Source: Micrococcales bacterium 31B (GTDB taxonomy: Bacteria > Actinomycetota > Actinomycetes > Actinomycetales > Dermabacteraceae). From it: a stretch of DNA of 64,000 bases. The stretch covers positions 160,747-224,746 of the forward strand of contig JAFFTF010000001.1 in the NCBI GenBank assembly GCA_022803075.1, given 5' to 3'. The notes beneath the pieces are model-generated. The model ran no database searches and was not told the DNA's origin. It worked only from the letters and a program-made list of their open reading frames with translations. This document shows, in pieces, positions 1 to 64,000 of this stretch; position 1 is the stretch's first letter; every line of letters starts with the position of its first letter. Both the position numbers and the translations under genes were made by a program.

Positions 1-465
1 GCCCCGGGCCGCAACATGATGTCGTGCGCGATTGTGCTGGCCGTCATGTGTCTGCCGATCATCACCGCCATTGCGCGCGAGGTGTTCCTGCAGACTCCCC
101 GCCTGCACGAAGAGGCGGCGCTCGCCCTGGGCGCAACGCGCTGGGAGGTCATTCGACTCTCGGTGCTGCCGTTCGGCCGGTCGGGCCTCGTGTCGGCCAC
201 GATGCTGGCCCTCGGCCGCGCCCTCGGCGAAACCATGGCCGTTGCCATGATCCTCTCGCCGGGCGTGCTGTACTCGCTCAACATTTTGCAGGCCGGCCAG
301 CAGCAGACCATCGCGGGCAATATTGCCCTGCAGTTCGCCGAGGCGAACACCATGGGCGTTTCGACGCTCATCACCACGGGTCTGGTGCTGTTCGTGATCA
401 CGCTCGTCATCAACATGGCGGCCCGCTGGATCGTAGCCCGCCGTTCTGAATTCTCGGGGGCTTAA
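1..465 (+). CDS. pstC: PstC, phosphate ABC transporter permease (3' part)
   Basis: This is the last 154 residues of PstC, one of the two membrane subunits of the high-affinity phosphate importer PstSCAB. The gene enters from the left edge, so its start is outside the window. Visible features are the cytoplasmic EAA loop that docks on the ATPase (EEAALALGATRWEV), a conserved GRALGETMAVAMI segment typical of Pst permeases, and a final membrane helix near the end (VSTLITTGLVLFVITLVI). It ends two bases before pstA, so the genes are one operon; pstS probably lies upstream. Identification rests on family motifs plus pstA and pstB behind it, and is secure. Confidence 0.95.
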   Translation, partial: APGRNMMSCAIVLAVMCLPIITAIAREVFLQTPRLHEEAALALGATRWEVIRLSVLPFGRSGLVSATMLALGRALGETMAVAMILSPGVLYSLNILQAGQQQTIAGNIALQFAEANTMGVSTLITTGLVLFVITLVINMAARWIVARRSEFSGA

Positions 466-467
466 CT

Positions 468-1583
468 ATGGCATTAGATACCGCGTCGCGCGCCGAGCAG
501 GACTTCCTCGACGTCATACCCTCCGAGCATCGGTTCCCCCGGTGGGTGCCGCTCGCCGCACTGGCGGCGTCGTTCGCCATCGCGTTCCTCGTGATGCTGT
601 CCACCGGTTCGGCGGGCAACATCGCGGGCACCGTGGTGCTCGGTGTCATCACCTACGGCGTGCTTTTCACGGTTGCCTCGCGCATCTACGAGGGCCCGCG
701 ATGGGCGAAGGACCGCCTCGCCACCACCCTCGTGGTGACGGCGTTCGGCCTCGCAATCGCTCCGCTCGTCAGCCTGCTGGTGACCACCATTTCTAACGGT
801 ATTCACCGTCTCAACGTCGACTTCTTGACGTACTCGATGAATGGCGTGTTCGGCGGTATGGACGCCGGCGGTGCCTATCACGCCATCATGGGCACGCTGC
901 TGATCACCCTCGGCGCGACCGTAATCTCGGTGCCGATCGGCATGTTCACGGCCATCTATCTCATCGAGTACGCGGGCAAATCGAAACTCGGATTCTGGGT
1001 GCGGTTCTTCGTGGACGTGATGACGGGCATCCCCTCCATCGTGGCGGGCCTCTTTGCCTACGCGATCTTTGCCCTGATCTTTGGCCCCGCCGTGCGCATG
1101 GGCCTGATCGGCTCGGTCGCCCTCGCGGTGCTCATGATCCCCACCGTGGTGCGTTCGAGCGAAGAGATGCTGAAACTGGTGCCCAACGAACTGCGCGAGG
1201 CCGCCTACGCCCTGGGCGTGCCGAAGTGGATCACCATCGTCAAGGTGGTGCTCCCCACGGCGCTCGCGGGCCTGGTCACGGGCGTGACCCTCGCCATCGC
1301 TCGCGTGATCGGCGAGACCGCTCCTCTGCTCGTGACGGTCGGTTTCATCTCGCAGATCAACCTCAACCTGTTTGACGGTCGCATGACCACGCTGCCCACG
1401 TTTGTGTACAACCAGTACACCGCGGGCATCGCGCCGTGCCGCGCCGGAGTCGAGAACTGCATCGCCACGATTAACTACGACCGGGCCTGGGCCGCGGCGC
1501 TGACGCTTATCATTGTCGTCATGCTGCTCAACATTGCTGCTCGGGTCATCGCGAAGGTGTTCTCACCCAAGGTCGGCCACTAA
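468..1583 (+). CDS. pstA: PstA, phosphate ABC transporter permease
   Basis: Second membrane subunit of the phosphate importer. The 371-residue protein has the EAA loop ([20 protein letters not shown], about residues 242-261) and the conserved [12 protein letters not shown] segment. Most PstA proteins are near 290-300 residues. This one has about 70 extra N-terminal residues that look like two additional membrane helices (about residues 24-42 and 48-67) before the usual first helix, so it may have eight spans. The ATG lies two bases after the pstC stop, with a G-rich stretch ahead as ribosome site. Its TAA overlaps a possible upstream ATG of pstB by one base. Function is secure; the N-terminal extension is unexplained. 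Confidence 0.95.
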
Positions 1584-1636
1584 TGGCCGCCTCCCTGTCT
1601 TCCACCGATTTTCCCCCCAGCAAGGATTCCGTAGCC

Positions 1637-2416
1637 ATGGCACAGCGCATTGATGTCACCGATCTGAACATCTATTACGACAAGTTCCTTGCGGTGCAGG
1701 ACATCAACATGTCGATCGAACCCAAGAGCGTGACTGCCTTCATCGGCCCCTCGGGCTGCGGCAAATCGACGTTCCTGCGCACGCTGAACCGCATGCACGA
1801 GGTGATTCCCCGCGCCCGCGTCGAGGGCAAGGTGATCATGGACGGCCAGAACCTGTACCGTTCGGGCGTTGACCCCGTCTCGGTGCGCCGCAAGGTGGGC
1901 ATGGTGTTCCAGCGTCCCAACCCGTTCCCCACGATGAGCATTGCCGAGAACGTGCTCGCGGGTGTGCGCCTGAATAATAAGCGCATCTCGCGCAAGGACG
2001 CCGACGACCTCGTGGAGGCGTCGCTGACGGGCGCTAACCTGTGGAACGAAGTCAAGGACCGCCTCGACAAGCCCGGTCACGGCCTCTCGGGCGGCCAGCA
2101 GCAGCGACTGTGCATCGCGCGCGCTATCGCCGTGAAGCCCCAGGTGTTGCTCATGGACGAGCCGTGTTCCGCGCTCGACCCCATCTCGACCCTCGCGGTG
2201 GAAGACCTCATTGAGGAACTCAAGAACCAGTACACGATCGTGATCGTCACGCACAACATGCAGCAGGCCGCGCGTGTCTCGGACCGCACCGCGTTCTTCA
2301 ACATTGCGGGCACCGGTAAGCCCGGCCGCCTGATCGAGATGAACGATACCGTCACAATGTTCTCGAACCCGACCGAGAAGGCCACCGAAGACTACATCTC
2401 TGGTCGATTCGGTTAA
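1637..2416 (+). CDS. pstB: PstB, phosphate ABC transporter ATPase
   Basis: ATP-binding subunit that drives phosphate import. It has the Walker A motif GPSGCGKST, the ABC signature [14 protein letters not shown], and Walker B with D-loop ([13 protein letters not shown]), all in PstB-type form; the Cys after DEP is typical of the family. I place the start at the ATG at 1637, which gives 259 residues, the normal PstB length, and has AAGGA about 11 bases upstream. An in-frame ATG at 1583 overlapping the pstA stop would add 18 residues that do not look like PstB. A strong hairpin follows, so the operon ends here. No phoU follows directly. Confidence 0.96.
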
Positions 2417-2431
2417 GCCAACCCGTGTGTG

Positions 2432-2460
2432 AAGGCCGCCCCTTGGGGCGGCCTTTCTTG
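2432..2460 (+). terminator. Rho-independent terminator of the pst operon
   Basis: A perfect 11-base stem (AAGGCCGCCCC paired with GGGGCGGCCTT) with a two-base loop is followed by a short T-rich run (TTTCTT). It begins 15 bases after the pstB stop codon. Confidence 0.85.
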
Positions 2461-2785
2461 TTGGTGCCGAGGGGTTGCCTTGGCGGTAGGGGGCCGGACG
2501 CCGCGTGGCCCGCGGGCACCTCCCGGCAGGCCTCACCGGGGCGCGAATCCGAGGCTCTCAGGATTTTGACATGTTTGTGATCTGCCCCCACGAAAGTAGC
2601 CAGTGCTCATCGAAAAGCCGCAGGTCAAATAGTTGCGGCTGGACACCATAGGCAAATATCGCAGCTTCAATTGACTACTATCGCAGCACTTCAAGCTGCG
2701 CGGTCGGGCCGCTTACTTTACTTTTCAAGTAAGCGTTCTCGTTTCGGATGGGAGAGCCACTCCACAACGAAAGGTCACTTCCCTC
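2461..2785. other. Intergenic region between pstB and the broken binding-protein gene
   Basis: No gene is visible in these 325 bases. Two features stand out. TATCGCAGC occurs as a direct repeat at 2657 and 2679, around a TTGACT that could be a -35 element. A perfect 9-base inverted repeat lies at 2710-2735. These probably form the promoter/operator of the downstream binding-protein gene, which is now broken. Confidence 0.5.
2710..2735. promoter_or_regulatory. Perfect inverted repeat, candidate operator
   Basis: CGCTTACTT and AAGTAAGCG form perfect 9-base arms around an 8-base spacer, about 50 bases upstream of the start of the broken binding-protein gene. The position and symmetry suit a dimeric repressor site. 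There is no T-run, and it lies ahead of a gene rather than after one, so a terminator is less likely. The regulator is unknown. Confidence 0.45.
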
Positions 2786-4034
2786 ATGTCACTCGCTCGC
2801 CGCAAGCTGCTCTCGATGCCCGTCCTGCTGGGCTCCGCTGCCCCCCTCGTGCTCACCGGTTGCTCGGTCGGTGCAGCTGACAACTCGTCGGTTCCCGCCG
2901 CAGCACCCGCGACCACCGGCGCCACGCAGCAGGCGCTGCCGCTCGGCCCCGCCGCCGAAGGTAGCCACCGTTGGCCGAAGAGACCGCGCAGATGGAAGCC
3001 CTCTACCAGGAGGCCATGGCCGCCGGCGGTAAGGTGACCGTCTGGGCCGACGGCGACGCCGCCAGCCGTCAGGACGCCGTCGTCGCGGCCTTCGAGCAGC
3101 GGTTCCCCGAGATCGAACTCAACCTCGTCGTCGACCTCTCGAAGTTCCACAACCTGCGCATCGAAGACGCCCTCGCGGGCGAGCTCGAACTGCCCGACGT
3201 GGCCCAGCTGCAGACCACGTTCGACTACGACCGCTGAAGCGACCAGGGCGTGCTGCTGCCGCTGACCCCCGAGGGCCTCGACGACCAAAAGGTCGGCTAC
3301 GCGCACCCCGAGGGCAACTACGTCACCTCGCTGGTCTACTCGTTCCGCCCCACGTTCGCCGCCGCAAGCTCAGCGAAGCGCCCACGTCGTACCTCGACTT
3401 TCTGAAGCCCGAGTACGCCGACGGCAAGCTCGCCCTCACCTACCCCCACGACGACGACGGAGTGCTGTACGTCTACGACAAGCTGCGCCAAAAGCACGGC
3501 CAGCAGTTCCTCGAGCAGCTGCGCGACCAAAACCCCGAATGGATCCGCGGCACCGCCGTTCCCACGTTCATGGTCGGCGCCGAGAACACCGAAACCCTCG
3601 GCAACCTGACGGGCTCGCCCGTTGCCGACAAGGCCACGGCGTTCATCCCCTCGGGCGACGACACGTTCGTCAGCCGGAACCAGCGCGCGGCCGTCTTCAA
3701 GGAGTCGCCGAACACGTCCGCGGGCGAACTCTACATCGCGTGGGTGACGTCGAAGGAGTTCCAGTCCACGATGACCGGCTGGAACACCCGCACCGACCTG
3801 GCGCCGGGTTCGGGCCTGCCCGAGTTGAGCGAGATTCCCGGCACCGACCCGGTCGACTTCATCAACTGGATGGCGGACCGCGAAAACGTCGCCACGGTGC
3901 GCGACGAAATGGCCGCGATCTTCGGCCCCGTCGAGGGCGAATCGCCGCTGCTCGACCCCGCGCAGCTCGAGTTCCTGCAGATCGACCCGGCGCGCGCCAT
4001 CGCCGAGCCCGAGCCCACGGACCCCATTCTCTAG
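2786..4034 (+). pseudogene. Broken extracellular solute-binding lipoprotein (iron-type/family 1)
   Basis: The reading frame of an ABC-transporter binding lipoprotein runs through this stretch but is interrupted at least three times. It opens with an RRKLL motif and lipobox LTGC (frame starting 2786). The frame shifts near 2963-2975, where two extra bases seem present. It continues with GGKVTVWADGDAASRQDAVV to a TGA at 3235 where the sequence context expects Trp. It then continues in frame to about 3360, shifts again (one base apparently missing), and finishes in a third frame with WIRGTAVPTF and the C-terminus. The joined protein would be about 415 residues and resembles binding proteins of the Fe3+/extracellular solute-binding family 1 class. 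No permease or ATPase gene follows. Either the gene has decayed, or this part of the assembly has clustered errors. Confidence 0.8.
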
Positions 4035-4104
4035 TGAGCCCCGGTCCGGCTTGCGCCGGTCTCAAGCGACACGAGATCCGCTGATTCTTGCGGACGCCCC
4101 CGTG

Positions 4105-4142
4105 CCCCGCTGGTAGGTCTGCCAACCTGCCAGCGGGGTTTC
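4105..4142 (+). terminator. Terminator after the broken binding-protein gene
   Basis: An 11-base stem (CCCCGCTGGTA with TGCCAGCGGGG, one G-T pair) around a 12-base loop is followed by TTT. It lies between the broken gene and the lacI-type gene. Confidence 0.75.
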
Positions 4143-4234
4143 GTGCGTCCGGGCCCAAGGCGCGGCCCGTCGTCACGGTCTGTAGTATCGACCTGACGTG
4201 CCCGCCGCGGCGGCGGGCGAGGCGAAAGGGAGCG

Positions 4235-5224
4235 ATGCAGTCAGGACGCAGGCCGTCGATGCACGATGTGGCGCGAGAGGCGGGGGTCTCGTACCAGACC
4301 GTCTCGCGCGTGCTCAACGAGCCCGACCTCGTGAGGGCCACGACGCGCGAGCGCGTGCAGGCGGCCATCGACGAGCTGGGCTTTCATCGCAACCTCAACG
4401 CTCGCGCGCTAAAGACCGCCAAGAGCTCGCTAATCGGATTGATTCACACGGGGTCGAGCGCGTTCGGCCCTGCGTCGATCGTGAATGCGATAGGGCGCGC
4501 GGCCCAGACGGCGCACCTCTCGACGCTCACGACCATCCTCGACGCGGAGCATCCGGAGCGCGCCGCGACAAGCCTTAGATTTCTCGCGGAACACATGGTG
4601 CAGGGCATCGCAGTGGTGTCGGCCCAGGAGTGGATCGCGGAGGCTATCGCCCAACACATCGGCGGGCTGCCCGTGCTGTTCGTGACCGCCGATACCTCGG
4701 TGCGGGTGCCGCAACGACATGCGACGGTGGACCAGGCGCGGGGGATGGAACTGCTGGTTGAGCACCTCCGGGAGCGCGGCAGGCGGCGCATCGCGCACAT
4801 CGCGGGGCCGGGGGATTGGTTCGACGCGCGCGTGCGCGAGGCGGAGTGGCGGCGGCTCGTAAGCCCCGAGGAACGCGAGATGCTCGTGCGGGGTTCGTGG
4901 TCGGCGGACGACGGGTTCGCCGCGATGCAGCAGGTGCTCGCGCACTTCGAGGTGGACGCCGTGGTGGCCGCGAATGACGCGATGGCGCTGGGCGCCGTGC
5001 GGGCGCTGCAGGCGGCCGGCCTGTCGGTGCCCGGGGATGTCGCGGTGGTCGGGTTCGATGACGTGCCGGGTGCTGCCTACTTTGCTCCGGGGCTGACGAC
5101 GATCCGCCAGCCGTTTGAGGAACTCGGCGCGGCGGTGGTGGCGGCCCTGGCGGGGGAGGCGGGCGATTCGGGGCACGCGATTGCTCCGATTGCGCCGCAC
5201 CTGGTGGTACGGGCGTCCTCGTAG
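4235..5224 (+). CDS. LacI-family repressor, probable regulator of araBDA
   Basis: A 329-residue LacI-type transcription factor. The N-terminal helix-turn-helix is SMHDVAREAGVSYQTVSRVL, followed by the hinge helix (NLNARALKTAKS) and a periplasmic-binding-protein-like sensor domain (AVVAANDAMALGAVRALQAA, VAVVGFDDVPGA). I chose the ATG at 4235 because GAAAGGGA lies directly upstream and the helix-turn-helix begins within ten residues, as is usual; the open frame extends further up without family resemblance. It sits immediately before araBDA, and two LacI-type palindromes lie between its stop and araB, so it most likely represses araBDA and releases it on arabinose or a derivative. The role is inferred from context. 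Confidence 0.88.
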   Translation: MQSGRRPSMHDVAREAGVSYQTVSRVLNEPDLVRATTRERVQAAIDELGFHRNLNARALKTAKSSLIGLIHTGSSAFGPASIVNAIGRAAQTAHLSTLTTILDAEHPERAATSLRFLAEHMVQGIAVVSAQEWIAEAIAQHIGGLPVLFVTADTSVRVPQRHATVDQARGMELLVEHLRERGRRRIAHIAGPGDWFDARVREAEWRRLVSPEEREMLVRGSWSADDGFAAMQQVLAHFEVDAVVAANDAMALGAVRALQAAGLSVPGDVAVVGFDDVPGAAYFAPGLTTIRQPFEELGAAVVAALAGEAGDSGHAIAPIAPHLVVRASS

Positions 5225-5264
5225 CGCGGCGCGGAAAAGCCGCGGAAAATTGTCGCGGCGATGC

Positions 5265-5294
5265 TTGACAGTGAATTATGTGAACGTTTACATT
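5265..5294 (+). promoter_or_regulatory. Predicted promoter of araBDA
   Basis: A consensus -35 box TTGACA (5265-5270) and a -10-like TACATT (5289-5294) are separated by 18 bases. The -10 box lies inside the first operator palindrome, so a bound repressor would block RNA polymerase. Confidence 0.65.
5279..5292. promoter_or_regulatory. Operator 1 of araBDA (LacI-type palindrome)
   Basis: TGTGAACGTTTACA is an inverted repeat with an AACGTT core and a single mismatched pair between its arms. It overlaps the spacer and -10 region of the predicted promoter. Confidence 0.7.
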
Positions 5295-5310
5295 TGAGCC
5301 CAAGCAAGAA

Positions 5311-5324
5311 TGTGAACGTTGACA
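5311..5324. promoter_or_regulatory. Operator 2 of araBDA (LacI-type palindrome)
   Basis: TGTGAACGTTGACA repeats operator 1 with one change. The centres of the two sites are 32 bases apart, about three helical turns, so two dimers could bind on the same DNA face. It lies in the predicted leader between the promoter and the araB ribosome site. Confidence 0.7.
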
Positions 5325-5350
5325 TTGAAGTCAGCTTTAGAGGAGGCATC

Positions 5351-7078
5351 GTGGCCGAACCAGCCGAAAGCTACGTCATCGGCGTCGATTACGGCACCCT
5401 GTCGGGCCGAGCCGTCGTCGTGCGCGTCGCCGATGGGGCAGAGCTCGCGAGCGCCGTACACCCCTACGCGCATGCGGTGATGTCCCAGACGCTCACGGCC
5501 GGCGACCACCAGGCGCTACCCCCCGAATGGGCCCTGCAAAACCCGGGCGACTATGTGGATGTGCTACGCCACGCCATACCCGAGGCGTTGCGCGCGGCGG
5601 GCATCGACCCCGCCCACGTCATCGGCGTCGGCACCGACTTCACCGCCTGCACCATGGTCCCCACCACCGCCGACGGCACGCCCCTGTGCGACCTGCCCGA
5701 GTACGCGGCTCGCCCCCACGCCTACGTCAAGCTGTGGCGCCACCACGCCGCTCAGGGCCAGGCAGACCGCATCAACGAGCTCGCCCACTCCCGCCGCGAA
5801 CCGTGGGTGGCCCGCTATGGCGGCCTCATCTCCAGCGAATGGGAGTTCGCCAAGGGCCTCCAGTTGCTCGAAGAAGACCCCGAACTCTACGGCGTCATGC
5901 GCCACTGGGTCGAAGCCGCCGACTGGATCGTCTGGCAACTCACGGGCACCTACGTGCGCAACGCGTGCACCGCGGGCTACAAGGGCATACTGCAAGACGG
6001 CGCCTACCCCTCCCCCGAGTTCTGCGCGGCCCTCAACCCCGAGTTCGAAACCTTCGTCGCCGACAAGCTGGCACACCCCATCGGCCAGCTCGCCGCCCCC
6101 GCCGGAACCCTGAGTGCCGAGGCCGCCGCCTGGACCGGCCTGCCCGAGGGCATCACCGTCGCGGTCGGCAACGTCGACGCCCACGTCACCGTGCCCGCCG
6201 CGAACGCGGTGCAACCCGGCTCGCTCGTCGCGATCATGGGCACCTCCACGTGCCACGTCATGAACGGCGAGATCCTCGCCGAGGTACCCGGCATGTGCGG
6301 GGTCGTCGACGGCGGCATCACGAGCGGCCTCTGGGGCTACGAGGCCGGCCAGAGCGGAGTGGGCGACATCTTCGGCTGGTTCGTCGACACGAGCGTGCCC
6401 CCCGAGTACGCCGTCGCCGCCGCCGAGCGAGGGCTGGGCCTGCACGAATACCTGACCACCCTCGCGTCCGAGCAGGCCATCGGCGAGCACGGGCTGATCG
6501 CCCTCGACTGGCATTCGGGCAACCGCTCGGTGCTCGTCGACCACGACCTCTCGGGCCTGATCATCGGCCAGACGCTCGCCACGAAGCCCGAAGACCAATA
6601 CCGCGCCCTGCTCGAAGCCACGGCGTTCGGCACGCGCCGCATCATCGAGGAGTTCCGCGCCTCGGGAGTGCCCGTGCGCGAATTCGTCGTGGCCGGCGGC
6701 CTGCTCAAAAACGCCCTGCTCATGCAGATTTACGCCGACGTCACGGGCCTGCCACTCTCGACCATCACCTCGGAGCAGGGCCCCGCGCTGGGCTCGGCGA
6801 TCCATGCGGCAGTCGCCGCGGGAGCCTACCCCGACATCGTGGCCGCGAGCGCGGCCATGGGCGGACGCACGGTGGGCGCGTACCAGCCGATTCCCGAGAA
6901 CGTGGCGCGCTACGACGCGCTTTACGCCGAGTACCTGACCCTGCACGATTACTTTGGGCGCGGCGGCAACGAGGTCATGCATCGGCTGAAGGCCCTGCGC
7001 GCCGAGGCGCGCGCGAGCCGCACGGGCGCCGCCCCCGCCCGGCCCGCCCCCGCCACCCAGGAGGCCATCCATGCCTAA
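5351..7078 (+). CDS. araB: Ribulokinase
   Basis: Phosphorylates L-ribulose to L-ribulose-5-phosphate, the second step of L-arabinose catabolism. The 575-residue FGGY-family kinase shows the N-terminal nucleotide/sugar fold (IGVDYGTLSGRAVVVRV), the ribulokinase signature GVGTDFTACTMVP, and the C-terminal FGGY domain (VAGGLLKNALLMQIYADV and TSEQGPALGSAIHAA). The start is the GTG at 5351, preceded by AGGAGG with four bases between. The open frame reaches back to 5261 but would run through the operators. Its stop overlaps the araD start by eight bases. The operon is behind the two-operator promoter. Length and motifs are normal. Confidence 0.95.
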   Translation: MAEPAESYVIGVDYGTLSGRAVVVRVADGAELASAVHPYAHAVMSQTLTAGDHQALPPEWALQNPGDYVDVLRHAIPEALRAAGIDPAHVIGVGTDFTACTMVPTTADGTPLCDLPEYAARPHAYVKLWRHHAAQGQADRINELAHSRREPWVARYGGLISSEWEFAKGLQLLEEDPELYGVMRHWVEAADWIVWQLTGTYVRNACTAGYKGILQDGAYPSPEFCAALNPEFETFVADKLAHPIGQLAAPAGTLSAEAAAWTGLPEGITVAVGNVDAHVTVPAANAVQPGSLVAIMGTSTCHVMNGEILAEVPGMCGVVDGGITSGLWGYEAGQSGVGDIFGWFVDTSVPPEYAVAAAERGLGLHEYLTTLASEQAIGEHGLIALDWHSGNRSVLVDHDLSGLIIGQTLATKPEDQYRALLEATAFGTRRIIEEFRASGVPVREFVVAGGLLKNALLMQIYADVTGLPLSTITSEQGPALGSAIHAAVAAGAYPDIVAASAAMGGRTVGAYQPIPENVARYDALYAEYLTLHDYFGRGGNEVMHRLKALRAEARASRTGAAPARPAPATQEAIHA

Positions 7079-7868
7079 CAACCTCACGGCCGGCCCCGCC
7101 GCCGAAACTGCCACCGAAACCGCTACCGAGGTACCCAACGCGGCGGCCAAGGCCAGCCCGGCCCCGCGGCGCGTCCTCGCCGAACTGCCCGACGCCACCC
7201 AGGCGGCCGTGCGGGCCACGCGCGAGAACGTGGCGGCCCTGCACGCCGAGCTGCCGCGCTGGGGCCTCGTAGTGTGGACGGCGGGAAACGTCTCGGAGCG
7301 CGTGCCCGGCACCGACCTGTTCGTCATTAAACCGTCGGGGGTCTCCTACGATGACCTCGCGGCCGACGCGATGGTCGTGTGCGACCTCGACGGCGCGAAG
7401 ATCGACGACGGCACCCCCGAGAGTCTCACCCCGAGCTCCGACACGGCCGCGCACGCCTACGTGTACCGCCATCTCGAGCACGTCGGCGGCGTCGTGCACA
7501 CGCACTCCACCTACGCGACCGCGTGGGCCGCGCGCGGCGAGGCGATCCCGTGCGTGCTCACCATGATGGGCGACGAGTTCGGCGGTGAGATTCCCGTCGG
7601 CCCCTTCGCGTTGATCGGCGACGACTCGATCGGCCAGGGCATCGTCGAGACCCTGCGGGGCTCACGCTCACCGGCCGTGCTCATGCAAAACCACGGCCCG
7701 TTCACGATCGGCCGCGATGCGCGCGCCGCCGTCAAGGCCGCCGTCATGTGCGAGGAGGTCGCCCGCACCGTGCACATCTCGCGCCAACTGGGCGAGCCCC
7801 TCGCGATACCCGCAGCGCAGATCGACAGCCTGTACGAGCGCTACACAAACGTTTACGGCCAGCACTAA
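7071..7868 (+). CDS. araD: L-ribulose-5-phosphate 4-epimerase
   Basis: Converts L-ribulose-5-phosphate to D-xylulose-5-phosphate, feeding arabinose carbon into the pentose phosphate pathway. A class II aldolase-fold metal enzyme of 265 residues. Motifs include WTAGNVSER, KPSGVSYDDL and VVHTHSTYATAW. Expected zinc ligands are present: Asp124, His143, His145 and His208 (in QNHGPF), spaced as in E. coli Asp76, His95, His97 and His171. The first 35 or so residues are an Ala/Thr-rich extension not found in standard AraD; an internal start is possible but has no better ribosome site than GGAGG at 7059. Start overlaps the araB stop, suggesting coupled translation. Confidence 0.95.
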   Translation: MPNNLTAGPAAETATETATEVPNAAAKASPAPRRVLAELPDATQAAVRATRENVAALHAELPRWGLVVWTAGNVSERVPGTDLFVIKPSGVSYDDLAADAMVVCDLDGAKIDDGTPESLTPSSDTAAHAYVYRHLEHVGGVVHTHSTYATAWAARGEAIPCVLTMMGDEFGGEIPVGPFALIGDDSIGQGIVETLRGSRSPAVLMQNHGPFTIGRDARAAVKAAVMCEEVARTVHISRQLGEPLAIPAAQIDSLYERYTNVYGQH

Positions 7869-7895
7869 CCCGCCCCGCAACCACAAGGACCTCAT

Positions 7896-9404
7896 ATGCA
7901 GAACCCCTACGCCAGCAGTTACGTCTGGTTTCTCACCGGCAGCCAAGACCTCTACGGCCCCGAGGTGCTCGACCAGGTGGCACAGAACTCGGCCGAGATC
8001 GTGGCCGCGCTCAATGCGAGCGGCGACCTCGCCGCCGAGGTCGTCGCCCAGCCCACGCTGAAAGACCGCGACGCCATTCGCCGCACCATGCTCGCCGCGA
8101 ACGCCGACGAGAACTGCCTCGGCGTGATCGTCTGGATGCACACGTTCTCGCCCGCAAAGATGTGGATTCAGGGCCTCAACGCGCTCGACAAGCCCATGCT
8201 GCACCTGCACACGCAGGCGAACGTGGGGATCCCGTGGGAGTCCATCGACATGGACTTCATGAACCTCAACCAGGCCGCGCACGGCGACCGCGAGTTCGCC
8301 TACATGGCCACGCGGCTCGGCACCAAGCGCGCCGTCGTGGTCGGCCACGTGAGCGACGCCCGCGTGCGCCGCGAGATCGACGACTGGGTGCGCGTCGCCG
8401 CGGGCCGCGCCGCCCTGCGCTCGATGCGCCTCGCGCGCTTCGGCGACAACATGCGCAACGTGGCCGTCACCGAGGGCGACAAGACGGAGGCCGAGGCGGT
8501 ATTCGGGGTCAGCGTCAACACGTGGGGCGTCAACGAACTGGTCGAGGTTGTCGACGCGGTCTCGGACGCCGCGGTGGGCGCGCTGGTTGCCGAGTACGAG
8601 ACCCTCTACGACGTGGTGCCCGAGCTGCGCCGCGGGGGAGATCGCCACGAATCGCTGCGCTACGGGGCGCGCCTCGAACTGGGCCTGCGCGCCTTCTTGG
8701 AAGGCGGCGGATTCACGGCCTTCACCACCAACTTTGAAGACCTCGGTGGGCTGCGCCAGTTGCCGGGCCTCGCGGTGCAGCGACTTATGGCGGACGGCTA
8801 CGGGTTCGGCGCCGAGGGCGACTGGAAAACCGCCGTGCTGGTGCGCGCCGCCAAGGTGATGGGCTTCGGCCGCCCCGGCGGCGCGAGCCTCATGGAGGAC
8901 TACACCTACCATCTCGACCCCGGCAACGAACTGATTCTCGGTGCCCACATGCTCGAGGTCTGCCCCACCCTGTCGAGCGCCAAGGCCCGCCTCGAGATCC
9001 ACCCCCTCGGTATCGGCGACCGCGAAGACCCCGTGCGTCTCGTGTTCACGGCCGACCCCGGCCCCGCCGTGGTCGTGTCGCTCGCCGACATGGGCGACCG
9101 CTTCCGCCTCACGGCCAACACCGTCACCAACGTCGACCTGCCCCACGACATGCCGCGGCTGCCAGTGGGTCGGGCCCTCTGGGCGTCCGAACCCGACTTC
9201 GCGACGGCCACGACCTGCTGGCTGCTCGCGGGCGGCGCGCACCACACGTGCATGTCGACCAACGTCTCGATCGACATGTGGCGGGCGCTTGCGGACGCCA
9301 CGGGCGTCGAGTTGGCCGAGATTGGCCCCGATACCAGCGTGGCCGGGTTCCGCCGCGAGCTGCGGGCGAGCGCCGCGTATCACCGTTTCGTGACGAATTT
9401 TTAA
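7896..9404 (+). CDS. araA: L-arabinose isomerase
   Basis: Converts L-arabinose to L-ribulose, the first catabolic step. The protein has 502 residues, against 500 for E. coli AraA. The catalytic and metal residues line up one position later: Glu307 ([11 protein letters not shown]), Glu334 ([10 protein letters not shown]), His351 ([10 protein letters not shown]) and His450 ([11 protein letters not shown]). The N-terminus [12 protein letters not shown] and the [11 protein letters not shown] motif are also typical. AAGGA lies 8-9 bases before the ATG. The gap from araD is 27 bases, so it belongs to the same operon. A hairpin follows and may separate it from the transporter genes. Confidence 0.97.
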
Positions 9405-9429
9405 GGTAAGCCGTCGCGATCACCAGACT

Positions 9430-9465
9430 CCGCGCGGCCCGATCGAGAGGGAGCGGGCCGCGCGG
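9430..9465 (+). terminator. GC-rich hairpin between araA and the sugar transporter
   Basis: A perfect 12-base stem (CCGCGCGGCCCG with CGGGCCGCGCGG) around a 12-base loop lies 26 bases after the araA stop. There is no T-run after it, so it may be a partial terminator or an mRNA stabiliser rather than a full stop. Confidence 0.5.
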
Positions 9466-9509
9466 GCCTTAAGGATTGACCGGTGCGAAGACGCACCAGA
9501 GGAGGTTCA

Positions 9510-10844
9510 ATGATGAATCCGCCAGATATTCTCGGCGCTGCCGTGACGCGCCGCTCGCTGCTGCGCGGCGCGCTGCTCGGTGCCGGCGCCCTCGCCGGGG
9601 CGGGTGCGCTCTCGGGCTGCGGTCGATTTGGCACCGCGAATACCCAGGATGTGCAACTGTGGCACCTGTTTACGGGCGGCGACGGCGGCGCGTTCATGGA
9701 GATCACCGCCGCCGTCGAGGCCCAAAACCCCGGCCTCGCCATCGAGACCACCGTCCTCTCGTGGGGCGGCCCGTATTACACGAAGCTTGCCATGGCCTCC
9801 GTGGGCGGACGCGGCCCCGACCTCGCCGTGATGCACGCGTCGCGGCTCGCGGGCTATGCCCCCGGCGGGCTCATCGAGCCGTGGGATTTCGACCGCCTCG
9901 CCGAGCACGGCGTCGCCGAGGCCGACATCTCGCCCCTGCTGAAGGACTACTGCACGGTGGGCGGCAAGCAGTTCGCCATTCCCATGGATTTTCACCCCAC
10001 GGTGCTGTTCTACAACACCGATGTGTGCGCCGAGGCGGGGGTGCTCGATGCCGATGGCAAGCTCACGGGTGTCGACTCGGCCGAGGGGTTTCGCGACGTG
10101 CTCGCCAAGGTGCAGAAGGTCACTGGCCAGCAGGGCCTCGCGTACGGGTACAACAATGACGGCGCGCAGGTCTCGCGCATTTTCTGGACGATGTACAAGC
10201 AACTGGGTGGCGAGATCGACCTTGTGATCGGTCGCGACACCGATCTGAATCTCGACATCGCCGAGCAAGCCATCGCGTACGTGCAGGGGCTGCTCGACAA
10301 CACGCTCGCGCTGCAAACTAACGATGGTGGAGCCGCGATTGCGCAGTTCAGCACGGGCCGCGCCGGGCTGCTCTGGAGCGGAGTGTGGGAGGTCAACACG
10401 TTCAAGAAGGCGGGCCTCAACTTCGACGTCATGCCGATGCCGAAGTTCTTCGACAAGCCGGGCACCTTCGGCGACTGTCACTCGCTGATTTTGCCCACGC
10501 ACCTGAGCCGCGACGACGCCCGCGTCGACCGCGCCTACCAGGTCACTGCGGGGTTCCTCAAGAACTCGCTGACCTGGGCGGACGGCGGTCACATTCCCGC
10601 CTATACGCCCGTCACGAAGACCCCCGAGTACGCGGCTCTGCTGCCGCAGGCCCACTACGCGAGCGCCGTGGACGCGCCCGTGTTCGAACCCACCGCGTGG
10701 TTTTCGGGCTCCGCCTCGAACCTCCAGGCGCGCATGAGCGGCGCCGTCGAACCCGCCTGGCTGCACGGCGGCGACCCCGCTGTCGCAGCGAAGGCCGTAC
10801 AAACCGCCCTCAACACGTTGCTGCACGCGACCCAACCGGCCTAA
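9510..10844 (+). CDS. Sugar ABC transporter substrate-binding lipoprotein (CUT1)
   Basis: Extracellular sugar-binding lipoprotein that feeds the two permeases encoded behind it. It begins with a twin-arginine motif (TRRSLLRG), a hydrophobic stretch and a lipobox LSGC (Cys at about residue 37), so it is probably Tat-exported and lipid-anchored. The mature part shows family 1 binding-protein features such as VQLWHLFTGGDGGAFMEITA and FAIPMDFHPTVLFYN. The start is ATG 9510 or ATG 9513, both behind GGAGG (9501-9505). Placement in the arabinose locus suggests arabinose or arabino-oligosaccharides as ligand, an inference. No ATPase gene is present here, so a shared MsiK-type ATPase is probably used. 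Confidence 0.92.
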   Translation: MMNPPDILGAAVTRRSLLRGALLGAGALAGAGALSGCGRFGTANTQDVQLWHLFTGGDGGAFMEITAAVEAQNPGLAIETTVLSWGGPYYTKLAMASVGGRGPDLAVMHASRLAGYAPGGLIEPWDFDRLAEHGVAEADISPLLKDYCTVGGKQFAIPMDFHPTVLFYNTDVCAEAGVLDADGKLTGVDSAEGFRDVLAKVQKVTGQQGLAYGYNNDGAQVSRIFWTMYKQLGGEIDLVIGRDTDLNLDIAEQAIAYVQGLLDNTLALQTNDGGAAIAQFSTGRAGLLWSGVWEVNTFKKAGLNFDVMPMPKFFDKPGTFGDCHSLILPTHLSRDDARVDRAYQVTAGFLKNSLTWADGGHIPAYTPVTKTPEYAALLPQAHYASAVDAPVFEPTAWFSGSASNLQARMSGAVEPAWLHGGDPAVAAKAVQTALNTLLHATQPA

Positions 10845-10852
10845 GGAGCATC

Positions 10853-11800
10853 ATGGCAACCCTCACCCCACGCAAGGTGTCGCGCCAGGCCGTGGACCGC
10901 GCGTCCGGCCCCCACCTGCGCAAAATACCCGACCGCGGCTGGATGTTCTATCTGCCGTTCGCCGTGGTCGCCCTGCTGTTTCTCGTGATTCCCACCCTGT
11001 GGGGGTTCGGGCTGTCGTTCACCGAGCGCTCCCTCATGGGGCGCGGCGGGTTCGTGGGCCTCGCGAACTACGCGGAGGCGTTCGGCGACGCCGAAATGTG
11101 GCGCACGCTCGGCAACACGCTGCTGTTCACGGGCCTGTCGACCGTGCCGCTGGTCGTGCTGCCACTCATCATGGCGGTGCTCGTCTACCTGGGCCTGCCC
11201 GGGCAGTGGCTGTACCGGTTCGCATTTTTCGCGCCGTTCCTGCTGCCCGTCACCGTGGTCGTGCAGGTGTGGGGCTGGCTGTTTCAACCCGACTTCGGCT
11301 TCATCAACTTCTGGCTCGACCGGCTCGGCCTCGAAAAGATCGGCTGGCTCACCGATTCGAGCATGGCGATGCTGTCAATCGTCATCATCACAACCTGGTG
11401 GACGGTCGGCTTCAACTTCTTGCTGTACCTCTCGGCGCTGCAGTCGATTCCCGACCAGCTGCTCGAGGCCGGTTCGATCGACGGGGCGGGCACGTGGCGC
11501 ACCCTGTGGTCCCTGATTCTGCCGCAGTTGCGCGGAACGACCGTGCTGGTCACGATTCTGCAGGTGCTCGCGTCGATGAAGGTGTTCGACCAGATGTTCA
11601 TCGTCTACAACGGCGGCGCAGGCCCCTCGGGCAGCACCCGGCCGATTCTGCAGTACATATACGACTCGGGGTTCGTGGACTACCGCGTGGGTTACGCCGC
11701 CGCCATGTCGTACATCTTCTTTGCCATCATCATCGTCGCGACCCTGGTGATCCAGGGCGTGCAGCGCTACGCAACGCGAGGAGCCCGCACTCATGGCTAA
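10853..11800 (+). CDS. Sugar ABC transporter permease 1 (MalF-like)
   Basis: A 315-residue inner-membrane permease of the CUT1 sugar importer family with about six helices. The first spans YLPFAVVALLFLVIPTLWGF. The EAA loop reads EAGSIDGAGTWRTLWSLILP, as in MalF/UgpA-type permeases. The ATG at 10853 follows TAAGGAG by a few bases and is eight bases after the binding-protein stop; a longer open frame upstream is only an overlap with that gene. It ends overlapping the next permease by eight bases. With its partner it forms the channel for the arabinose-locus binding protein. Confidence 0.93.
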   Translation: MATLTPRKVSRQAVDRASGPHLRKIPDRGWMFYLPFAVVALLFLVIPTLWGFGLSFTERSLMGRGGFVGLANYAEAFGDAEMWRTLGNTLLFTGLSTVPLVVLPLIMAVLVYLGLPGQWLYRFAFFAPFLLPVTVVVQVWGWLFQPDFGFINFWLDRLGLEKIGWLTDSSMAMLSIVIITTWWTVGFNFLLYLSALQSIPDQLLEAGSIDGAGTWRTLWSLILPQLRGTTVLVTILQVLASMKVFDQMFIVYNGGAGPSGSTRPILQYIYDSGFVDYRVGYAAAMSYIFFAIIIVATLVIQGVQRYATRGARTHG

Positions 11801-12770
11801 TTCCCTGCTCACCCCCGCATCGGTTGATTCGCTAGATTCTGGGGACGCCCCGCGCCCTCCCTCCGGCAACGCGTTCAGTCGGGCTGCGGCCCGGCGACGC
11901 GTCGCGGCCGCAGAGGTCACGCGCACGCGGCGCCTGCTGCTCGGCAACTCGAAGGGGCTGCGCATCTCGGCGTTCATCGTGCTGGCCCTGTTCGTGATCG
12001 CGTGGCTGCTGCCGTTCCTGTGGGCGATCAACACCTCGCTCAAGACGGAACTGCAGGCCCAGGCGGTGCCCCTGACGTGGTTTCCCGAGGGCGGACTCAC
12101 GCTGACCCAATACGAGACGGTGCTGGGCCACGGCTCCATCGTGGTGTGGCTCGGCAACACCGTGGTCATCTCGCTCGTGGTCACGGTGCTGACCACGCTG
12201 ATCTGCGCCATGGCGGCGTACTCGTTTTCGTTCACGCGGTTTCGCGGTCAAAAATTTCTGTTCGCCGCCACCATCGCATTGATCGCGGTGCCGGGCCAGA
12301 TTCTCGTGGTGCCCCTGTTTCAAGAAATGCTCGCGATTCAGGCGGTGGACACGTTCGCGGGCATCATCTTGCCGCAGCTGATCGCGCCCGCCATGGTCTT
12401 CATCTTCAAGCGGTTCTTCGACCAGGTGCCGCACGAACTGATCGACTCGGCTCGTATCGACGGAGCCCACCACGGGCGCATCTTCTGGAGCATCGTGCTC
12501 CCGATCTCGCGGCCCATCACGGTTGCCGTGGCGATCTTCGTGTTCATCGGCGCGTGGAACAACTTCATGTGGCCGTTTATCGTCACGAACGTGCCCGCTC
12601 TGATGACGCTGCCCGTGGGTCTCGCGACCGTGAAAGACGCCTATGGCGTGGTCTACGCGCAGGGCATGGCCTCGGCCATGATCGCCGCCGTGCCGCTCAT
12701 GATCGTGTTCGTGTTCTTTCAACGCCACATCGTGAAGGCCGTGGCGACGACCGGCATGGGTGGCATGTAG
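11793..12770 (+). CDS. Sugar ABC transporter permease 2 (MalG-like)
   Basis: Partner permease, 325 residues, with the EAA loop DSARIDGAHHGRIFWSIVLP and six predicted helices. The N-terminal 50 residues are hydrophilic and Arg-rich (SRAAARRRVAAAEVTRTRR), longer than in typical MalG-type proteins, and lie on the cytoplasmic side. Translation start overlaps the previous stop. The second LacI-type regulator begins 22 bases after this gene, so regulator and transporter may be co-transcribed. Confidence 0.93.
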   Translation: MANSLLTPASVDSLDSGDAPRPPSGNAFSRAAARRRVAAAEVTRTRRLLLGNSKGLRISAFIVLALFVIAWLLPFLWAINTSLKTELQAQAVPLTWFPEGGLTLTQYETVLGHGSIVVWLGNTVVISLVVTVLTTLICAMAAYSFSFTRFRGQKFLFAATIALIAVPGQILVVPLFQEMLAIQAVDTFAGIILPQLIAPAMVFIFKRFFDQVPHELIDSARIDGAHHGRIFWSIVLPISRPITVAVAIFVFIGAWNNFMWPFIVTNVPALMTLPVGLATVKDAYGVVYAQGMASAMIAAVPLMIVFVFFQRHIVKAVATTGMGGM

Positions 12771-12792
12771 TCCACCGGCTACGATGTGACCC

Positions 12793-13803
12793 ATGGCCAC
12801 CCCCCACGACTCGCGCGTCGCGACGATGAAAGACGTCGCCGCGCACGCGGGCGTCTCGCTGAAGACCGTCTCGAACGTCGTGAACGACTACCTACACGTC
12901 TCCGATTCGGTGCGCGAACGGGTCAAACGCTCGATTGCCGAGTTGAACTATCGGCCCCGCGCGGCCGCCCAAGAACTGCGCAAGGGGTCGAGCGGGGTCA
13001 TCACCCTCGCGATCCCCGACCTGCGCTTCTCGTACTTCGCCGAGCTCGCCCAGCTGTTCATCGAGCGGGCCGACGCGCGCGGCCTTACGGTGCTGCTGCG
13101 CACGTTCGTGCAGCGGGGCGAGACCGAGCGCGAGGTGCTGTCGGGGTATCCGCTGCGCATCGGCGACGGCGTCATCTTTAACCCGCTGGATCTGCCCCTG
13201 GCCGACCTGCGTACCCGCCCGGCGTCCGGCCTGCCCATGGTGTTTATCGGCGAACACGTCGATGCCGGTCAGGTGCCCGACGGCACCGACGCCGTGCTGA
13301 TCGACAACGCCGCCGCCACCCGCGACATCACGGCGCTGCTGCTCGCGCGGGGGCGCCGCGTCGCGTTCGTCGGGGCCATACCGGCGCAGGAACACGGGTC
13401 GGCGACGCAGCGGCTCGCGGGTTTTCTGGACGCCACGGGTGGCGGGGTGGTCATCGACGTGGCCGGTTGGCAGCGTGCCGACGGGGCGCTCGCGGCCGAG
13501 CGCGTGCTGCGCGAGCACCCTGAGGTGAACGGTCTCGTGTGCGCGAACGACCAGTTGGCCCTCGGGGCGCTGGACGCGCTCGCGGCACGCGGGCTGCGCG
13601 TGCCGCGAGACATGGCGGTGGTGGGCTACGACAATCTGGAGGCGGCGGAGCACGCGCACCCCCCGCTCACGACAATCGCGCCCGATCGGGTGAACCTCGT
13701 TGATCACGCGCTGGGTTTTCTCGTGGAGCGCATGAGCGGCTACGACGGGCCGGGTCGCGTGCACGAGGTGCCGTACGCCGTGGTCGAGCGGTCGAGCCAC
13801 TAG
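12793..13803 (+). CDS. LacI-family regulator, second in the arabinose locus
   Basis: A 336-residue LacI-type repressor with helix-turn-helix ([20 protein letters not shown]), hinge ([20 protein letters not shown]) and sugar-sensor domain ([32 protein letters not shown]). It closes the arabinose transporter operon. It shares only family-level similarity with the regulator at 4235, so the two probably see different sites or ligands. A natural split would be one regulator on araBDA and the other on the transporter or the distant arabinofuranosidase, whose operators have a different core. That assignment is a guess. Confidence 0.88.
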
Positions 13804-13840
13804 GCCCGTGGCTTGTTCCGTCGGAGCCGAGACGCGACGT

Positions 13841-14542
13841 CTAATCTCGAGGCGTCGGCAGGCTCGCCCGCCCCTGCTGCGTGAGGTGCCCGACCTCCAC
13901 GATGCGATCGGCCGCCTCGGCGACCACCGGGTCGTGGGTCACGAGCACGATGGCCGAGTCGCGGCACACGTCGAACAACAGGGCGAGTATCTCGTCGCGC
14001 AGCTCCGCGTCGAGCGCACCGGTGGGCTCGTCGGCGAGCAGCAACGCGGGCGCGGCCACGACGGCGCGCGCGATGGCGACGCGCTGTTGCTCGCCGCCCG
14101 AGAGCTGACCGGGTCGGTGCGTCGCTCGTGGCGCGAGGTCCACTCGCGCCAGTGCCATTAGCGCGCGCTCGCGCGCGACGTCGCGCGCCTCGCCCCGCAG
14201 CAGAAGCGGCAACTCGACGTTCTCGACCGCCGTGTAGCGGGGCAGCAGCCGGAAATCCTGGTACACCTGGGCGATGTTGGCCATGCGATGGCGGGCGCGG
14301 TCGTCCTCCGTGAGGGGGCCGAGATCAACCCCCGCGACCGCTACCGTGCCGCCCGTGGGGGTCAGTCGGCCAGAGGCGAGATGCAGGAGGGTTGACTTGC
14401 CGCTACCCGAGCGCCCCACGAGGGCGACGCGCTCGCGCGACTCCACACTGAAGGTGACGTGCTGCAGCACGGGCGGGGCGGCGTTGCGGCCGCGAGAAAA
14501 GTGAAACGACACGTCCTGGAAGGCGAGTACGGGGGAGTTCAT
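13841..14542 (-). CDS. ABC transporter ATPase (MacB/LolD-type), secreted-protein locus 1
   Basis: A 233-residue ATPase of the MacB/LolD/FtsE group. Motifs: Walker [11 protein letters not shown]-loop QVYQDF, signature [14 protein letters not shown], Walker [13 protein letters not shown], and the switch histidine in VLVTHDP. These ATPases work with FtsX-fold permeases and usually do mechanotransmission or export rather than import. It is the last of four genes read leftwards; its ATG overlaps the stop of the upstream permease by four bases. The group also includes the ATPases of lactococcin-972-type bacteriocin loci, which matches the gene order here. The substrate is not known. Confidence 0.88.
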
Positions 14543-15717
14543 GAGGGTACCGGGGCCTTTCGGCGGGCGCGTGAGCGCGGGGCGGGCGAGGGTTTAAACA
14601 GGGGAGCGGCGGGAAACCGCACGCGGCGGGCGAGGCGCGCCGAAGTGAGCAGGCAAGAGATTCCGAAGACGAGGCCAACGAGCCACACCTGCAGCGGCTG
14701 CGTGTAAAAGTGGGCGAATACCGAAAGGGCGGCCCGCGCCGTCCAGGCCGACAGGGCTGACATGAGGAGCACCACGGCGGCCAGCAGTGCAAAGAATGCC
14801 GAGCGCAGGGTTTGGCGAGGGCAGCCCAGGTCGAAGAGCAGTAGGGCGGGGTCGTTCAGGTCGTGCCGCAGCCGCCAGGCCATACGGGCGTAGACCAGGA
14901 GCCACAGTCCGAGGCCGACCGCCATGACGGGCAGCAGGAGACCGCTGACCTGCGGCGCCGTCGCTGCGAGCACGGTGTGCCAGACACGCTGGGCGTGTGA
15001 CTGAGGGGGTTGGGCGGGCTGGGTCAGTTGGGCCTGCTGGGCGGCTTGGCTGACCTCGAAGGCCACGGCGTGCGGGTCGGGGTTGGGGGACGCCTCGACC
15101 ACGCGTGGGCAGAGCCCCTGCCGGAGGGCGATCAGGCCCGTTGCGAAGCCGTTGTCGACGTCGTGATAGGGCCGGGTCAGGCCGCTCACCGTGACCGTGC
15201 AACGTTGCGCCGGGGTCGTACCGGTGCCGATGAGGGTTACCGACTCGCCCACGCTCACGCCGATCGCCGCGGCACTCGCCTCGTCGAGCAGCACCGCATC
15301 GGGAGCCACGCGGCCCGCGGCGAGGGTGCCGCTCGCGAGGCTGGCAAAGTTGGCGCTCGCTGAATCGGGGTAGGTCCAGGTCACGGGCTGCGCTGCGTGC
15401 GTGAGGTCTGCGGCCGGCTCGCCGGTTGCGCGTGCATTCACGACGTTGAGGCCGCCCCAGCTGGTGATCGTGAGCGCCGCGCTCGGCCCGGCCGCTTGCG
15501 TCGGGCCTTCCGGACGGTCGGCGGTGGCCGCCGCGGTGCGCGAGGAGTAGTTCAGCCCCGCCTCAAACGCAATACTGTCGACGAAGATCTGGCTCACGAG
15601 CAGCAGCAGCAGGGCCACGAGGGTTCCCGTGATCGCGGTGGTGGCGGCGTCCACGGCGAGGCGAGGCCAGCGAACGTTTCGCAGGAGGGCCGATCCGGCC
15701 GCCAGCTCCCGCTTCAT
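14539..15717 (-). CDS. FtsX/MacB-type permease, second half-size subunit of locus 1
   Basis: A 392-residue membrane protein with the layout of one FtsX unit: one N-terminal helix (about residues 25-47), a large extracytoplasmic domain (about 50-265) and three C-terminal helices (near 268-285, 312-332 and 350-366). The extracytoplasmic domain ends in a Gln/Pro-rich linker. The C-terminus is strongly basic. I set the start at the ATG at 15717, which overlaps the TGA of the upstream gene. With that gene it would make a heterodimeric transporter core for the ATPase at 13841. I recognise the topology, not a named family. Confidence 0.75.
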   Translation of the reverse strand: MKRELAAGSALLRNVRWPRLAVDAATTAITGTLVALLLLLVSQIFVDSIAFEAGLNYSSRTAAATADRPEGPTQAAGPSAALTITSWGGLNVVNARATGEPAADLTHAAQPVTWTYPDSASANFASLASGTLAAGRVAPDAVLLDEASAAAIGVSVGESVTLIGTGTTPAQRCTVTVSGLTRPYHDVDNGFATGLIALRQGLCPRVVEASPNPDPHAVAFEVSQAAQQAQLTQPAQPPQSHAQRVWHTVLAATAPQVSGLLLPVMAVGLGLWLLVYARMAWRLRHDLNDPALLLFDLGCPRQTLRSAFFALLAAVVLLMSALSAWTARAALSVFAHFYTQPLQVWLVGLVFGISCLLTSARLARRVRFPAAPLFKPSPAPRSRARRKAPVPS

Positions 15718-16838
15718 GGCGTCGCCTTCGCTACAACCCGTCGCGCCGACTGCACCGCGGTCACGCCGCACGCGACGACCGCGAAGGCGACGGCGCCCCA
15801 CCAGGCGGGCACGAGCTCTAGCGGCAGCGTGGGCGCGACGATCTGCAGCGAGTAGGCCAGGTAGCCGAGCCCGCCTCCCGCCACGAGGGCAAACATCACG
15901 CAGGTCAGGGCGGCCCCCGCGAGGGTGCGGCGCAACGTGGCGGCGCCGACCCCGAGGTCGTGGAACAGTGCCGCGCGAGCCGAGAACTCCTGCGCAAGGG
16001 CGAGGGTTTCGCGCACCGCAATCCCCAGGAGAGCGAGCAGGGCGATCGCGCTCACGGCGAAGATGAGCCCGAGATTCGCTCTAGATTGCTGTTCGGCGGT
16101 GGTCAGAAGGTCGGCCACCGGGGTGGCCGCGAAGGGTTGAGCGTAGCCGCTGTGGCTGAGCCCCTCCGCCCACGGTGACGTGTTGAGCACGTCGGTCACC
16201 CGCCAGGGCTCGGCGTCGGTCAGCACCTGGGTCGGCGCGAGGGCCGAGGCCTCTACCTCTCCGGCCAGCGCGGCGGCGGGCACCTGCGCGAGGCCCTTGA
16301 ACCCGGTCTCGCGCACGCCGTAGACACCGCGAATGGTGAGCGACACGAACTTCTCGGGGCCTACGCGCACCTCGACCGTGTCTCCCGGGCGCGCATGCAG
16401 CGCGGCCGCGATGTCGCTGCTCACGTCCATCCAGCGCGGGCCTACGGGCGCCGCCGCGGCTGCGAGCGTGGCGGGCGGCATGAAGGTCATGGACTGATCG
16501 GCGTCGCTGTTCGACATGACGAGCATTTCGGTCATGTCGATTGAACCCGTCGGGCTGCGGAGTTCGGTCAGCATGATCGACATGAGTGCCACACGGGCGC
16601 CCCCGAGGCTTTGGCTCAACGCTGCGGCGTCGCTCGCGGAGGCCACAACGGGTGCCTCGGTGCGGGCGGCAGTGTGACGGTACGCCGCAGTGTCGAGCGC
16701 GTACTGTGCGGGAAAGATCATTCCGAGGGCGAGCGTGAGGCCGGCGGTGAGGGCTACCACCACCGCCAGCCTCACGAGGTCACCGCGCATGCTGCGGACC
16801 ACTTCGAGGGTCGGACGCCATCGTGTCTGGGTTGTCAT
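15714..16838 (-). CDS. FtsX/MacB-type permease, first half-size subunit of locus 1
   Basis: A 374-residue membrane protein with one N-terminal helix (LVRLAVVVALTAGLTLALGM), an extracytoplasmic domain of about 210 residues, and three C-terminal helices starting at LGLIFAVSAIALLALLGIAV. The domain between helix 1 and helix 2 has a MacB-like stretch (AALHARPGDTVEVRVG). The chosen ATG at 16838 puts the basic cytoplasmic segment directly before helix 1; a longer frame upstream lacks a ribosome site. It follows the secreted-protein gene by 37 bases and overlaps the next permease gene. It forms the other half of the presumed heterodimer. Confidence 0.75.
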   Translation of the reverse strand: MTTQTRWRPTLEVVRSMRGDLVRLAVVVALTAGLTLALGMIFPAQYALDTAAYRHTAARTEAPVVASASDAAALSQSLGGARVALMSIMLTELRSPTGSIDMTEMLVMSNSDADQSMTFMPPATLAAAAAPVGPRWMDVSSDIAAALHARPGDTVEVRVGPEKFVSLTIRGVYGVRETGFKGLAQVPAAALAGEVEASALAPTQVLTDAEPWRVTDVLNTSPWAEGLSHSGYAQPFAATPVADLLTTAEQQSRANLGLIFAVSAIALLALLGIAVRETLALAQEFSARAALFHDLGVGAATLRRTLAGAALTCVMFALVAGGGLGYLAYSLQIVAPTLPLELVPAWWGAVAFAVVACGVTAVQSARRVVAKATP

Positions 16839-16875
16839 CTTCTGCTGATTTCGTTCGTGGCCGCAGCGGCAGTCG

Positions 16876-17400
16876 TTAGGAAATGGAGATTCGGCGGGAG
16901 GCGTTGGTGTCGGCTTGGTGGCCGCTACCGGTGCCCGCGTGGAAGAACTTTGATCCAACTCTTCCGGCGACTGCGCTGCCCTTGACCGTCACGTGTTTGC
17001 CACCCCAGAACGACTCACTGCCGCTAACCATCCACTGGGTTGAGTGCTGCCAGGAGTCGTAGACCTGTTTGTACGTGGTGCTGCTCAAATGGGCATCGTA
17101 CGAGTCGACTCGAGGCTGCTGGAACGTCGTGGGGAACGAATTCACGTAGTAGCCGGTCACGGGCAGCGGCAGGCCGAGAACGCGTGCGGTGTACTTAATG
17201 TCAGCCGTGCCTGAAACGCGGGTGCCGCGAGGAGCGCTGTCACGGCTCGTGATGGCTTTGGTGACAATGCCCCAGTTGGTATTACCGCCGATGCTGATTG
17301 AGGTGCCCGCGTGAGCCGGGACGGCCGAGGCCAACGAGAGGGCGACGGCACCCAGAACTGCGTATGAGCCAAGCCGGATTCGGGTTGCGAAAGTAGACAT
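16876..17400 (-). CDS. Small secreted protein of locus 1, function unknown
   Basis: A 174-residue protein with a clear Sec signal peptide (basic start, hydrophobic core AVLGAVALSLASAVPA, cleavage after AHA near residue 31). The mature part is about 143 residues, has no Cys, and is rich in Ser, Thr, Gly, Tyr and Trp (for example QVYDSWQHSTQWMVSGSESF), suggesting a beta-rich exported protein. AAGGGAG stands a few bases before the ATG. It is the first gene of the operon that continues with two FtsX-type permeases and an ATPase. That order recalls lactococcin-972-type bacteriocin loci, but I cannot see a lactococcin 972 match by eye. Confidence 0.7.
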   Translation of the reverse strand: MSTFATRIRLGSYAVLGAVALSLASAVPAHAGTSISIGGNTNWGIVTKAITSRDSAPRGTRVSGTADIKYTARVLGLPLPVTGYYVNSFPTTFQQPRVDSYDAHLSSTTYKQVYDSWQHSTQWMVSGSESFWGGKHVTVKGSAVAGRVGSKFFHAGTGSGHQADTNASRRISIS

Positions 17401-17529
17401 GGAAACTCCCTTGTTTCACGAAGTGTTGTGGCGATTGTCCACGCGACGGTGCGAGGTTTTCGCCGCCGGTGTTTCCCGGCGAGTCACACCGTAGCACCGG
17501 GGACCGGGCGCCACAAGAGTTTACTTTCA

Positions 17530-17551
17530 AATACTTGCTTGCGTAAGTATT
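17530..17551. promoter_or_regulatory. Palindrome upstream of secreted-protein operon 1
   Basis: AATACTT and AAGTATT form perfect 7-base arms with an 8-base spacer, extendable to 8 of 9 matches. It lies about 130 bases ahead of the start codon. It looks like a repressor or activator site; the factor is unknown. Confidence 0.45.
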
Positions 17552-17930
17552 CGGTGTATTTTCCACCGACCGTGTGCAAGGCGCGCCTTTCGGAGGCGAT
17601 CGGGCGGAGCTCCACCTCATTGCGTCGCGAGGCGTCGAAATTTGCATTATTATCAGCGGTTTCTCAGGCAGGTTTCATATGTTGCTTGGCACTGCTCGGT
17701 TGGCGCCGACTGCGGGTGCCGCGACGACGAGCCGCTGCGCACAGCCGCCGGACTAGCGTCTGAGAGGGCGCATCCATGGCGACGCTACGTAAACCGAGGG
17801 GCAAGTACCAGCGCTTCGGCATTCGGGCGGCCGGTCTTCCGGGTACCATTCTTGAGTCGAGCCGAGGCATGTTGCTCCGAACATATGAAACTCTGTTCGA
17901 CTCGACATTCCCTTTGGGCTAGTACGCGAA

Positions 17931-17966
17931 GAGGCCGCCACAACCATGACGGGTTGTGGCGGCCTC
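17931..17966 (-). terminator. Terminator of the arabinofuranosidase gene
   Basis: A perfect 15-base stem (GAGGCCGCCACAACC with its complement) and a short loop begin 12 bases beyond the stop codon on the minus strand. The T-run after it is weak. Confidence 0.75.
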
Positions 17967-17978
17967 GTGGGCGCGCGG

Positions 17979-19514
17979 TTACTTCGCGGCGAGCTGCGCC
18001 ACGTTCCACGACATTGCGGGCAGGTCTAGCGTCAGCACGCCGTCCTCCAGCGTGTAGTTCTGCGCGTCGACGGCGGCCACGTTATCGGGGTCGTCGGCAG
18101 TGTTGATCGCGAGCGGGTCTTCGTGCGTCAGTGTCTTCGACAGTGTGACCGCGAGGTCGGCATCGAACGAGCGCAGGTCGACGCGCACGGTCTGGGCGGA
18201 GGACTGCGAGCGATTCACAGCGAAGACAGCAAGTGTGGCCGTCTCGGCGTCCCAGGTGGCGACCGCGTCCACCTCATTCACGATGCCGTACTTGGCGGTC
18301 TCGTAGGTGTCGCTCGCGACGCGCACATCGAGCACCTCGCCGCGCGCGAGCGCCGAGGTGAGCGCGAACGGGTCGAACGTGGTCTGCTTCCAGGCGCGGC
18401 CCCCGGGCTCGGTCATGATCGGTGCGATCACGTTGACGAGCTGGGCGAGCGAGGCCGAGGCCACGCGGTCGCTGTTGCGCAGCAGCGAGATCAGCAGAGA
18501 CCCGAAGACCACGGCGTCGAGCGCCGAGTAGCGGTCCTCGAGCAGCACGGGCGCCACGGGCCAGTCGTCGCCCGTGGGCGGCTTGGAGGGCTCGCGGTTG
18601 AGGTACCACACGTTCCACTCGTCGTAGCTGACCATGATCTTCTTGTCGCTCTTCTTGGTGGCGGCAATGTAGTCGGCGGTCGCGGTGACGGAGGCGACGA
18701 AGCGGTCCATGTCGACCGCGGAGGCGAGGAACGAGCCCGCGTCGTCGTCCTGGTTGTTGTAGTACGAGTGCGCCGAGATCATGTCGACGACGTCGAAGGT
18801 GTGTTCGAGCACCTTCGCCTCCCACGCACCGAAGGTGGGCATGCCGCGACCCGAGGAGCCGCACACCACGAGTTCAAGGCCGGGTTCTTCCATGCGCAGG
18901 GCGCGTGCCGTGGCTGCCGCCAGCTTGCCGTAGTCGTCGGCGCTCTTCGCGCCGATCTGCCACGGGCCGTCCATCTCGTTACCGAGGCACCACCACATGA
19001 TCTTGTAGGGGTCGGGCGAACCGTTGGCGGCGCGGTAGTCCGACCAGTGCGTGCCCTGGGGGGCGTTGCTGTATTCGAGCACGTCGAGCGCCTCCTGCAC
19101 GCCGCGCGTGCCCAGGTTGACGGCCATCATGGGTTCGGCGTCGAGGTGGCGCATCCAGGTCATGAACTCGTCGAGGCCGAACGTGTTCGGCTCGGTCGAG
19201 TGCCACGCGAGGTCGTGGCGCACGGGACGCTGGTCGACGGGGCCCACGCCGTCCTCCCACTTGTAGCCCGAGACGAAGTTGCCGCCCGGGTAGCGCACCG
19301 AGCTGATGCCGAGTTCTTTGACGAGCTCCAGCACGTCGGCGCGAAAGCCGTCGGCGTCGGCGGTGGGGTGCTCGGGTTCGAAGATGCCGGTGTAGACGCA
19401 GCGCCCCAGGTGCTCGACGAACGCGCCAAAGGTGCGGCGACGCACGGGCGCGACGGTGAAGCGGGGGTCGAGGGTCAGGCTGGCCTGGTGGGCGGGCTGG
19501 GCTGAGGTCGTCAT
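17979..19514 (-). CDS. abfA: Alpha-L-arabinofuranosidase, GH51
   Basis: Releases terminal L-arabinofuranose from arabino-oligosaccharides. The 511-residue protein has the GH51 clan-A barrel: RYPGGNF (about residue 74), acid/base Glu180 in CLGNEMDGPWQ, and nucleophile Glu299 in VSYDEWNVWY, followed by a beta-sandwich C-terminus. No signal peptide, so it acts in the cytoplasm on imported oligomers, consistent with the arabinose transporter at 9510-12770. It is a single gene on the minus strand between the two secreted-protein loci. Its promoter carries two palindromic sites, so it is regulated, most likely by arabinose. The gene symbol is by family. Confidence 0.95.
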   Translation of the reverse strand: MTTSAQPAHQASLTLDPRFTVAPVRRRTFGAFVEHLGRCVYTGIFEPEHPTADADGFRADVLELVKELGISSVRYPGGNFVSGYKWEDGVGPVDQRPVRHDLAWHSTEPNTFGLDEFMTWMRHLDAEPMMAVNLGTRGVQEALDVLEYSNAPQGTHWSDYRAANGSPDPYKIMWWCLGNEMDGPWQIGAKSADDYGKLAAATARALRMEEPGLELVVCGSSGRGMPTFGAWEAKVLEHTFDVVDMISAHSYYNNQDDDAGSFLASAVDMDRFVASVTATADYIAATKKSDKKIMVSYDEWNVWYLNREPSKPPTGDDWPVAPVLLEDRYSALDAVVFGSLLISLLRNSDRVASASLAQLVNVIAPIMTEPGGRAWKQTTFDPFALTSALARGEVLDVRVASDTYETAKYGIVNEVDAVATWDAETATLAVFAVNRSQSSAQTVRVDLRSFDADLAVTLSKTLTHEDPLAINTADDPDNVAAVDAQNYTLEDGVLTLDLPAMSWNVAQLAAK

Positions 19515-19531
19515 GGGTCTCCCTGTTACGG

Positions 19532-19547
19532 TTTACAACGATGTAAA
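19532..19547. promoter_or_regulatory. Operator A upstream of abfA
   Basis: TTTACAACGATGTAAA is a near-perfect palindrome (TTTACA and TGTAAA arms) between the predicted promoter and the abfA start. Confidence 0.65.
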
Positions 19548-19562
19548 TTGCGGTCGAGCACC

Positions 19563-19591
19563 AATTTATATCGTTGTACATTTGGTGTCAA
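19563..19591 (-). promoter_or_regulatory. Predicted promoter of abfA
   Basis: On the minus strand TTGACA (19586-19591) is followed after 17 bases by TAAATT (19563-19568). The -10 region lies inside operator B, the same layout as at araBDA. Confidence 0.6.
19565..19580. promoter_or_regulatory. Operator B upstream of abfA
   Basis: Read on the minus strand this is TGTACAACGATATAAA, sharing the ACAACGAT core with operator A. The centres are 33 bases apart, three helical turns. Confidence 0.65.
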
Positions 19592-19647
19592 GGAAGCCCG
19601 GCGGGGGTATCAGCGGTCGCTACGCGGCGGGTGTCAGGTGTCGGGTG

Positions 19648-21834
19648 TCAGGCGTCGGTGGCGAGCAGGTCGCGATTGAATCGGGGCGAGCCCATGGCGT
19701 AGCCACAGGCCGCGACGAAGATGAGGCTCGCTGCGAGCGCGATGCTGGGCGCGAGCGCCACGCTCGCGAGGTTCATGTAGAGGCGCCCGAACACGGCCTG
19801 GCAGATCATGGCGGAGAGGCTGCCGATGGTCAGCGAGATGAGGCCGGGTATCAGCAGCGGCGCCGTGAGTTGACACAGGGAGGCTAGGCGCAGAGTGCGT
19901 GGTCTCATGCCTAGCGCCTGCTGCGACGCGATGCTGCGCGCCATCTCCCAGCGGATCTCGATGAGCACGAAGAGCAGGCACATGAAGAGAATGCCGAAGC
20001 CGAGAATCGTGCCCCCGTTGACGGCGCCCGCCCCGGCGTTGAGGTTGTAGTAGCCCTCCTCGTTCTTCACACCGTAATTCAAGGGCCAATCTTTAACTAT
20101 CTTGTGGATCGCGTCCATGGTTTTGGCGAGCCGGTTGTCTTCGGTATACACAGTGACGGCAAAGCTCATGTCGGCTGCCGAGAGAATCCATTGACCCTGA
20201 TCCAACGGTAATTTCAGGTCGGTTATGGCGTGGGAGGTGCCCAGGGGGGCAGGTAAGGTCACGGTGCGCGTTGACCCGTCGAGTTGCTTCACCTGCAGGG
20301 AGGGCGGCAGGTTTGCACCCTGCACTCCCCTTTGAGGCTCCTCGCGGCAACCCTCGACAAGGTACGTGTCGGCGTGGCCCGGCGCAGGGCATGCGAAGGT
20401 CGACACCGTATGGAATTCGGGCGTCATGTAGATCGCATCAACATGCGCGGTGCTGAGCCGCATCAATTCTTGCCGCTGTGCGAGCGAGAGGTCGCCGGTG
20501 ATATTGAAGGTTTGCCACCCTGCATCGTTAGCGGTGTCGCGTGCGAAGGCTGAGAGCATGCCTCCGGCGAAGCTGGAGACCATAAGAGCGCAGGCGACTG
20601 CAGCAGTTAACGTGGTGACGCGTGATGCATGATGATGCGCAAGCCGCATGCCCATTTTCACGGGGACCATGCCCTGCAGTCGCTCAGCAACGCGACGGAG
20701 GCCGCTCAGGAGGTAGGGGTTAAGCAGCAGCAGCCCGACGAGGCCCGCGAGCGCGGAAGACATGGAGTAGATAATGAAGTTGTCGCCCGCCTGATATTCG
20801 GGTACCTGGCTCATGAGCGAAGGCAGCGAAACCGCCGTGAAACCCGCTGCGGCCAGCAGCAGGCCGCCCCCGGCCAGTACGCGGAACGCGTCCACCCAGC
20901 GATTCCGACGTGAGGGTTGGGATGACTTGCCTAGCGCCCGACGCATGTGGCGGGCGCTGCCAGCGGCGATCAGGCCCAGGGTGACGGCGGCCAACGCGAC
21001 ATAAACCCCTGTGGGCAGCAAGGCCTGCTGCGGAAACCACGCGACACCGAGCCAGGCGTTCTCGCCGAATCGTGATTGAACGGCCGAAAAAATGACGTAC
21101 GCGACCGCGAGGGAGACGATACCCACCGCGGTCATTTCGGCGGCGAAGATTCGGGCGCAGCGATTCGCGGCGAGCCCAATCTTCACCAATCGCTGGTAGC
21201 GGCCGCGGCGACTGCGGGCAGAAAAGCCCAAGCAGATGGAGGCGAACAGGAGGGCGGGCGCCAGAGTAAAGAGGGCGAGGCTCGCGTACGTTTGAGACGT
21301 GTTTGTGGGAAGTGAGGCAGTGCCCGAAGGGTCGCCGAAGCCAACAAGACGTTGTGCATCGAAATGTTCAGCGGTACGCGTGTACGAGTAGAGTTCGCGT
21401 GGTGACACGAGGCCCTCGGGGCTAATCGGGGTCGCGTCCACGATGCCGAGTTCGAATCCGACCGTTTTGTCGCGCTGAAGCACTTTGAGCAGTGCGGGCG
21501 AGACAATGCTGTGCCCAGGCTCGGGCCAGGCGCTGAGGCCCGGCGGCGGCTTCACCCCCGAGAGGTCGCCGCCAACTGTCACGCTATGCCACGGTACTGT
21601 TTCTGCCTGGCGTACACTACCCCACGCGAAGGCCGCTCCCGTGTCTGTGGTGACAATGGGGGTGCGGGCTATGTCGGTGGCCTCCGCGCGGGCCAGGGCA
21701 GTGGGTACGGCAAGGCACAGGAGCACGCTGGCGAGGGCTATCGCTAGCCCCGCGACCATGAGGGCGATGCGCAAAATGTCGCGGGGGCCGGCGCCCGCGA
21801 TGAGGCGCAGGCCGAGACGGATGTCGCGAATCAC
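19648..21834 (-). CDS. Full-length MacB/FtsX-type permease of secreted-protein locus 2
   Basis: A 728-residue membrane protein containing two FtsX-like units in one chain. It has an N-terminal helix (IALMVAGLAIALASVLL), an extracytoplasmic domain, a central block of about six helices, a second extracytoplasmic domain (about residues 430-610), and three final helices (GTILGFGILFMCLLFVLIEI onward). Size and layout resemble the bacteriocin-associated integral membrane proteins found with lactococcin-972-type peptides. It is the last gene of the locus and its ATG overlaps the stop of the ATPase gene by four bases. Role inferred: with the ATPase, it exports or senses something, or gives immunity to the secreted protein. 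Confidence 0.75.
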   Translation of the reverse strand: MIRDIRLGLRLIAGAGPRDILRIALMVAGLAIALASVLLCLAVPTALARAEATDIARTPIVTTDTGAAFAWGSVRQAETVPWHSVTVGGDLSGVKPPPGLSAWPEPGHSIVSPALLKVLQRDKTVGFELGIVDATPISPEGLVSPRELYSYTRTAEHFDAQRLVGFGDPSGTASLPTNTSQTYASLALFTLAPALLFASICLGFSARSRRGRYQRLVKIGLAANRCARIFAAEMTAVGIVSLAVAYVIFSAVQSRFGENAWLGVAWFPQQALLPTGVYVALAAVTLGLIAAGSARHMRRALGKSSQPSRRNRWVDAFRVLAGGGLLLAAAGFTAVSLPSLMSQVPEYQAGDNFIIYSMSSALAGLVGLLLLNPYLLSGLRRVAERLQGMVPVKMGMRLAHHHASRVTTLTAAVACALMVSSFAGGMLSAFARDTANDAGWQTFNITGDLSLAQRQELMRLSTAHVDAIYMTPEFHTVSTFACPAPGHADTYLVEGCREEPQRGVQGANLPPSLQVKQLDGSTRTVTLPAPLGTSHAITDLKLPLDQGQWILSAADMSFAVTVYTEDNRLAKTMDAIHKIVKDWPLNYGVKNEEGYYNLNAGAGAVNGGTILGFGILFMCLLFVLIEIRWEMARSIASQQALGMRPRTLRLASLCQLTAPLLIPGLISLTIGSLSAMICQAVFGRLYMNLASVALAPSIALAASLIFVAACGYAMGSPRFNRDLLATDA

Positions 21835-22508
21835 GGCGCGCTGCTCTCGATGCGCCCGTCTACGAGGCGAATGATGCGTTGCGCGCGCTCGGCCACGATT
21901 GGGTCATGTGTCACCACCACGAGTGCCGCATCTACGTGCTGGGTCGCATCGATGAGCGTGTCGAGCACCGTGTCGGAGTTTTTGCTGTCAAGAGCGCCCG
22001 TGGGCTCGTCGGCGAAAACCACGGAGGGCTTATGTGCTACCGCACGAGCCACTGCCGCGCGTTGGCGCTGACCGCCGGAGACTTGGTGCGGCTTGCGGTC
22101 GGCGCACTCGGCGAGGCCCAGGCGATCGATGAGCTCGTTCACTCGCGCTCGCAGGGCACCGCGCCGCACTCCCGTTAACTCGAGGGGCAGCGCAATGTTT
22201 TGGCGCAGGGTGAATTCGGGCACCAACTCTGCGTTCTGGAAGACGAAGCCCACATGATGCAGGCGCCATGAGGCTATTTGGTCGGTCGTGAGCTTCGTGA
22301 AGTCAACGAGTTCACCATCGACCACGACGGTGAACTCGTTGACGGTGGGCACGAGTAGCCCCGACAGGCAGTGCATCAGGGTGGTCTTGCCGGAGCCCGA
22401 CGCGCCCACGATGGCAACAAACTCACCGGCCCCAATGGAGACGTCGAGGCCGTCGAGCACAATCACGCTGTTCGTGTAACTCAGCGAGAGCGCGGAAGTT
22501 CTAATCAC
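21831..22508 (-). CDS. ABC transporter ATPase of secreted-protein locus 2
   Basis: A 225-residue MacB/LolD-type ATPase: Walker A GASGSGKTT, Q-loop FVFQNAELVPEF, signature VSGGQRQRAAVARA, Walker [13 protein letters not shown], and VVVTHDP with the switch histidine. Start is a GTG at 22508, 36 bases after the secreted-protein stop; I see no strong ribosome site ahead of it, so translation may be coupled or weak. It pairs with the 728-residue permease that follows. It is only a family-level relative of the ATPase at 13841, so the two loci do not look like a recent duplication. Confidence 0.85.
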   Translation of the reverse strand: MIRTSALSLSYTNSVIVLDGLDVSIGAGEFVAIVGASGSGKTTLMHCLSGLLVPTVNEFTVVVDGELVDFTKLTTDQIASWRLHHVGFVFQNAELVPEFTLRQNIALPLELTGVRRGALRARVNELIDRLGLAECADRKPHQVSGGQRQRAAVARAVAHKPSVVFADEPTGALDSKNSDTVLDTLIDATQHVDAALVVVTHDPIVAERAQRIIRLVDGRIESSAP

Positions 22509-22544
22509 AAGTGTTGCTCTGCCTTGTCGAAACGGACGAAATTC

Positions 22545-22976
22545 TCACCTCGGAATTTTCCTTGCGAAAAGTTTTTCTTCGCAATCCGCGACGATGGGCC
22601 GACCGCGGCACAATTTAACTCGCAGACCGCTGGCCCAAAGCGTGTCGCCGGGATAGATTATCTTGCTGATTTGTGCTGAAATTGTACCGCCCGGTGATGC
22701 CAGTCGGCCGAGGCGTATGTAGCCGTAGCCCTGTTGAGTGCCCTCGAGATTTGCGGCCTGGCCATTCCAAACGGAAAATTTTCCGTAAACACACACGCCC
22801 GTCTGGACTGTTGTGCCGGGAATGGGGCAGTCGTAACGATAAGTGCCCGAAAAGTTTGCCCCCTCATTCCGATTGAGGTAAATGGCGCCGGTTTCGTTCG
22901 TCGGGCCAGCGTTTACACTGGCGTAACCTGCTGCAGCGCCGAATCCAAGCGTTGTTGCCAGAATTGCAGTCACCAA
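22545..22976 (-). CDS. Small secreted four-cysteine protein of locus 2, start region frame-broken or misread
   Basis: The open frame gives 143 residues from a TTG, with a hydrophobic secretion segment (VTAILATTLGFGAAAGYA) and a mature part holding four Cys in pairs (YRYDCPIPG, GVCVYGK, KLCRGR, VADCEE), suggesting two disulfides. The TTG has no ribosome site. A far better start is a GTG at 22999, with AAGGAG six bases ahead; its frame codes MKFSTNPSW and then hits TGA at 22972. One added base near 22975 would fuse this to the secretion segment and give a normal signal peptide. So this is either a frameshift, a sequencing error, or an odd start. No named family is recognised; gene order ties it to the ATPase and permease that follow. 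Confidence 0.6.
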   Translation of the reverse strand: MVTAILATTLGFGAAAGYASVNAGPTNETGAIYLNRNEGANFSGTYRYDCPIPGTTVQTGVCVYGKFSVWNGQAANLEGTQQGYGYIRLGRLASPGGTISAQISKIIYPGDTLWASGLRVKLCRGRPIVADCEEKLFARKIPR

Positions 22977-22999
22977 GATGGGTTGGTTGAAAATTTCAC

Positions 23000-23348
23000 C
23001 AGAGTCTCCTTCGACTTATGGATTGACGTGATTAAAGCCTACTCATCGGGGGGGGCTTGTCCACGCGAATTCGTGATCTCACGGAAAGTCTGAGAAGATT
23101 TCACGTCGACCTCATCGCATGCTCAATTATTAGCAGGGGAGTGTGCCATTGCGAAAGTTATCTGGGTGCGCGTGGGTCGAAGGTGCTGCTGTCGGCGCAC
23201 AATTTTGTCCAGTCGGCGTCCTTATGGTGAGTAGGCCTCAACGCGAGCACAGGGCTCACTACAGTTCGATCGACGAGTGCGTCGGCACTTCGACGAGGCC
23301 GAAATCAAGCCTGGCACGCAACCCCAACGCCGCGCAGTCCTTCGAAAA
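23000..23348. other. Intergenic region upstream of secreted-protein locus 2
   Basis: About 350 bases with no convincing gene. A short frame at 23143-23352 lacks a ribosome site and any recognisable feature. The half next to the secreted-protein gene is less GC-rich and probably holds its promoter; GCTCAATTATTAGC near 23120 is weakly palindromic. I see no strong terminator. Confidence 0.4.
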
Positions 23349-23702
23349 TTAGCCCTTGACGCCGCGCAGCATGATGCGAATGACCATGCGCCCTAGCACC
23401 TGTATCACGACCCACGCCGCGAGCCCGATGCCGCCGACCCCCATCAGCAGCACACCCAGCGCGGCCCGCTGCCCGTCCGGTGTCGCTGCAGAGTTCGCCG
23501 TCACCGCGAGCACCAGGCCAGCCATCACGAGCAGGGCCGCCACCACCAAGAAGATCGTCGAGACCAGGGGGCTCATCACGCGAGGCATCGGCTCCGAGGC
23601 AGCCGCGCTCGGGGCGGCACCGCTCTCGGACGCCTCGGGGGCCTCGTGGGTTGCGCGCGGCTCGGCAGGCTCGTGGGAGGGGATGCTCATAGCAGCATTC
23701 AA
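23349..23702 (-). CDS. Small membrane protein, function unknown
   Basis: A protein of 117 residues (113 if the ATG at 23690 is used). An Ala/Glu/Pro-rich N-terminal third of about 42 residues is followed by two membrane helices (STIFLVVAALLVMAGLVLAV and LGVLLMGVGGIGLAAWVVIQ) and a short basic tail. No clear ribosome site is visible for either start. It lies 67 bases after the long pRiA4b-like gene on the same strand and may share its transcript. I do not recognise it. Confidence 0.6.
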   Translation of the reverse strand: MNAAMSIPSHEPAEPRATHEAPEASESGAAPSAAASEPMPRVMSPLVSTIFLVVAALLVMAGLVLAVTANSAATPDGQRAALGVLLMGVGGIGLAAWVVIQVLGRMVIRIMLRGVKG

Positions 23703-23769
23703 TCAGATGTCGGCCCGAACCACCCTGCCGACCGCGCCCGTCGTGACGAAGCCCGCGCTCGTGAGGCTT

Positions 23770-25956
23770 CTAGACACCGTCGGGCGGCAGCACATCCTCG
23801 CGGCGAATCTGCGCGAGGGCACTGCGCGCGAACACCGCCCCGACCTTCGTTACGCGCACCCGCACCCGATCTTGCCCACCCGCGAACGGCTCCGGCTCGA
23901 GAGCGATGACGCCGAGCAGCACGAGGGTATCGACGAGCGGCCGCGCCATCGAACGCACCACGGCGAAGTCGAGATCCCAACTGTTCTTCGAGGTCCAGCC
24001 CAGCATTTGCAGCCCAAAGCGCAGCGACAGCAGATACGAATCCACGTCGCGATGTTCCTGCACTGCCACCTCGAGCAGCAGCAACATGGCGGCGTCGCGC
24101 TCCACCTGCTGCTCGAAGAGCCCCACCACATTGCCGACCAGCAACTGCCACAGGTGCATGGGGTCGCGCAGCACGCGCTCGCCGAGCTCGGTGCGCCGCA
24201 GCACATGGCCCTGGCGCTGTACCAAGCCCAACTGCTCGCACATGCCGCGCGCCAGCCCGAACGGCCCCGCGAGCGATTCGCGAACGCGCTCGTCGCGCTC
24301 CGAAAGCCCGGCCCCGGCGGCCTCGGTCGCACCGGCAGGCTTATCCCCGGTGACGGTGGGCGCAGTCACCTCGACAGCGGGCTCATCCTCCACGGCACCC
24401 GCCCCGGTCACGGTCTCCGGCGCACCCTGCGATGCGCTCGTGGCAGCGCCCCCGACCACGGGTTCGGGCCAGACGCCCGGCAGCGCGGCCACCGTGGCGT
24501 CCGGCTCCCTCTCGGGCCGGGCCCGAGCGGGAGGCCGCGGGTACCCACTGCGTGCGCCGAGCTCCAGGTCGCGCAGGGCGCGGGCCACGAAGGCGGGTGG
24601 CAAGTAGTCGGCCGAGGTGAGTCGCATGCCCTCGGTGCCTACCCCGTTCACGAGGTACAGCAGCGGGCCCACGATGCGCAGGGCCGCATCGGTGGTGAGC
24701 AGGCCCGGAGCGCCCAACTCGACCCGTTCGAGGCGAGCGCGAAACTCCGGTTGGATGCCGGGCATCATGCGCGTGGCCAGCAGGGCGATGCCGCCCTCCG
24801 AGGGCGCCTCGTTGCCCGGACGCACGAAGATGCGCTTGATCTCGCGGTTCGCATGCGTTACGTCGAAGTCGGTGGGGTTGAACTTGCGCCACGGGTCGGT
24901 CGCGCCCGTGGCCCACGCGAGCAGTTCGGTCATGTCGTGGCCCTGCTGCGTGCGCTGCGAGGCGGACGAGCCCGCCAGCAGGGGCCCGGGCTCGTTCAGC
25001 GTGGCGAGCAGGTCGTGATAATTGTCGATGCCGCCGGAGTCTTCGAGCGGCCCGCTGCGGTCACCGCTCACCACCCACGCGGGCGACCTGCCGGAACCCA
25101 GCAGCGCGCCACTGCGAGACTCCTCCAAGTGAATCCGGTGCACCCACTGATCGTCAAAGTCATACTCGTAAAACAGCAGGCCATTGGCCTCTGCGAGCGC
25201 CTGGCCGAGGGTCGCGGTGGTCTCTACGCGGCGCTCGCAGGTGGTGAGGGTCGGCGCGGACCGCGGCAGATGATCCGACCCGCCCGACCCGGCTGACAAG
25301 TCCGGCCCGGCCGACCCGGCCAGCCCGCCCGGCCCGCCCGACGCATCCGGCCCCCCCGACGAGGGGTGCGGTGCCAGCCCGGCCACCGAGGCGTCCGACC
25401 CGGCCCCGCCCTCAAGCCGAGCCCGCACCTCATCAGTGCGGTCGGCGAACTTCGCCGCAAACTTGCCGCTAAACGCGGCATGCGGGGGCGGCGTGTGGGG
25501 CGGCTGCGTTATGGGCTCCACCTGGGGGTGCAGCCGTCGCGGCGCCTCGCGCACGACCCGCAGGGCGGCGGCGTCCTCGCCCACGCGGTCCAGGCCGGGG
25601 CGCGACAAGAACTTGCCGCTGCGCCGATGCCAGTCGTAATTACGCAGGTGCACATCGTGGCCCTCGTGGGTGTCCTCGTGCGGCGGCCTGGGCGCGGCGT
25701 TCACTTGGCCTTCCGATAGCCAATCGATGCAGTGAGCCGGGCCCTGGCCGGGGCCCAGCAGGGGGTTCACGGTCGTAAAGCGGTGGCCGTGCGCGTCGCG
25801 CCACCCGAACGCGCGCTGCAGCACGAGGTGCATGTCGTCGAGTCGGGTGTCGGCCTCTACCTCGAGGAGCCGCCAGATGAGTGGTTTGCTGTTTTCCAGG
25901 GAGACGCGCACCTTTAAGAGGGCGCGCGCATTCGACCCGGAATCACCATCAACCAT
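23770..25956 (-). CDS. pRiA4b ORF-3-like protein with long C-terminal extension
   Basis: The 728-residue protein starts with the plasmid pRiA4b ORF-3-like fold (LLKVRVSLENSKPLIWRLLE, then LDDMHLVLQRAFGWRDAHGH). The second part of that domain (LLFYEYDFDDQWVHRIHLEE) appears only after an insertion of about 140 residues that includes a Gly/Ser/Asp-rich stretch. The last 400 or so residues are not part of the standard domain and contain a tract rich in Ala, Glu and Thr. Usual family members are about 180-220 residues, some with a SEC-C motif; none is visible here. No signal peptide or membrane helix. The function of the family is not established. Confidence 0.75.
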   Translation of the reverse strand: MVDGDSGSNARALLKVRVSLENSKPLIWRLLEVEADTRLDDMHLVLQRAFGWRDAHGHRFTTVNPLLGPGQGPAHCIDWLSEGQVNAAPRPPHEDTHEGHDVHLRNYDWHRRSGKFLSRPGLDRVGEDAAALRVVREAPRRLHPQVEPITQPPHTPPPHAAFSGKFAAKFADRTDEVRARLEGGAGSDASVAGLAPHPSSGGPDASGGPGGLAGSAGPDLSAGSGGSDHLPRSAPTLTTCERRVETTATLGQALAEANGLLFYEYDFDDQWVHRIHLEESRSGALLGSGRSPAWVVSGDRSGPLEDSGGIDNYHDLLATLNEPGPLLAGSSASQRTQQGHDMTELLAWATGATDPWRKFNPTDFDVTHANREIKRIFVRPGNEAPSEGGIALLATRMMPGIQPEFRARLERVELGAPGLLTTDAALRIVGPLLYLVNGVGTEGMRLTSADYLPPAFVARALRDLELGARSGYPRPPARARPEREPDATVAALPGVWPEPVVGGAATSASQGAPETVTGAGAVEDEPAVEVTAPTVTGDKPAGATEAAGAGLSERDERVRESLAGPFGLARGMCEQLGLVQRQGHVLRRTELGERVLRDPMHLWQLLVGNVVGLFEQQVERDAAMLLLLEVAVQEHRDVDSYLLSLRFGLQMLGWTSKNSWDLDFAVVRSMARPLVDTLVLLGVIALEPEPFAGGQDRVRVRVTKVGAVFARSALAQIRREDVLPPDGV

Positions 25957-26011
25957 GCGCTCATTGTTTCGTGAATGCTAGTGCCCGGTGGCGTAAACGC
26001 AACATCTCTTC

Positions 26012-26047
26012 AAAAAAGCAACCGGCCGCGTAGGTCCCCGCGGGCCG
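26012..26047 (-). terminator. Terminator of the siderophore-binding protein gene
   Basis: On the minus strand a GC-rich stem (CGGCCCGCG with CGCGGCCG, one bulged base) is followed within a few bases by six T residues. It begins directly after the stop codon at 26049. Confidence 0.7.
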
Positions 26048-26048
26048 C

Positions 26049-27092
26049 TTAGCCCGCCGCCGAGACCGCTGCTGAAATCTTTTCGAGGTAGGTGGGCAGC
26101 ATGTAGGGAATCGACAGACTCGACGGCGCCGAGGCCGCCATCGCGAGGTCCGCCCCCACCATGGCGGCGAACGCCCCCGACTTCACCTGGGGCATGGCTG
26201 CGATGAGGGGGTTCGCCGTGAACGCCGCGAGGGCGTCCTCCGTGTCGAAGAACGCGATCAGAATGTCGCTCGCGAGGCTCGACACCTGCTCGTAGCTGAG
26301 GTCGAAGTAAAACGCGTCGTCTTGGGGTGCAAGCTCGCCCACGCTCGGGGCCAGGGTGAGGCCGAGGTCGGTCACAAACCGCACGCGGGCGTCGGTGTCC
26401 TTGTAGACACTGAGCTGGCCATCGGTGAACGTCGCACAATAGGCGAACGTACGCCCCGCAATCTCGGGGTGTTTCGCCGCCTCGGTGGTCATGTACGCCA
26501 CGGTCTTGTCGATCAGGGCCGTCGCTTCGGCGGACTTGCCGAGCGCCTGCCCCGCGAGCGTGATGACCTCGCGCCAATCGGTGGCGTAGGGTGCGTCGGG
26601 GTAGGCCACGACCTTCGTGAATTTGCTGAGCGTCGCGTAGTCCTCCGCCGTGAGGCCCGAATACCCCGCGAGCACCACATCGGGCTTGAGCGCCGCGATG
26701 GCCTCAAAGGGTATCGACTGCGAGTCGTCGAGCAGCGTCGGCAGGGTCTTGCCGTCGAGTGCGGTCTTGTCCCACGCGAGCACGCCGTCGCTGTTGGCGC
26801 CCCACGCAAACTTCGGCATGCCCACGGGCACGGCGCCGAGCGCGATCGCGGCGTCCTGGTTCATCCACGAGAGGGTCACCACCCGCTGCGGCGGGCTATC
26901 GAGGGTGACGCTGCCGAGGGCACTCTGCAGGGTCACGGGAAAACCCTCGGACGCGCCGGCGGCAGCGCTGGCAGCGCCGCCTCCGGTGGTAGGGGCTGCC
27001 GAGTTGGAGCAGGCCGCGAGCACCGCGCCGAGGGCGGCGGTCGCGCTCGAGGCGACGAAGGTTTGCAATACGAGGCGGCGTGAGAGTGGCAT
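26049..27092 (-). CDS. Iron-siderophore ABC transporter binding lipoprotein
   Basis: A 347-residue FepB/FhuD-type binding protein that captures ferric siderophores outside the membrane. It has a twin-arginine-like start (SRRLVLQTF), lipobox LAAC (Cys at about residue 28), and class III binding-protein features: RVVTLSWMNQDAAIALGAVP, IAALKPDVVLAGYSGLTAED and DLSYEQVSSLASDILIAFF. AAGGA sits four bases before the ATG. An iron-box-like sequence lies about 56 bases upstream, supporting iron control. No permease or ATPase lies next to it, so it must share a transporter encoded elsewhere. Confidence 0.9.
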   Translation of the reverse strand: MPLSRRLVLQTFVASSATAALGAVLAACSNSAAPTTGGGAASAAAGASEGFPVTLQSALGSVTLDSPPQRVVTLSWMNQDAAIALGAVPVGMPKFAWGANSDGVLAWDKTALDGKTLPTLLDDSQSIPFEAIAALKPDVVLAGYSGLTAEDYATLSKFTKVVAYPDAPYATDWREVITLAGQALGKSAEATALIDKTVAYMTTEAAKHPEIAGRTFAYCATFTDGQLSVYKDTDARVRFVTDLGLTLAPSVGELAPQDDAFYFDLSYEQVSSLASDILIAFFDTEDALAAFTANPLIAAMPQVKSGAFAAMVGADLAMAASAPSSLSIPYMLPTYLEKISAAVSAAG

Positions 27093-27147
27093 GGGTTCCT
27101 TGCGGGGGAGTGCGCCTGGCGGCGACTTGGGTACACTTCAGGAGCGC

Positions 27148-27161
27148 TAAGGATACCCTAA
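27148..27161. promoter_or_regulatory. Putative DtxR/IdeR iron box
   Basis: On the minus strand TTAGGGTATCCTTA matches 11 of the first 14 positions of the DtxR consensus as I remember it (TTAGGTTAGCCTAA, inner part). It is ahead of the siderophore-binding protein and overlaps the stop codon of the response-regulator gene. Confidence 0.5.
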
Positions 27162-27898
27162 TTTTCTGGGAGTGCGCGGTACTCGAGCACGGGCCGACCA
27201 CTCACCCCATAGCGCGGGGAGACCTGCAAAACCCCCTGCTCCGAGAGGTACTCCAGGTAACGCCGCGCGCTGACGCGCGACATGCCGAGCGCGTCCGCCA
27301 CCTCCTGAGCCGTGAACACCCGGCCCGCCCCCTGGGCGAACGCCTCCACCCGCTGCAGGGTAGGTGCCGACAGCCCCTTCGGCGGGCTGGTCCTGCCCGC
27401 GGCGCCGCCCCGCAGGCCCGCGTCCCCCTCGTTCAGCCCGAGGGCCGCGTCGATCTGCTCCTGAGCGAGCGAACGCGCCGAGCGCGGCACGGTGGTCGCC
27501 AGCCGCTGCTGCAAGGCGAGCAACCGACGCTGCAGATCCTGCGGCGTGAACGGCTTGACGAGATAGTCGCGCACCCCGAGGGCCTGCGCGGCGCGCACGG
27601 TTGCCGCGTCATCCGAGGCCGTCAGCATCACGACATCCACGAACCTCGAGTGCGCGCGCAGCCTTTGCAAGAGTTCGATGCCGCTGAGGTCGGGCAAGAA
27701 CATGTCGAGCAAGATGAGGTCTACCTGATGCTCGGCGAGATACGTGAGGGCGGCAAGACCTGTGTGCGCTCGACCCACCGCCTGCATGCCGGGTAGGTTC
27801 GCCACCACGTGCGCGTGCAGGTCGGCGATGTCGGGGTCGTCATCGACGATAAAAACTCTCACGGACTCATTCGCTCTCACTGACTCTGCCACGCTCAT
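27158..27898 (-). CDS. CitB/DctR-family response regulator
   Basis: A 246-residue regulator of the CitB/DpiA/DctR group. The receiver domain has the acidic pair VDDD (about residues 18-21), phospho-acceptor Asp65 (LILLDMFLPDLSG), and the conserved Lys in YLVKPFTPQDL. The C-terminal part holds a helix-turn-helix (FTAQEVADALGMSRVSARRY). It is translated from an ATG overlapping the sensor-kinase stop by four bases. The pair is divergent from tctCBA, so it most likely switches on tricarboxylate uptake when citrate or a related acid is outside. Confidence 0.92.
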   Translation of the reverse strand: MSVAESVRANESVRVFIVDDDPDIADLHAHVVANLPGMQAVGRAHTGLAALTYLAEHQVDLILLDMFLPDLSGIELLQRLRAHSRFVDVVMLTASDDAATVRAAQALGVRDYLVKPFTPQDLQRRLLALQQRLATTVPRSARSLAQEQIDAALGLNEGDAGLRGGAAGRTSPPKGLSAPTLQRVEAFAQGAGRVFTAQEVADALGMSRVSARRYLEYLSEQGVLQVSPRYGVSGRPVLEYRALPEN

Positions 27899-29205
27899 AA
27901 CCGCTGCCTGAACGCGGGTCCCGGCAGCAGCACCTCAAATTCTGCCCCACCCAGGGCGCCCTCTCCGAAACGCAGCTCGCCGCCGCGCCGCTCCACGATC
28001 TGCGCGACGAGCGCCAGCCCGACGCCGCGATCCCCGTGCTTGGTCGAGACTCCGCGCCGCAACACGTCGAGGTCCGGCTCTACGCCCGGCCCGTCGTCCG
28101 CCACCGCGATATGCAGTTCTTGATCGTCGCCGAACACCCCCACGCTCACGCTCTCTCCCGCCTCCAAAGCGTTGCTGATGAGGTTCGAGAGCACCGTCAC
28201 CTCGTCGTCGCCGATCGTAAAGGTGAGGCCCGTGGCGTCCGATTCGGGGTCCAGCTCGAGCCGCTTGCCGCCCTCGCGCGCGAGCGCCCGTTTCGCCGCG
28301 AGCACCGCGTCGAGCAGGGGTTCTCCCATGATTTCACCGTCCTGGGGCGCACCTCGCGCGGCCCCCGGCAGCTGCGCGATGTACTGCTGCGCCGCATCGG
28401 GCCGGCCCTGCATCAGCAGCCCCTGAATCACGTGCATGCGGTTCGCGAACTCGTGCGTGTTGGCCCGCAGCATCTCCGCCGCGCTGCGCTGACTCGTGAG
28501 CTCGGCCACGAGGGGAGCCACCTGGGTCGGTTCGATCCCGTAAATGCGGCGCCGAATCACGTACGAACTCGCGGTCGCCGCGATGAAACCCACCACGAGG
28601 GCGCCGCCCACCGCGATGGCGAGGTTGCCGACATCGCGCGACTCCTGCTGCACCAACTCGCTCTCCAGCAGCCCCGCCGACACCATGCCAATCACGCGAT
28701 TACCCTCGCTGACCGGCACCTTCACGCGAAACGTGCGCCCCACCTCGCCGTCCTCCGTGCCCACAAACACCTCACCGCGCAGCGGCATGGTGGGGTCGGT
28801 CGAGACCCGCTGGCCCACATTGCCCGCCTCGGGGTGCGTGAGCCGCAGGCCCTGCGGGTTCGCCACCACGATGTAGTCCATTCCGCTGGCCACGCGAATC
28901 GCCTCCACCGTCTCGCCAAGGTTGCCCACGATCGGCGAAGCCGGGTCCACGGTTTGGGGAAAAGCCGCCAGCGCATTTTTTACGGACGCGAGCGAGGCCA
29001 CGCTGGTTGCGACGCCCTGGATCCGCTGCTCCGCCGCGGTTTGCCAGTGATTGCGCTGCACGATCCACGCGAACACTCCAATCGGAGCGGCCACGAGCGC
29101 GACCACCAGGGCGTGCGCGAGCAACAACTGAGCCGACTTCGAGGGGGCGCGGCGCAAGGGTACTCCTGATTTCTGACCGGGGCGGACCACCCCAGTATCG
29201 GTCAC
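27895..29205 (-). CDS. CitA/DcuS-family sensor histidine kinase
   Basis: A 436-residue membrane sensor. It has a first helix (LLLAHALVVALVAAPIGVFA), an extracytoplasmic PAS-like sensor domain (GMDYIVVANPQGLRLTHP, about residues 105-125, typical of CitA/DcuS), and a second helix (LAIAVGGALVVGFIAATASS). The phospho-acceptor region (THEFANRMHVIQGLL) is followed by the ATPase domain with N-box NLISNALEAG, DDGPGV and GVGLALV. It lacks the cytoplasmic PAS domain often found between helix 2 and the kinase core, as the linker looks too short. Start is a GTG. It likely senses di- or tricarboxylates for the tct operon. Confidence 0.92.
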   Translation of the reverse strand: MTDTGVVRPGQKSGVPLRRAPSKSAQLLLAHALVVALVAAPIGVFAWIVQRNHWQTAAEQRIQGVATSVASLASVKNALAAFPQTVDPASPIVGNLGETVEAIRVASGMDYIVVANPQGLRLTHPEAGNVGQRVSTDPTMPLRGEVFVGTEDGEVGRTFRVKVPVSEGNRVIGMVSAGLLESELVQQESRDVGNLAIAVGGALVVGFIAATASSYVIRRRIYGIEPTQVAPLVAELTSQRSAAEMLRANTHEFANRMHVIQGLLMQGRPDAAQQYIAQLPGAARGAPQDGEIMGEPLLDAVLAAKRALAREGGKRLELDPESDATGLTFTIGDDEVTVLSNLISNALEAGESVSVGVFGDDQELHIAVADDGPGVEPDLDVLRRGVSTKHGDRGVGLALVAQIVERRGGELRFGEGALGGAEFEVLLPGPAFRQRL

Positions 29206-29329
29206 GTTGCGCCGCCCCGCCGCCCCCTACTCGCGACCACAAGCTACACAATGTTCTTTACGACCGAAACTGGTGGCCCGCGCGTCCGGCCCCTAGGTTG
29301 AAGCGACGACACCAAACGAAGAGGTTTTC

Positions 29330-30322
29330 ATGTCCGCTTTTTCACGCAGGCGACTCCTGCACTTCGGGGTCGGGGTCGGCGCCGCCGCACTCGGCACGGG
29401 AGCCATCGCCAGCTCCATCGGCTCCAGCGGTGACGGCAGCGCCCGCTCCAAGATCACCCTCATCGCACCCGCTTCGCCCGGCGGCGGCTGGGACGGATTC
29501 GCCCGCGAAAGCCAACAGGCCATGCGCACCGGCGGCATCGTCAACAACGCCCAGGTGGTGAACGTGCCCGGCGCAGGCGGCACCATCGGCCTCGGCCAAT
29601 TCGTCACGCTCACCGGCCAGCACGACACGCTGCTCGTGACGGGCGCAGTCATGGTCGGCGCGATCATCCTCGGCGGCTCGCCGACCACGCTGAACGACGT
29701 CACGCCCATCGCGCGCCTCGCCGACGACTACGACGCCCTGGTGGTGCCCAAGGACAGCCCCATTCAGACCCTCGCCGACCTCGCCGCGGCGTGGCAGGCC
29801 GACCCCACGGGCTTCTCGTTCGCGGGCGGTTCGCTGGGCTCCAACGATCAGTTGCTGTGCGGCATGCTCGGCCGCGAATTGGGGCTCAACCCCGCCGACC
29901 TGAACTACGTCGCCTACTCGGGCGGCGGCGAAGCCCTCGGTTCGATGCTCGCCAACACCACGAGCGCGGGCATGCTCGGCTTCAACGAGGTCAAAGATCA
30001 GGTCGAGGCGGGCAGCCTGCGCGCCCTCGCCGTCTCCAGCCCCGAACGCATTGAAGGCGTCGACATCCCCACCTTCATCGAGGGCGGCTACCAGATCGAG
30101 CTGGGCAACTGGCGCGGCTTCGTCGCCGCCCCCGGCGTCACCCAAGAGAACATCGACGAATTCGTCGCCATCCTCACCGAAATGCGCGCCACCGCCGAAT
30201 GGCAGGACGCGCTCACCCGCAACAGCTGGACCGACAGTTTCATCGTCGGCGACGAGTTCACCGCCTTCGTGCGCGAACAAGAAGAACTCATCGGCGGTCT
30301 CTTGAAGGAGTTTGAACTATGA
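29330..30322 (+). CDS. tctC: TctC, tricarboxylate-binding protein
   Basis: Extracytoplasmic binding protein of a tripartite tricarboxylate transporter, 330 residues. It begins with a twin-arginine-type signal ([18 protein letters not shown]), with no lipobox Cys. The mature part has the Bug/TctC pattern: [31 protein letters not shown] and [19 protein letters not shown] stands five bases before the ATG. It shares a 124-base divergent promoter region with the CitA/CitB-type genes and overlaps tctB by four bases. The natural ligand is probably citrate or a related acid; the sequence does not fix which. Confidence 0.92.
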
Positions 30323-30960
30323 GCGCGGCGCGAGCCTATTTCAAGGGACGCAGCGAGGTGGGCGTGGCAGCATTGCTCGCCGCCATCGGCGTCCTCCTCG
30401 CCATCGGCACTTTCACCATGGACGTCGCGGGCGACGAGGGCATCGGCCCCCAGTTCTTCCCGTATCTCGTCGCGGCCCTGCTCGTGGGCGTCGGCATCGC
30501 GCTCGGCGCGCAGGTGCTGCTGCGCCGGGGCGCCCCCGCGCGCGAGGACGACCTCGTGCCCACCAACGAGTTCTCGACCGACATGCTCGAAGACCTCGCG
30601 GGCGAGCACCACCATGCCGACGGGGCCGGGGGAGCAGGGGGGACGCGCGCGTCCGGCCCTGGCACCGCCACCCTCCCCGCCCGTGAGAAGACCTACGCGA
30701 CCCACACCGACTGGCGCACCGTCGGCCTCGTCGTGGCTGGCCTCGCGGCCTTCGCGGCGCTGCTGAACGTGCTGGGGTTCGTGCTCGCCGCGGCGGGCCT
30801 GTTCTGGCTCGTGTGCTTCGCATTCGGGTCGAAGCGACCGATCTTCGACATCGCCGTCGGCGTGATCGTGTCGTCCATCTTGCAACTGGCCTTCGGGCTC
30901 GGTCTGGGCCTCGCCCTGCCTGCCGGGTTCTTCGGCGTGATCTTTGGAGGGGGAGCCTAA
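30319..30960 (+). CDS. tctB: TctB, small membrane subunit
   Basis: The small membrane subunit of the tripartite tricarboxylate transporter, 213 residues with about five helices. The first is VGVAALLAAIGVLLAIGTFT, and the conserved early motif GDEGIGPQFFPYLVAALLVG fits TctB. A hydrophilic loop of about 45 residues, rich in Gly, His and Ala (about residues 80-120), separates the second and third helices and is longer than I would expect. ATG overlaps the tctC stop; the gene ends directly at the tctA start. Confidence 0.9.
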   Translation: MSAARAYFKGRSEVGVAALLAAIGVLLAIGTFTMDVAGDEGIGPQFFPYLVAALLVGVGIALGAQVLLRRGAPAREDDLVPTNEFSTDMLEDLAGEHHHADGAGGAGGTRASGPGTATLPAREKTYATHTDWRTVGLVVAGLAAFAALLNVLGFVLAAAGLFWLVCFAFGSKRPIFDIAVGVIVSSILQLAFGLGLGLALPAGFFGVIFGGGA

Positions 30961-32496
30961 ATGGACCAGCTCGTACACCTCATGGGGGGCTTCGCGGGAG
31001 CCCTCACCCCCATGAATCTCCTGTGGGTATTGATTGGCGCCGTGCTCGGCACCGCGGTCGGCGTGTTGCCCGGCCTCGGCTCGTCGATGGCCGTGGCGCT
31101 GCTGCTGCCCATCACGTTCACCCTCGACCCGACGGCGGCGTTCATCATGTTCGCGGGCGTCTACTTCGGCGGCCTGTTCGGTGACTCCACGGGCGGCATC
31201 CTGATGAATACGCCCGGCAACTCGACCGCCATCGCCTCGGCCATGGAGGGGCACCGTATGGCCAAGGACGGCCGCGCGGCCCAGGCGCTCGCGACCGCGG
31301 CCCTCGGCGCGTTCATCGGCGGCATTCTCGCCACCACGCTGGTCGTGTTCTTCGCGCCGAGTCTCGTGAAGCTCGCGACGATCTTCGGCCCCGCAGAGTA
31401 TTTTGCGCTCGCGGTGTTTGCTTTTCTCGCGATCTCCTCGGTGGTCTCAGAGTCCATCGTCAAGGGCCTCGCGGCGCTCGCAATCGGTCTGGCCCTCGGC
31501 CTCGTCGGCATCGACGGGCCGAGCGGAACGCAGCGGTTCACGATGGGCATACCGCAGTTGTTCGACGGCATCTCGATCGTCATCATCACGGTGGGTCTGC
31601 TGGCGCTCGGCGAGGTGCTGCACGTGGCCTCTCGCATTCACCGCGACGCCGCGCCATTCGACGTGCGCACGGGCCGCAGGCCGTTCCTCTCGCGCGCCGA
31701 GTTTGTGCGGGCCCTGCCCGCGTGGCTGCGCGGCACCGCCTTTGGCTTGCCGTTCGGCATCATTCCGGCGGGCGGCTCCGAGGTGCCCACGTTCCTTGCC
31801 TACGGCACCGAGAAGAAGCTCGCGGAGCGCAGCGGAAACAAGACGTTCGGCCGCGAGGGCGAGATCCGCGGTGTCGCGGCCCCCGAGGCGGCGTCGAACG
31901 CGACGGCCGGCACGGCCATGGGTGCCCTGCTCGCGCTGGGTCTGCCCACGTCGGCAACGGCGGCCATCATGCTCGCGGCGTTTCAGCAGTATGGCCTGCA
32001 GCCTGGCCCGCTGTTGTTCGAGCGCTCGAGCGAACTCGTGTGGACCCTGCTCGCGTCGCTGTTCATCGGCCTCGTCGTGCTCGTGGGCCTCAACATGCCA
32101 TTCGCGGCCCTGTGGGCGAAGCTGCTGTTCATTCCGCGGCACTACCTCTATGCGGGCATCACGGTGTTTTCGGTTCTCGGCGTGTACGCCATCGCCGCGT
32201 CGACGATCGACCTGTGGATCGTCATCGTGATGGGCCTGATCGGCTTCATGATGCGCCGCTTCGACATTCCGCTCGCTCCCGTCATGATCGCCGTGGTGCT
32301 GGGCACGCTCGCCGAGACCGAGCTGCGCCGCGCGCTCGCGGTGTCGGAGGGCGACCCGGCGATCCTCGTGTCGAGCCCGTTCACGATCATCATGTACATC
32401 CTGCTGGCCGGGCTGGTGACGTTCTCGCTCGTGCAGCACGCTCGGCATCGCCGCTCGGCGCGCGAGCAGGCCGCGCTCGAGAAGGCGTCGGTGTAG
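30961..32496 (+). CDS. tctA: TctA, large membrane subunit
   Basis: The large, roughly 12-helix transport subunit, 511 residues, near the usual 500. Family motifs include GVLPGLGSSMAVALLLPITF, FAGVYFGGLFGDSTGGILMN, NTPGNSTAIASAMEGHRMAK, and PEAASNATAGTAMGALLALG in the second half. The ATG begins at the base after the tctB stop, behind GGAGGGGG. A strong terminator follows. With TctB and TctC it takes up tricarboxylates using the ion gradient. Confidence 0.94.
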   Translation: MDQLVHLMGGFAGALTPMNLLWVLIGAVLGTAVGVLPGLGSSMAVALLLPITFTLDPTAAFIMFAGVYFGGLFGDSTGGILMNTPGNSTAIASAMEGHRMAKDGRAAQALATAALGAFIGGILATTLVVFFAPSLVKLATIFGPAEYFALAVFAFLAISSVVSESIVKGLAALAIGLALGLVGIDGPSGTQRFTMGIPQLFDGISIVIITVGLLALGEVLHVASRIHRDAAPFDVRTGRRPFLSRAEFVRALPAWLRGTAFGLPFGIIPAGGSEVPTFLAYGTEKKLAERSGNKTFGREGEIRGVAAPEAASNATAGTAMGALLALGLPTSATAAIMLAAFQQYGLQPGPLLFERSSELVWTLLASLFIGLVVLVGLNMPFAALWAKLLFIPRHYLYAGITVFSVLGVYAIAASTIDLWIVIVMGLIGFMMRRFDIPLAPVMIAVVLGTLAETELRRALAVSEGDPAILVSSPFTIIMYILLAGLVTFSLVQHARHRRSAREQAALEKASV

Positions 32497-32520
32497 GGGG
32501 CATCCAGACCGGACGCCTCG

Positions 32521-32566
32521 GGCGGCGGGTTGGCACACTACGTGCCGACCCGCCGCCCCGTTTAAA
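32521..32566 (+). terminator. Terminator of the tctCBA operon
   Basis: A 16-base stem (GGCGGCGGGTTGGCAC with its complement, one G-T pair), a five-base loop and a following GTTTAAA tract lie 24 bases after the tctA stop. Confidence 0.8.
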
Positions 32567-32695
32567 CTTTGAAAGCCATGAGCCGCGCTCGAAATGTGAA
32601 CTTTGCACGTGAAGAAAAGTGTGTGATTCCCTGTAAATGCTGGGATTGCGCGAGTCTATGCGCCAATTCTGAGGGCGCGTTGTTAGGTTAGGCGC

Positions 32696-33436
32696 ATGAA
32701 GCCGACACGTACGTTTTCACGTAATCTTTCCACGCGACGCGGCGCGCGCATGCTCGCCGTAACCGGTCTCGCCTTCGCGGCAACCCTTGGCCTCGCGGCC
32801 TGCTCTGGTTCGTCCACGGCGACCAGCGCTGCCTCCGACGCCATGTCCTCGCTCACCACGGCGGCCTCGCCGAGTGCCGCCGCGCCATCCGCGAGCGGTT
32901 CGGCCGCAGCCTCGGGCGCCGCTTCGGGCGAAGCATCCGGTGCAGCCGCGGCCGCAGCCTCGGGTGCCGCTTCGGGCGAAGCCTCTGGTGCAGCCTCGGG
33001 TAATGCTTCCGGCGATGCCTCCGGTGCAGCGTCTGGCGATGCCTCCGGTAACGCTTCCGGCGATGCCTCGGGTACTGCTTCGGGCGGCACGCCCGCCACG
33101 GGACCCGCCAGCGGTTCCGGCAGCGGCTCGAGCGGCAGCGGCTCGGGAGGCGGCGCCCCGGCGAGCACCCCCCAGCCCACGGTCACGGTGACCGAGACCG
33201 TGACTCCCAACGCCTCGGCCTCCCAGGGTGCCGCGACCTCGACCGCCGCACCCACATCCGGTTCGACCACGAGCCCCGCTGCGGCCGGCGCGGGCTACAC
33301 CGTGAAGGAGGGCGACTCCTTCTGGAGCATCGCTCAGGCCAACGGCGTCGATGTGTACAAACTGGCCGAAGCCAACGGCAAGACGATCGACAGCCTTCTG
33401 CTGCCTGGCGACTCCTTGAAGATGCCCGCGAAGTAG
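32696..33436 (+). CDS. LysM-domain lipoprotein with Ala-Ser-Gly repeat stalk
   Basis: A 246-residue surface lipoprotein: basic N-terminus, hydrophobic core, lipobox LAAC (Cys at about residue 36). Residues 60-135 are a repetitive stalk of ASG followed by Ala, Glu, Asp or Asn, then Gly/Ser and Pro/Thr-rich linker. One LysM domain ends the protein (YTVKEGDSFWSIAQANGVDV, about residues 202-245), which should bind peptidoglycan. The usual second LysM position has Phe (DSFW) rather than Leu (DTLW). A terminator follows. A role at the cell wall is likely; the precise function is unknown. Confidence 0.85.
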   Translation: MKPTRTFSRNLSTRRGARMLAVTGLAFAATLGLAACSGSSTATSAASDAMSSLTTAASPSAAAPSASGSAAASGAASGEASGAAAAAASGAASGEASGAASGNASGDASGAASGDASGNASGDASGTASGGTPATGPASGSGSGSSGSGSGGGAPASTPQPTVTVTETVTPNASASQGAATSTAAPTSGSTTSPAAAGAGYTVKEGDSFWSIAQANGVDVYKLAEANGKTIDSLLLPGDSLKMPAK

Positions 33437-33510
33437 TCGAGAAGCCCCCAGCACAAAACGCCAGCGAATCACGCGACGGCACCACCCGGCGTCCTTCGCC
33501 CCACGACAAC

Positions 33511-33540
33511 AGGCCCACGCACCGAGCGGTGCGTGGGCCT
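33511..33540. terminator. Hairpin between convergent LysM and ABC-2 permease genes
   Basis: A perfect 13-base stem with a four-base GAGC loop lies between two converging genes and could end transcription from both sides. T-runs are weak. Confidence 0.7.
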
Positions 33541-33565
33541 GCGTATTCCCCGGCCTGCTGCGTTT

Positions 33566-34738
33566 TTACGCCGCCTTGAGCGCGTCGCGCCACTTCACGC
33601 GGGCGCCCGAGCGCAACACGGAGTTGCGGTAGACCCGAGCGCCGAACCACAGCACCACGGGCACAAACACGAGCGCGAGCACGATCGACACTGCGATCTC
33701 CCAGGTCTCCGCGTACCCCATGCCGATGCGCACGGGCATCAAGAACGGCGAGAACACCGGGATCATGGAGCCGATCTTGCCCACCAGAGCGTCCCCCTGC
33801 GGCAGCACCGAAATCGCGTAAATGTAGGGCAACATCATGAGCATGTTGAACGGCATCATGACCGAGCCCACGTCCTCGAGTCGCGAGACCAGCGATGCCG
33901 CTGCTCCCAACATGATCGAGAAGATCGAGTAGCCGATCAGGTAGTACACGATCAGCCACACGATGCTTGTGCCAAGGCTGAAACTGAGTTCGGTGCCGCT
34001 GACGGTGATGCCGATGTACACGCCGACGGCGACGGTCACAATCTGCACGGTGCCAACGATGCAGAGGCCCAGCAGCTTGCCCGCGAGCAGTGTCGTGGGC
34101 TTGATGGTCGACAGAATAATTTCAACCACGCGGCTCGATTTTTCCTCGACGACTCCCGTGGCGACCATGCTGCCCGTCGTCATGATGGCGACGAAGATGA
34201 AGATGCCCGTCGCGATGCCCACGATGTATTGGCCGGGATCTTGAATGCGCCGGTCATTGCCAATATCTTGCGTCGTGACAACCGCGTTGGCGAGGCTCGA
34301 GGCCACGGAGGCGGGGTCACCTCCGAGTTGCGTGATTTGGTCATTCAGGACGCGCTGTTGGTTGGCCTGGGTCAAGATGCCCACTAATTGCGAGTCGGGT
34401 TCGCCGTTGGCAAAGATCGTGATTGCGGTGCCGTTGACCTGTACGAATGCGTCGGCGTTGCCGTCCGTCACCGACTGTTTGGCGGCGACGTCGGCGGCCG
34501 TGGTCACCGTGACGTCGGTGCCGATAGCGCGCAGCTGAGTGGCGGTCGCCTGCACGAGGGCCTCGTCGGCGCTCGTCGCGACGATGCGCATGCTGTGATC
34601 TTGAGAGTCGGTTACCGCCTTCAACACAATCGGGCCGGCAAGGGTGAGTACGAACATGATGATGCACGTGACAATGTAGGCGCGCGACCGCATCTTCGAT
34701 GTCATCTCGCGCTGGGCGACAAGCCAGACAGTGTTCAT
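33566..34738 (-). CDS. ABC-2 type permease (NatB-like)
   Basis: A 390-residue membrane permease of the NatB/ABC-2 group: N-terminal helix (YIVTCIIMFVLTLAGPIVLK), an extracytoplasmic domain of about 150 residues, then five to six helices starting at IVGIATGIFIFVAIMTTGSM. The motif VVEEKSSRVVEIILSTIKPT is highly typical of the family. The ATG at 34738 overlaps the ATPase stop by four bases; a longer open frame upstream is only an overlap with the ATPase gene. With that ATPase it forms an exporter; the NatAB relatives export Na+, others drugs or peptides. Confidence 0.9.
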   Translation of the reverse strand: MNTVWLVAQREMTSKMRSRAYIVTCIIMFVLTLAGPIVLKAVTDSQDHSMRIVATSADEALVQATATQLRAIGTDVTVTTAADVAAKQSVTDGNADAFVQVNGTAITIFANGEPDSQLVGILTQANQQRVLNDQITQLGGDPASVASSLANAVVTTQDIGNDRRIQDPGQYIVGIATGIFIFVAIMTTGSMVATGVVEEKSSRVVEIILSTIKPTTLLAGKLLGLCIVGTVQIVTVAVGVYIGITVSGTELSFSLGTSIVWLIVYYLIGYSIFSIMLGAAASLVSRLEDVGSVMMPFNMLMMLPYIYAISVLPQGDALVGKIGSMIPVFSPFLMPVRIGMGYAETWEIAVSIVLALVFVPVVLWFGARVYRNSVLRSGARVKWRDALKAA

Positions 34739-35703
34739 GCCGCGCTTCCTTCCGTGATGGTTTGAGAGACCACGTTGCGGTACAACTCGGTGAGAGGTGG
34801 CAGGTAGAGACCGAACTGCGTGACGGTACCGGCCGCCATGGCGGCGTGCAGCAGATCTTGAGACGAGATGCCCTGCAATTCGACCGTGTGCTGGGTTCCC
34901 TGCGCCGTGTGGCGGGAATCGTGCACGACCACCTTGGTGGCGCCTAGCCAGGGCGTCTCTGGGCCCTGCACGGTTACGCGCCAGAGTTCGGTGGTGCCGC
35001 GCCGCAGTTCCTCGGTGGAGCCGACGGCGATGGTCTCGCCGCCCCTCACGATGCACACGCGGTCGCACAGCCGCTCGACCAGCTCGAGCTGATGGCTCGA
35101 GAACAGCACCGCAACGCCGCACTGGGTGCGTTCGCGCAGCACGTCGCTCATGACGTCCACCGCTACGGGGTCGAGGCCACTAAAGGGCTCGTCGAGAACG
35201 AGCAGGTCGGGGTCGTGCACAAGCGCTGCCGCCAGTTGTACGCGCTGTTGATTGCCGAGTGAAAGCTTTTGCACCGTGTCGCCGCGGCGTTCGGCGATGC
35301 CGAGTCGCTCGGTCCACTCCTCCATGCGTTGTTTGGCGAGCGTGGCGGAGAGGCCATGGAGGCGGGCAAGGTAGACGAGCTGTTCGCCGACTTTCATCGA
35401 CGGGTACAGGCCACGTTCTTCGGGCATGTACCCGATGCGGCTGCGGGCCGCATCGTCGATGGGACGCCCGCCCCACGTGACCGTGCCGCTGTCGGCTGCG
35501 AGCACGCCCAGTGCGATGCGCATCGTGGTGGTCTTGCCGGCGCCGTTCGAGCCGACGAAGCCAAACATTTGACCCGCGCCCACGGTGAATGTCATGTTGT
35601 TGAGGGCCCGCGTGGAGCCGAAAGTTTTGTGAAGACCGGCAATAACGAGGTCGCCGCCGACGCCGGTGTGGGCGGCGTCCACCTGCAGGGAAGTGAGTGT
35701 CAT
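34735..35703 (-). CDS. ABC transporter ATPase (NatA-like)
   Basis: A 322-residue ATPase of the DrrA/NatA exporter group. Walker A GSNGAGKTT, signature LSLGNQQRVQLAAAL (an LSxGxxQ variant usual in this group), Walker B LLVLDEPFSGLDP, and switch region VLFSSHQLELVERL. A C-terminal domain of about 90 residues follows the ATPase core, as in DUF4162-type members. It is first in a two-gene operon with the ABC-2 permease. The substrate is not indicated by the sequence. Confidence 0.92.
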   Translation of the reverse strand: MTLTSLQVDAAHTGVGGDLVIAGLHKTFGSTRALNNMTFTVGAGQMFGFVGSNGAGKTTTMRIALGVLAADSGTVTWGGRPIDDAARSRIGYMPEERGLYPSMKVGEQLVYLARLHGLSATLAKQRMEEWTERLGIAERRGDTVQKLSLGNQQRVQLAAALVHDPDLLVLDEPFSGLDPVAVDVMSDVLRERTQCGVAVLFSSHQLELVERLCDRVCIVRGGETIAVGSTEELRRGTTELWRVTVQGPETPWLGATKVVVHDSRHTAQGTQHTVELQGISSQDLLHAAMAAGTVTQFGLYLPPLTELYRNVVSQTITEGSAA

Positions 35704-35810
35704 GGGAGTCCCCTTCTAGTTGACGCCCCATGTAATCACGCTGCGAACCTCCCGAGCTTGAACTTTCGTCGGTAAACGCGGTGCCGCAGGTCTAGTTCTC
35801 CGCGCGCCCG

Positions 35811-36767
35811 TTAGCCCGTCTGCGGAATCTGCAGCGACTGGGTCTGCGTGGCCTCGGGGTTACTCGCCTCGGTGGCGACGCTCGTGCCCGCTGGGGTGGC
35901 CGTGGCGGAAGCCGAGTAGGCCGGTCCGGTCTGTGGCGTGACGGTGGGTGCGGGGCTCGTTGCCGGGTTGGTCGCGGTGCTGCGGGCGCTGCTCGTCGGC
36001 GGGCTCGTAGGCGCCGCTGTCGCTGCGGGGCTGGCGGGCGACCCTGCGGTTCTCGCGGGAGCGGGCGCGACCGTCGCGGGGCCGGGACCTTCGGTGGTCG
36101 AGGCGGTTGAGGAGCCCGTGCCCGCGGTGGTGCCACCCGCCGCGGCCGTGCCGGTCGCAGGGCCCGTGGAGGTGGTCGCGGGGCCGGGGGCCGCGGTGGC
36201 ACTCGGCCCGGCGGGGCCGGTTACGGGGGTTGTGCCCGTGGGGCCGGCGCTGGTTCCCGGTGACATAGAGACGTCGCCGTTCGAGGCGGTGCCCGAGTCT
36301 TCCGCCGTGATGACGATGCGGTTCACGTCGCTGAGGCTCGAGACGGCGCGACCGCTCGCATCGTACGTGGCTACCTGAATGTCGTGACTGCCCTCGGTGA
36401 GGATCTTGCCGAGCTGGTCGGCAGGGACCTTCCACGTACCGTCATCTTCGACGGGAACCTTCGCAACCAACTTGCCGTTGTCAAAAATGCCGATCACGCT
36501 ACCCGGTTCGGCGTCGCTGCCATGCATCTGAGGCAGTTGGCTCTTCGGGTACTCCTTGACGCTCGCGGGGTCGTCCGCTTCGGCGACGGGCGCGGTCGAC
36601 ACGGCTCCGCCTGTCGTGCCCGCGGCCTTAGTGACGCTCTCCTCGGGGCCGCCGAACAGGTTCAGCGGTTGGAAGACGCTACAGGCCGAGAGGGACGCGG
36701 CAAGGGCAAGGGCCCCGGTCACACTGGCCCACGAGCGGCGCATTCCTGCGCTGCGGTGTAAGGTCAC
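35811..36767 (-). CDS. Lipoprotein with Ig-like domain and Ala/Pro/Thr-rich tail
   Basis: A 318-residue lipoprotein from a GTG at 36767, chosen because GGGAG lies seven bases upstream; an internal ATG at 36743 would also keep the signal. Lipobox LSAC lies in ALALAASLSACSVFQPL. Residues near 60-150 resemble a bacterial Ig-like domain (GSVIGIFDNGKLVAKVPV, DGTWKVPADQLGKILTEG, SHDIQVATYDASG). The rest is a long tract of Thr, Ala, Pro and Gly, likely an extended wall-spanning stalk, which unusually sits at the C-terminal end. No sortase motif is visible. Function unknown. Confidence 0.7.
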   Translation of the reverse strand: MTLHRSAGMRRSWASVTGALALAASLSACSVFQPLNLFGGPEESVTKAAGTTGGAVSTAPVAEADDPASVKEYPKSQLPQMHGSDAEPGSVIGIFDNGKLVAKVPVEDDGTWKVPADQLGKILTEGSHDIQVATYDASGRAVSSLSDVNRIVITAEDSGTASNGDVSMSPGTSAGPTGTTPVTGPAGPSATAAPGPATTSTGPATGTAAAGGTTAGTGSSTASTTEGPGPATVAPAPARTAGSPASPAATAAPTSPPTSSARSTATNPATSPAPTVTPQTGPAYSASATATPAGTSVATEASNPEATQTQSLQIPQTG

Positions 36768-36930
36768 GATTCGACTCCCAAACTGATGGCATAACGAGCA
36801 CACCCCGAGGGGGCTTAACTCGATACTATTCTGAATTAGCGACCATTGCAGCGCCGCCCGGTGTGGGCTTGGACGCTCCGGGGGCGGCAGGCAGCGTCCG
36901 TTCCGTGCCTGGAAGGCCCTCGGCTTGTCT

Positions 36931-38181
36931 ATGCTGACAGTCATGAGTTCTGAACGGCCGGTGACTTCCCCCGCCGACACGCGCTACGGGAGCGCCCCCG
37001 TGGTCGCGGGCATGGTGAGTGCCATCGTGGGCTTCACCAGTAGTTTCGCGGTGCTCCTGACGGGACTGACGGCCGTTGGCGCGAGCACGCAGCAGGCGGC
37101 AGCGGGCCTATTTTGGACAAGTCTGCTGATGGGCGCTGGCTGCGTCCTCTTCTCGTGGCGCCGTCGTCAACCCATCACGATGGCCTGGTCGACACCCGGC
37201 GCGGCGCTGCTCGCGGGCGCGGCCGCCCCCCAGCTGGGGTGGGCGGGAGCCGTGTTCGCGTTCGCCGTCGCCGGTTTGCTGATCGCCGCGACGGGTCTCA
37301 TCGGCCCCCTGGGCAGCCTCGTGGCGAAGATCCCCGCCCCCATCGCGAACGCCATGCTGGCTGGCGTTCTGCTGACCCTGTGCGTCGCGCCTGCGAGGGC
37401 ATTCATGGAGTCGCCCGCCGTGATCGCTCCCGTCGCCATCACGTGGTTGCTTATGCAGCGGTTCAGCCCCCGCTGGGCGGTCCCGGCCGCCCTCGCGATG
37501 GCTGTCTTGGTGAGCATCGCCTCGGGTTCGTTCCACGACTTGCGCCTGCCCCTGCTGCCGGAGTTCTCGTGGCAGATGCCTCGACTCGACGTAGCCGCCG
37601 TGCTTTCACTCGCCCTGCCCCTCTACCTTGTCACCATGACCAGCCAGAACATCACGGGTCTCGCCGTCATGAACTCGTTCGGCTATCGCGTTAAACCTCG
37701 GGGCCCACTGCTCTACACGGGCCTCGCGACCACCGTCGCGGCGCCCCTCGGCGTGTGCATGCTGAATCTCTCCGCGATTGCCGCCGCGCTCGCGGCTGGC
37801 CCCGAGGCACACCCCGACCCACGCAAGCGCTGGGTAGCCGGCGTCAGCACGGGAGTCACTTACCTCGCCATGGGGCTGTTCGCGCCGCTGATTGCGGCTC
37901 TCGCGGTGCGCACCCCTGCGGGGATTCTCGAGTCCATTGCGGGCCTCGCGCTGCTCGCGTCGTTTGGCGGAGCCGTGGCCGGCGCACTGGGCGCGGGCAT
38001 CCAAGGAGGCGACCACGCGTCCCCCGATGCCCACACGCGAACGGCGGCGATCCTGACTCTGGTGGTCGCGGCGTCCGGTATTCACTTCTTTGGTATTGGT
38101 GCGGCCCTGTGGTCCCTCATGGCGGGCATCGCGTATCTCGCAGTGTTGCGCATGCCGCGTCGCCACGGCAAAGCTGCGTAG
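36931..38181 (+). CDS. BenE-family transporter (benzoate/H+ symporter-like)
   Basis: A membrane transporter of about 416 residues with 11-12 helices. Family features include PITMAWSTPGAALLAGA (conserved STPGAALL segment), TSQNITGLAVMNSFGYR, and the stretch around ESIAGLALLASFGGAVAGAL. BenE proteins import benzoate with protons, but many homologues are untested, so the substrate is uncertain. No aromatic catabolic genes lie nearby. The start is uncertain among TTG 36925 (GGAAGG eight bases upstream), ATG 36931 and ATG 36943. The lipoprotein gene at 35811-36767 is divergent from it. A small membrane protein follows on the same strand. Confidence 0.85.
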   Translation: MLTVMSSERPVTSPADTRYGSAPVVAGMVSAIVGFTSSFAVLLTGLTAVGASTQQAAAGLFWTSLLMGAGCVLFSWRRRQPITMAWSTPGAALLAGAAAPQLGWAGAVFAFAVAGLLIAATGLIGPLGSLVAKIPAPIANAMLAGVLLTLCVAPARAFMESPAVIAPVAITWLLMQRFSPRWAVPAALAMAVLVSIASGSFHDLRLPLLPEFSWQMPRLDVAAVLSLALPLYLVTMTSQNITGLAVMNSFGYRVKPRGPLLYTGLATTVAAPLGVCMLNLSAIAAALAAGPEAHPDPRKRWVAGVSTGVTYLAMGLFAPLIAALAVRTPAGILESIAGLALLASFGGAVAGALGAGIQGGDHASPDAHTRTAAILTLVVAASGIHFFGIGAALWSLMAGIAYLAVLRMPRRHGKAA

Positions 38182-38253
38182 CATGTCAAGGGTCCGCAGG
38201 TACGTCGCGGTCCCGCCCTGGGGGCGGCAGCAGTCACACTTCAAGGAACGCGC

Positions 38254-38511
38254 ATGAGCAGGCGAACCCGCACCCTCGGTTTTTATGTGATCGCGGTGGT
38301 GTTGTGCCTGATTATCGTGCTGCGGCCGGTGACGATGGGCAACGCAGGCCCGCTCGTTTTGCAGTGGATGGCGTACGCGGCGCTCGTCATGATCGCCTTG
38401 CGTGGCGCAGCCGAACTGTTTCTGAAGGTGCGGCCCGACGATAAGCGCGAAAACGGGGGCATCGTGCGCCCCCATGACGCTGACGAAAACTGGCCCCACC
38501 GCTCGAAGTAG
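38254..38511 (+). CDS. Small two-helix membrane protein, function unknown
   Basis: An 85-residue protein with AAGGA just ahead of the ATG. Two helices are predicted (TLGFYVIAVVLCLIIVL and LVLQWMAYAALVMIALRGAA), followed by a hydrophilic, charged tail of about 28 residues. It lies 72 bases after the BenE-type gene, separated by a small GC hairpin (CCGCCC/GGGCGG near 38212), and may be co-transcribed. I do not recognise a family. Confidence 0.6.
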   Translation: MSRRTRTLGFYVIAVVLCLIIVLRPVTMGNAGPLVLQWMAYAALVMIALRGAAELFLKVRPDDKRENGGIVRPHDADENWPHRSK

Positions 38512-38522
38512 CGTGGGGCCAG
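38490..38522. terminator. Hairpin at the convergent gene boundary
   Basis: CTGGCCCCA and TGGGGCCAG form nine-base arms, with an inner CGCT/AGCG stem, overlapping the last codons and stop of the small membrane protein gene. It probably ends transcripts from both sides. Confidence 0.6.
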
Positions 38523-38544
38523 AGATCGCGTCATCGGGTGAGAA

Positions 38545-40986
38545 CTAACGCACGGGCATCTCGCCCTGAACGGTGCTCGGCGTGAGCCGCACGATGACGG
38601 ATTTCGAGGTCGGAGTGTTGGACGTGTCGGCCGTGGAGTGCAACGGAATCAGCACATTTGTCTCGGGGAAGTAGGCCGCCACGCAGCCCTCCTTGGTGTC
38701 GAACGCGACCACACGGAACGCAGGCGCGACTCGTTCCTCGAGCGCACCATCGGTCTCTACCAGGTCGGCAACCTGCAAGATCGAGGTTCCGCGCCCGTCG
38801 GCCCCCGCGGGCCACAACGAGGTGATGTCCACCAGGTCTCCGTCACGAAGGCTGAGGCGGTCGAGGTCGGCAGGGTTGACGAAGACAACCCGGCGGCCAT
38901 CTTTGATGCCTCGGTAGCGGTCGTTCATGCCGTAGATGGTGGTGTTGTACTGATCGTGCGAGCGTACGGTCTGTAACAGCAGATGGCCCTCGGGCACGCG
39001 CAGTACGTCCACCGCATTCACCGTGAAGTTGGCCTTGCCGGTGTGGGTATTGAACGTGCGCGAGTCTCGCGGCGCGTTGGGCAGTGAGAACCCGCCCTTG
39101 TCGGTTACGCGCTCATTGAAGTCTTCGAAGCCCGGGATCACTCGCGAGATTGACCCTCGAATCACGGCGTAGTCTTCGCGCATGTCTCGCCACGAGGGCC
39201 CCGCAGGCAGATCACCGACGGTGCGGCGGGCGATCTCGCACACGATGGCAACCTCGCTCAGCACCTCTTCGCCGACCGGCGGCAGGTTGCCCCGCGAGGC
39301 GTGCACCATTCCCATCGAATCTTCGACGGTCACGAACTGCTTGCCCGTGAGCTGCAGGTCGATCTCGGTGCGGCCGTGGGTAGGCAAGATCAATGCCGTG
39401 CGCCCCGTGATCGCGTGAGAATTGTTGAGTTTAGTCGAGACATGTACCGTGAGGGCGCAGTTCTCGAGGGCCTCCTCGGTCGCGCGAGAGTCGGGGGTGG
39501 CGCGCACGAAGTTGCCTCCCATGCCGATAAACACCTTGTCCCGGGACTCTCGCATGGCGGTGATGGCCTCGACCACGTCGTAGCCGTATTCGCGAGGGCT
39601 CGTGATTCCGTGCTCGGCGTCTACGGCAGCGAGGAACCCCTCGGTGGGCTTTTCGAAGATGCCCATGGTGCGGTCGCCCTGCACGTTGGAGTGGCCGCGC
39701 ACCGGACATACGCCCGCGCCGGGCTTGCCGATGTTGCCCTGCAACAGAAGCACGTTGACAACCTCGCGGATAGTGGGCACCGAGTTCTTGTGCTGGGTGA
39801 GGCCCATGGCCCAGCACACGATGGTCTTGCGCGATGCGATGAAGCGCTGCGCGACGGTCTCGATTTCACCGCGGCTGAGCCCCGAGGAGGCCTCGATGTC
39901 GTCCCACGAGGTCGCGCGCACCGCAGCGAGATAGTCGTCGAAGCCGAGCGTGTGTTTTTCGATGAAGTCGCGGTCGAGGACCGGCGGGTGGCCCTTCGCC
40001 TCAGCGGCATCATCTGCTGCGATGAGGCAGGCCGCGATCCCGCGGAAGAATGCGAGGTCACCGCCGAGACGAATGTGGCAGAACTGGTCGGTGATCTTCG
40101 TGCCCTCGCCGATGATGCCGCGTACCTTTTGGGGGTTCTTGAAGCGCATCAGGCCCGGTTCGGGCAGGGGGTTCACGGAGACGACGGAGCCTCCGTTGTG
40201 TTTATTGATTTCGAGGGCGCTCAGCATGCGCGGGTGATTTGTGCCGGGGTTTTGGCCGGCTACTACAACGAGTTCGGCTGTTTCGACGTCTTCGAGAGTG
40301 ACGGTGCCCTTGCCGACGCCGATCGTCTCGGTGAGTGCGCTGCCCGAGGATTCGTGGCACATATTGGAACAGTCGGGCATGTTATTGGTGCCGAGCGCGC
40401 GAGCGAGCAGTTGGTACGCATACGCGGCCTCATTGCTGGTGCGGCCGCTCGTGTAAAAGATCGCGTCGTGCGGCGAGGCGAGGGCGTTGAGGTGTTCGGC
40501 AATGAGGTCAAGGGCCTCCGACCACGAGGTCTCCTCGTAGTGGGTGGAACCCTCGCGCAGCAGCATGGGCTGCTGAATGCGGCCCTGTTGACCCAGCCAG
40601 AAGTCGGAGCGCTCGCGCAGGTCGGCCACGCTGTGCTGAGCGAAGAATGCCGGCGTCACGCGCCGTGTGGTGGCTTCTTCCGCGACGGCCTTGGCGCCGT
40701 TTTCACAGAACTCCGCCGTGTGCGTGTGTTTGGGCTCCGGCCAGGCGCAACCGGGGCAGTCGAAACCGTCGGGCTGGTTGACCTTTAGCAGGGTCAGTAA
40801 AGTGCGCTTGGGGCCCATCTGCTCGATGCCGATTTTGAGCGAGTTGGTAATCGCGGGTACGCCGGTGGCCCAGTCGTGTGGATGCTCGATTTCGAGGCCG
40901 ATGTCGCCTCCGAGCTCGGTGCTGACCTGGTGTGGTGCTGCGGTGCGGGCGTCGGTCGTGGACGTTTCGTTCGTGGCTTGTGACAT
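38545..40986 (-). CDS. FdhF/YdeP-family molybdopterin oxidoreductase
   Basis: An 813-residue enzyme of the FdhF/YdeP group of molybdopterin (bis-MGD) oxidoreductases. Three N-terminal Cys are visible: Cys77, Cys80 (FDCPGCAWPEPKH) and Cys94 (AEFCENGAKA), a reduced set compared with formate dehydrogenase. Typical stretches include NNMPDCSNMCHESSGSAL, AGQNPGTNHPRML and GRTALILPTHGRTEID. GGAGG stands four to five bases before the ATG at 40986. Homologues such as E. coli YdeP are linked to acid resistance, but their reaction is not established. No dedicated electron partner is encoded here. It depends on the cofactor genes found further along this window. Confidence 0.9.
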   Translation of the reverse strand: MSQATNETSTTDARTAAPHQVSTELGGDIGLEIEHPHDWATGVPAITNSLKIGIEQMGPKRTLLTLLKVNQPDGFDCPGCAWPEPKHTHTAEFCENGAKAVAEEATTRRVTPAFFAQHSVADLRERSDFWLGQQGRIQQPMLLREGSTHYEETSWSEALDLIAEHLNALASPHDAIFYTSGRTSNEAAYAYQLLARALGTNNMPDCSNMCHESSGSALTETIGVGKGTVTLEDVETAELVVVAGQNPGTNHPRMLSALEINKHNGGSVVSVNPLPEPGLMRFKNPQKVRGIIGEGTKITDQFCHIRLGGDLAFFRGIAACLIAADDAAEAKGHPPVLDRDFIEKHTLGFDDYLAAVRATSWDDIEASSGLSRGEIETVAQRFIASRKTIVCWAMGLTQHKNSVPTIREVVNVLLLQGNIGKPGAGVCPVRGHSNVQGDRTMGIFEKPTEGFLAAVDAEHGITSPREYGYDVVEAITAMRESRDKVFIGMGGNFVRATPDSRATEEALENCALTVHVSTKLNNSHAITGRTALILPTHGRTEIDLQLTGKQFVTVEDSMGMVHASRGNLPPVGEEVLSEVAIVCEIARRTVGDLPAGPSWRDMREDYAVIRGSISRVIPGFEDFNERVTDKGGFSLPNAPRDSRTFNTHTGKANFTVNAVDVLRVPEGHLLLQTVRSHDQYNTTIYGMNDRYRGIKDGRRVVFVNPADLDRLSLRDGDLVDITSLWPAGADGRGTSILQVADLVETDGALEERVAPAFRVVAFDTKEGCVAAYFPETNVLIPLHSTADTSNTPTSKSVIVRLTPSTVQGEMPVR

Positions 40987-41398
40987 GGTGCCTCCGTGAG
41001 TCGGTTTTCGAGGTAAGTCTAGTGCGGCCACCCTGGCCCGGGGTCGAGAATCGCCGTTCCGACAGTCCTCGGGCCGCCGGTGCAGCGAACCTAAAAGTTC
41101 TCCGCAGGAGCCAAAGGGGTCCGCACGCCCACCGCACTCGCCCGCACCGCTGACTTGTGGCTATGTGCACGACAAAATTGGGCAAACATCTGATATGAAG
41201 CGGCGCGCATGTGGTGAAGATGGCACTTTTGCGGGTTTTTTCTGATACTTTCTGCACTGTTCCGATGTAAACATCCGATCTAGCAGGGCTGAGATCGGAG
41301 AAATTTTCGCTTTCGTCTGTCTCGGTCCTGCGGCAGGCAGCACTCCCGCAGTTTGCCCGGGTCGCATCGCCGCGACCCCCAGTAGTAAGGGGTAACTC
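40987..41398. other. Divergent intergenic region between the molybdoenzyme and the Lpl-type transporter
   Basis: About 412 bases with no convincing gene. The right half is less GC-rich, holds the palindrome at 41261-41278, and probably carries the transporter promoter. AAGGGG (near 41388) serves the TTG start of the first permease. Confidence 0.5.
41261..41278. promoter_or_regulatory. Candidate operator of the fucoside transporter operon
   Basis: TCCGATGT and ACATCCGA form arms that match at seven of eight positions around a two-base AA centre. The site lies 121 bases before the first permease start. It looks like a dimeric regulator site; the ROK regulator at 47495 is one candidate. Confidence 0.45.
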
Positions 41399-42349
41399 TT
41401 GGCCACCGCCGCATCGACGCTCCGCGCCCAGGATCTTGGCCCTGCCGCCGCTCCTCGTCGGATCAAACTCTCGCGTGGCGACAGGGCCCTCAACATCGTC
41501 ATTATTTCGGTGCTGGGCCTCTTCGGCCTGCTGATTTTGTACCCGCTGCTCTACGTCGTCGCCGCGTCATTTAGTGACCCAACGGCCGTCAACGCGGGCA
41601 GTGTGTATCTCTGGCCCGTGGGGTTCAGCATTGATGCCTACGACGCCGTCTTTAGGTACCCGACCGTCACCCATGCGTTCCTGATGTCGCTGCTGTACGT
41701 GTCCCTGTCGATTATCTTCGGTTGCTTCCTCACCATTTGCGGCGGCTACGCGCTATCGCGCAAAGACCTGCCCGGCCGTGGCCCCATCATGCTGGCCCTC
41801 GCGTTCACCCTGATGTTCAGCGGCGGCGTGATACCCAGTTATCTGGTCGTGCGCAGCCTGGGGCTGCTCGACACGGTGTGGAGCATGGTCATCCCCGGCG
41901 CGATGAGCGTCTGGCAGCTCATCATCACGCGTACCTATTACCAGGTGCGGATCCCCGATGAATTGCTCGAATGCGCCCGCCTCGATGGGTGCAACGACCT
42001 GGCATTCTTTCGCCGCATTGTGCTTCCGCTCTCCGCGCCGATCATCGCGGTGAACGCCCTGCTCTACGGCGTGGGCACCTGGAACGGTTACTTCAGCGCG
42101 CTCATTTACCTGAGCGATCAAAGCCTGTATCCCCTCCAGCTGGTGCTGCGCGGCATCTTGCTTCAAGGTCAGATGGACCCGACCAAGATGCAGGGAATGG
42201 ACCCGCAACAACTCCAGCGCATGCAAGACCTCTCGAACCAACTGAAGTACGCGCTCATCGTGCTCGCGAGTATCCCCCCGCTCATCGCCTACCCGTTCGT
42301 CCAGAAGCATTTCCAACAGGGAATGATGGTCGGCTCGCTGAAGGGCTAG
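41399..42349 (+). CDS. Carbohydrate ABC transporter permease (LplC/YtcP-like)
   Basis: A 316-residue permease of the LplC/YtcP branch of carbohydrate importers (CUT1-like). Helix 1 is VIISVLGLFGLLILYPLLYV, and the typical PSYLVVRSLGLLDTVWSMVI stretch follows in the middle. The EAA loop is LECARLDGCNDLAFFRRIVL. The start is a TTG at 41399 with AAGGGG about seven bases upstream. It leads a three-gene transporter operon in the order C-permease, B-permease, binding protein, while LplB before LplC is more common. The substrate is inferred from the nearby fucosidase. Confidence 0.9.
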   Translation: MATAASTLRAQDLGPAAAPRRIKLSRGDRALNIVIISVLGLFGLLILYPLLYVVAASFSDPTAVNAGSVYLWPVGFSIDAYDAVFRYPTVTHAFLMSLLYVSLSIIFGCFLTICGGYALSRKDLPGRGPIMLALAFTLMFSGGVIPSYLVVRSLGLLDTVWSMVIPGAMSVWQLIITRTYYQVRIPDELLECARLDGCNDLAFFRRIVLPLSAPIIAVNALLYGVGTWNGYFSALIYLSDQSLYPLQLVLRGILLQGQMDPTKMQGMDPQQLQRMQDLSNQLKYALIVLASIPPLIAYPFVQKHFQQGMMVGSLKG

Positions 42350-42353
42350 TTCC

Positions 42354-43385
42354 GTGACTCTTGAATCTTCCGTTTCTTCCCCGGCTGCGTCCGGGTCGCG
42401 CTCGGACGCCTCGGTGGCCGGGTTGGCAAAGCCGCCCCGCCGCGGGCGTGCGTCACGAGAAGGCCTGCGCCGCAAGGGCCTCGGCCGCCGCATGCGCGAA
42501 TCGTGGCAGTTATATCTGCTGGTGTTGCTGCCGCTCGTGTGGGTCGTGACCTTCGCCTACGTGCCGATGTATATGGGCATTCAGACTGCATTTCGCAATT
42601 ACAGCCCCGCGCTCGGCATTGAGGGCTCGCCGTGGGTTGGCTTTCAGCACTTTGAGGCATTCATTCACAGCTATCAGTTCCCCCAACTGATGCGGAACAC
42701 TCTCACGCTTAACCTGGTGGAACTCTTCGTCACGTTCCCCGCACCGATTATCCTGGCGCTCGCCCTGAATGCGGTGCGTCTCAAGATTTACGCCCGCATC
42801 GTGCAGGTCGTGACCTATGCCCCCAACTTCATTTCCATGGTGCTGGTCGTCGGCATGATGACACTCATGCTGAACCCGACCATCGGTGTGATTCCGAAAA
42901 TCTTGGAGGCCACCCTCGGTTCGAGCCCCAATTTTTTCGGCTCGACCGCGTGGTTTATTCCCCTCTTTGTGGGGTCGAGCGTATGGCAATCGACGGGCTT
43001 CGGCGCGATCATCTATCTCGCGGCGCTGTCGGGAATCAACCCGGAACTCCACGAGGCCGCTCGCGTCGACGGGGCGAGTCGGTTGCGGCGCATCTGGCAC
43101 ATCGACCTGCCCGGGATCCGACCCATCATGGTCATCATGCTGATCCTGGGCGTGGGCAGCATCATGAACACGAGCTTTGAGAAAGTGCTGCTGCTGCAAA
43201 ACCCCGTAAACATGGACGTCTCTCAGGTCATTGATACCTACGTCTATCAAATCGCTCTGCAGGCACCGTTGCCGCAGTTCTCTTACGCCGCGGCAATCGG
43301 TCTTTTCAAGGCCGTCATCGCCCTGGTCATGGTGTTGCTGGCGAATGCGTTCGCACGCAAGTACTCGAATAGCGGGCTCTTTTAG
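42354..43385 (+). CDS. Carbohydrate ABC transporter permease (LplB/YteP-like)
   Basis: A 343-residue permease of the LplB/YteP group, starting at GTG 42354, four bases after the previous stop. A basic, Arg-rich N-terminus of about 50 residues precedes helix 1 (QLYLLVLLPLVWVVTFAYVP). The EAA loop is HEAARVDGASRLRRIWHIDL, and LLLQNPVNMDVSQVIDTYVY is typical for the family. With the first permease it forms the membrane channel. No ATPase gene is in the operon, so a shared MsiK-type ATPase is likely. Confidence 0.9.
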   Translation: MTLESSVSSPAASGSRSDASVAGLAKPPRRGRASREGLRRKGLGRRMRESWQLYLLVLLPLVWVVTFAYVPMYMGIQTAFRNYSPALGIEGSPWVGFQHFEAFIHSYQFPQLMRNTLTLNLVELFVTFPAPIILALALNAVRLKIYARIVQVVTYAPNFISMVLVVGMMTLMLNPTIGVIPKILEATLGSSPNFFGSTAWFIPLFVGSSVWQSTGFGAIIYLAALSGINPELHEAARVDGASRLRRIWHIDLPGIRPIMVIMLILGVGSIMNTSFEKVLLLQNPVNMDVSQVIDTYVYQIALQAPLPQFSYAAAIGLFKAVIALVMVLLANAFARKYSNSGLF

Positions 43386-43433
43386 GCCCTTGACCACACG
43401 TTCAATTCGTTCGACACATTTTAGGGAGTGACC

Positions 43434-45311
43434 ATGGAAAACATAGAAGAGCGCCGCCTCGAGTTGATTCACGACACCGTGAACGGCCACGTGAGCCGCA
43501 GGAGTTTCACTCGGCGCGCGGTCCTCATGGGCATCGGGGCGGGCACCATCGCGGCGGTGCTGGCGGCCTGTTCGGGCGGCGGCGGCGGGGCCAGTGGCAC
43601 CTTCACTGGAACGAGCGGGGGCACCAAGGGCAAGGAGTACACCCTGACTCCCGACTACCAGCCCGGTTCAGCCGCGCTTGAAGTCCAGCTGGGCGCCGAG
43701 CAGGAGGGGCCCCTATACCCCGACGGCTATGTCGGGCCTAAATATCGCGCCATCGAGAAGTTCGGCGACGGCACCACTGAGTTCACGATCGCCACCGTGA
43801 CTCCTCTCGGCATGAAGTGGGAGACGAACGGCTTCGCGAAGTTTCTCGAAGAAACCACGGGCGTCAAGGTCAAGTACGTGTCGGTGCCCTTTGGCAACGA
43901 TCCCGCCGAGGTGCAGACCAAGTTCAACACCATGATCGCCGGCGGTGACTTGCCCGATGCCTTCATGCTAGGTGCGAAGTGGATGGGCGGCCTGTCGCCC
44001 TCGCAGGCCTACGCCTACGGGCAGCAGGGCCTGTTCTTGCCGCTCGACGAGATGATCGACAAGTACGCCCCGACACTCAAAGAGACGACCAGCCAACTCG
44101 AGAGCTTCGACCGATTGATGCGTTCGCCTGACGGAAAAGTCTATGGATTCCCAGCCGTGAACGACTGCTTCCACTGCAAGGCCGCGCAGCAGCGCGCCTG
44201 GATCAACACCGACTGGCTCGCCAAGGTGGGCATGAAGACGCCGACCACGACCGCCGAGTTCGAGGCGGTGTTGCAAGCGTTCAAGGATAAGGCGCCCGGT
44301 GGCGCCCGTGCGGTTCCTGCCTCGGGAGCAAAGAAGGACGGTCTGATTGACTTCCTTATGGGCTCTTTTGTGTACTCCACGTCGGGTTCCTCAGAGCCTT
44401 GGTTCTCGCTGCAGGATGGCAAGGCGACCTTCACGCCCACCAGTGAGGGCTACCGCAAGGGCCTGACCTGGATCCGCAGCCTGTTCGACAAGGGCCTTAT
44501 CGACCCCAACTGCTTCACTCAGGATTCGGATGCGCTCGTGAAACTGGGTGACAGCGCCGACGGCCCCCAATTCGGCTTGGCGGTCGGCGGCACCCGGGGC
44601 GCCTTCATCACGGGCGCCCCGACGGAGCCTAAGCCCAAGATTTTCCAGAGTCAGCCTCTGCTCGCGGGCCCCGATGGCACCACGATTTGCACGTGGGACT
44701 ACAACCAGGCGGGCAACGCGAACGTGGTCGTACTGACGAACCAGTGCAAGGACCCAGCCACTCTGGTGCGCTGGTGCGACGCTCAGATGGACCTCTTCAT
44801 GACCCTGCAACAGACTCGCGGCGAACGGGGTAAAGATTGGGACTGGTCGAAGGCCGGTGAAAAGGGCATCAACAGCAAGCAGGCTCTGTACACGATGATC
44901 CCTCAGCCACCCAACGACGACCCCGCCGCACAGTTTGCGTGGTCGTGGTGGGAGTGGGCGCCCATGAGCAAGCACAACGATGTCCGTCTCGCCGAGGCGG
45001 TTGCCGAGGGCTCAACGAGTGTCGAACCGGAGATCTACCAGATCGCCGTCGAGGCGCAAAAGCACGCCATGCCGCGCGAGGAACAGTTGCCGATTCTCAG
45101 TTATGAGACGGCCGATGCCACGAGTGTCGCCACGTTCCAGACAAACATCGGCAACTACATGTGGCAGAGCCTCGCCAAGTTCTGCACCGGAGACGCAGAC
45201 CCCAGCCAGGACGCGGATTGGAACGCGTTCCTGGACGGCCTCAAGTCGCAGCAAGTGGACCAGTACACCCAGATCGTGCAGTCGGCGTACGACAAGATGT
45301 CTGCCGCCTAA
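43434..45311 (+). CDS. Carbohydrate-binding lipoprotein of the Lpl-type transporter
   Basis: A 625-residue extracellular binding protein, long as usual for the LplA group. The signal has twin arginines (SRRSFTRRAVLMGIG) and a lipobox LAAC followed by a Gly/Ser linker. The mature part shows GVKVKYVSVPFGNDPAEVQT and FPAVNDCFHCKAAQQRAWIN. The ATG at 43434 is six bases behind AGGGA; an in-frame GTG two codons earlier is less well placed. It ends overlapping a convergent gene, and a hairpin lies just beyond. The ligand is probably a fucosylated or related oligosaccharide, inferred from the neighbouring GH29 gene. Confidence 0.9.
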   Translation: MENIEERRLELIHDTVNGHVSRRSFTRRAVLMGIGAGTIAAVLAACSGGGGGASGTFTGTSGGTKGKEYTLTPDYQPGSAALEVQLGAEQEGPLYPDGYVGPKYRAIEKFGDGTTEFTIATVTPLGMKWETNGFAKFLEETTGVKVKYVSVPFGNDPAEVQTKFNTMIAGGDLPDAFMLGAKWMGGLSPSQAYAYGQQGLFLPLDEMIDKYAPTLKETTSQLESFDRLMRSPDGKVYGFPAVNDCFHCKAAQQRAWINTDWLAKVGMKTPTTTAEFEAVLQAFKDKAPGGARAVPASGAKKDGLIDFLMGSFVYSTSGSSEPWFSLQDGKATFTPTSEGYRKGLTWIRSLFDKGLIDPNCFTQDSDALVKLGDSADGPQFGLAVGGTRGAFITGAPTEPKPKIFQSQPLLAGPDGTTICTWDYNQAGNANVVVLTNQCKDPATLVRWCDAQMDLFMTLQQTRGERGKDWDWSKAGEKGINSKQALYTMIPQPPNDDPAAQFAWSWWEWAPMSKHNDVRLAEAVAEGSTSVEPEIYQIAVEAQKHAMPREEQLPILSYETADATSVATFQTNIGNYMWQSLAKFCTGDADPSQDADWNAFLDGLKSQQVDQYTQIVQSAYDKMSAA

Positions 45312-45670
45312 ACGGCCACCGCCGTCGGCACGCTCAGCCACTCGCTGAGCGTGCTCACGGGAATCTGGAGCCTTTGTGCGACCTCCACTTCGAGGCGGGC
45401 TCCGGGGGAACCTTCCCAGCCAGGCAGCAGCACGACCACATCGCTCGCGCAGACGTCGGTGAGTGAGCGCCGCATGTATTCTTCCCATTCCAGGCCGGCG
45501 GGCTGACGCGCGGGGTTAAGCGCGCGGCAGCCGCGGGCTTCGACGGCTGCTGCGGCTCGGTGAAAGGCAGGGCGGTTGAACTCTGGCAGTCCCGACATCG
45601 GCCCGGAAATCATGACCGTAGACCGGGTGCCGGGCGTCGCCCTGGTGGATTCGACGGGGTGTGAGTGCAT
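45308..45670 (-). CDS. DUF4406-type protein (nucleoside deoxyribosyltransferase-like fold)
   Basis: A 120-residue soluble protein with the DUF4406 pattern: VMISGPMSGLPEFNRPAFH near the N-terminus, ALNPARQPAGLEWEEYMRRS in the middle, and the acidic LTDVCASDVVVLLPGWEGSP. The family is related in fold to nucleoside 2-deoxyribosyltransferases and is common in phages and mobile DNA; no activity is established. It runs against the flanking sugar genes, and its stop overlaps the binding-protein stop by four bases. The first 18 or so residues may not be translated. It may be a mobile insertion into the sugar locus. Confidence 0.75.
   Translation of the reverse strand: MHSHPVESTRATPGTRSTVMISGPMSGLPEFNRPAFHRAAAAVEARGCRALNPARQPAGLEWEEYMRRSLTDVCASDVVVLLPGWEGSPGARLEVEVAQRLQIPVSTLSEWLSVPTAVAV
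45328..45354 (+). terminator. Hairpin inside the DUF4406 gene, likely end of the transporter operon
   Basis: A perfect 11-base stem (GCACGCTCAGC with GCTGAGCGTGC) and a five-base loop lie 17 bases after the binding-protein stop, within the last codons of the convergent gene. No T-run follows. Confidence 0.5.
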
Positions 45671-45831
45671 GGTGGCCTCCTGAATGCCTGATTCGTGCCC
45701 GATTAACGACTGTGTTCATACCCGAGGAGCACCCGAATGGGGGACACCACGGGTGTCGCTCAGGGCATGGCACCACCCTGACAGAGCTCTCCTAGGTTTT
45801 TGAACGCGCCCTCGCCAGAAAGGACCCTCCC

Positions 45832-47283
45832 ATGGCCACTTCGCCCAGCCCCAGCCCCAGCCCCAGCCCCAGCCCCAGCCCCAGCCCCAGCCCCAGCCCC
45901 AGCCCCAGCAGCCTCAATGCTGACCTGAATGCTGTCCCACCGCTTCCCGAGTTAGCCCCCTTTCACCCACGTTTCGAGCGCTCGGCCTGGTTTCGGGACG
46001 CGCGGTTTGGCCTGTTCCTGCATTGGGGCGCGTACGCTGTGCCCGCGCGGGGGGAGTGGGTGCGGTCTGTGGAACGCATCGGCCTCGAGGAGTACCAGCA
46101 GTATGTCGATGCATTCCAACCGGACTCCTTCGACCCTCGGGCGTGGGCCGCGTCCGCCAAGGCGGCCGGGATGCGCTACGCCGTTCTGACGGCCAAGCAT
46201 CACGATGGCTTCGCGCTCTTCGCCAGCGAGTTTTCCGACTACACCACCCAGCACACCCTGGGGCGCGACTTTGTGCGGGAATACCTGGAGGCTTTCAGAG
46301 AAGCAGGCCTCCAGGTCGGACTGTACTTTTCTGTCATTGATTGGAGCCGCGAGGACTATCCGCACTTTGGTGATCTGCACCATCCGATGCGCGATAACGA
46401 AGCGTTCCGCGATCATCGCGCTGACCTCGATACGTATGTCGAATATATGCATGGCCAGGTGCGAGAATTATGCACCAACTACGGCAAACTCGATATTTTG
46501 TGGTTCGACTTTAGCTACGGCGAGATGAGCAATGAGACCTGGCGCGCCACCGAGCTGATTCGAGAGGTGAGAAGCCTGCAGCCGGGAGTGATCGTCGACA
46601 ACCGCCTCGAAACCAGCGCCGAGGCACACGGCAGTTTGCTGACCGATTCACCGCGTGAATATTGCGGTGACTTCGTGTCGCCCGAGCAACTGATTCCCCC
46701 GCAGGGAATCCTCTGCGACGACGGTTCTCCGGCTCCGTGGGAAGCCTGTATCACCCTCAATAATCACTGGGGTTACGCGCGCGATGACGCAGACTATAAA
46801 AGTGCCGACATGGTGATTCGCAAAATCATCGAGTGTGCGGCCAAGGGAGGTAACCTCCTGCTGAATGTCGGTCCCGATGAGCGCGGCAGGTTCACTGCGC
46901 AAAGTGAGGAATGCCTGCGGCGCGTTGGGGACTGGATGCGGGACCACGGCGAAGCCATCTATGGCACCCGCGAGGCGGGGCTGGAGAAACCGGAGTGGGG
47001 TTACTACACTCGCCGCGGCGATACCGTGTACGCGCACATTCTCTTGCCCTCCATTGGACCCTTGGCTCTCACGGGAGGGCTGCACATGTCGCAGATCGAA
47101 TGCGTGAGCCTGGTGGGAGATGACGGAATTGTGAAACTTTCGCAGGACTGGGTGACCAAAGCATATGAGGGGACACCGTATCTCCAGTTCGGTCAGAATC
47201 CCAGTTTCACGTACCCGCTGCCGAACTCGATTGCCACCGTTGTGCGGATCGACCTGCGCAGAGTAGCGTCCCCGAGGGCGTAA
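45832..47283 (+). CDS. Alpha-L-fucosidase, GH29
   Basis: Hydrolyses terminal alpha-L-fucose from glycans. The 483-residue protein begins with an uninterrupted Ser-Pro repeat (residues 4-26), then the GH29 barrel: FGLFLHWGAYAVPARGEW (His64), the pair KHHDGF (His123-His124), and the nucleophile Asp226 in DILWFDFSYG. The C-terminal part has MVIRKIIECAAKGGNLLLNV, also typical. There is no signal peptide, so it probably acts in the cytoplasm on substrates brought in by the adjacent ABC transporter. AAAGGA precedes the ATG. It lies between the DUF4406 gene and the ROK regulator. Which linkage it prefers cannot be told. Confidence 0.93.
   Translation: MATSPSPSPSPSPSPSPSPSPSPSPSSLNADLNAVPPLPELAPFHPRFERSAWFRDARFGLFLHWGAYAVPARGEWVRSVERIGLEEYQQYVDAFQPDSFDPRAWAASAKAAGMRYAVLTAKHHDGFALFASEFSDYTTQHTLGRDFVREYLEAFREAGLQVGLYFSVIDWSREDYPHFGDLHHPMRDNEAFRDHRADLDTYVEYMHGQVRELCTNYGKLDILWFDFSYGEMSNETWRATELIREVRSLQPGVIVDNRLETSAEAHGSLLTDSPREYCGDFVSPEQLIPPQGILCDDGSPAPWEACITLNNHWGYARDDADYKSADMVIRKIIECAAKGGNLLLNVGPDERGRFTAQSEECLRRVGDWMRDHGEAIYGTREAGLEKPEWGYYTRRGDTVYAHILLPSIGPLALTGGLHMSQIECVSLVGDDGIVKLSQDWVTKAYEGTPYLQFGQNPSFTYPLPNSIATVVRIDLRRVASPRA
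45844..45909 (+). repeat. Hexanucleotide tandem repeat coding Pro-Ser
   Basis: Eleven perfect copies of CCCAGC lie at the start of the fucosidase gene. As the unit is six bases, copy-number change adds or removes Pro-Ser pairs without breaking the frame. Perfect identity of all copies points to recent slippage. Confidence 0.95.
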
Positions 47284-47494
47284 GTCGCTTGACATTTGCG
47301 CGAAATGCTCCGTCGAAGCAGGTATTTAGTAAGAGTTTCGTTGCGGTCCATTTCATTGCGGCAACCTCTATATGCAAAATTGAGTGCAACGGGGTAGAGT
47401 GAATATCCGGTGCTGCGACGTAGGGGGTGCGCGTCAACAATAACGTGCATTGCGACCAGTTAAGTTTCGAGATTTCATAGCCCGAAAGGCAGAT
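47284..47494. promoter_or_regulatory. Leader region of the ROK regulator gene
   Basis: A 211-base gap, less GC-rich than its surroundings, holds no gene. It probably contains the regulator's promoter. GAAAGG lies five bases before the GTG at 47495. I see no clear palindrome. Confidence 0.4.
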
Positions 47495-48715
47495 GTGACT
47501 CCCAACGAATCCCATCGGCACTCCACGCGTTCCCGACCCGAGTGGTTGAACGATGTGAACCGCGTGCGTCAGGGCAACATCGCCCTGTGTGCCAACGCAT
47601 TACGAACCCTCGGCGTGGCCACGATCACCGAGATCGCCCACTACACCGAGTTGTCTCGGCCCACGGTCAAAGAACGCTTGCTCACCTTGGTGGAACTCGG
47701 CCTCGCGCGTCCGGCGGGCCTCAGCACATCAACGCACGCGAGCTCTGGTCGTCCCGCGAACCAGTTTGCTTTCAACGCGAGTGCGGCCTTCGTGGTCGGC
47801 GTCGAACTTTCGCGCCACCAGGAGCGCATCCTGGTCAGTGACCTCGAAGGCAAGATCGTGCGGCGCTACCATACCGACTTCACTGACCTTCGCTCGGGTG
47901 AGGAACGATTTAGCCACCTGATGGCGACGCTAGGCGGCGTCTTCGACGACATGTCGGAGTCACACAACACGTGCCTCGGCATCGGGCTGGCGCTGCCCGG
48001 CATCATCTCATTGCAAAGCGGCGTCAAGATGTCGCCCCTGTTTCCCGATCACGAGGGCATCGACATCGCCGAGCGATTCAGCGAGCACTTTCAGGTTCCC
48101 GTGGTCGTCGAAAATGACATCAAGTCTGCAGCCCTCGCCGAGACCACGATTGGCGTTTCGCGCGGCATGCGCACGGCAGGTTTCGTGTACACCTGGCATG
48201 AGATGGCGGCCGCCCTCGTGATCAACGGTCGCCTGCACCGCGGGTTCCGCAACGCCGCGGGCGAGATTAACCTGATGCGTAGTGTCGCCCCCACGGACGA
48301 CCAGCCGGAAGAATGGAACAATCCCCACATAGCGCTGGCGACCTTTGACCGTGCGGTCGAGGGCGACGAGGGCGCCAAGCAGGTGATGGAAGGATTCCTG
48401 GACAAGTTAGCGCGTCAACTGACGGGCTACATTCTCGCGCTCGATCCCGAGATGGTGGTGCTTGGGGGTGGCCTGGCACTCAACCGCTACGTGGCCGACA
48501 ACGTGCGCCGCAAGGTGCAAGAAGAGTTGCGCTTGCCCATGGACTTCCGCATCGAAACCACCAAACTCGGCGTCGACGGCCCCGCGCTGGGCGTGCTGCA
48601 CTTGGCGTTTACTTCGGCCATTGCCGAGATCTTCGGTGAGAAGAACGCAGCCGTGCCCGTGCCGAGTTTCGGCCTCAACCGTGACACCCACGCGGGTGAC
48701 GACCCGGAACGGTAA
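47495..48715 (+). CDS. ROK-family transcriptional regulator lacking the zinc motif
   Basis: A 406-residue ROK repressor/kinase-fold protein. The N-terminus carries a winged helix (ATITEIAHYTELSRPTVKER). The sugar-kinase-like part has the catalytic-loop equivalent ENDIKSAALAE (in active kinases usually ENDANAAALGE) and GLALPGIISLQSGVKMSP. After GFRNAAGEINL, where ROK proteins normally show the zinc motif CxCGxxGC, there is no Cys at all, so it is unlikely to be an active kinase and may be structurally unusual. Start GTG 47495 follows GAAAGG; a TTG at 47450 is also open. It likely controls the fucoside genes next door. Confidence 0.85.
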   Translation: MTPNESHRHSTRSRPEWLNDVNRVRQGNIALCANALRTLGVATITEIAHYTELSRPTVKERLLTLVELGLARPAGLSTSTHASSGRPANQFAFNASAAFVVGVELSRHQERILVSDLEGKIVRRYHTDFTDLRSGEERFSHLMATLGGVFDDMSESHNTCLGIGLALPGIISLQSGVKMSPLFPDHEGIDIAERFSEHFQVPVVVENDIKSAALAETTIGVSRGMRTAGFVYTWHEMAAALVINGRLHRGFRNAAGEINLMRSVAPTDDQPEEWNNPHIALATFDRAVEGDEGAKQVMEGFLDKLARQLTGYILALDPEMVVLGGGLALNRYVADNVRRKVQEELRLPMDFRIETTKLGVDGPALGVLHLAFTSAIAEIFGEKNAAVPVPSFGLNRDTHAGDDPER

Positions 48716-48742
48716 CCACTAGTCCCTAGTAATCTTAGGGTT

Positions 48743-50002
48743 ATGACGACGCTGCGCCCCCTGATTGCCCCCCAGTCCGTTGACGGTCTGCCGGGTCTGA
48801 CGGCGGCGCAGCGTCGTCGTTTCGCCCGCCACCTGCGCTTGCCTGAGATCGATGAAGCGGGCCAGCGTCGCCTGCTGGCCGCTCGGGTGGCGCTGGTGGG
48901 GGCAGGTGGGCTGGGTTCGCCCCTCGCCCTCTACTTGGCTGCCGCCGGGGTCGGAACCCTCGGCGTGATCGATGACGACGTGGTTGAAGAATCTAACTTG
49001 CAGCGACAGATCGCGCACGCGCACACGTCCGAGGGGTGCCTGAAGGTCGATTCGGTGGCCGAGAGCGTGCACCGCATCAGTCCCGACACCGTCGTTGAAT
49101 GCCATCCGGTCCGGCTCGAACGCGCCAATGCCGTCGAGATCTTGTCGCGCTATGACCTCGTCATCGATGGCAGCGATAACTTCGCTACGCGCTACCTTGT
49201 CGACGAAGCCGCCGCACGCCTGCGCATTCCCCTCGTGTGGGGTGCCGTGCTCGCGTTTGACGGGCAGGTCAGCGTTTTTTGGGAACGCGACATTGAACCG
49301 GGCGCCCCCGAATCTAGGGGGCCGGACGCGAGCGCGGCCACGCTGGCAGGGGGCGGGCCGGTCGACTGGTGGCCCGAGCGTCCGGGAGTCACCTACCGCG
49401 ACCTACACCCGGAACCCCCCAAATTGCCGGTGCAAAACTGCGCGGAGGCGGGCGTGCTAGGGGCCTTGTGTGGGCAGGTGGGTAGTTTGATGGCGATCCA
49501 GGCGGTGCAGTTGATCTGCGGTTTCGGCAAGCCCCTGCTGGGGAGCGTCGCGGTCATTGACGCGCTTGGAACGAACTTCGACACGGTGCCGGTGCGCCGC
49601 ACGCGCCGCGCGGTGGCCCCGCGCTACATGGCGCAAACAAGCCCCCGCGAGGAGGTCGGTCCCGCGAGCCTGCCCCTGAACGTGGGCGCCGCGGACCTCG
49701 CCGAGCTGCTCGCGGCACGAGAGCGGGGAGACATCGCGTTTCAACTGGTCGATATTCGTGAGGAACACGAATGGCAGGCGGGGGTGATTGAGGGAGCGGA
49801 GTTGATCCCGATGAACGTCATCGCGGAGCATCCGGAACTGTTGGACGAGACTGGCCCCGTGATCTTGACCTGTGCGGCCGGGGTGCGCAGCGTGGCGCTG
49901 ATCGACTATCTGCAGGTACGCGCCCCGTACCTGCGGCTATCGCACCTGTACGTGGGAATGCAGGGTTGGCCCGGCCCGCGAGTGCCCGCCCAGCTCTCAT
50001 GA
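48743..50002 (+). CDS. moeB: MoeB/MoeZ-type sulfur-carrier activating enzyme
   Basis: Adenylates the Gly-Gly tail of MoaD (and perhaps ThiS-like proteins) so that sulfur can be added during molybdopterin synthesis. A 419-residue E1-like protein. The nucleotide motif is ALVGAGGLGSP (about residues 50-60), followed by ESNLQRQIAH, DGSDNFATRYLVDEAA and NCAEAGVLGALCG. A C-terminal rhodanese domain (FQLVDIREEHEW, active loop TCAAGVRS with Cys377) can supply persulfide sulfur, as in MoeZ. The loop around residues 192-212 is Gly/Ala-rich and longer than usual. It stands alone here, 27 bases after the ROK gene; moaD and moaA lie 3 kb away. Confidence 0.92.
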   Translation: MTTLRPLIAPQSVDGLPGLTAAQRRRFARHLRLPEIDEAGQRRLLAARVALVGAGGLGSPLALYLAAAGVGTLGVIDDDVVEESNLQRQIAHAHTSEGCLKVDSVAESVHRISPDTVVECHPVRLERANAVEILSRYDLVIDGSDNFATRYLVDEAAARLRIPLVWGAVLAFDGQVSVFWERDIEPGAPESRGPDASAATLAGGGPVDWWPERPGVTYRDLHPEPPKLPVQNCAEAGVLGALCGQVGSLMAIQAVQLICGFGKPLLGSVAVIDALGTNFDTVPVRRTRRAVAPRYMAQTSPREEVGPASLPLNVGAADLAELLAARERGDIAFQLVDIREEHEWQAGVIEGAELIPMNVIAEHPELLDETGPVILTCAAGVRSVALIDYLQVRAPYLRLSHLYVGMQGWPGPRVPAQLS

Positions 50003-50019
50003 GTGGGCTAGCACCGAGG

Positions 50020-50793
50020 TTAGAGCACGCTGCTAAGAAACCCTTTCAGGCGATCTGACTGGGGGTTGACGATGACCTCGCGCGGGTCTCCCTGCTCAAC
50101 GACCACGCCATCGTCCATGAAGATGAGCCGGTCGCCCACCTCGCGAGCGAAGCCAATTTCGTGGGTCACCACCATCATGGTCATGCCGGTGCTGGCGAGG
50201 TCTTTCATCACCTGCAGCACTTCACCGACGAGCTCGGGGTCCAGCGCCGAAGTGGGTTCGTCAAACAGCATGATGTCTGGCTTCATTGCGAGGGCCCGGG
50301 CGATGGCCACTCGCTGCTGTTGACCACCCGAGAGTTGCGAGGGGTAGTGGTGGGCGCGCGACTCGAGGCCAACGCGCTTCAGGAGTTCGAGGCCCGCACT
50401 GCGCGCCTCGTCGCGGCTAACGCCGCGGACCTGAACGGGGGCCTCTATGAGGTTTTCGAGGGCCGTGAGGTGCGGGAACAGATTGAAGCGCTGAAACACC
50501 ATGCCGATGTTGCTGCGTTGCTTCGCGATCTCCTTCTCGGGCAGATGGGCGAGGCCGCCGCCGGGCAGGCGCCGATAGCCCATGAGCTGACCGTCGACGT
50601 GCACTTCACCTGCGCTCACGGTTTCGAGCACGTTGACGCAGCGCAGTAGCGTGGACTTACCGCTGCCCGAAGGCCCGATGATGACGCACACCTCGCCACG
50701 GGCGACGCTCAGGTCGATGCCCTTCAAGACGTGCGTATGGCCGAACTTCTTGTGCAGGTCTGTGATGACGACCTGGCTGTCTGCTGCGCTCAT
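50020..50793 (-). CDS. Polar amino acid ABC transporter ATPase (GlnQ-like)
   Basis: A 257-residue ATPase of the polar amino acid importer class. Walker [11 protein letters not shown]-loop [17 protein letters not shown] (typical of amino acid importers), signature [14 protein letters not shown], Walker [15 protein letters not shown], and [15 protein letters not shown]. It is last of a three-gene operon (binding protein, permease, ATPase). Its ATG overlaps the permease stop by four bases. It converges on moeB with only 17 bases between the stops and no clear terminator. The amino acid carried is not known. Confidence 0.94.
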
Positions 50794-51707
50794 TTGCCCG
50801 CCTCGGTTGCGCCGGTGGTGATCTGGGTGCGTGCCGCGCTGGTGCCGCCGACGCCGCGCCCGTAATACTTCTCGAGGTAGCTCTGGCCGACCATGAGGAT
50901 GCTCGTGATGATGAGGTACCAGACCGCGGCCACCATGAGGAGGGGGATCGTCTCGAAGAGGCGGCTGGCGATGTCGCCGGTCACGCTCGTGAGTTCGATT
51001 GTGAGGGGCACTGCGGTCACGAGGGAGGTGGTCTTCAGCATGCTGATGAGTTCATTGCCGGTGGGGGGCACGATGACGCGCATGGCCTGGGGCAGCACGA
51101 TGCGCATGAGAATCTTGCGCGGGGGCATGCCGAGCGCCGTGGCGGCCTCATGTTGGCCGCGGTCGACGCTGTTGAGACCGGCTCGCATGATCTCGGCGAG
51201 GTAAGCGGCCTCGTTGAGGGCGAGGCCGAGAATCGCGCACACTACCGACGTGAAGACGACATCAGAGTTGAACGTGAAAAACGCAGGCCCGAAAGGTATG
51301 CCGATACTGAGCTGCTGGTAGAGGGCAGGTATCAGCCCCCAAAATACGAGCTGCGTGTAGACGGGGGTGCCGCGAAAGAACCAGATATAAAACCACGAGA
51401 CCGCTTGCAGCACGACATTGGCGCTGCCTCGCATGACGGCCAGCGTCAGCGCCAGGACGGTGGCGATGGCCATCGCGGCGACCGTGAGGATCAGGGTCCA
51501 GACGACGCTCAGCAGCACTTCGGGGCGCGAGAAGTAGAACCACATGCGGGGCCAGTTGAACGCCTGGTTTGTCACCAGGGCATTGATAGCCATCGCGGCG
51601 AGAATGATGACGACGACGGCCGCCGCCCAGGTCAGCGGGCGAGGCACGGGCCGTGCCTTGAGGTCACCGGGGTACGGTCTACCGAAAGTCCGGGTGGGTT
51701 CGCTCAT
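50790..51707 (-). CDS. Polar amino acid ABC transporter permease
   Basis: A 305-residue permease of the HisM/GlnP class with about five helices. It has the characteristic [15 protein letters not shown] segment and the EAA-like loop [20 protein letters not shown], followed by [17 protein letters not shown]. The ATG at 51707 has GGAG seven bases upstream. A single permease gene implies a homodimeric channel. The C-terminal tail ([20 protein letters not shown]) is hydrophilic. Confidence 0.93.
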
Positions 51708-51753
51708 GAGTGGTCTCCGCGATCTATCGCATCGTAGGGGCAAGTGACGAGAA

Positions 51754-51786
51754 ACCGCCCCGATCCGCTGTCGGGCTCGGGGCGGT
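51754..51786 (-). terminator. Hairpin between binding protein and permease of the amino acid transporter
   Basis: Perfect 10-base arms (ACCGCCCCGA and TCGGGGCGGT) with a 13-base loop are followed by TTTCTC on the minus strand. It likely lets most transcripts stop after the binding-protein gene so that more binding protein than permease is made. Confidence 0.65.
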
Positions 51787-51800
51787 GCTCTCACCAGTGT

Positions 51801-52673
51801 TTAACTCGTGGGGTTCAGGTCGGCGGTGGTGACTGCGCCCTCCGCAACGCCCCACTTTTCGAGGATCTTGCCGTAGCTGCCGTCGTCGATCATTTCTTGC
51901 AGGGCCGTTTGGACGGCCTGGCTGAGTTCGGCGTCGTCCTTGGGCAGGGCGATGCCCTGCGCCGACACGTCGGTGGATTCACCGAGTTGTTCGAGCTTGC
52001 CGGCGGTTTGAGCGACGGCGTAGCCGATGATGGGGGAGTCGGCGAACATGATGTCGACGTTGCCGCCCACGAGGTTGGTGGTGGCGTCGGCCTGGGCGGG
52101 GTAGCGCTTGATATCGATGGCCGGCTTGCCCGCGTCGGTGCATGCCTTGGAGGCCTCGGCAGACATGTCATCTTCAATGGTGCCGGTTTGCACGGCCATC
52201 TTGACGCCGCAGAGATTCGCCGCGTCGATGTTCTTGGGGTTGCCCGCGGCGACCGCGTAGCCGATGCCGGCCTGGAAGTACTTGACGAAGTTGACCTGCT
52301 GCGCGCGCTCGGGGGTAATCGTGAACGATGAAATGCCCGCAGCGTACTTGGTGCCGATGCCGCCGAGGATGCTGTCAAAGCTCGCGGTGGTCACCTCCGC
52401 CTTGAGGCCCATCTTGGCGGCGATGCCCTGTGCGATTTCGACGTCGTAACCGGTGGGCTTGCCATCTTCGCCGATGAACTCGGCCGGGGCATACGTGGTG
52501 TCGGAGGCGAACACGATGGTGCCGGCCTTCTTAATGGACTCGAGTTGCGAAGCCCCGGCGGAGGTGGCGGCGGAACTTCCGCCCGCAGCTCCTGGATCGG
52601 AGGCCTGGCAGCCGGTGAGGGCGAGGGCGGCGAGGGCCGCGACGGCCGCGAGGGAACGTGGTGAGCGACGCAT
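51801..52673 (-). CDS. Polar amino acid ABC transporter binding lipoprotein
   Basis: A 290-residue binding lipoprotein. Signal and lipobox LTGC (Cys about residue 22) are followed by a Gly/Ala/Ser linker and a family 3 binding domain: IVFASDTTYAPAEFIGEDGK, PTGYDVEIAQGIAAKMGL, FDSILGGIGTKYAAGISSFT. AAGGAG lies five bases before the ATG at 52673; the longer open frame upstream lacks a signal. First gene of the amino acid transporter operon, separated from the permease by a hairpin. Confidence 0.93.
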   Translation of the reverse strand: MRRSPRSLAAVAALAALALTGCQASDPGAAGGSSAATSAGASQLESIKKAGTIVFASDTTYAPAEFIGEDGKPTGYDVEIAQGIAAKMGLKAEVTTASFDSILGGIGTKYAAGISSFTITPERAQQVNFVKYFQAGIGYAVAAGNPKNIDAANLCGVKMAVQTGTIEDDMSAEASKACTDAGKPAIDIKRYPAQADATTNLVGGNVDIMFADSPIIGYAVAQTAGKLEQLGESTDVSAQGIALPKDDAELSQAVQTALQEMIDDGSYGKILEKWGVAEGAVTTADLNPTS

Positions 52674-52798
52674 GGCGTCTCCTTCAAGTGTGTTTGAAAA
52701 TCGGGCGGCTGGCTCTTTTGTGCGGTTCATGCCCCGACCGTGGACCGGGGCGGGCCTACAAGCCGCCAAGATGCTTCATTGTAGGGCACGTCACGCGA

Positions 52799-53071
52799 CT
52801 ATCCGCCCGCGAACGGGGGCATGACGTCGAGACGGCACGCCGGGCGCAGCGGTGCATCCGGCGTCGTGACGGCCACGCCGTCGACAAGAAAGGTGCTGCG
52901 GTCGAGCACAGCGTCGAAGTCGGGCTTGTTAATCACCGTGCGCAGCAGTGCCACGGTGGTCAGCAGGGTAGCCTTCTCGGGCACCTGCAGGGTCACCTGG
53001 CGTGTGTCGGCAGCGGCGGCTGCACCCGCGAAGAGGTGAACGTCGCAGGTTTGGGTGAGGTGTGTGGCCAC
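52799..53071 (-). CDS. moaD: MoaD, molybdopterin synthase small subunit
   Basis: A 90-residue ubiquitin-fold sulfur carrier. It ends in the essential Gly-Gly (VMPPFAGG), which MoeB activates and sulfurates; it then gives sulfur to precursor Z together with MoaE. The internal stretch ATLLTTVALLRTVINKP and LDRSTFLVDGVAV fit the family. Start is GTG 53071; its ribosome site GGGGGA is formed by the last Gly-Gly codons of moaA, so the two genes are tightly coupled. No moaE gene is visible in the window. Confidence 0.85.
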   Translation of the reverse strand: MATHLTQTCDVHLFAGAAAAADTRQVTLQVPEKATLLTTVALLRTVINKPDFDAVLDRSTFLVDGVAVTTPDAPLRPACRLDVMPPFAGG

Positions 53072-53076
53072 TGTTG

Positions 53077-54162
53077 TTATCCCCCGATGGCGCTCATGGG
53101 TCGGTCTGGTTGCGTAAAGGATGCCGTATTGACGCGGTGCCCGGCCCACTTAGTCCACATGGCGCCGCGCCAGAGGTCCGCGATCTCCCGGTCGTTGGCA
53201 CCCTCGCGCAGGGGGGTGAGCAGGTCGGTCTCGCTGCGCGCGAATAGACAGTTGCGCACGCGGCCCTCGGCGGTGAGCCGGGTGCGCGTGCAATCGGCGC
53301 AGAAGTTCTCGGTAATGGAGGCGATGATGCCAACTCGACCGAGCTCGCGTCCGGCCTGAGCAACGCGAAAAAGTTGCGCGGGGGCTCCGAGCCGGGGTTC
53401 GTCGTCGGGAGTGAGCGTAAAACGCTGTTCGAGTTGGGCGCGAATGGACGCCGCCGTGATGAGGTTGGCGCGGTCCCAGACGTGGTCCGCGTCGAGCGGC
53501 ATCTGCTCGATGAACCGCAGTTGGTAGCCGCGTTCGAGGCACCAACCCAGCAGGTCGGCGGCCTGGGTGTCGTTGACCCCGGGCAGCAGGACGGCATTGA
53601 TCTTGACGGGGGCGCGGTGGGAGCGTTGGCCGGCGGGGAGGTGTTCGTGCGCGGCGCGGACGCCCTCGAGCACCCGGGGCAGCAAGGGGCGGCGCGTCAG
53701 CTTCGTAAACGTGTCGGGGTCGACGCTGTCGAGGCTCACGTTGACGCGGCTGAGGCCCGCTGCAACCAGCGCGGGCATGCGCGCACTGAGGCCGATGGCG
53801 TTGGTGGTGAGCGAGATGTCGAGCGAGGGGTCGAGGGCCCGGGCGTCGGCGATGATGTCGGTGAGGTCGTGTCGCAGTAGCGGTTCGCCGCCCGTGAAGC
53901 GCACGCTCGTCACGCCGAGGTCTCGAGTGGCGATGCTGAGCAGTCGCGCGATCTCATCTCGCTGCATGAGTGCGGAGCGCTCAAGCCATTGCAGGCCCTC
54001 GGCGGGCATGCAGTAAGTGCAGCGCAGGTTGCACTGATCGGTGAGTGAAACCCGTAGGTCGGTGGCGATGCGTCCGTGCTGGTCGAGCAGGGTGTCGGTG
54101 GGCGGACGCGGGGGTGCCTGGGTGGGCGCGTCGGCCAGCGCATCGCGGCGATAGGTGGGCAT
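53077..54162 (-). CDS. moaA: MoaA, GTP 3',8-cyclase
   Basis: Radical SAM enzyme that with MoaC starts molybdenum cofactor synthesis by cyclising GTP. About 361 residues from ATG 54162. The SAM cluster motif is TDQCNLRCTYC (Cys44, Cys48, Cys51), followed by SVRFTGGEPLLR. The second cluster site lies in FCADCTRTRLTAEGRVRNC. The C-terminus ends in Gly-Gly, needed for activity in known MoaA. The first 20 residues before the core are variable, and the start could be further upstream. It leads the moaA-moaD pair and is divergent from the peptide transporter. Confidence 0.94.
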   Translation of the reverse strand: MPTYRRDALADAPTQAPPRPPTDTLLDQHGRIATDLRVSLTDQCNLRCTYCMPAEGLQWLERSALMQRDEIARLLSIATRDLGVTSVRFTGGEPLLRHDLTDIIADARALDPSLDISLTTNAIGLSARMPALVAAGLSRVNVSLDSVDPDTFTKLTRRPLLPRVLEGVRAAHEHLPAGQRSHRAPVKINAVLLPGVNDTQAADLLGWCLERGYQLRFIEQMPLDADHVWDRANLITAASIRAQLEQRFTLTPDDEPRLGAPAQLFRVAQAGRELGRVGIIASITENFCADCTRTRLTAEGRVRNCLFARSETDLLTPLREGANDREIADLWRGAMWTKWAGHRVNTASFTQPDRPMSAIGG

Positions 54163-54553
54163 ACCCAGGTTCACGGTCACCTGGACAGAATACTGTGCGC
54201 TGGGGGGGAGTGGGGCCGCCGCGAGGCGAGACGCAGATCGTCGGATTAGCCTTGAGAGCAATCGAAGTTCCAGAAAAGTGATGCGGGCGACATGTAAAGG
54301 TATACACTCTCGCTAAGAGTCGCGCTTATCGGACGTTTGTCCGAGTAGCCGCGGGAGGTTCGTCCCGTGGCGGAGGCGAGATTTTCACCCGATCGGTGGA
54401 ACATCGCAGTTCGAGATCGCATTCCCGAATCTCGGCCTCGCGCACTCACACATGTAAAAACGCAACGCTGCGCCTACCTCGCGGCGGCTTCCCCTGTGAA
54501 AGGCTATTTGTGCGGAAAGTGTCACCGCCAGGACCCCAAGGCGGCTATCGACG
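54163..54553. other. Divergent intergenic region between moaA and the peptide transporter
   Basis: About 390 bases with no convincing gene; a short frame at 54367-54648 overlaps the permease and has no recognisable product. It contains the palindrome at 54329-54344 and, a few bases later, a second stem (CGGGA/TCCCG near 54352). I checked for the usual shape of a molybdenum cofactor riboswitch and cannot support one. Confidence 0.45.
54329..54344. promoter_or_regulatory. Perfect short palindrome upstream of the peptide transporter
   Basis: TCGGAC and GTCCGA are perfect six-base arms around GTTT. It could be a regulator site or a leader hairpin; a TATACA, possible -10 box, lies about 30 bases before it. 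Confidence 0.4.
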
Positions 54554-55546
54554 ATGCTGAAGTACCTCGGAGGGCGAGCGCTTCGCTATCTCGTCATGAT
54601 TTGGCTGGCGACCTCCATTACCTACCTGCTTGCAGTTTCAACATTTAATCCGGGTCAGCGCATGAGTGAGCGCACTCCGAAGCCCACTCAAGAAATGATT
54701 CAAACGCAGTTGAGCGCCTACGGGCTCGATCCGACGCAGAACGCCTTCGAGCGATACTGGAATTGGATGACTGGGGTCCTCACGCGGTTCGACTGGGGGC
54801 GGAGTCCCTCGGGCGGTCCCATTACGGACCAATTCCTCACCCGAGCCGAAGTGAGCATTCGCCTCATGCTCGTCGCGGTGGTGCTATCCATTCTGATTGG
54901 CGTTTCGCTGGGCGTTTTCACGGCCTCGCGCCAATACAAATTATCGGATCGGGCCATCACGGGGTTCAGTTATCTGACCTTCATTCTTCCCGCCCCTGCG
55001 GCATATCTCATCGTGCAGAATCTGGCACTCTCTATTAATGAGGCCTCGGGCAAGACCTGGCTTTATGTGACGAGCCCTTACGAGCCGAACCTGCATGGCT
55101 GGGATCACTTCGTGTCGATCTTGACGCACCTCGTGGTGCCGACGGTGGCGCTCATCTTGGTGCAATTCGCTTCCTACCAGGTGGGCCAGCGTCAATACCT
55201 ACTCGACAACCTGAACCAAGACTTCGTGCGCATGGCCCGTGCCACGGGCCTGCGCAAACACGTTGCCATACGTCGCCACGCCCTGCGCGTGTCGTTCATA
55301 CCCACGGCACAATCCATTGCGTTTAGCATTCCCGGTGCCTTTCTCGGTGCCATTTTGGCGGAGATAACTTTTAACTGGAACGGCATCGGCAGGTGGACTC
55401 TCGACTCAATGGTGCAGCAGGACGTCAATGCAGCGGCGGCCATTTCTGCCTACGGAAGTTTGGCATTCGCGATTGGTGCGGTCATGGCAGATGTGGCAAC
55501 CGTCCTGGTTGATCCGCGAACTCGAGGAAGGGCAGGCATTCGATGA
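54554..55546 (+). CDS. Oligopeptide ABC transporter permease (DppB/OppB-like)
   Basis: A 330-residue permease of the dipeptide/oligopeptide importer class. Helix 1 (YLVMIWLATSITYLLAV) is followed by an extracytoplasmic segment with FDWGRSPSGGPITDQF and five further helices starting at IRLMLVAVVLSILIGVSLGV. The EAA loop is VRMARATGLRKHVAIRRHAL. The ribosome site is weak (AAGG about 12 bases upstream). It leads a four-gene operon in which every junction overlaps by about four bases. Confidence 0.9.
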   Translation: MLKYLGGRALRYLVMIWLATSITYLLAVSTFNPGQRMSERTPKPTQEMIQTQLSAYGLDPTQNAFERYWNWMTGVLTRFDWGRSPSGGPITDQFLTRAEVSIRLMLVAVVLSILIGVSLGVFTASRQYKLSDRAITGFSYLTFILPAPAAYLIVQNLALSINEASGKTWLYVTSPYEPNLHGWDHFVSILTHLVVPTVALILVQFASYQVGQRQYLLDNLNQDFVRMARATGLRKHVAIRRHALRVSFIPTAQSIAFSIPGAFLGAILAEITFNWNGIGRWTLDSMVQQDVNAAAAISAYGSLAFAIGAVMADVATVLVDPRTRGRAGIR

Positions 55547-56511
55547 GTGACAAGGCCACACCGCAGCAGTCAACTGTCGATTCCATCGATGATTTCGAGG
55601 CCGCGTATGCCGCTTTCAAGCCGGTGAATAAGCGCCGACTGATTGTGCGCCGCTTCTTCCGTAATCGGGGCGCCGCCATCGGATTTTTCGTGCTCGTCGC
55701 GGTCATACTGATCGCGTTCCTGGCACCCACGATCCTGGAACGGCTGCACGCCTCAAACCCTGCGATTCCTTACTATCACCCGACTGACGACCTCGACTTC
55801 TTAGCGCTCGCAGCGCCGCCCAGCGGATTCCACTGGCTGGGCACTAATCAAGCGGGTGCTGACCTGTTCTCCATGCTGCTGGTAGGCATGCAGAAGTCGC
55901 TAATACTTGGGTTTGCCGTAGGCCTCGCGACCGCGACTATCGCTGCGGTCATGGGCGCCTCGCTGGCGTACTTCGGCGGATGGTTCGACCGAGTCGGAAT
56001 GTGGGTTCTCGAACTCCTCATCATGGTTCCCTCTCTCGTCATCGTCGCCATTGTCATGAATGGGCGTAGCGCCGGGCTCGTGGCGCTCGCCATCATCTTG
56101 ATAATTTTCGGCTGGATGGGACCAGCGCGTCTGATCCGCGCCCTGTCGTTTCAGCAGATCGACCGAGAGTACGTGAAGTCAGCCCGCTATTCGGGGGTGC
56201 ACCCCTTTCGGATCGTGTTCCGTCACGTGGTTCCCAACATAGGCTCGTACCTGGTGCTGAATATCAGCATGGGCATCTGGGCTGCTGTGCTTTCCGAGGT
56301 CGCCTTCTCGTACTTGGGTATTGGCGTGCGGGTACCTGACACTTCTCTCGGCGTGTTGATCCAGGCGGCATCCGGTGCGATGCAATCTTATCCCTGGATG
56401 TTCTGGGCACCCCTGGTGGCACTTACGCTGATCACGGGCCCACTGGCGCTCATGAACGACGGGCTGCGTGACGCGCTCGATCCGACCTCGCTGGCAGGAG
56501 GCAAGGGATGA
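55543..56511 (+). CDS. Oligopeptide ABC transporter permease (DppC/OppC-like)
   Basis: A 322-residue partner permease. It has the basic N-terminus RRLIVRRFFRNRGAAIGF typical of OppC, a first helix (IGFFVLVAVILIAFLAPTIL), HWLGTNQAGADLFSMLLVGM, and the EAA loop VKSARYSGVHPFRIVFRHVV. The extra N-terminal region of about 50 residues includes a charged stretch. ATGA overlap with the previous gene. It forms a heterodimeric channel with the DppB-like subunit. Confidence 0.92.
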   Translation: MSDKATPQQSTVDSIDDFEAAYAAFKPVNKRRLIVRRFFRNRGAAIGFFVLVAVILIAFLAPTILERLHASNPAIPYYHPTDDLDFLALAAPPSGFHWLGTNQAGADLFSMLLVGMQKSLILGFAVGLATATIAAVMGASLAYFGGWFDRVGMWVLELLIMVPSLVIVAIVMNGRSAGLVALAIILIIFGWMGPARLIRALSFQQIDREYVKSARYSGVHPFRIVFRHVVPNIGSYLVLNISMGIWAAVLSEVAFSYLGIGVRVPDTSLGVLIQAASGAMQSYPWMFWAPLVALTLITGPLALMNDGLRDALDPTSLAGGKG

Positions 56512-58652
56512 CCCTTAACGTAGAAAACCCAGAGGGCGCCGTCGCTCCGGGCACCACCGCTCCGGTGCTCTCGGTGCGCGACCTGAACGTGTACTTTCCC
56601 TCGGAATCTGGTCGCGTGCACGCGGTGCGCGGGGTCAATTTCGATCTCATGCCTGGCAAGGTGCTCGGCATCGTCGGCGAATCGGGTTCGGGCAAATCGG
56701 TGACCTCCCTCGCCATCATGGGGCTCCTGGTGGAGTCGGCTCGCGTCGAGGGCTCCATTTCCTTGCAGGGTAAGGAACTCCTGGGCAAGACCGACAAGCA
56801 GCTCAGCGCCGTGCGCGGCAAAGACATCGCGATGATCTTTCAGGACCCGCTGTCGTCTCTGTCTCCCGTATACACGGTGGGGCGGCAACTCAGCGACGCC
56901 CTACTCATTCACAACCCAGAGATGACCAAGGCTGCCGTGCAGGAGCGCTCGATCGAGTTGTTGCGGCTCGTGGGCATTCCCTCCCCGGCTGAGCGGCTGC
57001 GCGCCTACCCGCATGAGTTCTCCGGTGGCATGCGCCAGCGCGTGATGATCGCCATCGCGATCTGCAACAACCCGAAGGTGATCATCGCCGACGAGCCCAC
57101 CACGGCCCTCGATGTGACGATTCAGGCGCAGATCTTGTCTCTGCTGGGCGACATTCAGAAGAAGACCGGCGCCGCAGTCATCATGATCACTCACGACTTG
57201 GGCGTGATCGCCGGAATGGCCGACGATGTGCTTGTCATGTACGCGGGTCGGCCCGTCGAGACGGCAGGGGTGCACGAGATCTTTGCACGACCGCGCATGC
57301 CGTATACCGTGGGCCTACTGGGCTCGATTCCGCGCGTCGATGAACGCTCAAAGCACGCCCTCGTGCCGATCGAGGGCGCCCCGCCCAACCTGATCAAGGA
57401 ACCCACGGGGTGTCCGTTCTCCCCGCGCTGCCCCATCAGCACGGCAGAGTGCGAGGAGGGCGAGCCCACCTTGGAACCGCTCGGTCCGGACGCCGCGGGG
57501 GCGGGCCACCGGGTCGCGTGCCGACGCGTCGACGTGGTCAACGCGGCATCCGTGCCCCAAGAGATCTACGGGGTCAAAGAGCTCAAGCACTCCGCTATCG
57601 AGCGCGTGCCGCGCGAGCAGCGCGAAACCTATCTCGAACTGAAGAACGTGAAGAAGTACTTTCCGCTCACCAAGGGAGGCGTGTTCCGGCGAGTCATCGG
57701 CGAGGTGCGCGCCGCCGACGACATCACCTTCGATGTGCGGGAGGGTGAGTGCCTGTCGATCGTGGGTGAGTCGGGGTCGGGAAAGACCACCACGCTGCTT
57801 GAGGTGATGGAGTTCGATAAGAAGCAGTCCGGCGAGATCATCATGCACGGTCTCAGCAATCACACCGCGCGCAGCGCGGCTCTCGAACGGGAGTTGCGTA
57901 AGACCGTACAGATCGTGTTCCAAGACCCCATGGGTGCGCTTGACCCGCGCTTCACGGTGTACGAAATTATTGCCGAGCCCATGCAGAACGCGGGTTACGA
58001 CAACGAGAAAATCAAGCGACGCATCTTCGAACTCATGCGGATTGTTGGACTGCAGCCCGACCACGTGAATCGATTCCCGGTGCAGTTCTCGGGCGGTCAG
58101 CGGCAGCGCATTGGAATCGCCCGGGCGCTTGCGTTGCAGCCTAAATTGGTGGTGCTGGACGAGCCGGTCTCGGCGCTGGACGTCTCCGTGCAGGCGGGTG
58201 TCATCAACCTCTTGCACGACCTGAAAACTCGGCTAAATCTCTCGTATCTGATGGTGGCCCACGACCTCTCGGTGGTGCGGCATCTTTCGGATCGTGTGGC
58301 CGTCATGTATCTCGGCCGCCTCGTAGAGGTGGGCGATGTCGATGAGGTCTTCGACAACCCCCAGCATCCCTACACGAAGGCCCTGCTGTCGGCGATCCCC
58401 ACGCCAGATCCCGACCTGGAACGAACCCGTGAGCGGATCCTCCTGGAAGGGGACCTGCCCACTCCGCTCGAGGCGCCGGTGGGATGCAATTTTGCTTCCC
58501 GCTGCCCGCTCTACAAGGCACTGCCACTTGAGAAGAAGCATCAGTGCGATGCCACGAATCCGCAACTACTAGAACTTAAGCGCGGGGCACAATCAGTCGC
58601 GTGCTTCCACGTGGAGAGCGCCGCAAGCGCAGTTAGCACAGGAGGAAAATGA
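56508..58652 (+). CDS. Fused double ATPase of the oligopeptide transporter (DppD-DppF)
   Basis: A 714-residue protein that joins the two ATPases usually coded by dppD and dppF. The first half has Walker [10 protein letters not shown], signature [15 protein letters not shown] and Walker [13 protein letters not shown], ending with a Cys-containing peptide-importer tail ([14 protein letters not shown]). The second has GESGSGKTT, signature [27 protein letters not shown], and its own tail ([11 protein letters not shown]). Fusion fixes a one-to-one ratio. Overlaps the DppC and binding-protein genes by four bases each. Confidence 0.94.
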
Positions 58653-60406
58653 TGAAACGTCGCGAATTTGGAGCAGCCCTCGGTCTGCTCGCCCTAGGGA
58701 GCATCGGCCTGAGCGCCTGCACGGCATCGGGTGACCAAACCGGCTCGGGTGGGTCCGGCACGAGCGGCGGCACGCAGTCAGCGGCCACGACGGGCACGGA
58801 TCTCAACTCACTCATGAGTTACAACCCACAGGAGCCAGATGCGCTCGACGATGGGGGAACGATCCAACTCTCGCTGAACGGACTCGGAGAAAACTTCAAC
58901 ACGTTCTGTAATGCAGGTAACGACGTGGACTCGGCTGCGTTGTTCTACCCCATGCATTCGGCCGCTGTCTGGACCCTCACCGCGGAGGGCGAGTACGTGC
59001 TCGACGAGAACTACTGCCTCGATGCCAAGGACGCGATGGTCGACGGCAAGCAGGTCATTACCTACACCTTGAACCCCAAGGCAGTGTGGAACGACGGTAC
59101 GCCGATCGACTACAAGACCTTCGAGAACATGGCCGCCGTGCTGAGCGGCAAGGACGAGGCCTATAGCCTGCCGTCGTCGGCAGGTTACGAGGACATCGAG
59201 AGCGTGGCAAAGGGCAAGGACGATTTTGAGGTCGTCGTCACGATGGCCAAGGTGTACGAGCCTTACCAAGAACTCTTCACACAGGCGGGTTCGAGCACTG
59301 GCCCCGCCCTGCTGCATCCGGCAGTGAACACTCCCGCTCTCTTCAACGAAGGGTTCGTCAATGACATGAAGATGGATTGGCGTGCCGGTCCGTTCATTCT
59401 CGATAATTTCGACAAGACGGCGCAGGTGATCACCCTCAAGCGCAACGACAAGTGGTGGGGTGACGCCCCGAAGCTCGAGAAGATCGTTTTCCGCGCCATG
59501 CCGTCCAGCGCCGTGCAGACTGCGTTTAATAATGGCCAGATTGACCTGGCCTCCGTCAGTACCAAAGCGCGACGGGACCAGGTGAAACTGAACGACGCGA
59601 CCGACGAAATTCGCAAGGGCCAAAACTTGAGCGTGTTTGGGCGTCTGTTCAATTCCAAATCGGAGGCATTGACGGATGCAGCGGTACGGAAGGCCATCTT
59701 CCAGGCGACAGACCGTGCTGGCCTCGTTAAGGTGCAGTACAACGGCGTCGACTGGACCGAGCCGCTGCCGAAGAGCTGGTACCAGATGGGCTTCCTCGAG
59801 GGCGTCACAGACAACTATCCAGCTCAATTCGACCAGGCAGCCGCGAAGAAGACACTGGAAGACGCTGGCTACGCCCTGGGCAGCGACGGGTTCTATGCAA
59901 AGGATGGCAAGCAGGCTGGGTTCAAGTTGGCTATCTACAACGATGACGCCACGAATGCGGCGGTCAACCAGGCGTGGCAGCAGCAGTTGAAGCAGGCCGG
60001 CATCAACATGGTGTTCGACAATCGCAACCCCGACAACTTCGGTACCGACCTCGAGGCGGGCCAGTTCGACGCGGTCAACATCGGATACTCGCAAGGTGCG
60101 GACCCGGGCTCGGCTCCGAAGCAGTACTTGCTTTCGACGGGTGAGGGCAACTACACGGGTGGTGGTGACGCCGAGTTGGACAAGAGGATTCTCGAGGTCA
60201 ACAGCATCGCCGACAAGGCCGAGCGCATTGCGGCGGCCAACCAGCTCGAGAAGGAGTGGGGGGCCAAGTACTTTGGGTACATGGCCATTCAAAACGGCCC
60301 GAACTTCGTGGCCATTCGCAAGGGGCTGGCCAACTATGGTCCCAAGTTGTTCCTCACGACCGACTGGACCAAGGTCGGCTGGATGAAGGGCACCAAGCAG
60401 GACTAG
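58649..60406 (+). CDS. Oligopeptide-binding lipoprotein (family 5)
   Basis: A 585-residue family 5 extracellular binding protein. It starts behind AGGAGG at overlapping ATG codons (58649 or 58652), with signal FGAALGLLALGSIGLSAC as lipobox (LSAC). The mature part has the order common to DppA/OppA types: ALDDGGTIQLSLNGLGENFN, KAVWNDGTPIDYKTFENMAA, and INMVFDNRNPDNFGTDLEAG. Peptides are the expected ligands, though some relatives bind sugars, nickel or other molecules. It is the last gene of the operon and is followed by a perfect hairpin. Confidence 0.92.
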   Translation: MMKRREFGAALGLLALGSIGLSACTASGDQTGSGGSGTSGGTQSAATTGTDLNSLMSYNPQEPDALDDGGTIQLSLNGLGENFNTFCNAGNDVDSAALFYPMHSAAVWTLTAEGEYVLDENYCLDAKDAMVDGKQVITYTLNPKAVWNDGTPIDYKTFENMAAVLSGKDEAYSLPSSAGYEDIESVAKGKDDFEVVVTMAKVYEPYQELFTQAGSSTGPALLHPAVNTPALFNEGFVNDMKMDWRAGPFILDNFDKTAQVITLKRNDKWWGDAPKLEKIVFRAMPSSAVQTAFNNGQIDLASVSTKARRDQVKLNDATDEIRKGQNLSVFGRLFNSKSEALTDAAVRKAIFQATDRAGLVKVQYNGVDWTEPLPKSWYQMGFLEGVTDNYPAQFDQAAAKKTLEDAGYALGSDGFYAKDGKQAGFKLAIYNDDATNAAVNQAWQQQLKQAGINMVFDNRNPDNFGTDLEAGQFDAVNIGYSQGADPGSAPKQYLLSTGEGNYTGGGDAELDKRILEVNSIADKAERIAAANQLEKEWGAKYFGYMAIQNGPNFVAIRKGLANYGPKLFLTTDWTKVGWMKGTKQD

Positions 60407-60463
60407 GCACACGTCGCGTGCGGCGACACCGCCGCACGCGACCGTTGCCTGCAACAATCGCCA

Positions 60464-60509
60464 ACGTGACAGGGCGGGCCTCCCGAAAGGGAGGCCCGCC
60501 CTGTCACGT
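60464..60509. terminator. Perfect bidirectional terminator with GAAA tetraloop
   Basis: Two perfect 21-base arms enclose a GAAA loop in the 112-base gap between two convergent genes. No long T-run follows on either side, but the stem is the strongest in the window. Confidence 0.85.
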
Positions 60510-60518
60510 GCGTTGCGC

Positions 60519-61220
60519 TTATGCGGCGTTCATCGACGCGACCGTGCGGGGCGTCGGGTAGCCGAGCTGTGCCCATTCGTCGAACGAGAGCGCGTTATGG
60601 AACTCGGCGTCACCCACGTACACCGTGCTCTGGCCGGCCACCTTGAAGATGTTCATGCCCACGTAGTCCTGCACGAAGCGGGGGTAGCCGAGCGCCGCCC
60701 ACTGGGCAAACGTCAACTTGGTGGTGGAGTTCGACGACTTCACGAAGAGTTCGTCTCCGCTGCCGTACTTGATAACCGCGACTCCGGGCACCGTCTTCGC
60801 GACGGTCGGCTTGGGCGCGCCTGCGGCGAGCCAGCCCTGCAGCGAGAGCTTTTGGGCGGTCGTGGTGCGCGTGGAATCCCACGTGGTCACGGCGAAGACA
60901 TCCGAGGAGCCCGCGAGCTGCCGGAACGACTGCTTCGCGCCGCCCCACGTCGAGAACTTGCCGCCGTAGACAGAGGCGAACTCGGCGGGGAGCACCCGGT
61001 TCACCGATGCGATCTTGGCGCAGCCGGCGACATCGCCCGCGGTGTAGACCACCTGGTAGATGGCGTCACCCACGCCCGTGCTGTAGGCCTTGGCGTCGAT
61101 GCCAGGGGTGTAGCACGGTGCTGTTGCGGTGTTGCTGCTCGCCTGCGCGGGGCTGGCTGCGACGAGCAGACCCAGGGCCGTGAGGGCGATGGCGGTGGAG
61201 GTTGCGAGCAACTTTTTCAT
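60519..61220 (-). CDS. Secreted protein with three W..LGYP-type repeats, function unknown
   Basis: A 233-residue exported protein. The signal peptide (MKKLLATSTAIALTALGLLV, cleavage after AQA near residue 27) is behind AAGAGG six bases upstream. Three repeats end the protein: LSLQGWLAAGAPKP, LTFAQWAALGYPRF and LSFDEWAQLGYPTP, with spacing of about 45-55 residues. Between them are segments starting VIKYGSGDELFV or IFKVAGQSTVYV that seem to be part of the same unit. There are two Cys near the N-terminus of the mature part. No enzyme motif, lipobox or anchor. Perhaps a cell-surface binding protein. Confidence 0.75.
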   Translation of the reverse strand: MKKLLATSTAIALTALGLLVAASPAQASSNTATAPCYTPGIDAKAYSTGVGDAIYQVVYTAGDVAGCAKIASVNRVLPAEFASVYGGKFSTWGGAKQSFRQLAGSSDVFAVTTWDSTRTTTAQKLSLQGWLAAGAPKPTVAKTVPGVAVIKYGSGDELFVKSSNSTTKLTFAQWAALGYPRFVQDYVGMNIFKVAGQSTVYVGDAEFHNALSFDEWAQLGYPTPRTVASMNAA

Positions 61221-61498
61221 GATGAACCTCTTGTGAGGACGAAGGGTGGATTGGTTAAATTTGATTTTTGCAACCTTTTGGTTTCGCCCGTTTTTGTGGG
61301 CGATTTCTTGTCGCAGGTCAAAGTTAGGGTAATGCAATGTAAAAATCAAGCGGCTGGGCCGCGAAGTGCTGCATGTTTGCGAAAGTGTTATACATCACAT
61401 TCTGGCGCGCTGCGAAAGGGGCGGCGACGGGCCCGACTGGTGCCGCCTGCGGCCGTAGATTCACCGTCCAGGTGCCTCGCATTCGCGCGAGCTAGAGT
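61221..61498. other. Divergent intergenic region between the secreted-repeat gene and modA
   Basis: No gene is visible in 278 bases. The half next to the secreted-protein gene is AT-rich, with repeated T-runs, and likely holds its promoter. GTTATACAT near 61390 is a possible -10 element for modA. Confidence 0.4.
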
Positions 61499-62344
61499 GT
61501 GAGCATGTATTCACCGGCGACCACATCCAAGGCGACCCGCGGCACCCCCCGGGGAGCCTCCCGCCCCGCCCTGCTGCGCAGCCTCGCCCTGCCCGTGCTC
61601 GGACTCACCCTGCTCGCGCCGGGGCTGACCGCGTGCCAGCCCACCGGAGCGTCCGGAGCCGCCAGTGCCAGCGCAGAAAACAGCGTCACCGAGGTGCAGC
61701 TGTTCGCCGCCCAGTCCCTCGTCGACGTCATGCCGAAACTCATCACGGCCTACCAAGACACCCGCCCGGGGGTCCGCGTCGTCGCATCGTTCGGGGGCAG
61801 CGGCACCCTTGCCGCCCAGATCAACGAGGGCGCACCCGCAGACATCTTTCTCGCCGCCGACACCACCTCCAGCCGGAGCATCACCCGTGCTCTGGCGACC
61901 TCCACCCTCATCGCATCCAACCGGCTCGTGCTCGTCGTGCCCAGCGACAACCCCGCAGGCATCAAGAGCGCAGCCGACCTACCCGGAACCCGCGTGGCCC
62001 TCTGCGCCGCGACCGTACCCTGCGGGCGCAGCGCCGCCACGTTCCTTCGCGACGAGAACGTCTCGCTGACCGGCGCCAGCGAAGAAACCGACGTGCGCTC
62101 CGTGCTCGCCAAGGTCACGAGCGGCCAGGCCGACGCGGGTTTCGTCTACGCCACCGACGCCAGCGCGGCAGGCACCGCCGTGCGTAGTCTCGAGCTGCCC
62201 CACGCGCCGGTGAACCATTACGAGGCGAGCGTCGTGGCTGATACTGCGTCAGCGCAACGTAGTGAGGCCACGGCCTTCGTGCGCTGGCTCGCGGGCGACG
62301 AGGCGCAGTCCATCCTGTCTGCCGCGGGCTTTTCAGCCCCGTGA
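61499..62344 (+). CDS. modA: ModA, molybdate-binding lipoprotein
   Basis: Binds molybdate (or tungstate) outside the membrane. The 281-residue protein has a signal with lipobox LTAC (Cys about residue 46), then the ModA pattern: VQLFAAQSLVDVMPKLITAY, ASFGGSGTLAAQINEGAPAD, LVLVVPSDNPAGI and GQADAGFVYATDASAAG. The start is GTG 61499 or ATG 61505; neither has a strong ribosome site. Its TGA overlaps the modB GTG. It supplies the metal for the molybdoenzymes in this window. Confidence 0.93.
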   Translation: MSMYSPATTSKATRGTPRGASRPALLRSLALPVLGLTLLAPGLTACQPTGASGAASASAENSVTEVQLFAAQSLVDVMPKLITAYQDTRPGVRVVASFGGSGTLAAQINEGAPADIFLAADTTSSRSITRALATSTLIASNRLVLVVPSDNPAGIKSAADLPGTRVALCAATVPCGRSAATFLRDENVSLTGASEETDVRSVLAKVTSGQADAGFVYATDASAAGTAVRSLELPHAPVNHYEASVVADTASAQRSEATAFVRWLAGDEAQSILSAAGFSAP

Positions 62345-63150
62345 CCCGCGCACCTGCCTGGATGTGGGCCGCCGCCCTCGTCGTGGCGCTCGCGCTCTTC
62401 GGCCCCCTCGTCGCACTCCTCGCCTACGGCTTCACGGGCTCCGCATGGAGCACGCTCGATCCCGGCCTCGTTGGCGCCGCCGTGCGCGTCTCGCTGCCCA
62501 CCTCGCTGCTCGCAACCCTCATCTGTTGCGTTGCGGGCATACCCCTTGCCTACCTGCTGGCGCGCGGCCGCGGCACCCACGTGGTCGCCCTGCGCATCAT
62601 CACCCTGCTGCCGCTCGTGATGCCACCCGTCGTGGCCGGCGTGGCCCTCCTCAAATTTTGGGGACGCCAGGGTGCCCTCGGTGACCTGCTCACCACCGTT
62701 GGCATCTCGCTCGCTTTCACCCCGGCTGCCGTGGTGCTCGCCCAGGTGTTTGTCTCCCTGCCGTTCATGGTGATCACCGCCGAGGCGGCGTTTCGCTCCC
62801 TCGACCACCGGGTCGAATGGATCGCCGCCGCCCTCGGCGCCTCCCCATGGAGACGCTTTCGCGACATCAGCCTTCCGCTCGCGGCCCGGGGTCTGACCGC
62901 CGGTGGCCTGCTGTGCTTCGCACGCGCCCTCGGTGAGTTCGGCGCGACCATGATGTTTGCTGGCAGCGTCGAGGGTGTCACTCGTACGCTCCCCGTTCAG
63001 ATCGCACTCAGCGTGAACAGCGCGCAACCCGACTCCGCAGTCGGCCTCGCGTTGATCTTGCTGGCCCTCTGCGCCGCGCTCGTCGGCGTGCTCAACATTT
63101 TGCAGGGAGGAGCAATCCGTGGCGTTCGCCGCCGCGAATCACTCATATGA
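62341..63150 (+). CDS. modB: ModB, molybdate ABC transporter permease
   Basis: A 269-residue permease with five to six helices. The EAA loop is EWIAAALGASPWRRFRDISL, and LPLVMPPVVAGVALLKFWGR and ALGEFGATMMFAG are classic ModB/CysT-type features. GTG start overlaps the modA stop by four bases; its TGA overlaps the next gene's ATG by four bases. No modC ATPase follows before the window ends, so the ATPase is either further right or encoded elsewhere. Confidence 0.93.
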   Translation: MTRAPAWMWAAALVVALALFGPLVALLAYGFTGSAWSTLDPGLVGAAVRVSLPTSLLATLICCVAGIPLAYLLARGRGTHVVALRIITLLPLVMPPVVAGVALLKFWGRQGALGDLLTTVGISLAFTPAAVVLAQVFVSLPFMVITAEAAFRSLDHRVEWIAAALGASPWRRFRDISLPLAARGLTAGGLLCFARALGEFGATMMFAGSVEGVTRTLPVQIALSVNSAQPDSAVGLALILLALCAALVGVLNILQGGAIRGVRRRESLI

Positions 63151-64000
63151 ACTCGTTTCAGGCTTCTCAGTCAGGCGCCCCGTCGCGCCCCCGCACGGCG
63201 AAAACACGGCGCGCTCAGGCGGCGTGGGCCGCACTGGCGGGTGTCGTCGCTGCGGGCATCACCTTCGGGCTGGGTGACGTGCTGGCGTACTTCATCGCGC
63301 CCGCCGGTCGACCCGTGACCGCGGTCGGTGAAGGAGTCATTAAGATCCTGCCCGCGCCCCTGATCGACTTCGCCAAAACCACGTTCGGCACGGCCGACAA
63401 GCCAGTGCTGATTGGCACGATCATCGCGATTGCCCTCGCGCTGGCCGCCCTCGCGGGCGTCATGGCGTTGACCCGCCGAGCGGTCGGCTACGGCATCGTC
63501 GCGGTGCTCATCGCGGCCGGCGTGGTCGCGACCGTCACCCGAGCTGACGCCACGATCGGCACCCCGTTCCCCGTGCTCATCGGCGGTGCGGTGGGGCTCG
63601 CGGTCTTCGGGTACCTGATTCGTCGCCTCGTTGACTACGGGTCCGAGGTGGCGGCCACTCAGGTTGGTGGCGTGACGAGTGGTTCCGCGCATGCCGGGGA
63701 CGCGGAAACCCAAGGGACGCTGCTGGCGGGCCACGCGGCGTCCGGGATGCCTGCGGCGGCCGCTAGCCGCCGCAGGTTCCTTACCGCAGTGGGCGTGACG
63801 GCAGCGGTGGCGGCCATCGCGACCGTTGCCGGCCAGGCCCTCAATGCCGCCGGCGCTAAGGTGGCCGCGGTGCGCGAGGCACTCAAACTGCCCGCCCCCA
63901 GCGTGCCGGCGCCCCCCGTTCCCGCCGCGGCGCGCATGGACCTGCCCGGTCAGTCCCCCTACTTCAGCCCCAACAACGGCTTCTACCGCATCGACACCTC
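63147..64000 (+). CDS. Membrane-anchored molybdopterin oxidoreductase (sulfite-oxidase-like), 5' part
   Basis: The first 284 residues of a protein that runs off the right edge. Four helices (about residues 27-50, 89-110, 113-132 and 137-155) are followed by a twin-arginine-like SRRRFLTAVGVTAAVA and a fifth helix (about 209-230). After a Pro/Ala linker begins GQSPYFSPNNGFYRIDT, which is the usual opening of the Mo-binding domain in actinobacterial sulfite-oxidase-type oxidoreductases. So a cytoplasmic/membrane anchor carries an extracytoplasmic enzyme domain. It is coupled to modB by a four-base overlap, tying metal uptake to the enzyme that needs it. Confidence 0.85.
   Translation, partial: MNSFQASQSGAPSRPRTAKTRRAQAAWAALAGVVAAGITFGLGDVLAYFIAPAGRPVTAVGEGVIKILPAPLIDFAKTTFGTADKPVLIGTIIAIALALAALAGVMALTRRAVGYGIVAVLIAAGVVATVTRADATIGTPFPVLIGGAVGLAVFGYLIRRLVDYGSEVAATQVGGVTSGSAHAGDAETQGTLLAGHAASGMPAAAASRRRFLTAVGVTAAVAAIATVAGQALNAAGAKVAAVREALKLPAPSVPAPPVPAAARMDLPGQSPYFSPNNGFYRIDT

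What the first reader, a model, noticed from the sequence alone, without database searches (positions are those of the whole stretch)
19532..19591. abfA has an operator pair with the same geometry but a different core
Upstream of the arabinofuranosidase gene two ACAACGAT-core palindromes sit 33 bases apart in opposite orientation, again with one inside the -10 region after TTGACA. The arrangement copies the araBDA promoter, but the core differs from AACGTT. It suggests a second regulator, perhaps the LacI-type protein at 12793, so that oligomer cleavage and arabinose catabolism are controlled by parallel switches.
Basis: partly seen in the sequence, partly recalled or inferred. Interest (0 to 1): 0.5.

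Follow-up and report, generated by a model that had tools for sequence, protein, structure and literature searches.

The report
Arabinofuranosidase gene's own LacI-type switch
The gene for an arabinose-releasing enzyme carries its own pair of repressor-binding sites, different from those of the neighbouring arabinose-burning genes and most likely read by a second, nearby repressor: a sound but fairly ordinary piece of bacterial sugar control.

Summary
Two CG-centred operators (19532-19547, 19565-19580) lie 33 bp apart upstream of abfA (GH51); the distal one covers the spacer and -10 of a TTGACA-17-TAAATT promoter. In the 3.93 Mb genome they are the only CG-centred matches to TTTACAWCGWTGTAAA within two mismatches. 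The araBDA pair (32 bp apart) differs at the specificity positions.

A second regulator is well supported, with the LacI at 12793 (LacI2) the best candidate. In 22 Brachybacterium loci (same family) its relatives sit divergently beside abfA; 22 of 22 have CAACGTTG-core operators before abfA. An exact pattern hits 22 sites in 78 genomes, 14 of them in that gap, with 0 in the reversed control. The published LacI code links R20 to G at NT-6: LacI1 and araBDA fit, while LacI2 (N20) and abfA both lack it. All 25 abfA-bearing family relatives have a LacI2 relative; the 6 with araB have neither gene.

No binding was tested, and a phylogeny-corrected test had no power. Bifidobacteria are already known to use separate LacI switches (AraQ/AbfR). 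Local twists: doubled operators, and lacI2 placed behind araBDA and a transporter, so the switches may be nested rather than parallel.

The parts
17979..19514 (-). abfA, GH51-type alpha-L-arabinofuranosidase, 511 aa
   Evidence: PF06964 E 1.7e-45 and PF22848 E 4.7e-5; closest named relative Brachybacterium paraconglomeratum, 65%
19532..19547 (.). proximal operator TTTACAACGATGTAAA, centre 33 bp from the distal one, in the inferred 5' leader
19565..19580 (.). distal operator TTTATATCGTTGTACA, over spacer and -10
19586..19591 (-). -35 hexamer TTGACA
19563..19568 (-). -10 hexamer TAAATT, 17-nt spacer
12793..13803 (+). lacI2, LacI-family regulator with recognition helix [12 protein letters not shown]; proposed abfA repressor
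   Evidence: PF00356 and PF13377; relatives beside abfA
4235..5224 (+). lacI1, LacI-family regulator with recognition helix VSYQTVSRVLNE; proposed araBDA repressor (AraQ-like)
   Evidence: PF00356 and PF13377; same helix beside the same araBDA operator in G002 and G006
5278..5293 (.). araBDA operator 1 ATGTGAACGTTTACAT (contrast class)
5310..5325 (.). araBDA operator 2 ATGTGAACGTTGACAT (contrast class), 32 bp from operator 1
5351..9404 (+). araB (5351-7078), araD (7071-7868), araA (7896-9404)
9483..12770 (+). sugar ABC transporter: binding protein 9483-10844, permeases 10853-11800 and 11793-12770; lacI2 follows after 22 nt
   Evidence: SBP_bac_8 and SBP_bac_1 for the first gene; permeases by similarity and position only

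Best explanation
The two sites are operators of a local LacI-family repressor, most likely LacI2 (12793-13803). A dimer on the distal site blocks the -35/-10 region; a second dimer about three helical turns downstream, in the inferred leader, adds repression, probably cooperatively. An arabinose-containing ligand (arabino-oligosaccharide or arabinose) would release it. araBDA is controlled separately by LacI1, an AraQ-like protein with lac-type recognition residues. Shown from sequence: sites, promoter overlap, genome-wide rarity, conservation of this operator class beside abfA and its LacI neighbour in relatives, and different recognition residues. Inferred: that LacI2 binds, that it represses, the ligand, cooperativity, and the transcription start.
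For: (1) Pair beyond chance and nearly unique in the genome. (2) In 22 fetched Brachybacterium loci a LacI2 relative is divergent from abfA; the best site in the 200 nt before abfA has the letters T.CAACGTTG.A at the same places in 22 of 22. (3) Exact TNTRCAACGTTGYANA: 22 sites in 78 genomes, 14 in the lacI2-abfA gap, reversed control 0. (4) Brachybacterium transporters related to the window's also carry the class: 11 of 14 binding-protein genes have a site with at most 4 mismatches in the 350 nt before them, several reading ATTACAACGATGTAAA, against 118 of 2000 random stretches. (5) Family co-occurrence: abfA with LacI2 relative 25, abfA alone 0, LacI2 alone 4, neither 17; araB with LacI2 0 of 6. 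(6) Recognition: R at residue 20 goes with G at NT-6 (PMC2978694). LacI1 has R20 and the araBDA half ATGTGAAC has that G; LacI2 has N20 and the abfA half TTTACAAC has T. (7) LacI2 groups with the family's abfA-associated LacI proteins (SH-aLRT 99). (8) G002 and G006: araB operator ATGTGAACGTTTACAT, divergent LacI with VSYQTVSRVLNEP, no abfA, no LacI2 relative.
Against: No binding or expression data. LacI2 has no operator of this class at its own gene, whereas 72% of LacI regulators studied are reported autoregulated (PMC4052901). A second LacI in the genome (C2:45579, VSWKTVSNVVHE) has the same K16/N20 residues and a weak ATTACAACGTTAGACC near its gene. The window's own sites do not match the Brachybacterium pattern exactly (0 exact hits in the own genome; they read CATCG or GATAT on one side). 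Of 70 loci with a KTVSNV-type LacI, 23 have no site within 3 mismatches before abfA, and 2 of 47 without such a LacI do. On the abfA tree only about 1 of 6 independent pairs is informative. LacI2's exact place in its clade is unresolved.
Confidence: 0.82

Rival explanations
1. LacI1 (the araBDA regulator) also binds the abfA pair, so both promoters are one regulon.
For: Same geometry, same CG centre, same pathway. In bifidobacteria AraQ controls some GH51 genes and in some genomes overlaps with AbfR (PMC5928203).
Against: abfA sites are 7 and 8 mismatches of 14 from the araBDA consensus. They lack the G at NT-6 that goes with R20. In the family, araB and abfA do not occur together in any of 46 relatives at the thresholds used, yet the abfA operator class persists in abfA-bearing genomes.
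Confidence: 0.06
2. Another LacI paralogue, above all the one at C2:45579 with helix VSWKTVSNVVHE, is the abfA regulator or shares it with LacI2.
For: It is the only other one of 25 LacI-family proteins with K16 and N20; a weak half-matching site lies near its gene.
Against: It lies on another contig, is 36% identical to LacI2 and falls outside the family's abfA-associated clade; its neighbourhood holds no site with fewer than 5 mismatches.
Confidence: 0.08
3. The sites are not operators but chance or another element, such as a transcript hairpin or a nucleoid-protein site.
For: The distal site is a poor palindrome (5 of 8); sequence alone cannot exclude it.
Against: Rarity, promoter overlap and conservation of the class beside abfA argue against it.
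Confidence: 0.03

Closest known systems
AbfR/AraQ division in Bifidobacterium (Arzamasov et al. 2018, PMC5928203; outline, passages and section 9 seen)
   Same: One LacI-family protein for araBDA, another local LacI-family protein for GH51 arabinofuranosidase genes and, in some genomes, an ABC transporter.
   Different: AbfR sequence and logo were not compared here, so orthology is open. Here the operator is doubled, lacI2 lies about 4 kb from abfA behind araBDA and a transporter, and the transporter has no abfA-type site.
Brachybacterium (Dermabacteraceae) lacI2-abfA divergent unit, read here from genome sequence
   Same: Related abfA (64-68% identity) and LacI2 (about 47-50%), same operator class in the shared gap.
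   Different: There lacI2 is adjacent and divergent, mostly one site is seen, sites read CAACGTTG, and araB was not found in the abfA-bearing genomes.
E. coli lac operator/LacI and the LacI recognition code (Camas et al. 2010, PMC2978694; sections 6, 7, 9 and passages seen)
   Same: CG-centred palindromes; residues 15, 16 and 20 set the half-site. LacI1 has YQ and R20 as LacI does; that lac half-sites read TGTGAGC is recalled.
   Different: The paper limits its code to TVSR proteins; LacI2 is TVSN, so only the residue-20/NT-6 link was used.
AraR of Corynebacterium glutamicum ATCC 31831 (PMC5956887; passages seen)
   Same: Repressor of araBDA and the arabinose transporter gene.
   Different: Its operator and family were not compared here; that it is LacI-type is recalled.

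Membership tests
LacI-family regulator (LacI2, 12793-13803) | N-terminal LacI helix-turn-helix (PF00356) | tested here: met
   56.6 bits, cut-off 27
LacI-family regulator (LacI2, 12793-13803) | C-terminal periplasmic-binding-like ligand domain | tested here: met
   PF13377 92.8 bits, cut-off 26.5
LacI-family regulator (LacI2, 12793-13803) | CG-centred even palindrome as operator | tested here: inconclusive
   abfA sites are CG-centred, but binding by LacI2 is inferred
LacI-family regulator (LacI2, 12793-13803) | autoregulation (72% of the family in PMC4052901, not obligatory) | tested here: not met
   no abfA-class site within 3 mismatches near its gene
AbfR (bifidobacterial) | local LacI-family control of intracellular GH51 arabinofuranosidase | tested here: inconclusive
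   matches by context and operator conservation; binding untested
AbfR (bifidobacterial) | orthology to AbfR and same motif | not tested
   no AbfR sequence or logo was at hand; the logo is a figure
AraQ (LacI1, 4235-5224) | LacI-family gene linked to araBDA with operators before araB | tested here: met
   same arrangement in G002 and G006
AraQ (LacI1, 4235-5224) | orthology to bifidobacterial AraQ | not tested
   no AraQ sequence compared
GH51 arabinofuranosidase (abfA) | Alpha-L-AF_C and ASD1 domains | tested here: met
   (ASD1 only just over its cut-off, 23.5 against 22.2)

The most novel reading that the evidence does not exclude
The two switches are wired in series: lacI2, in relatives divergent from abfA, has become the last gene of an araBDA-transporter-lacI2 run. 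LacI1 would then set how much abfA repressor is made, and the transporter, under the abfA-type operator in Brachybacterium, has passed to the arabinose switch. Arabinose would raise LacI2 and so restrain further oligosaccharide cleavage, a feedback brake.
Probability: 0.3. Interest if true: 0.42.

Novelty: new member of a known kind. Interest (0 to 1): 0.27.

Why it matters
It extends the two-repressor division between sugar release and sugar burning, known from bifidobacteria, to Dermabacteraceae, gives an operator class for LacI proteins with K16/N20, and offers a testable case of a repressor gene moving into another regulator's transcription unit.

Tried and rejected

Operator-like hits 200-370 nt upstream of abfA in Brachybacterium (TTGACCACGTTGGAGA and similar): rejected as operators. 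I read them as the DNA that encodes the KTVSNV helix of the divergent lacI2; the scan was then limited to 200 nt.

Common descent of the two promoters: alignment score reached by 3 of 500 shuffles; not taken as homology because both are palindrome pairs after TTGACA.

Association of KTVSNV-type LacI with the site across 117 abfA loci (three duplicate loci, L178, L188 and L189, dropped): 47, 23, 2, 45 (Fisher 8e-13); without Streptomyces 47, 23, 2, 8 (p 0.011). With relatedness taken into account the test has no power: 6 independent pairs, on average 1.1 the same way, 0 opposite, 4.8 not differing. I therefore lean on the conserved gap and not on this table. The family co-occurrence table is not corrected for relatedness either; its LacI2 threshold (1e-50) also admits paralogues, and 4 of its 6 araB matches are only 43-47% identical.

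The two no-LacI loci with a site are L035, whose contig ends soon after abfA, and L047, for which I have no explanation.

Terminator or promoter between araA and the transporter: none found by the scan; a strong hairpin without a T-run is there.

Literature: five searches for the motif letters, Brachybacterium, Dermabacteraceae or the actinobacterial abfA operator gave only the bifidobacterial paper and one unrelated paper.

Full report
What is there. abfA (17979-19514, minus strand) encodes a GH51 arabinofuranosidase. Reading its strand, the promoter region is TTGACA, then CCAAATGTACAACGATA (17 nt), then TAAATT; the distal operator TGTACAACGATATAAA overlies spacer and -10, and 33 bp further (centre to centre) lies TTTACATCGTTGTAAA, followed by GGGAG and the ATG. 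If transcription starts about 7 nt after the -10 (inference), the proximal operator lies at about +10 to +25. The araBDA promoter has TTGACA at 5265-5270, operators at 5278-5293 and 5310-5325 with centres 32 bp apart.

More than chance. The window holds 2 matches to TTTACAWCGWTGTAAA within 3 mismatches, 0.08 expected. A motif-free search for like pairs finds only the araBDA and abfA pairs; no shuffle of 100 gave two. In the whole genome there are 10 places within 3 mismatches, control 5; the abfA sites are the only ones with a CG centre at 2 or fewer. The araBDA consensus ATGTNAACGTTNACAT has 64 places within 3 mismatches (control 13), but only the araBDA pair at 0 and none at 1 among the listed places, which are ordered by mismatch. 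Each class therefore looks local to its own promoter.

Two operator classes. Numbering from the CG centre, the araBDA half-site is ATGTnAAC: G at NT-6, T at NT-5. The abfA half-site is TTTACAAC or TTTACATC: T at NT-6, A at NT-5, C at NT-4 (one half of the distal site has T at NT-4). The abfA sites are 7 and 8 mismatches from the araBDA consensus and the araBDA sites 8 and 7 from the abfA one.

Two regulators. The genome has 25 LacI-family helices, all read. LacI1 (4235-5224) reads VSYQTVSRVLNE, LacI2 (12793-13803) [12 protein letters not shown]. Only one other of the 25, at C2:45579, has K16 and N20 (VSWKTVSNVVHE). In 370 proteins with assigned sites, residue 20 correlates with NT-6, arginine going with guanine, and residues 15 and 16 with NT-5 and NT-4 (PMC2978694 section 6). 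LacI1 with R20 and a G at NT-6 before araB fits; LacI2 with N20 and no G before abfA fits. That YQ goes with TG is recalled from the lac operator; the paper's code is limited to TVSR proteins, so it makes no prediction for LK.

Relatives. The nearest held relatives are Brachybacterium: contigs of L002, L011 and L024 equal in length those of G033, G036 and G009, so group g4 is that genus and the family is Dermabacteraceae (label). In 22 fetched g4 loci, of 25 family relatives with abfA, a LacI2 relative lies divergently beside abfA. The best site in the 200 nt before abfA has 2-4 mismatches to the abfA consensus (20 of 22 at 3 or fewer), and T at -6, CAACGTTG in the centre and A at +6 in all 22. 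Picking the best site inflates conservation at single positions, but an exact genome-wide search gives an independent measure: TNTRCAACGTTGYANA occurs 22 times in 78 genomes, reversed control 0, and 14 lie between lacI2 and abfA (one of these, G034, beside a partial abfA match), with one more 180 nt from a LacI2 relative on a short contig. The window's own genome has no exact match to that pattern.

The same class also precedes transporter genes in these loci: 11 of 14 binding-protein genes have a site with at most 4 mismatches in the preceding 350 nt, against 118 of 2000 random stretches; several read ATTACAACGATGTAAA, one letter from the window's proximal site. In the window the related transporter follows araA after 78 nt and has no such site (best 7 mismatches).

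Farther out, Arthrobacter-group loci carry TTCTATAACGTTGTAGAA-like sites before abfA and a VSLKTVSNV LacI nearby, and Phytoactinopolyspora TTCTACATCGATGTAGAA with [11 protein letters not shown]. Other KTVSNV-type loci depart from this: Cellulomonas has AGTTCAACGATGGACT, and a second abfA copy in Brachybacterium has GGTACATCGTTGAACT.

Dissociation of the two modules. Among 46 family relatives, 25 have abfA and all 25 a LacI2 relative; 4 have a LacI2 relative without abfA (three of these are assemblies of over 500 contigs) and 17 neither; the 6 with an araB match have no abfA and no LacI2 relative. In the two with a close araB (G002, G006, 73%), the operator ATGTGAACGTTTACAT stands before araB and a divergent LacI reads VSYQTVSRVLNEP, as LacI1 does; of their 5 and 6 LacI matches I read 4 and 4 helices, none of the KTVSNV type. 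These tables are not corrected for relatedness; a corrected test of LacI type against site had no power.

Wiring. araB, araD, araA, three transporter genes and lacI2 follow each other on the + strand with gaps of at most 78 nt (permease start). No promoter-like site was found at 9300-9600, but a hairpin of -33 kcal/mol lies at 9420-9482, and TACGAT at 12780-12785, seven bases before the lacI2 ATG, could be a leaderless promoter (read by eye). So LacI2 supply may or may not depend on the arabinose switch.

Known or new. Separate LacI switches for araBDA (AraQ) and GH51 genes (AbfR) are described for bifidobacteria, with araQ relatives noted in other actinobacterial families (PMC5928203). This is a new member of that kind. 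I found no paper on it in Brachybacterium or Dermabacteraceae in the searches made.

Noticed in passing
13841-17400 and 19648-22976: abfA stands between two minus-strand runs of ABC ATPase, large permease-like proteins and a small secreted-looking protein (16876-17400; 22545-22976); the small proteins and the permeases tested have no Pfam match. They separate abfA from lacI2, which are adjacent in Brachybacterium.
   Followed up: partly
9420-9482: Strong GC-rich hairpin (-33 kcal/mol) without a T-run between araA and the transporter; may tune read-through.
   Followed up: partly
L249 4185-4225 (G000:C27:162185-162225): Another doubled LacI-type operator, AAGTGAACGATCACAT and ATGTGATCGTTCACTT, 25 bp apart, about 4 kb from a LacI gene with helix VSHQTVSRYLRG.
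   Followed up: no
lacI2 relatives in L162-L184: The codons of the recognition helix (KTVSNV) themselves resemble the operator on the other strand (TTGACCACGTTGGAGA), a trap for site scans.
   Followed up: yes
L162-L184: Many Brachybacterium loci carry a second, distant GH51-like gene (27-34% to abfA) next to abfA.
   Followed up: no
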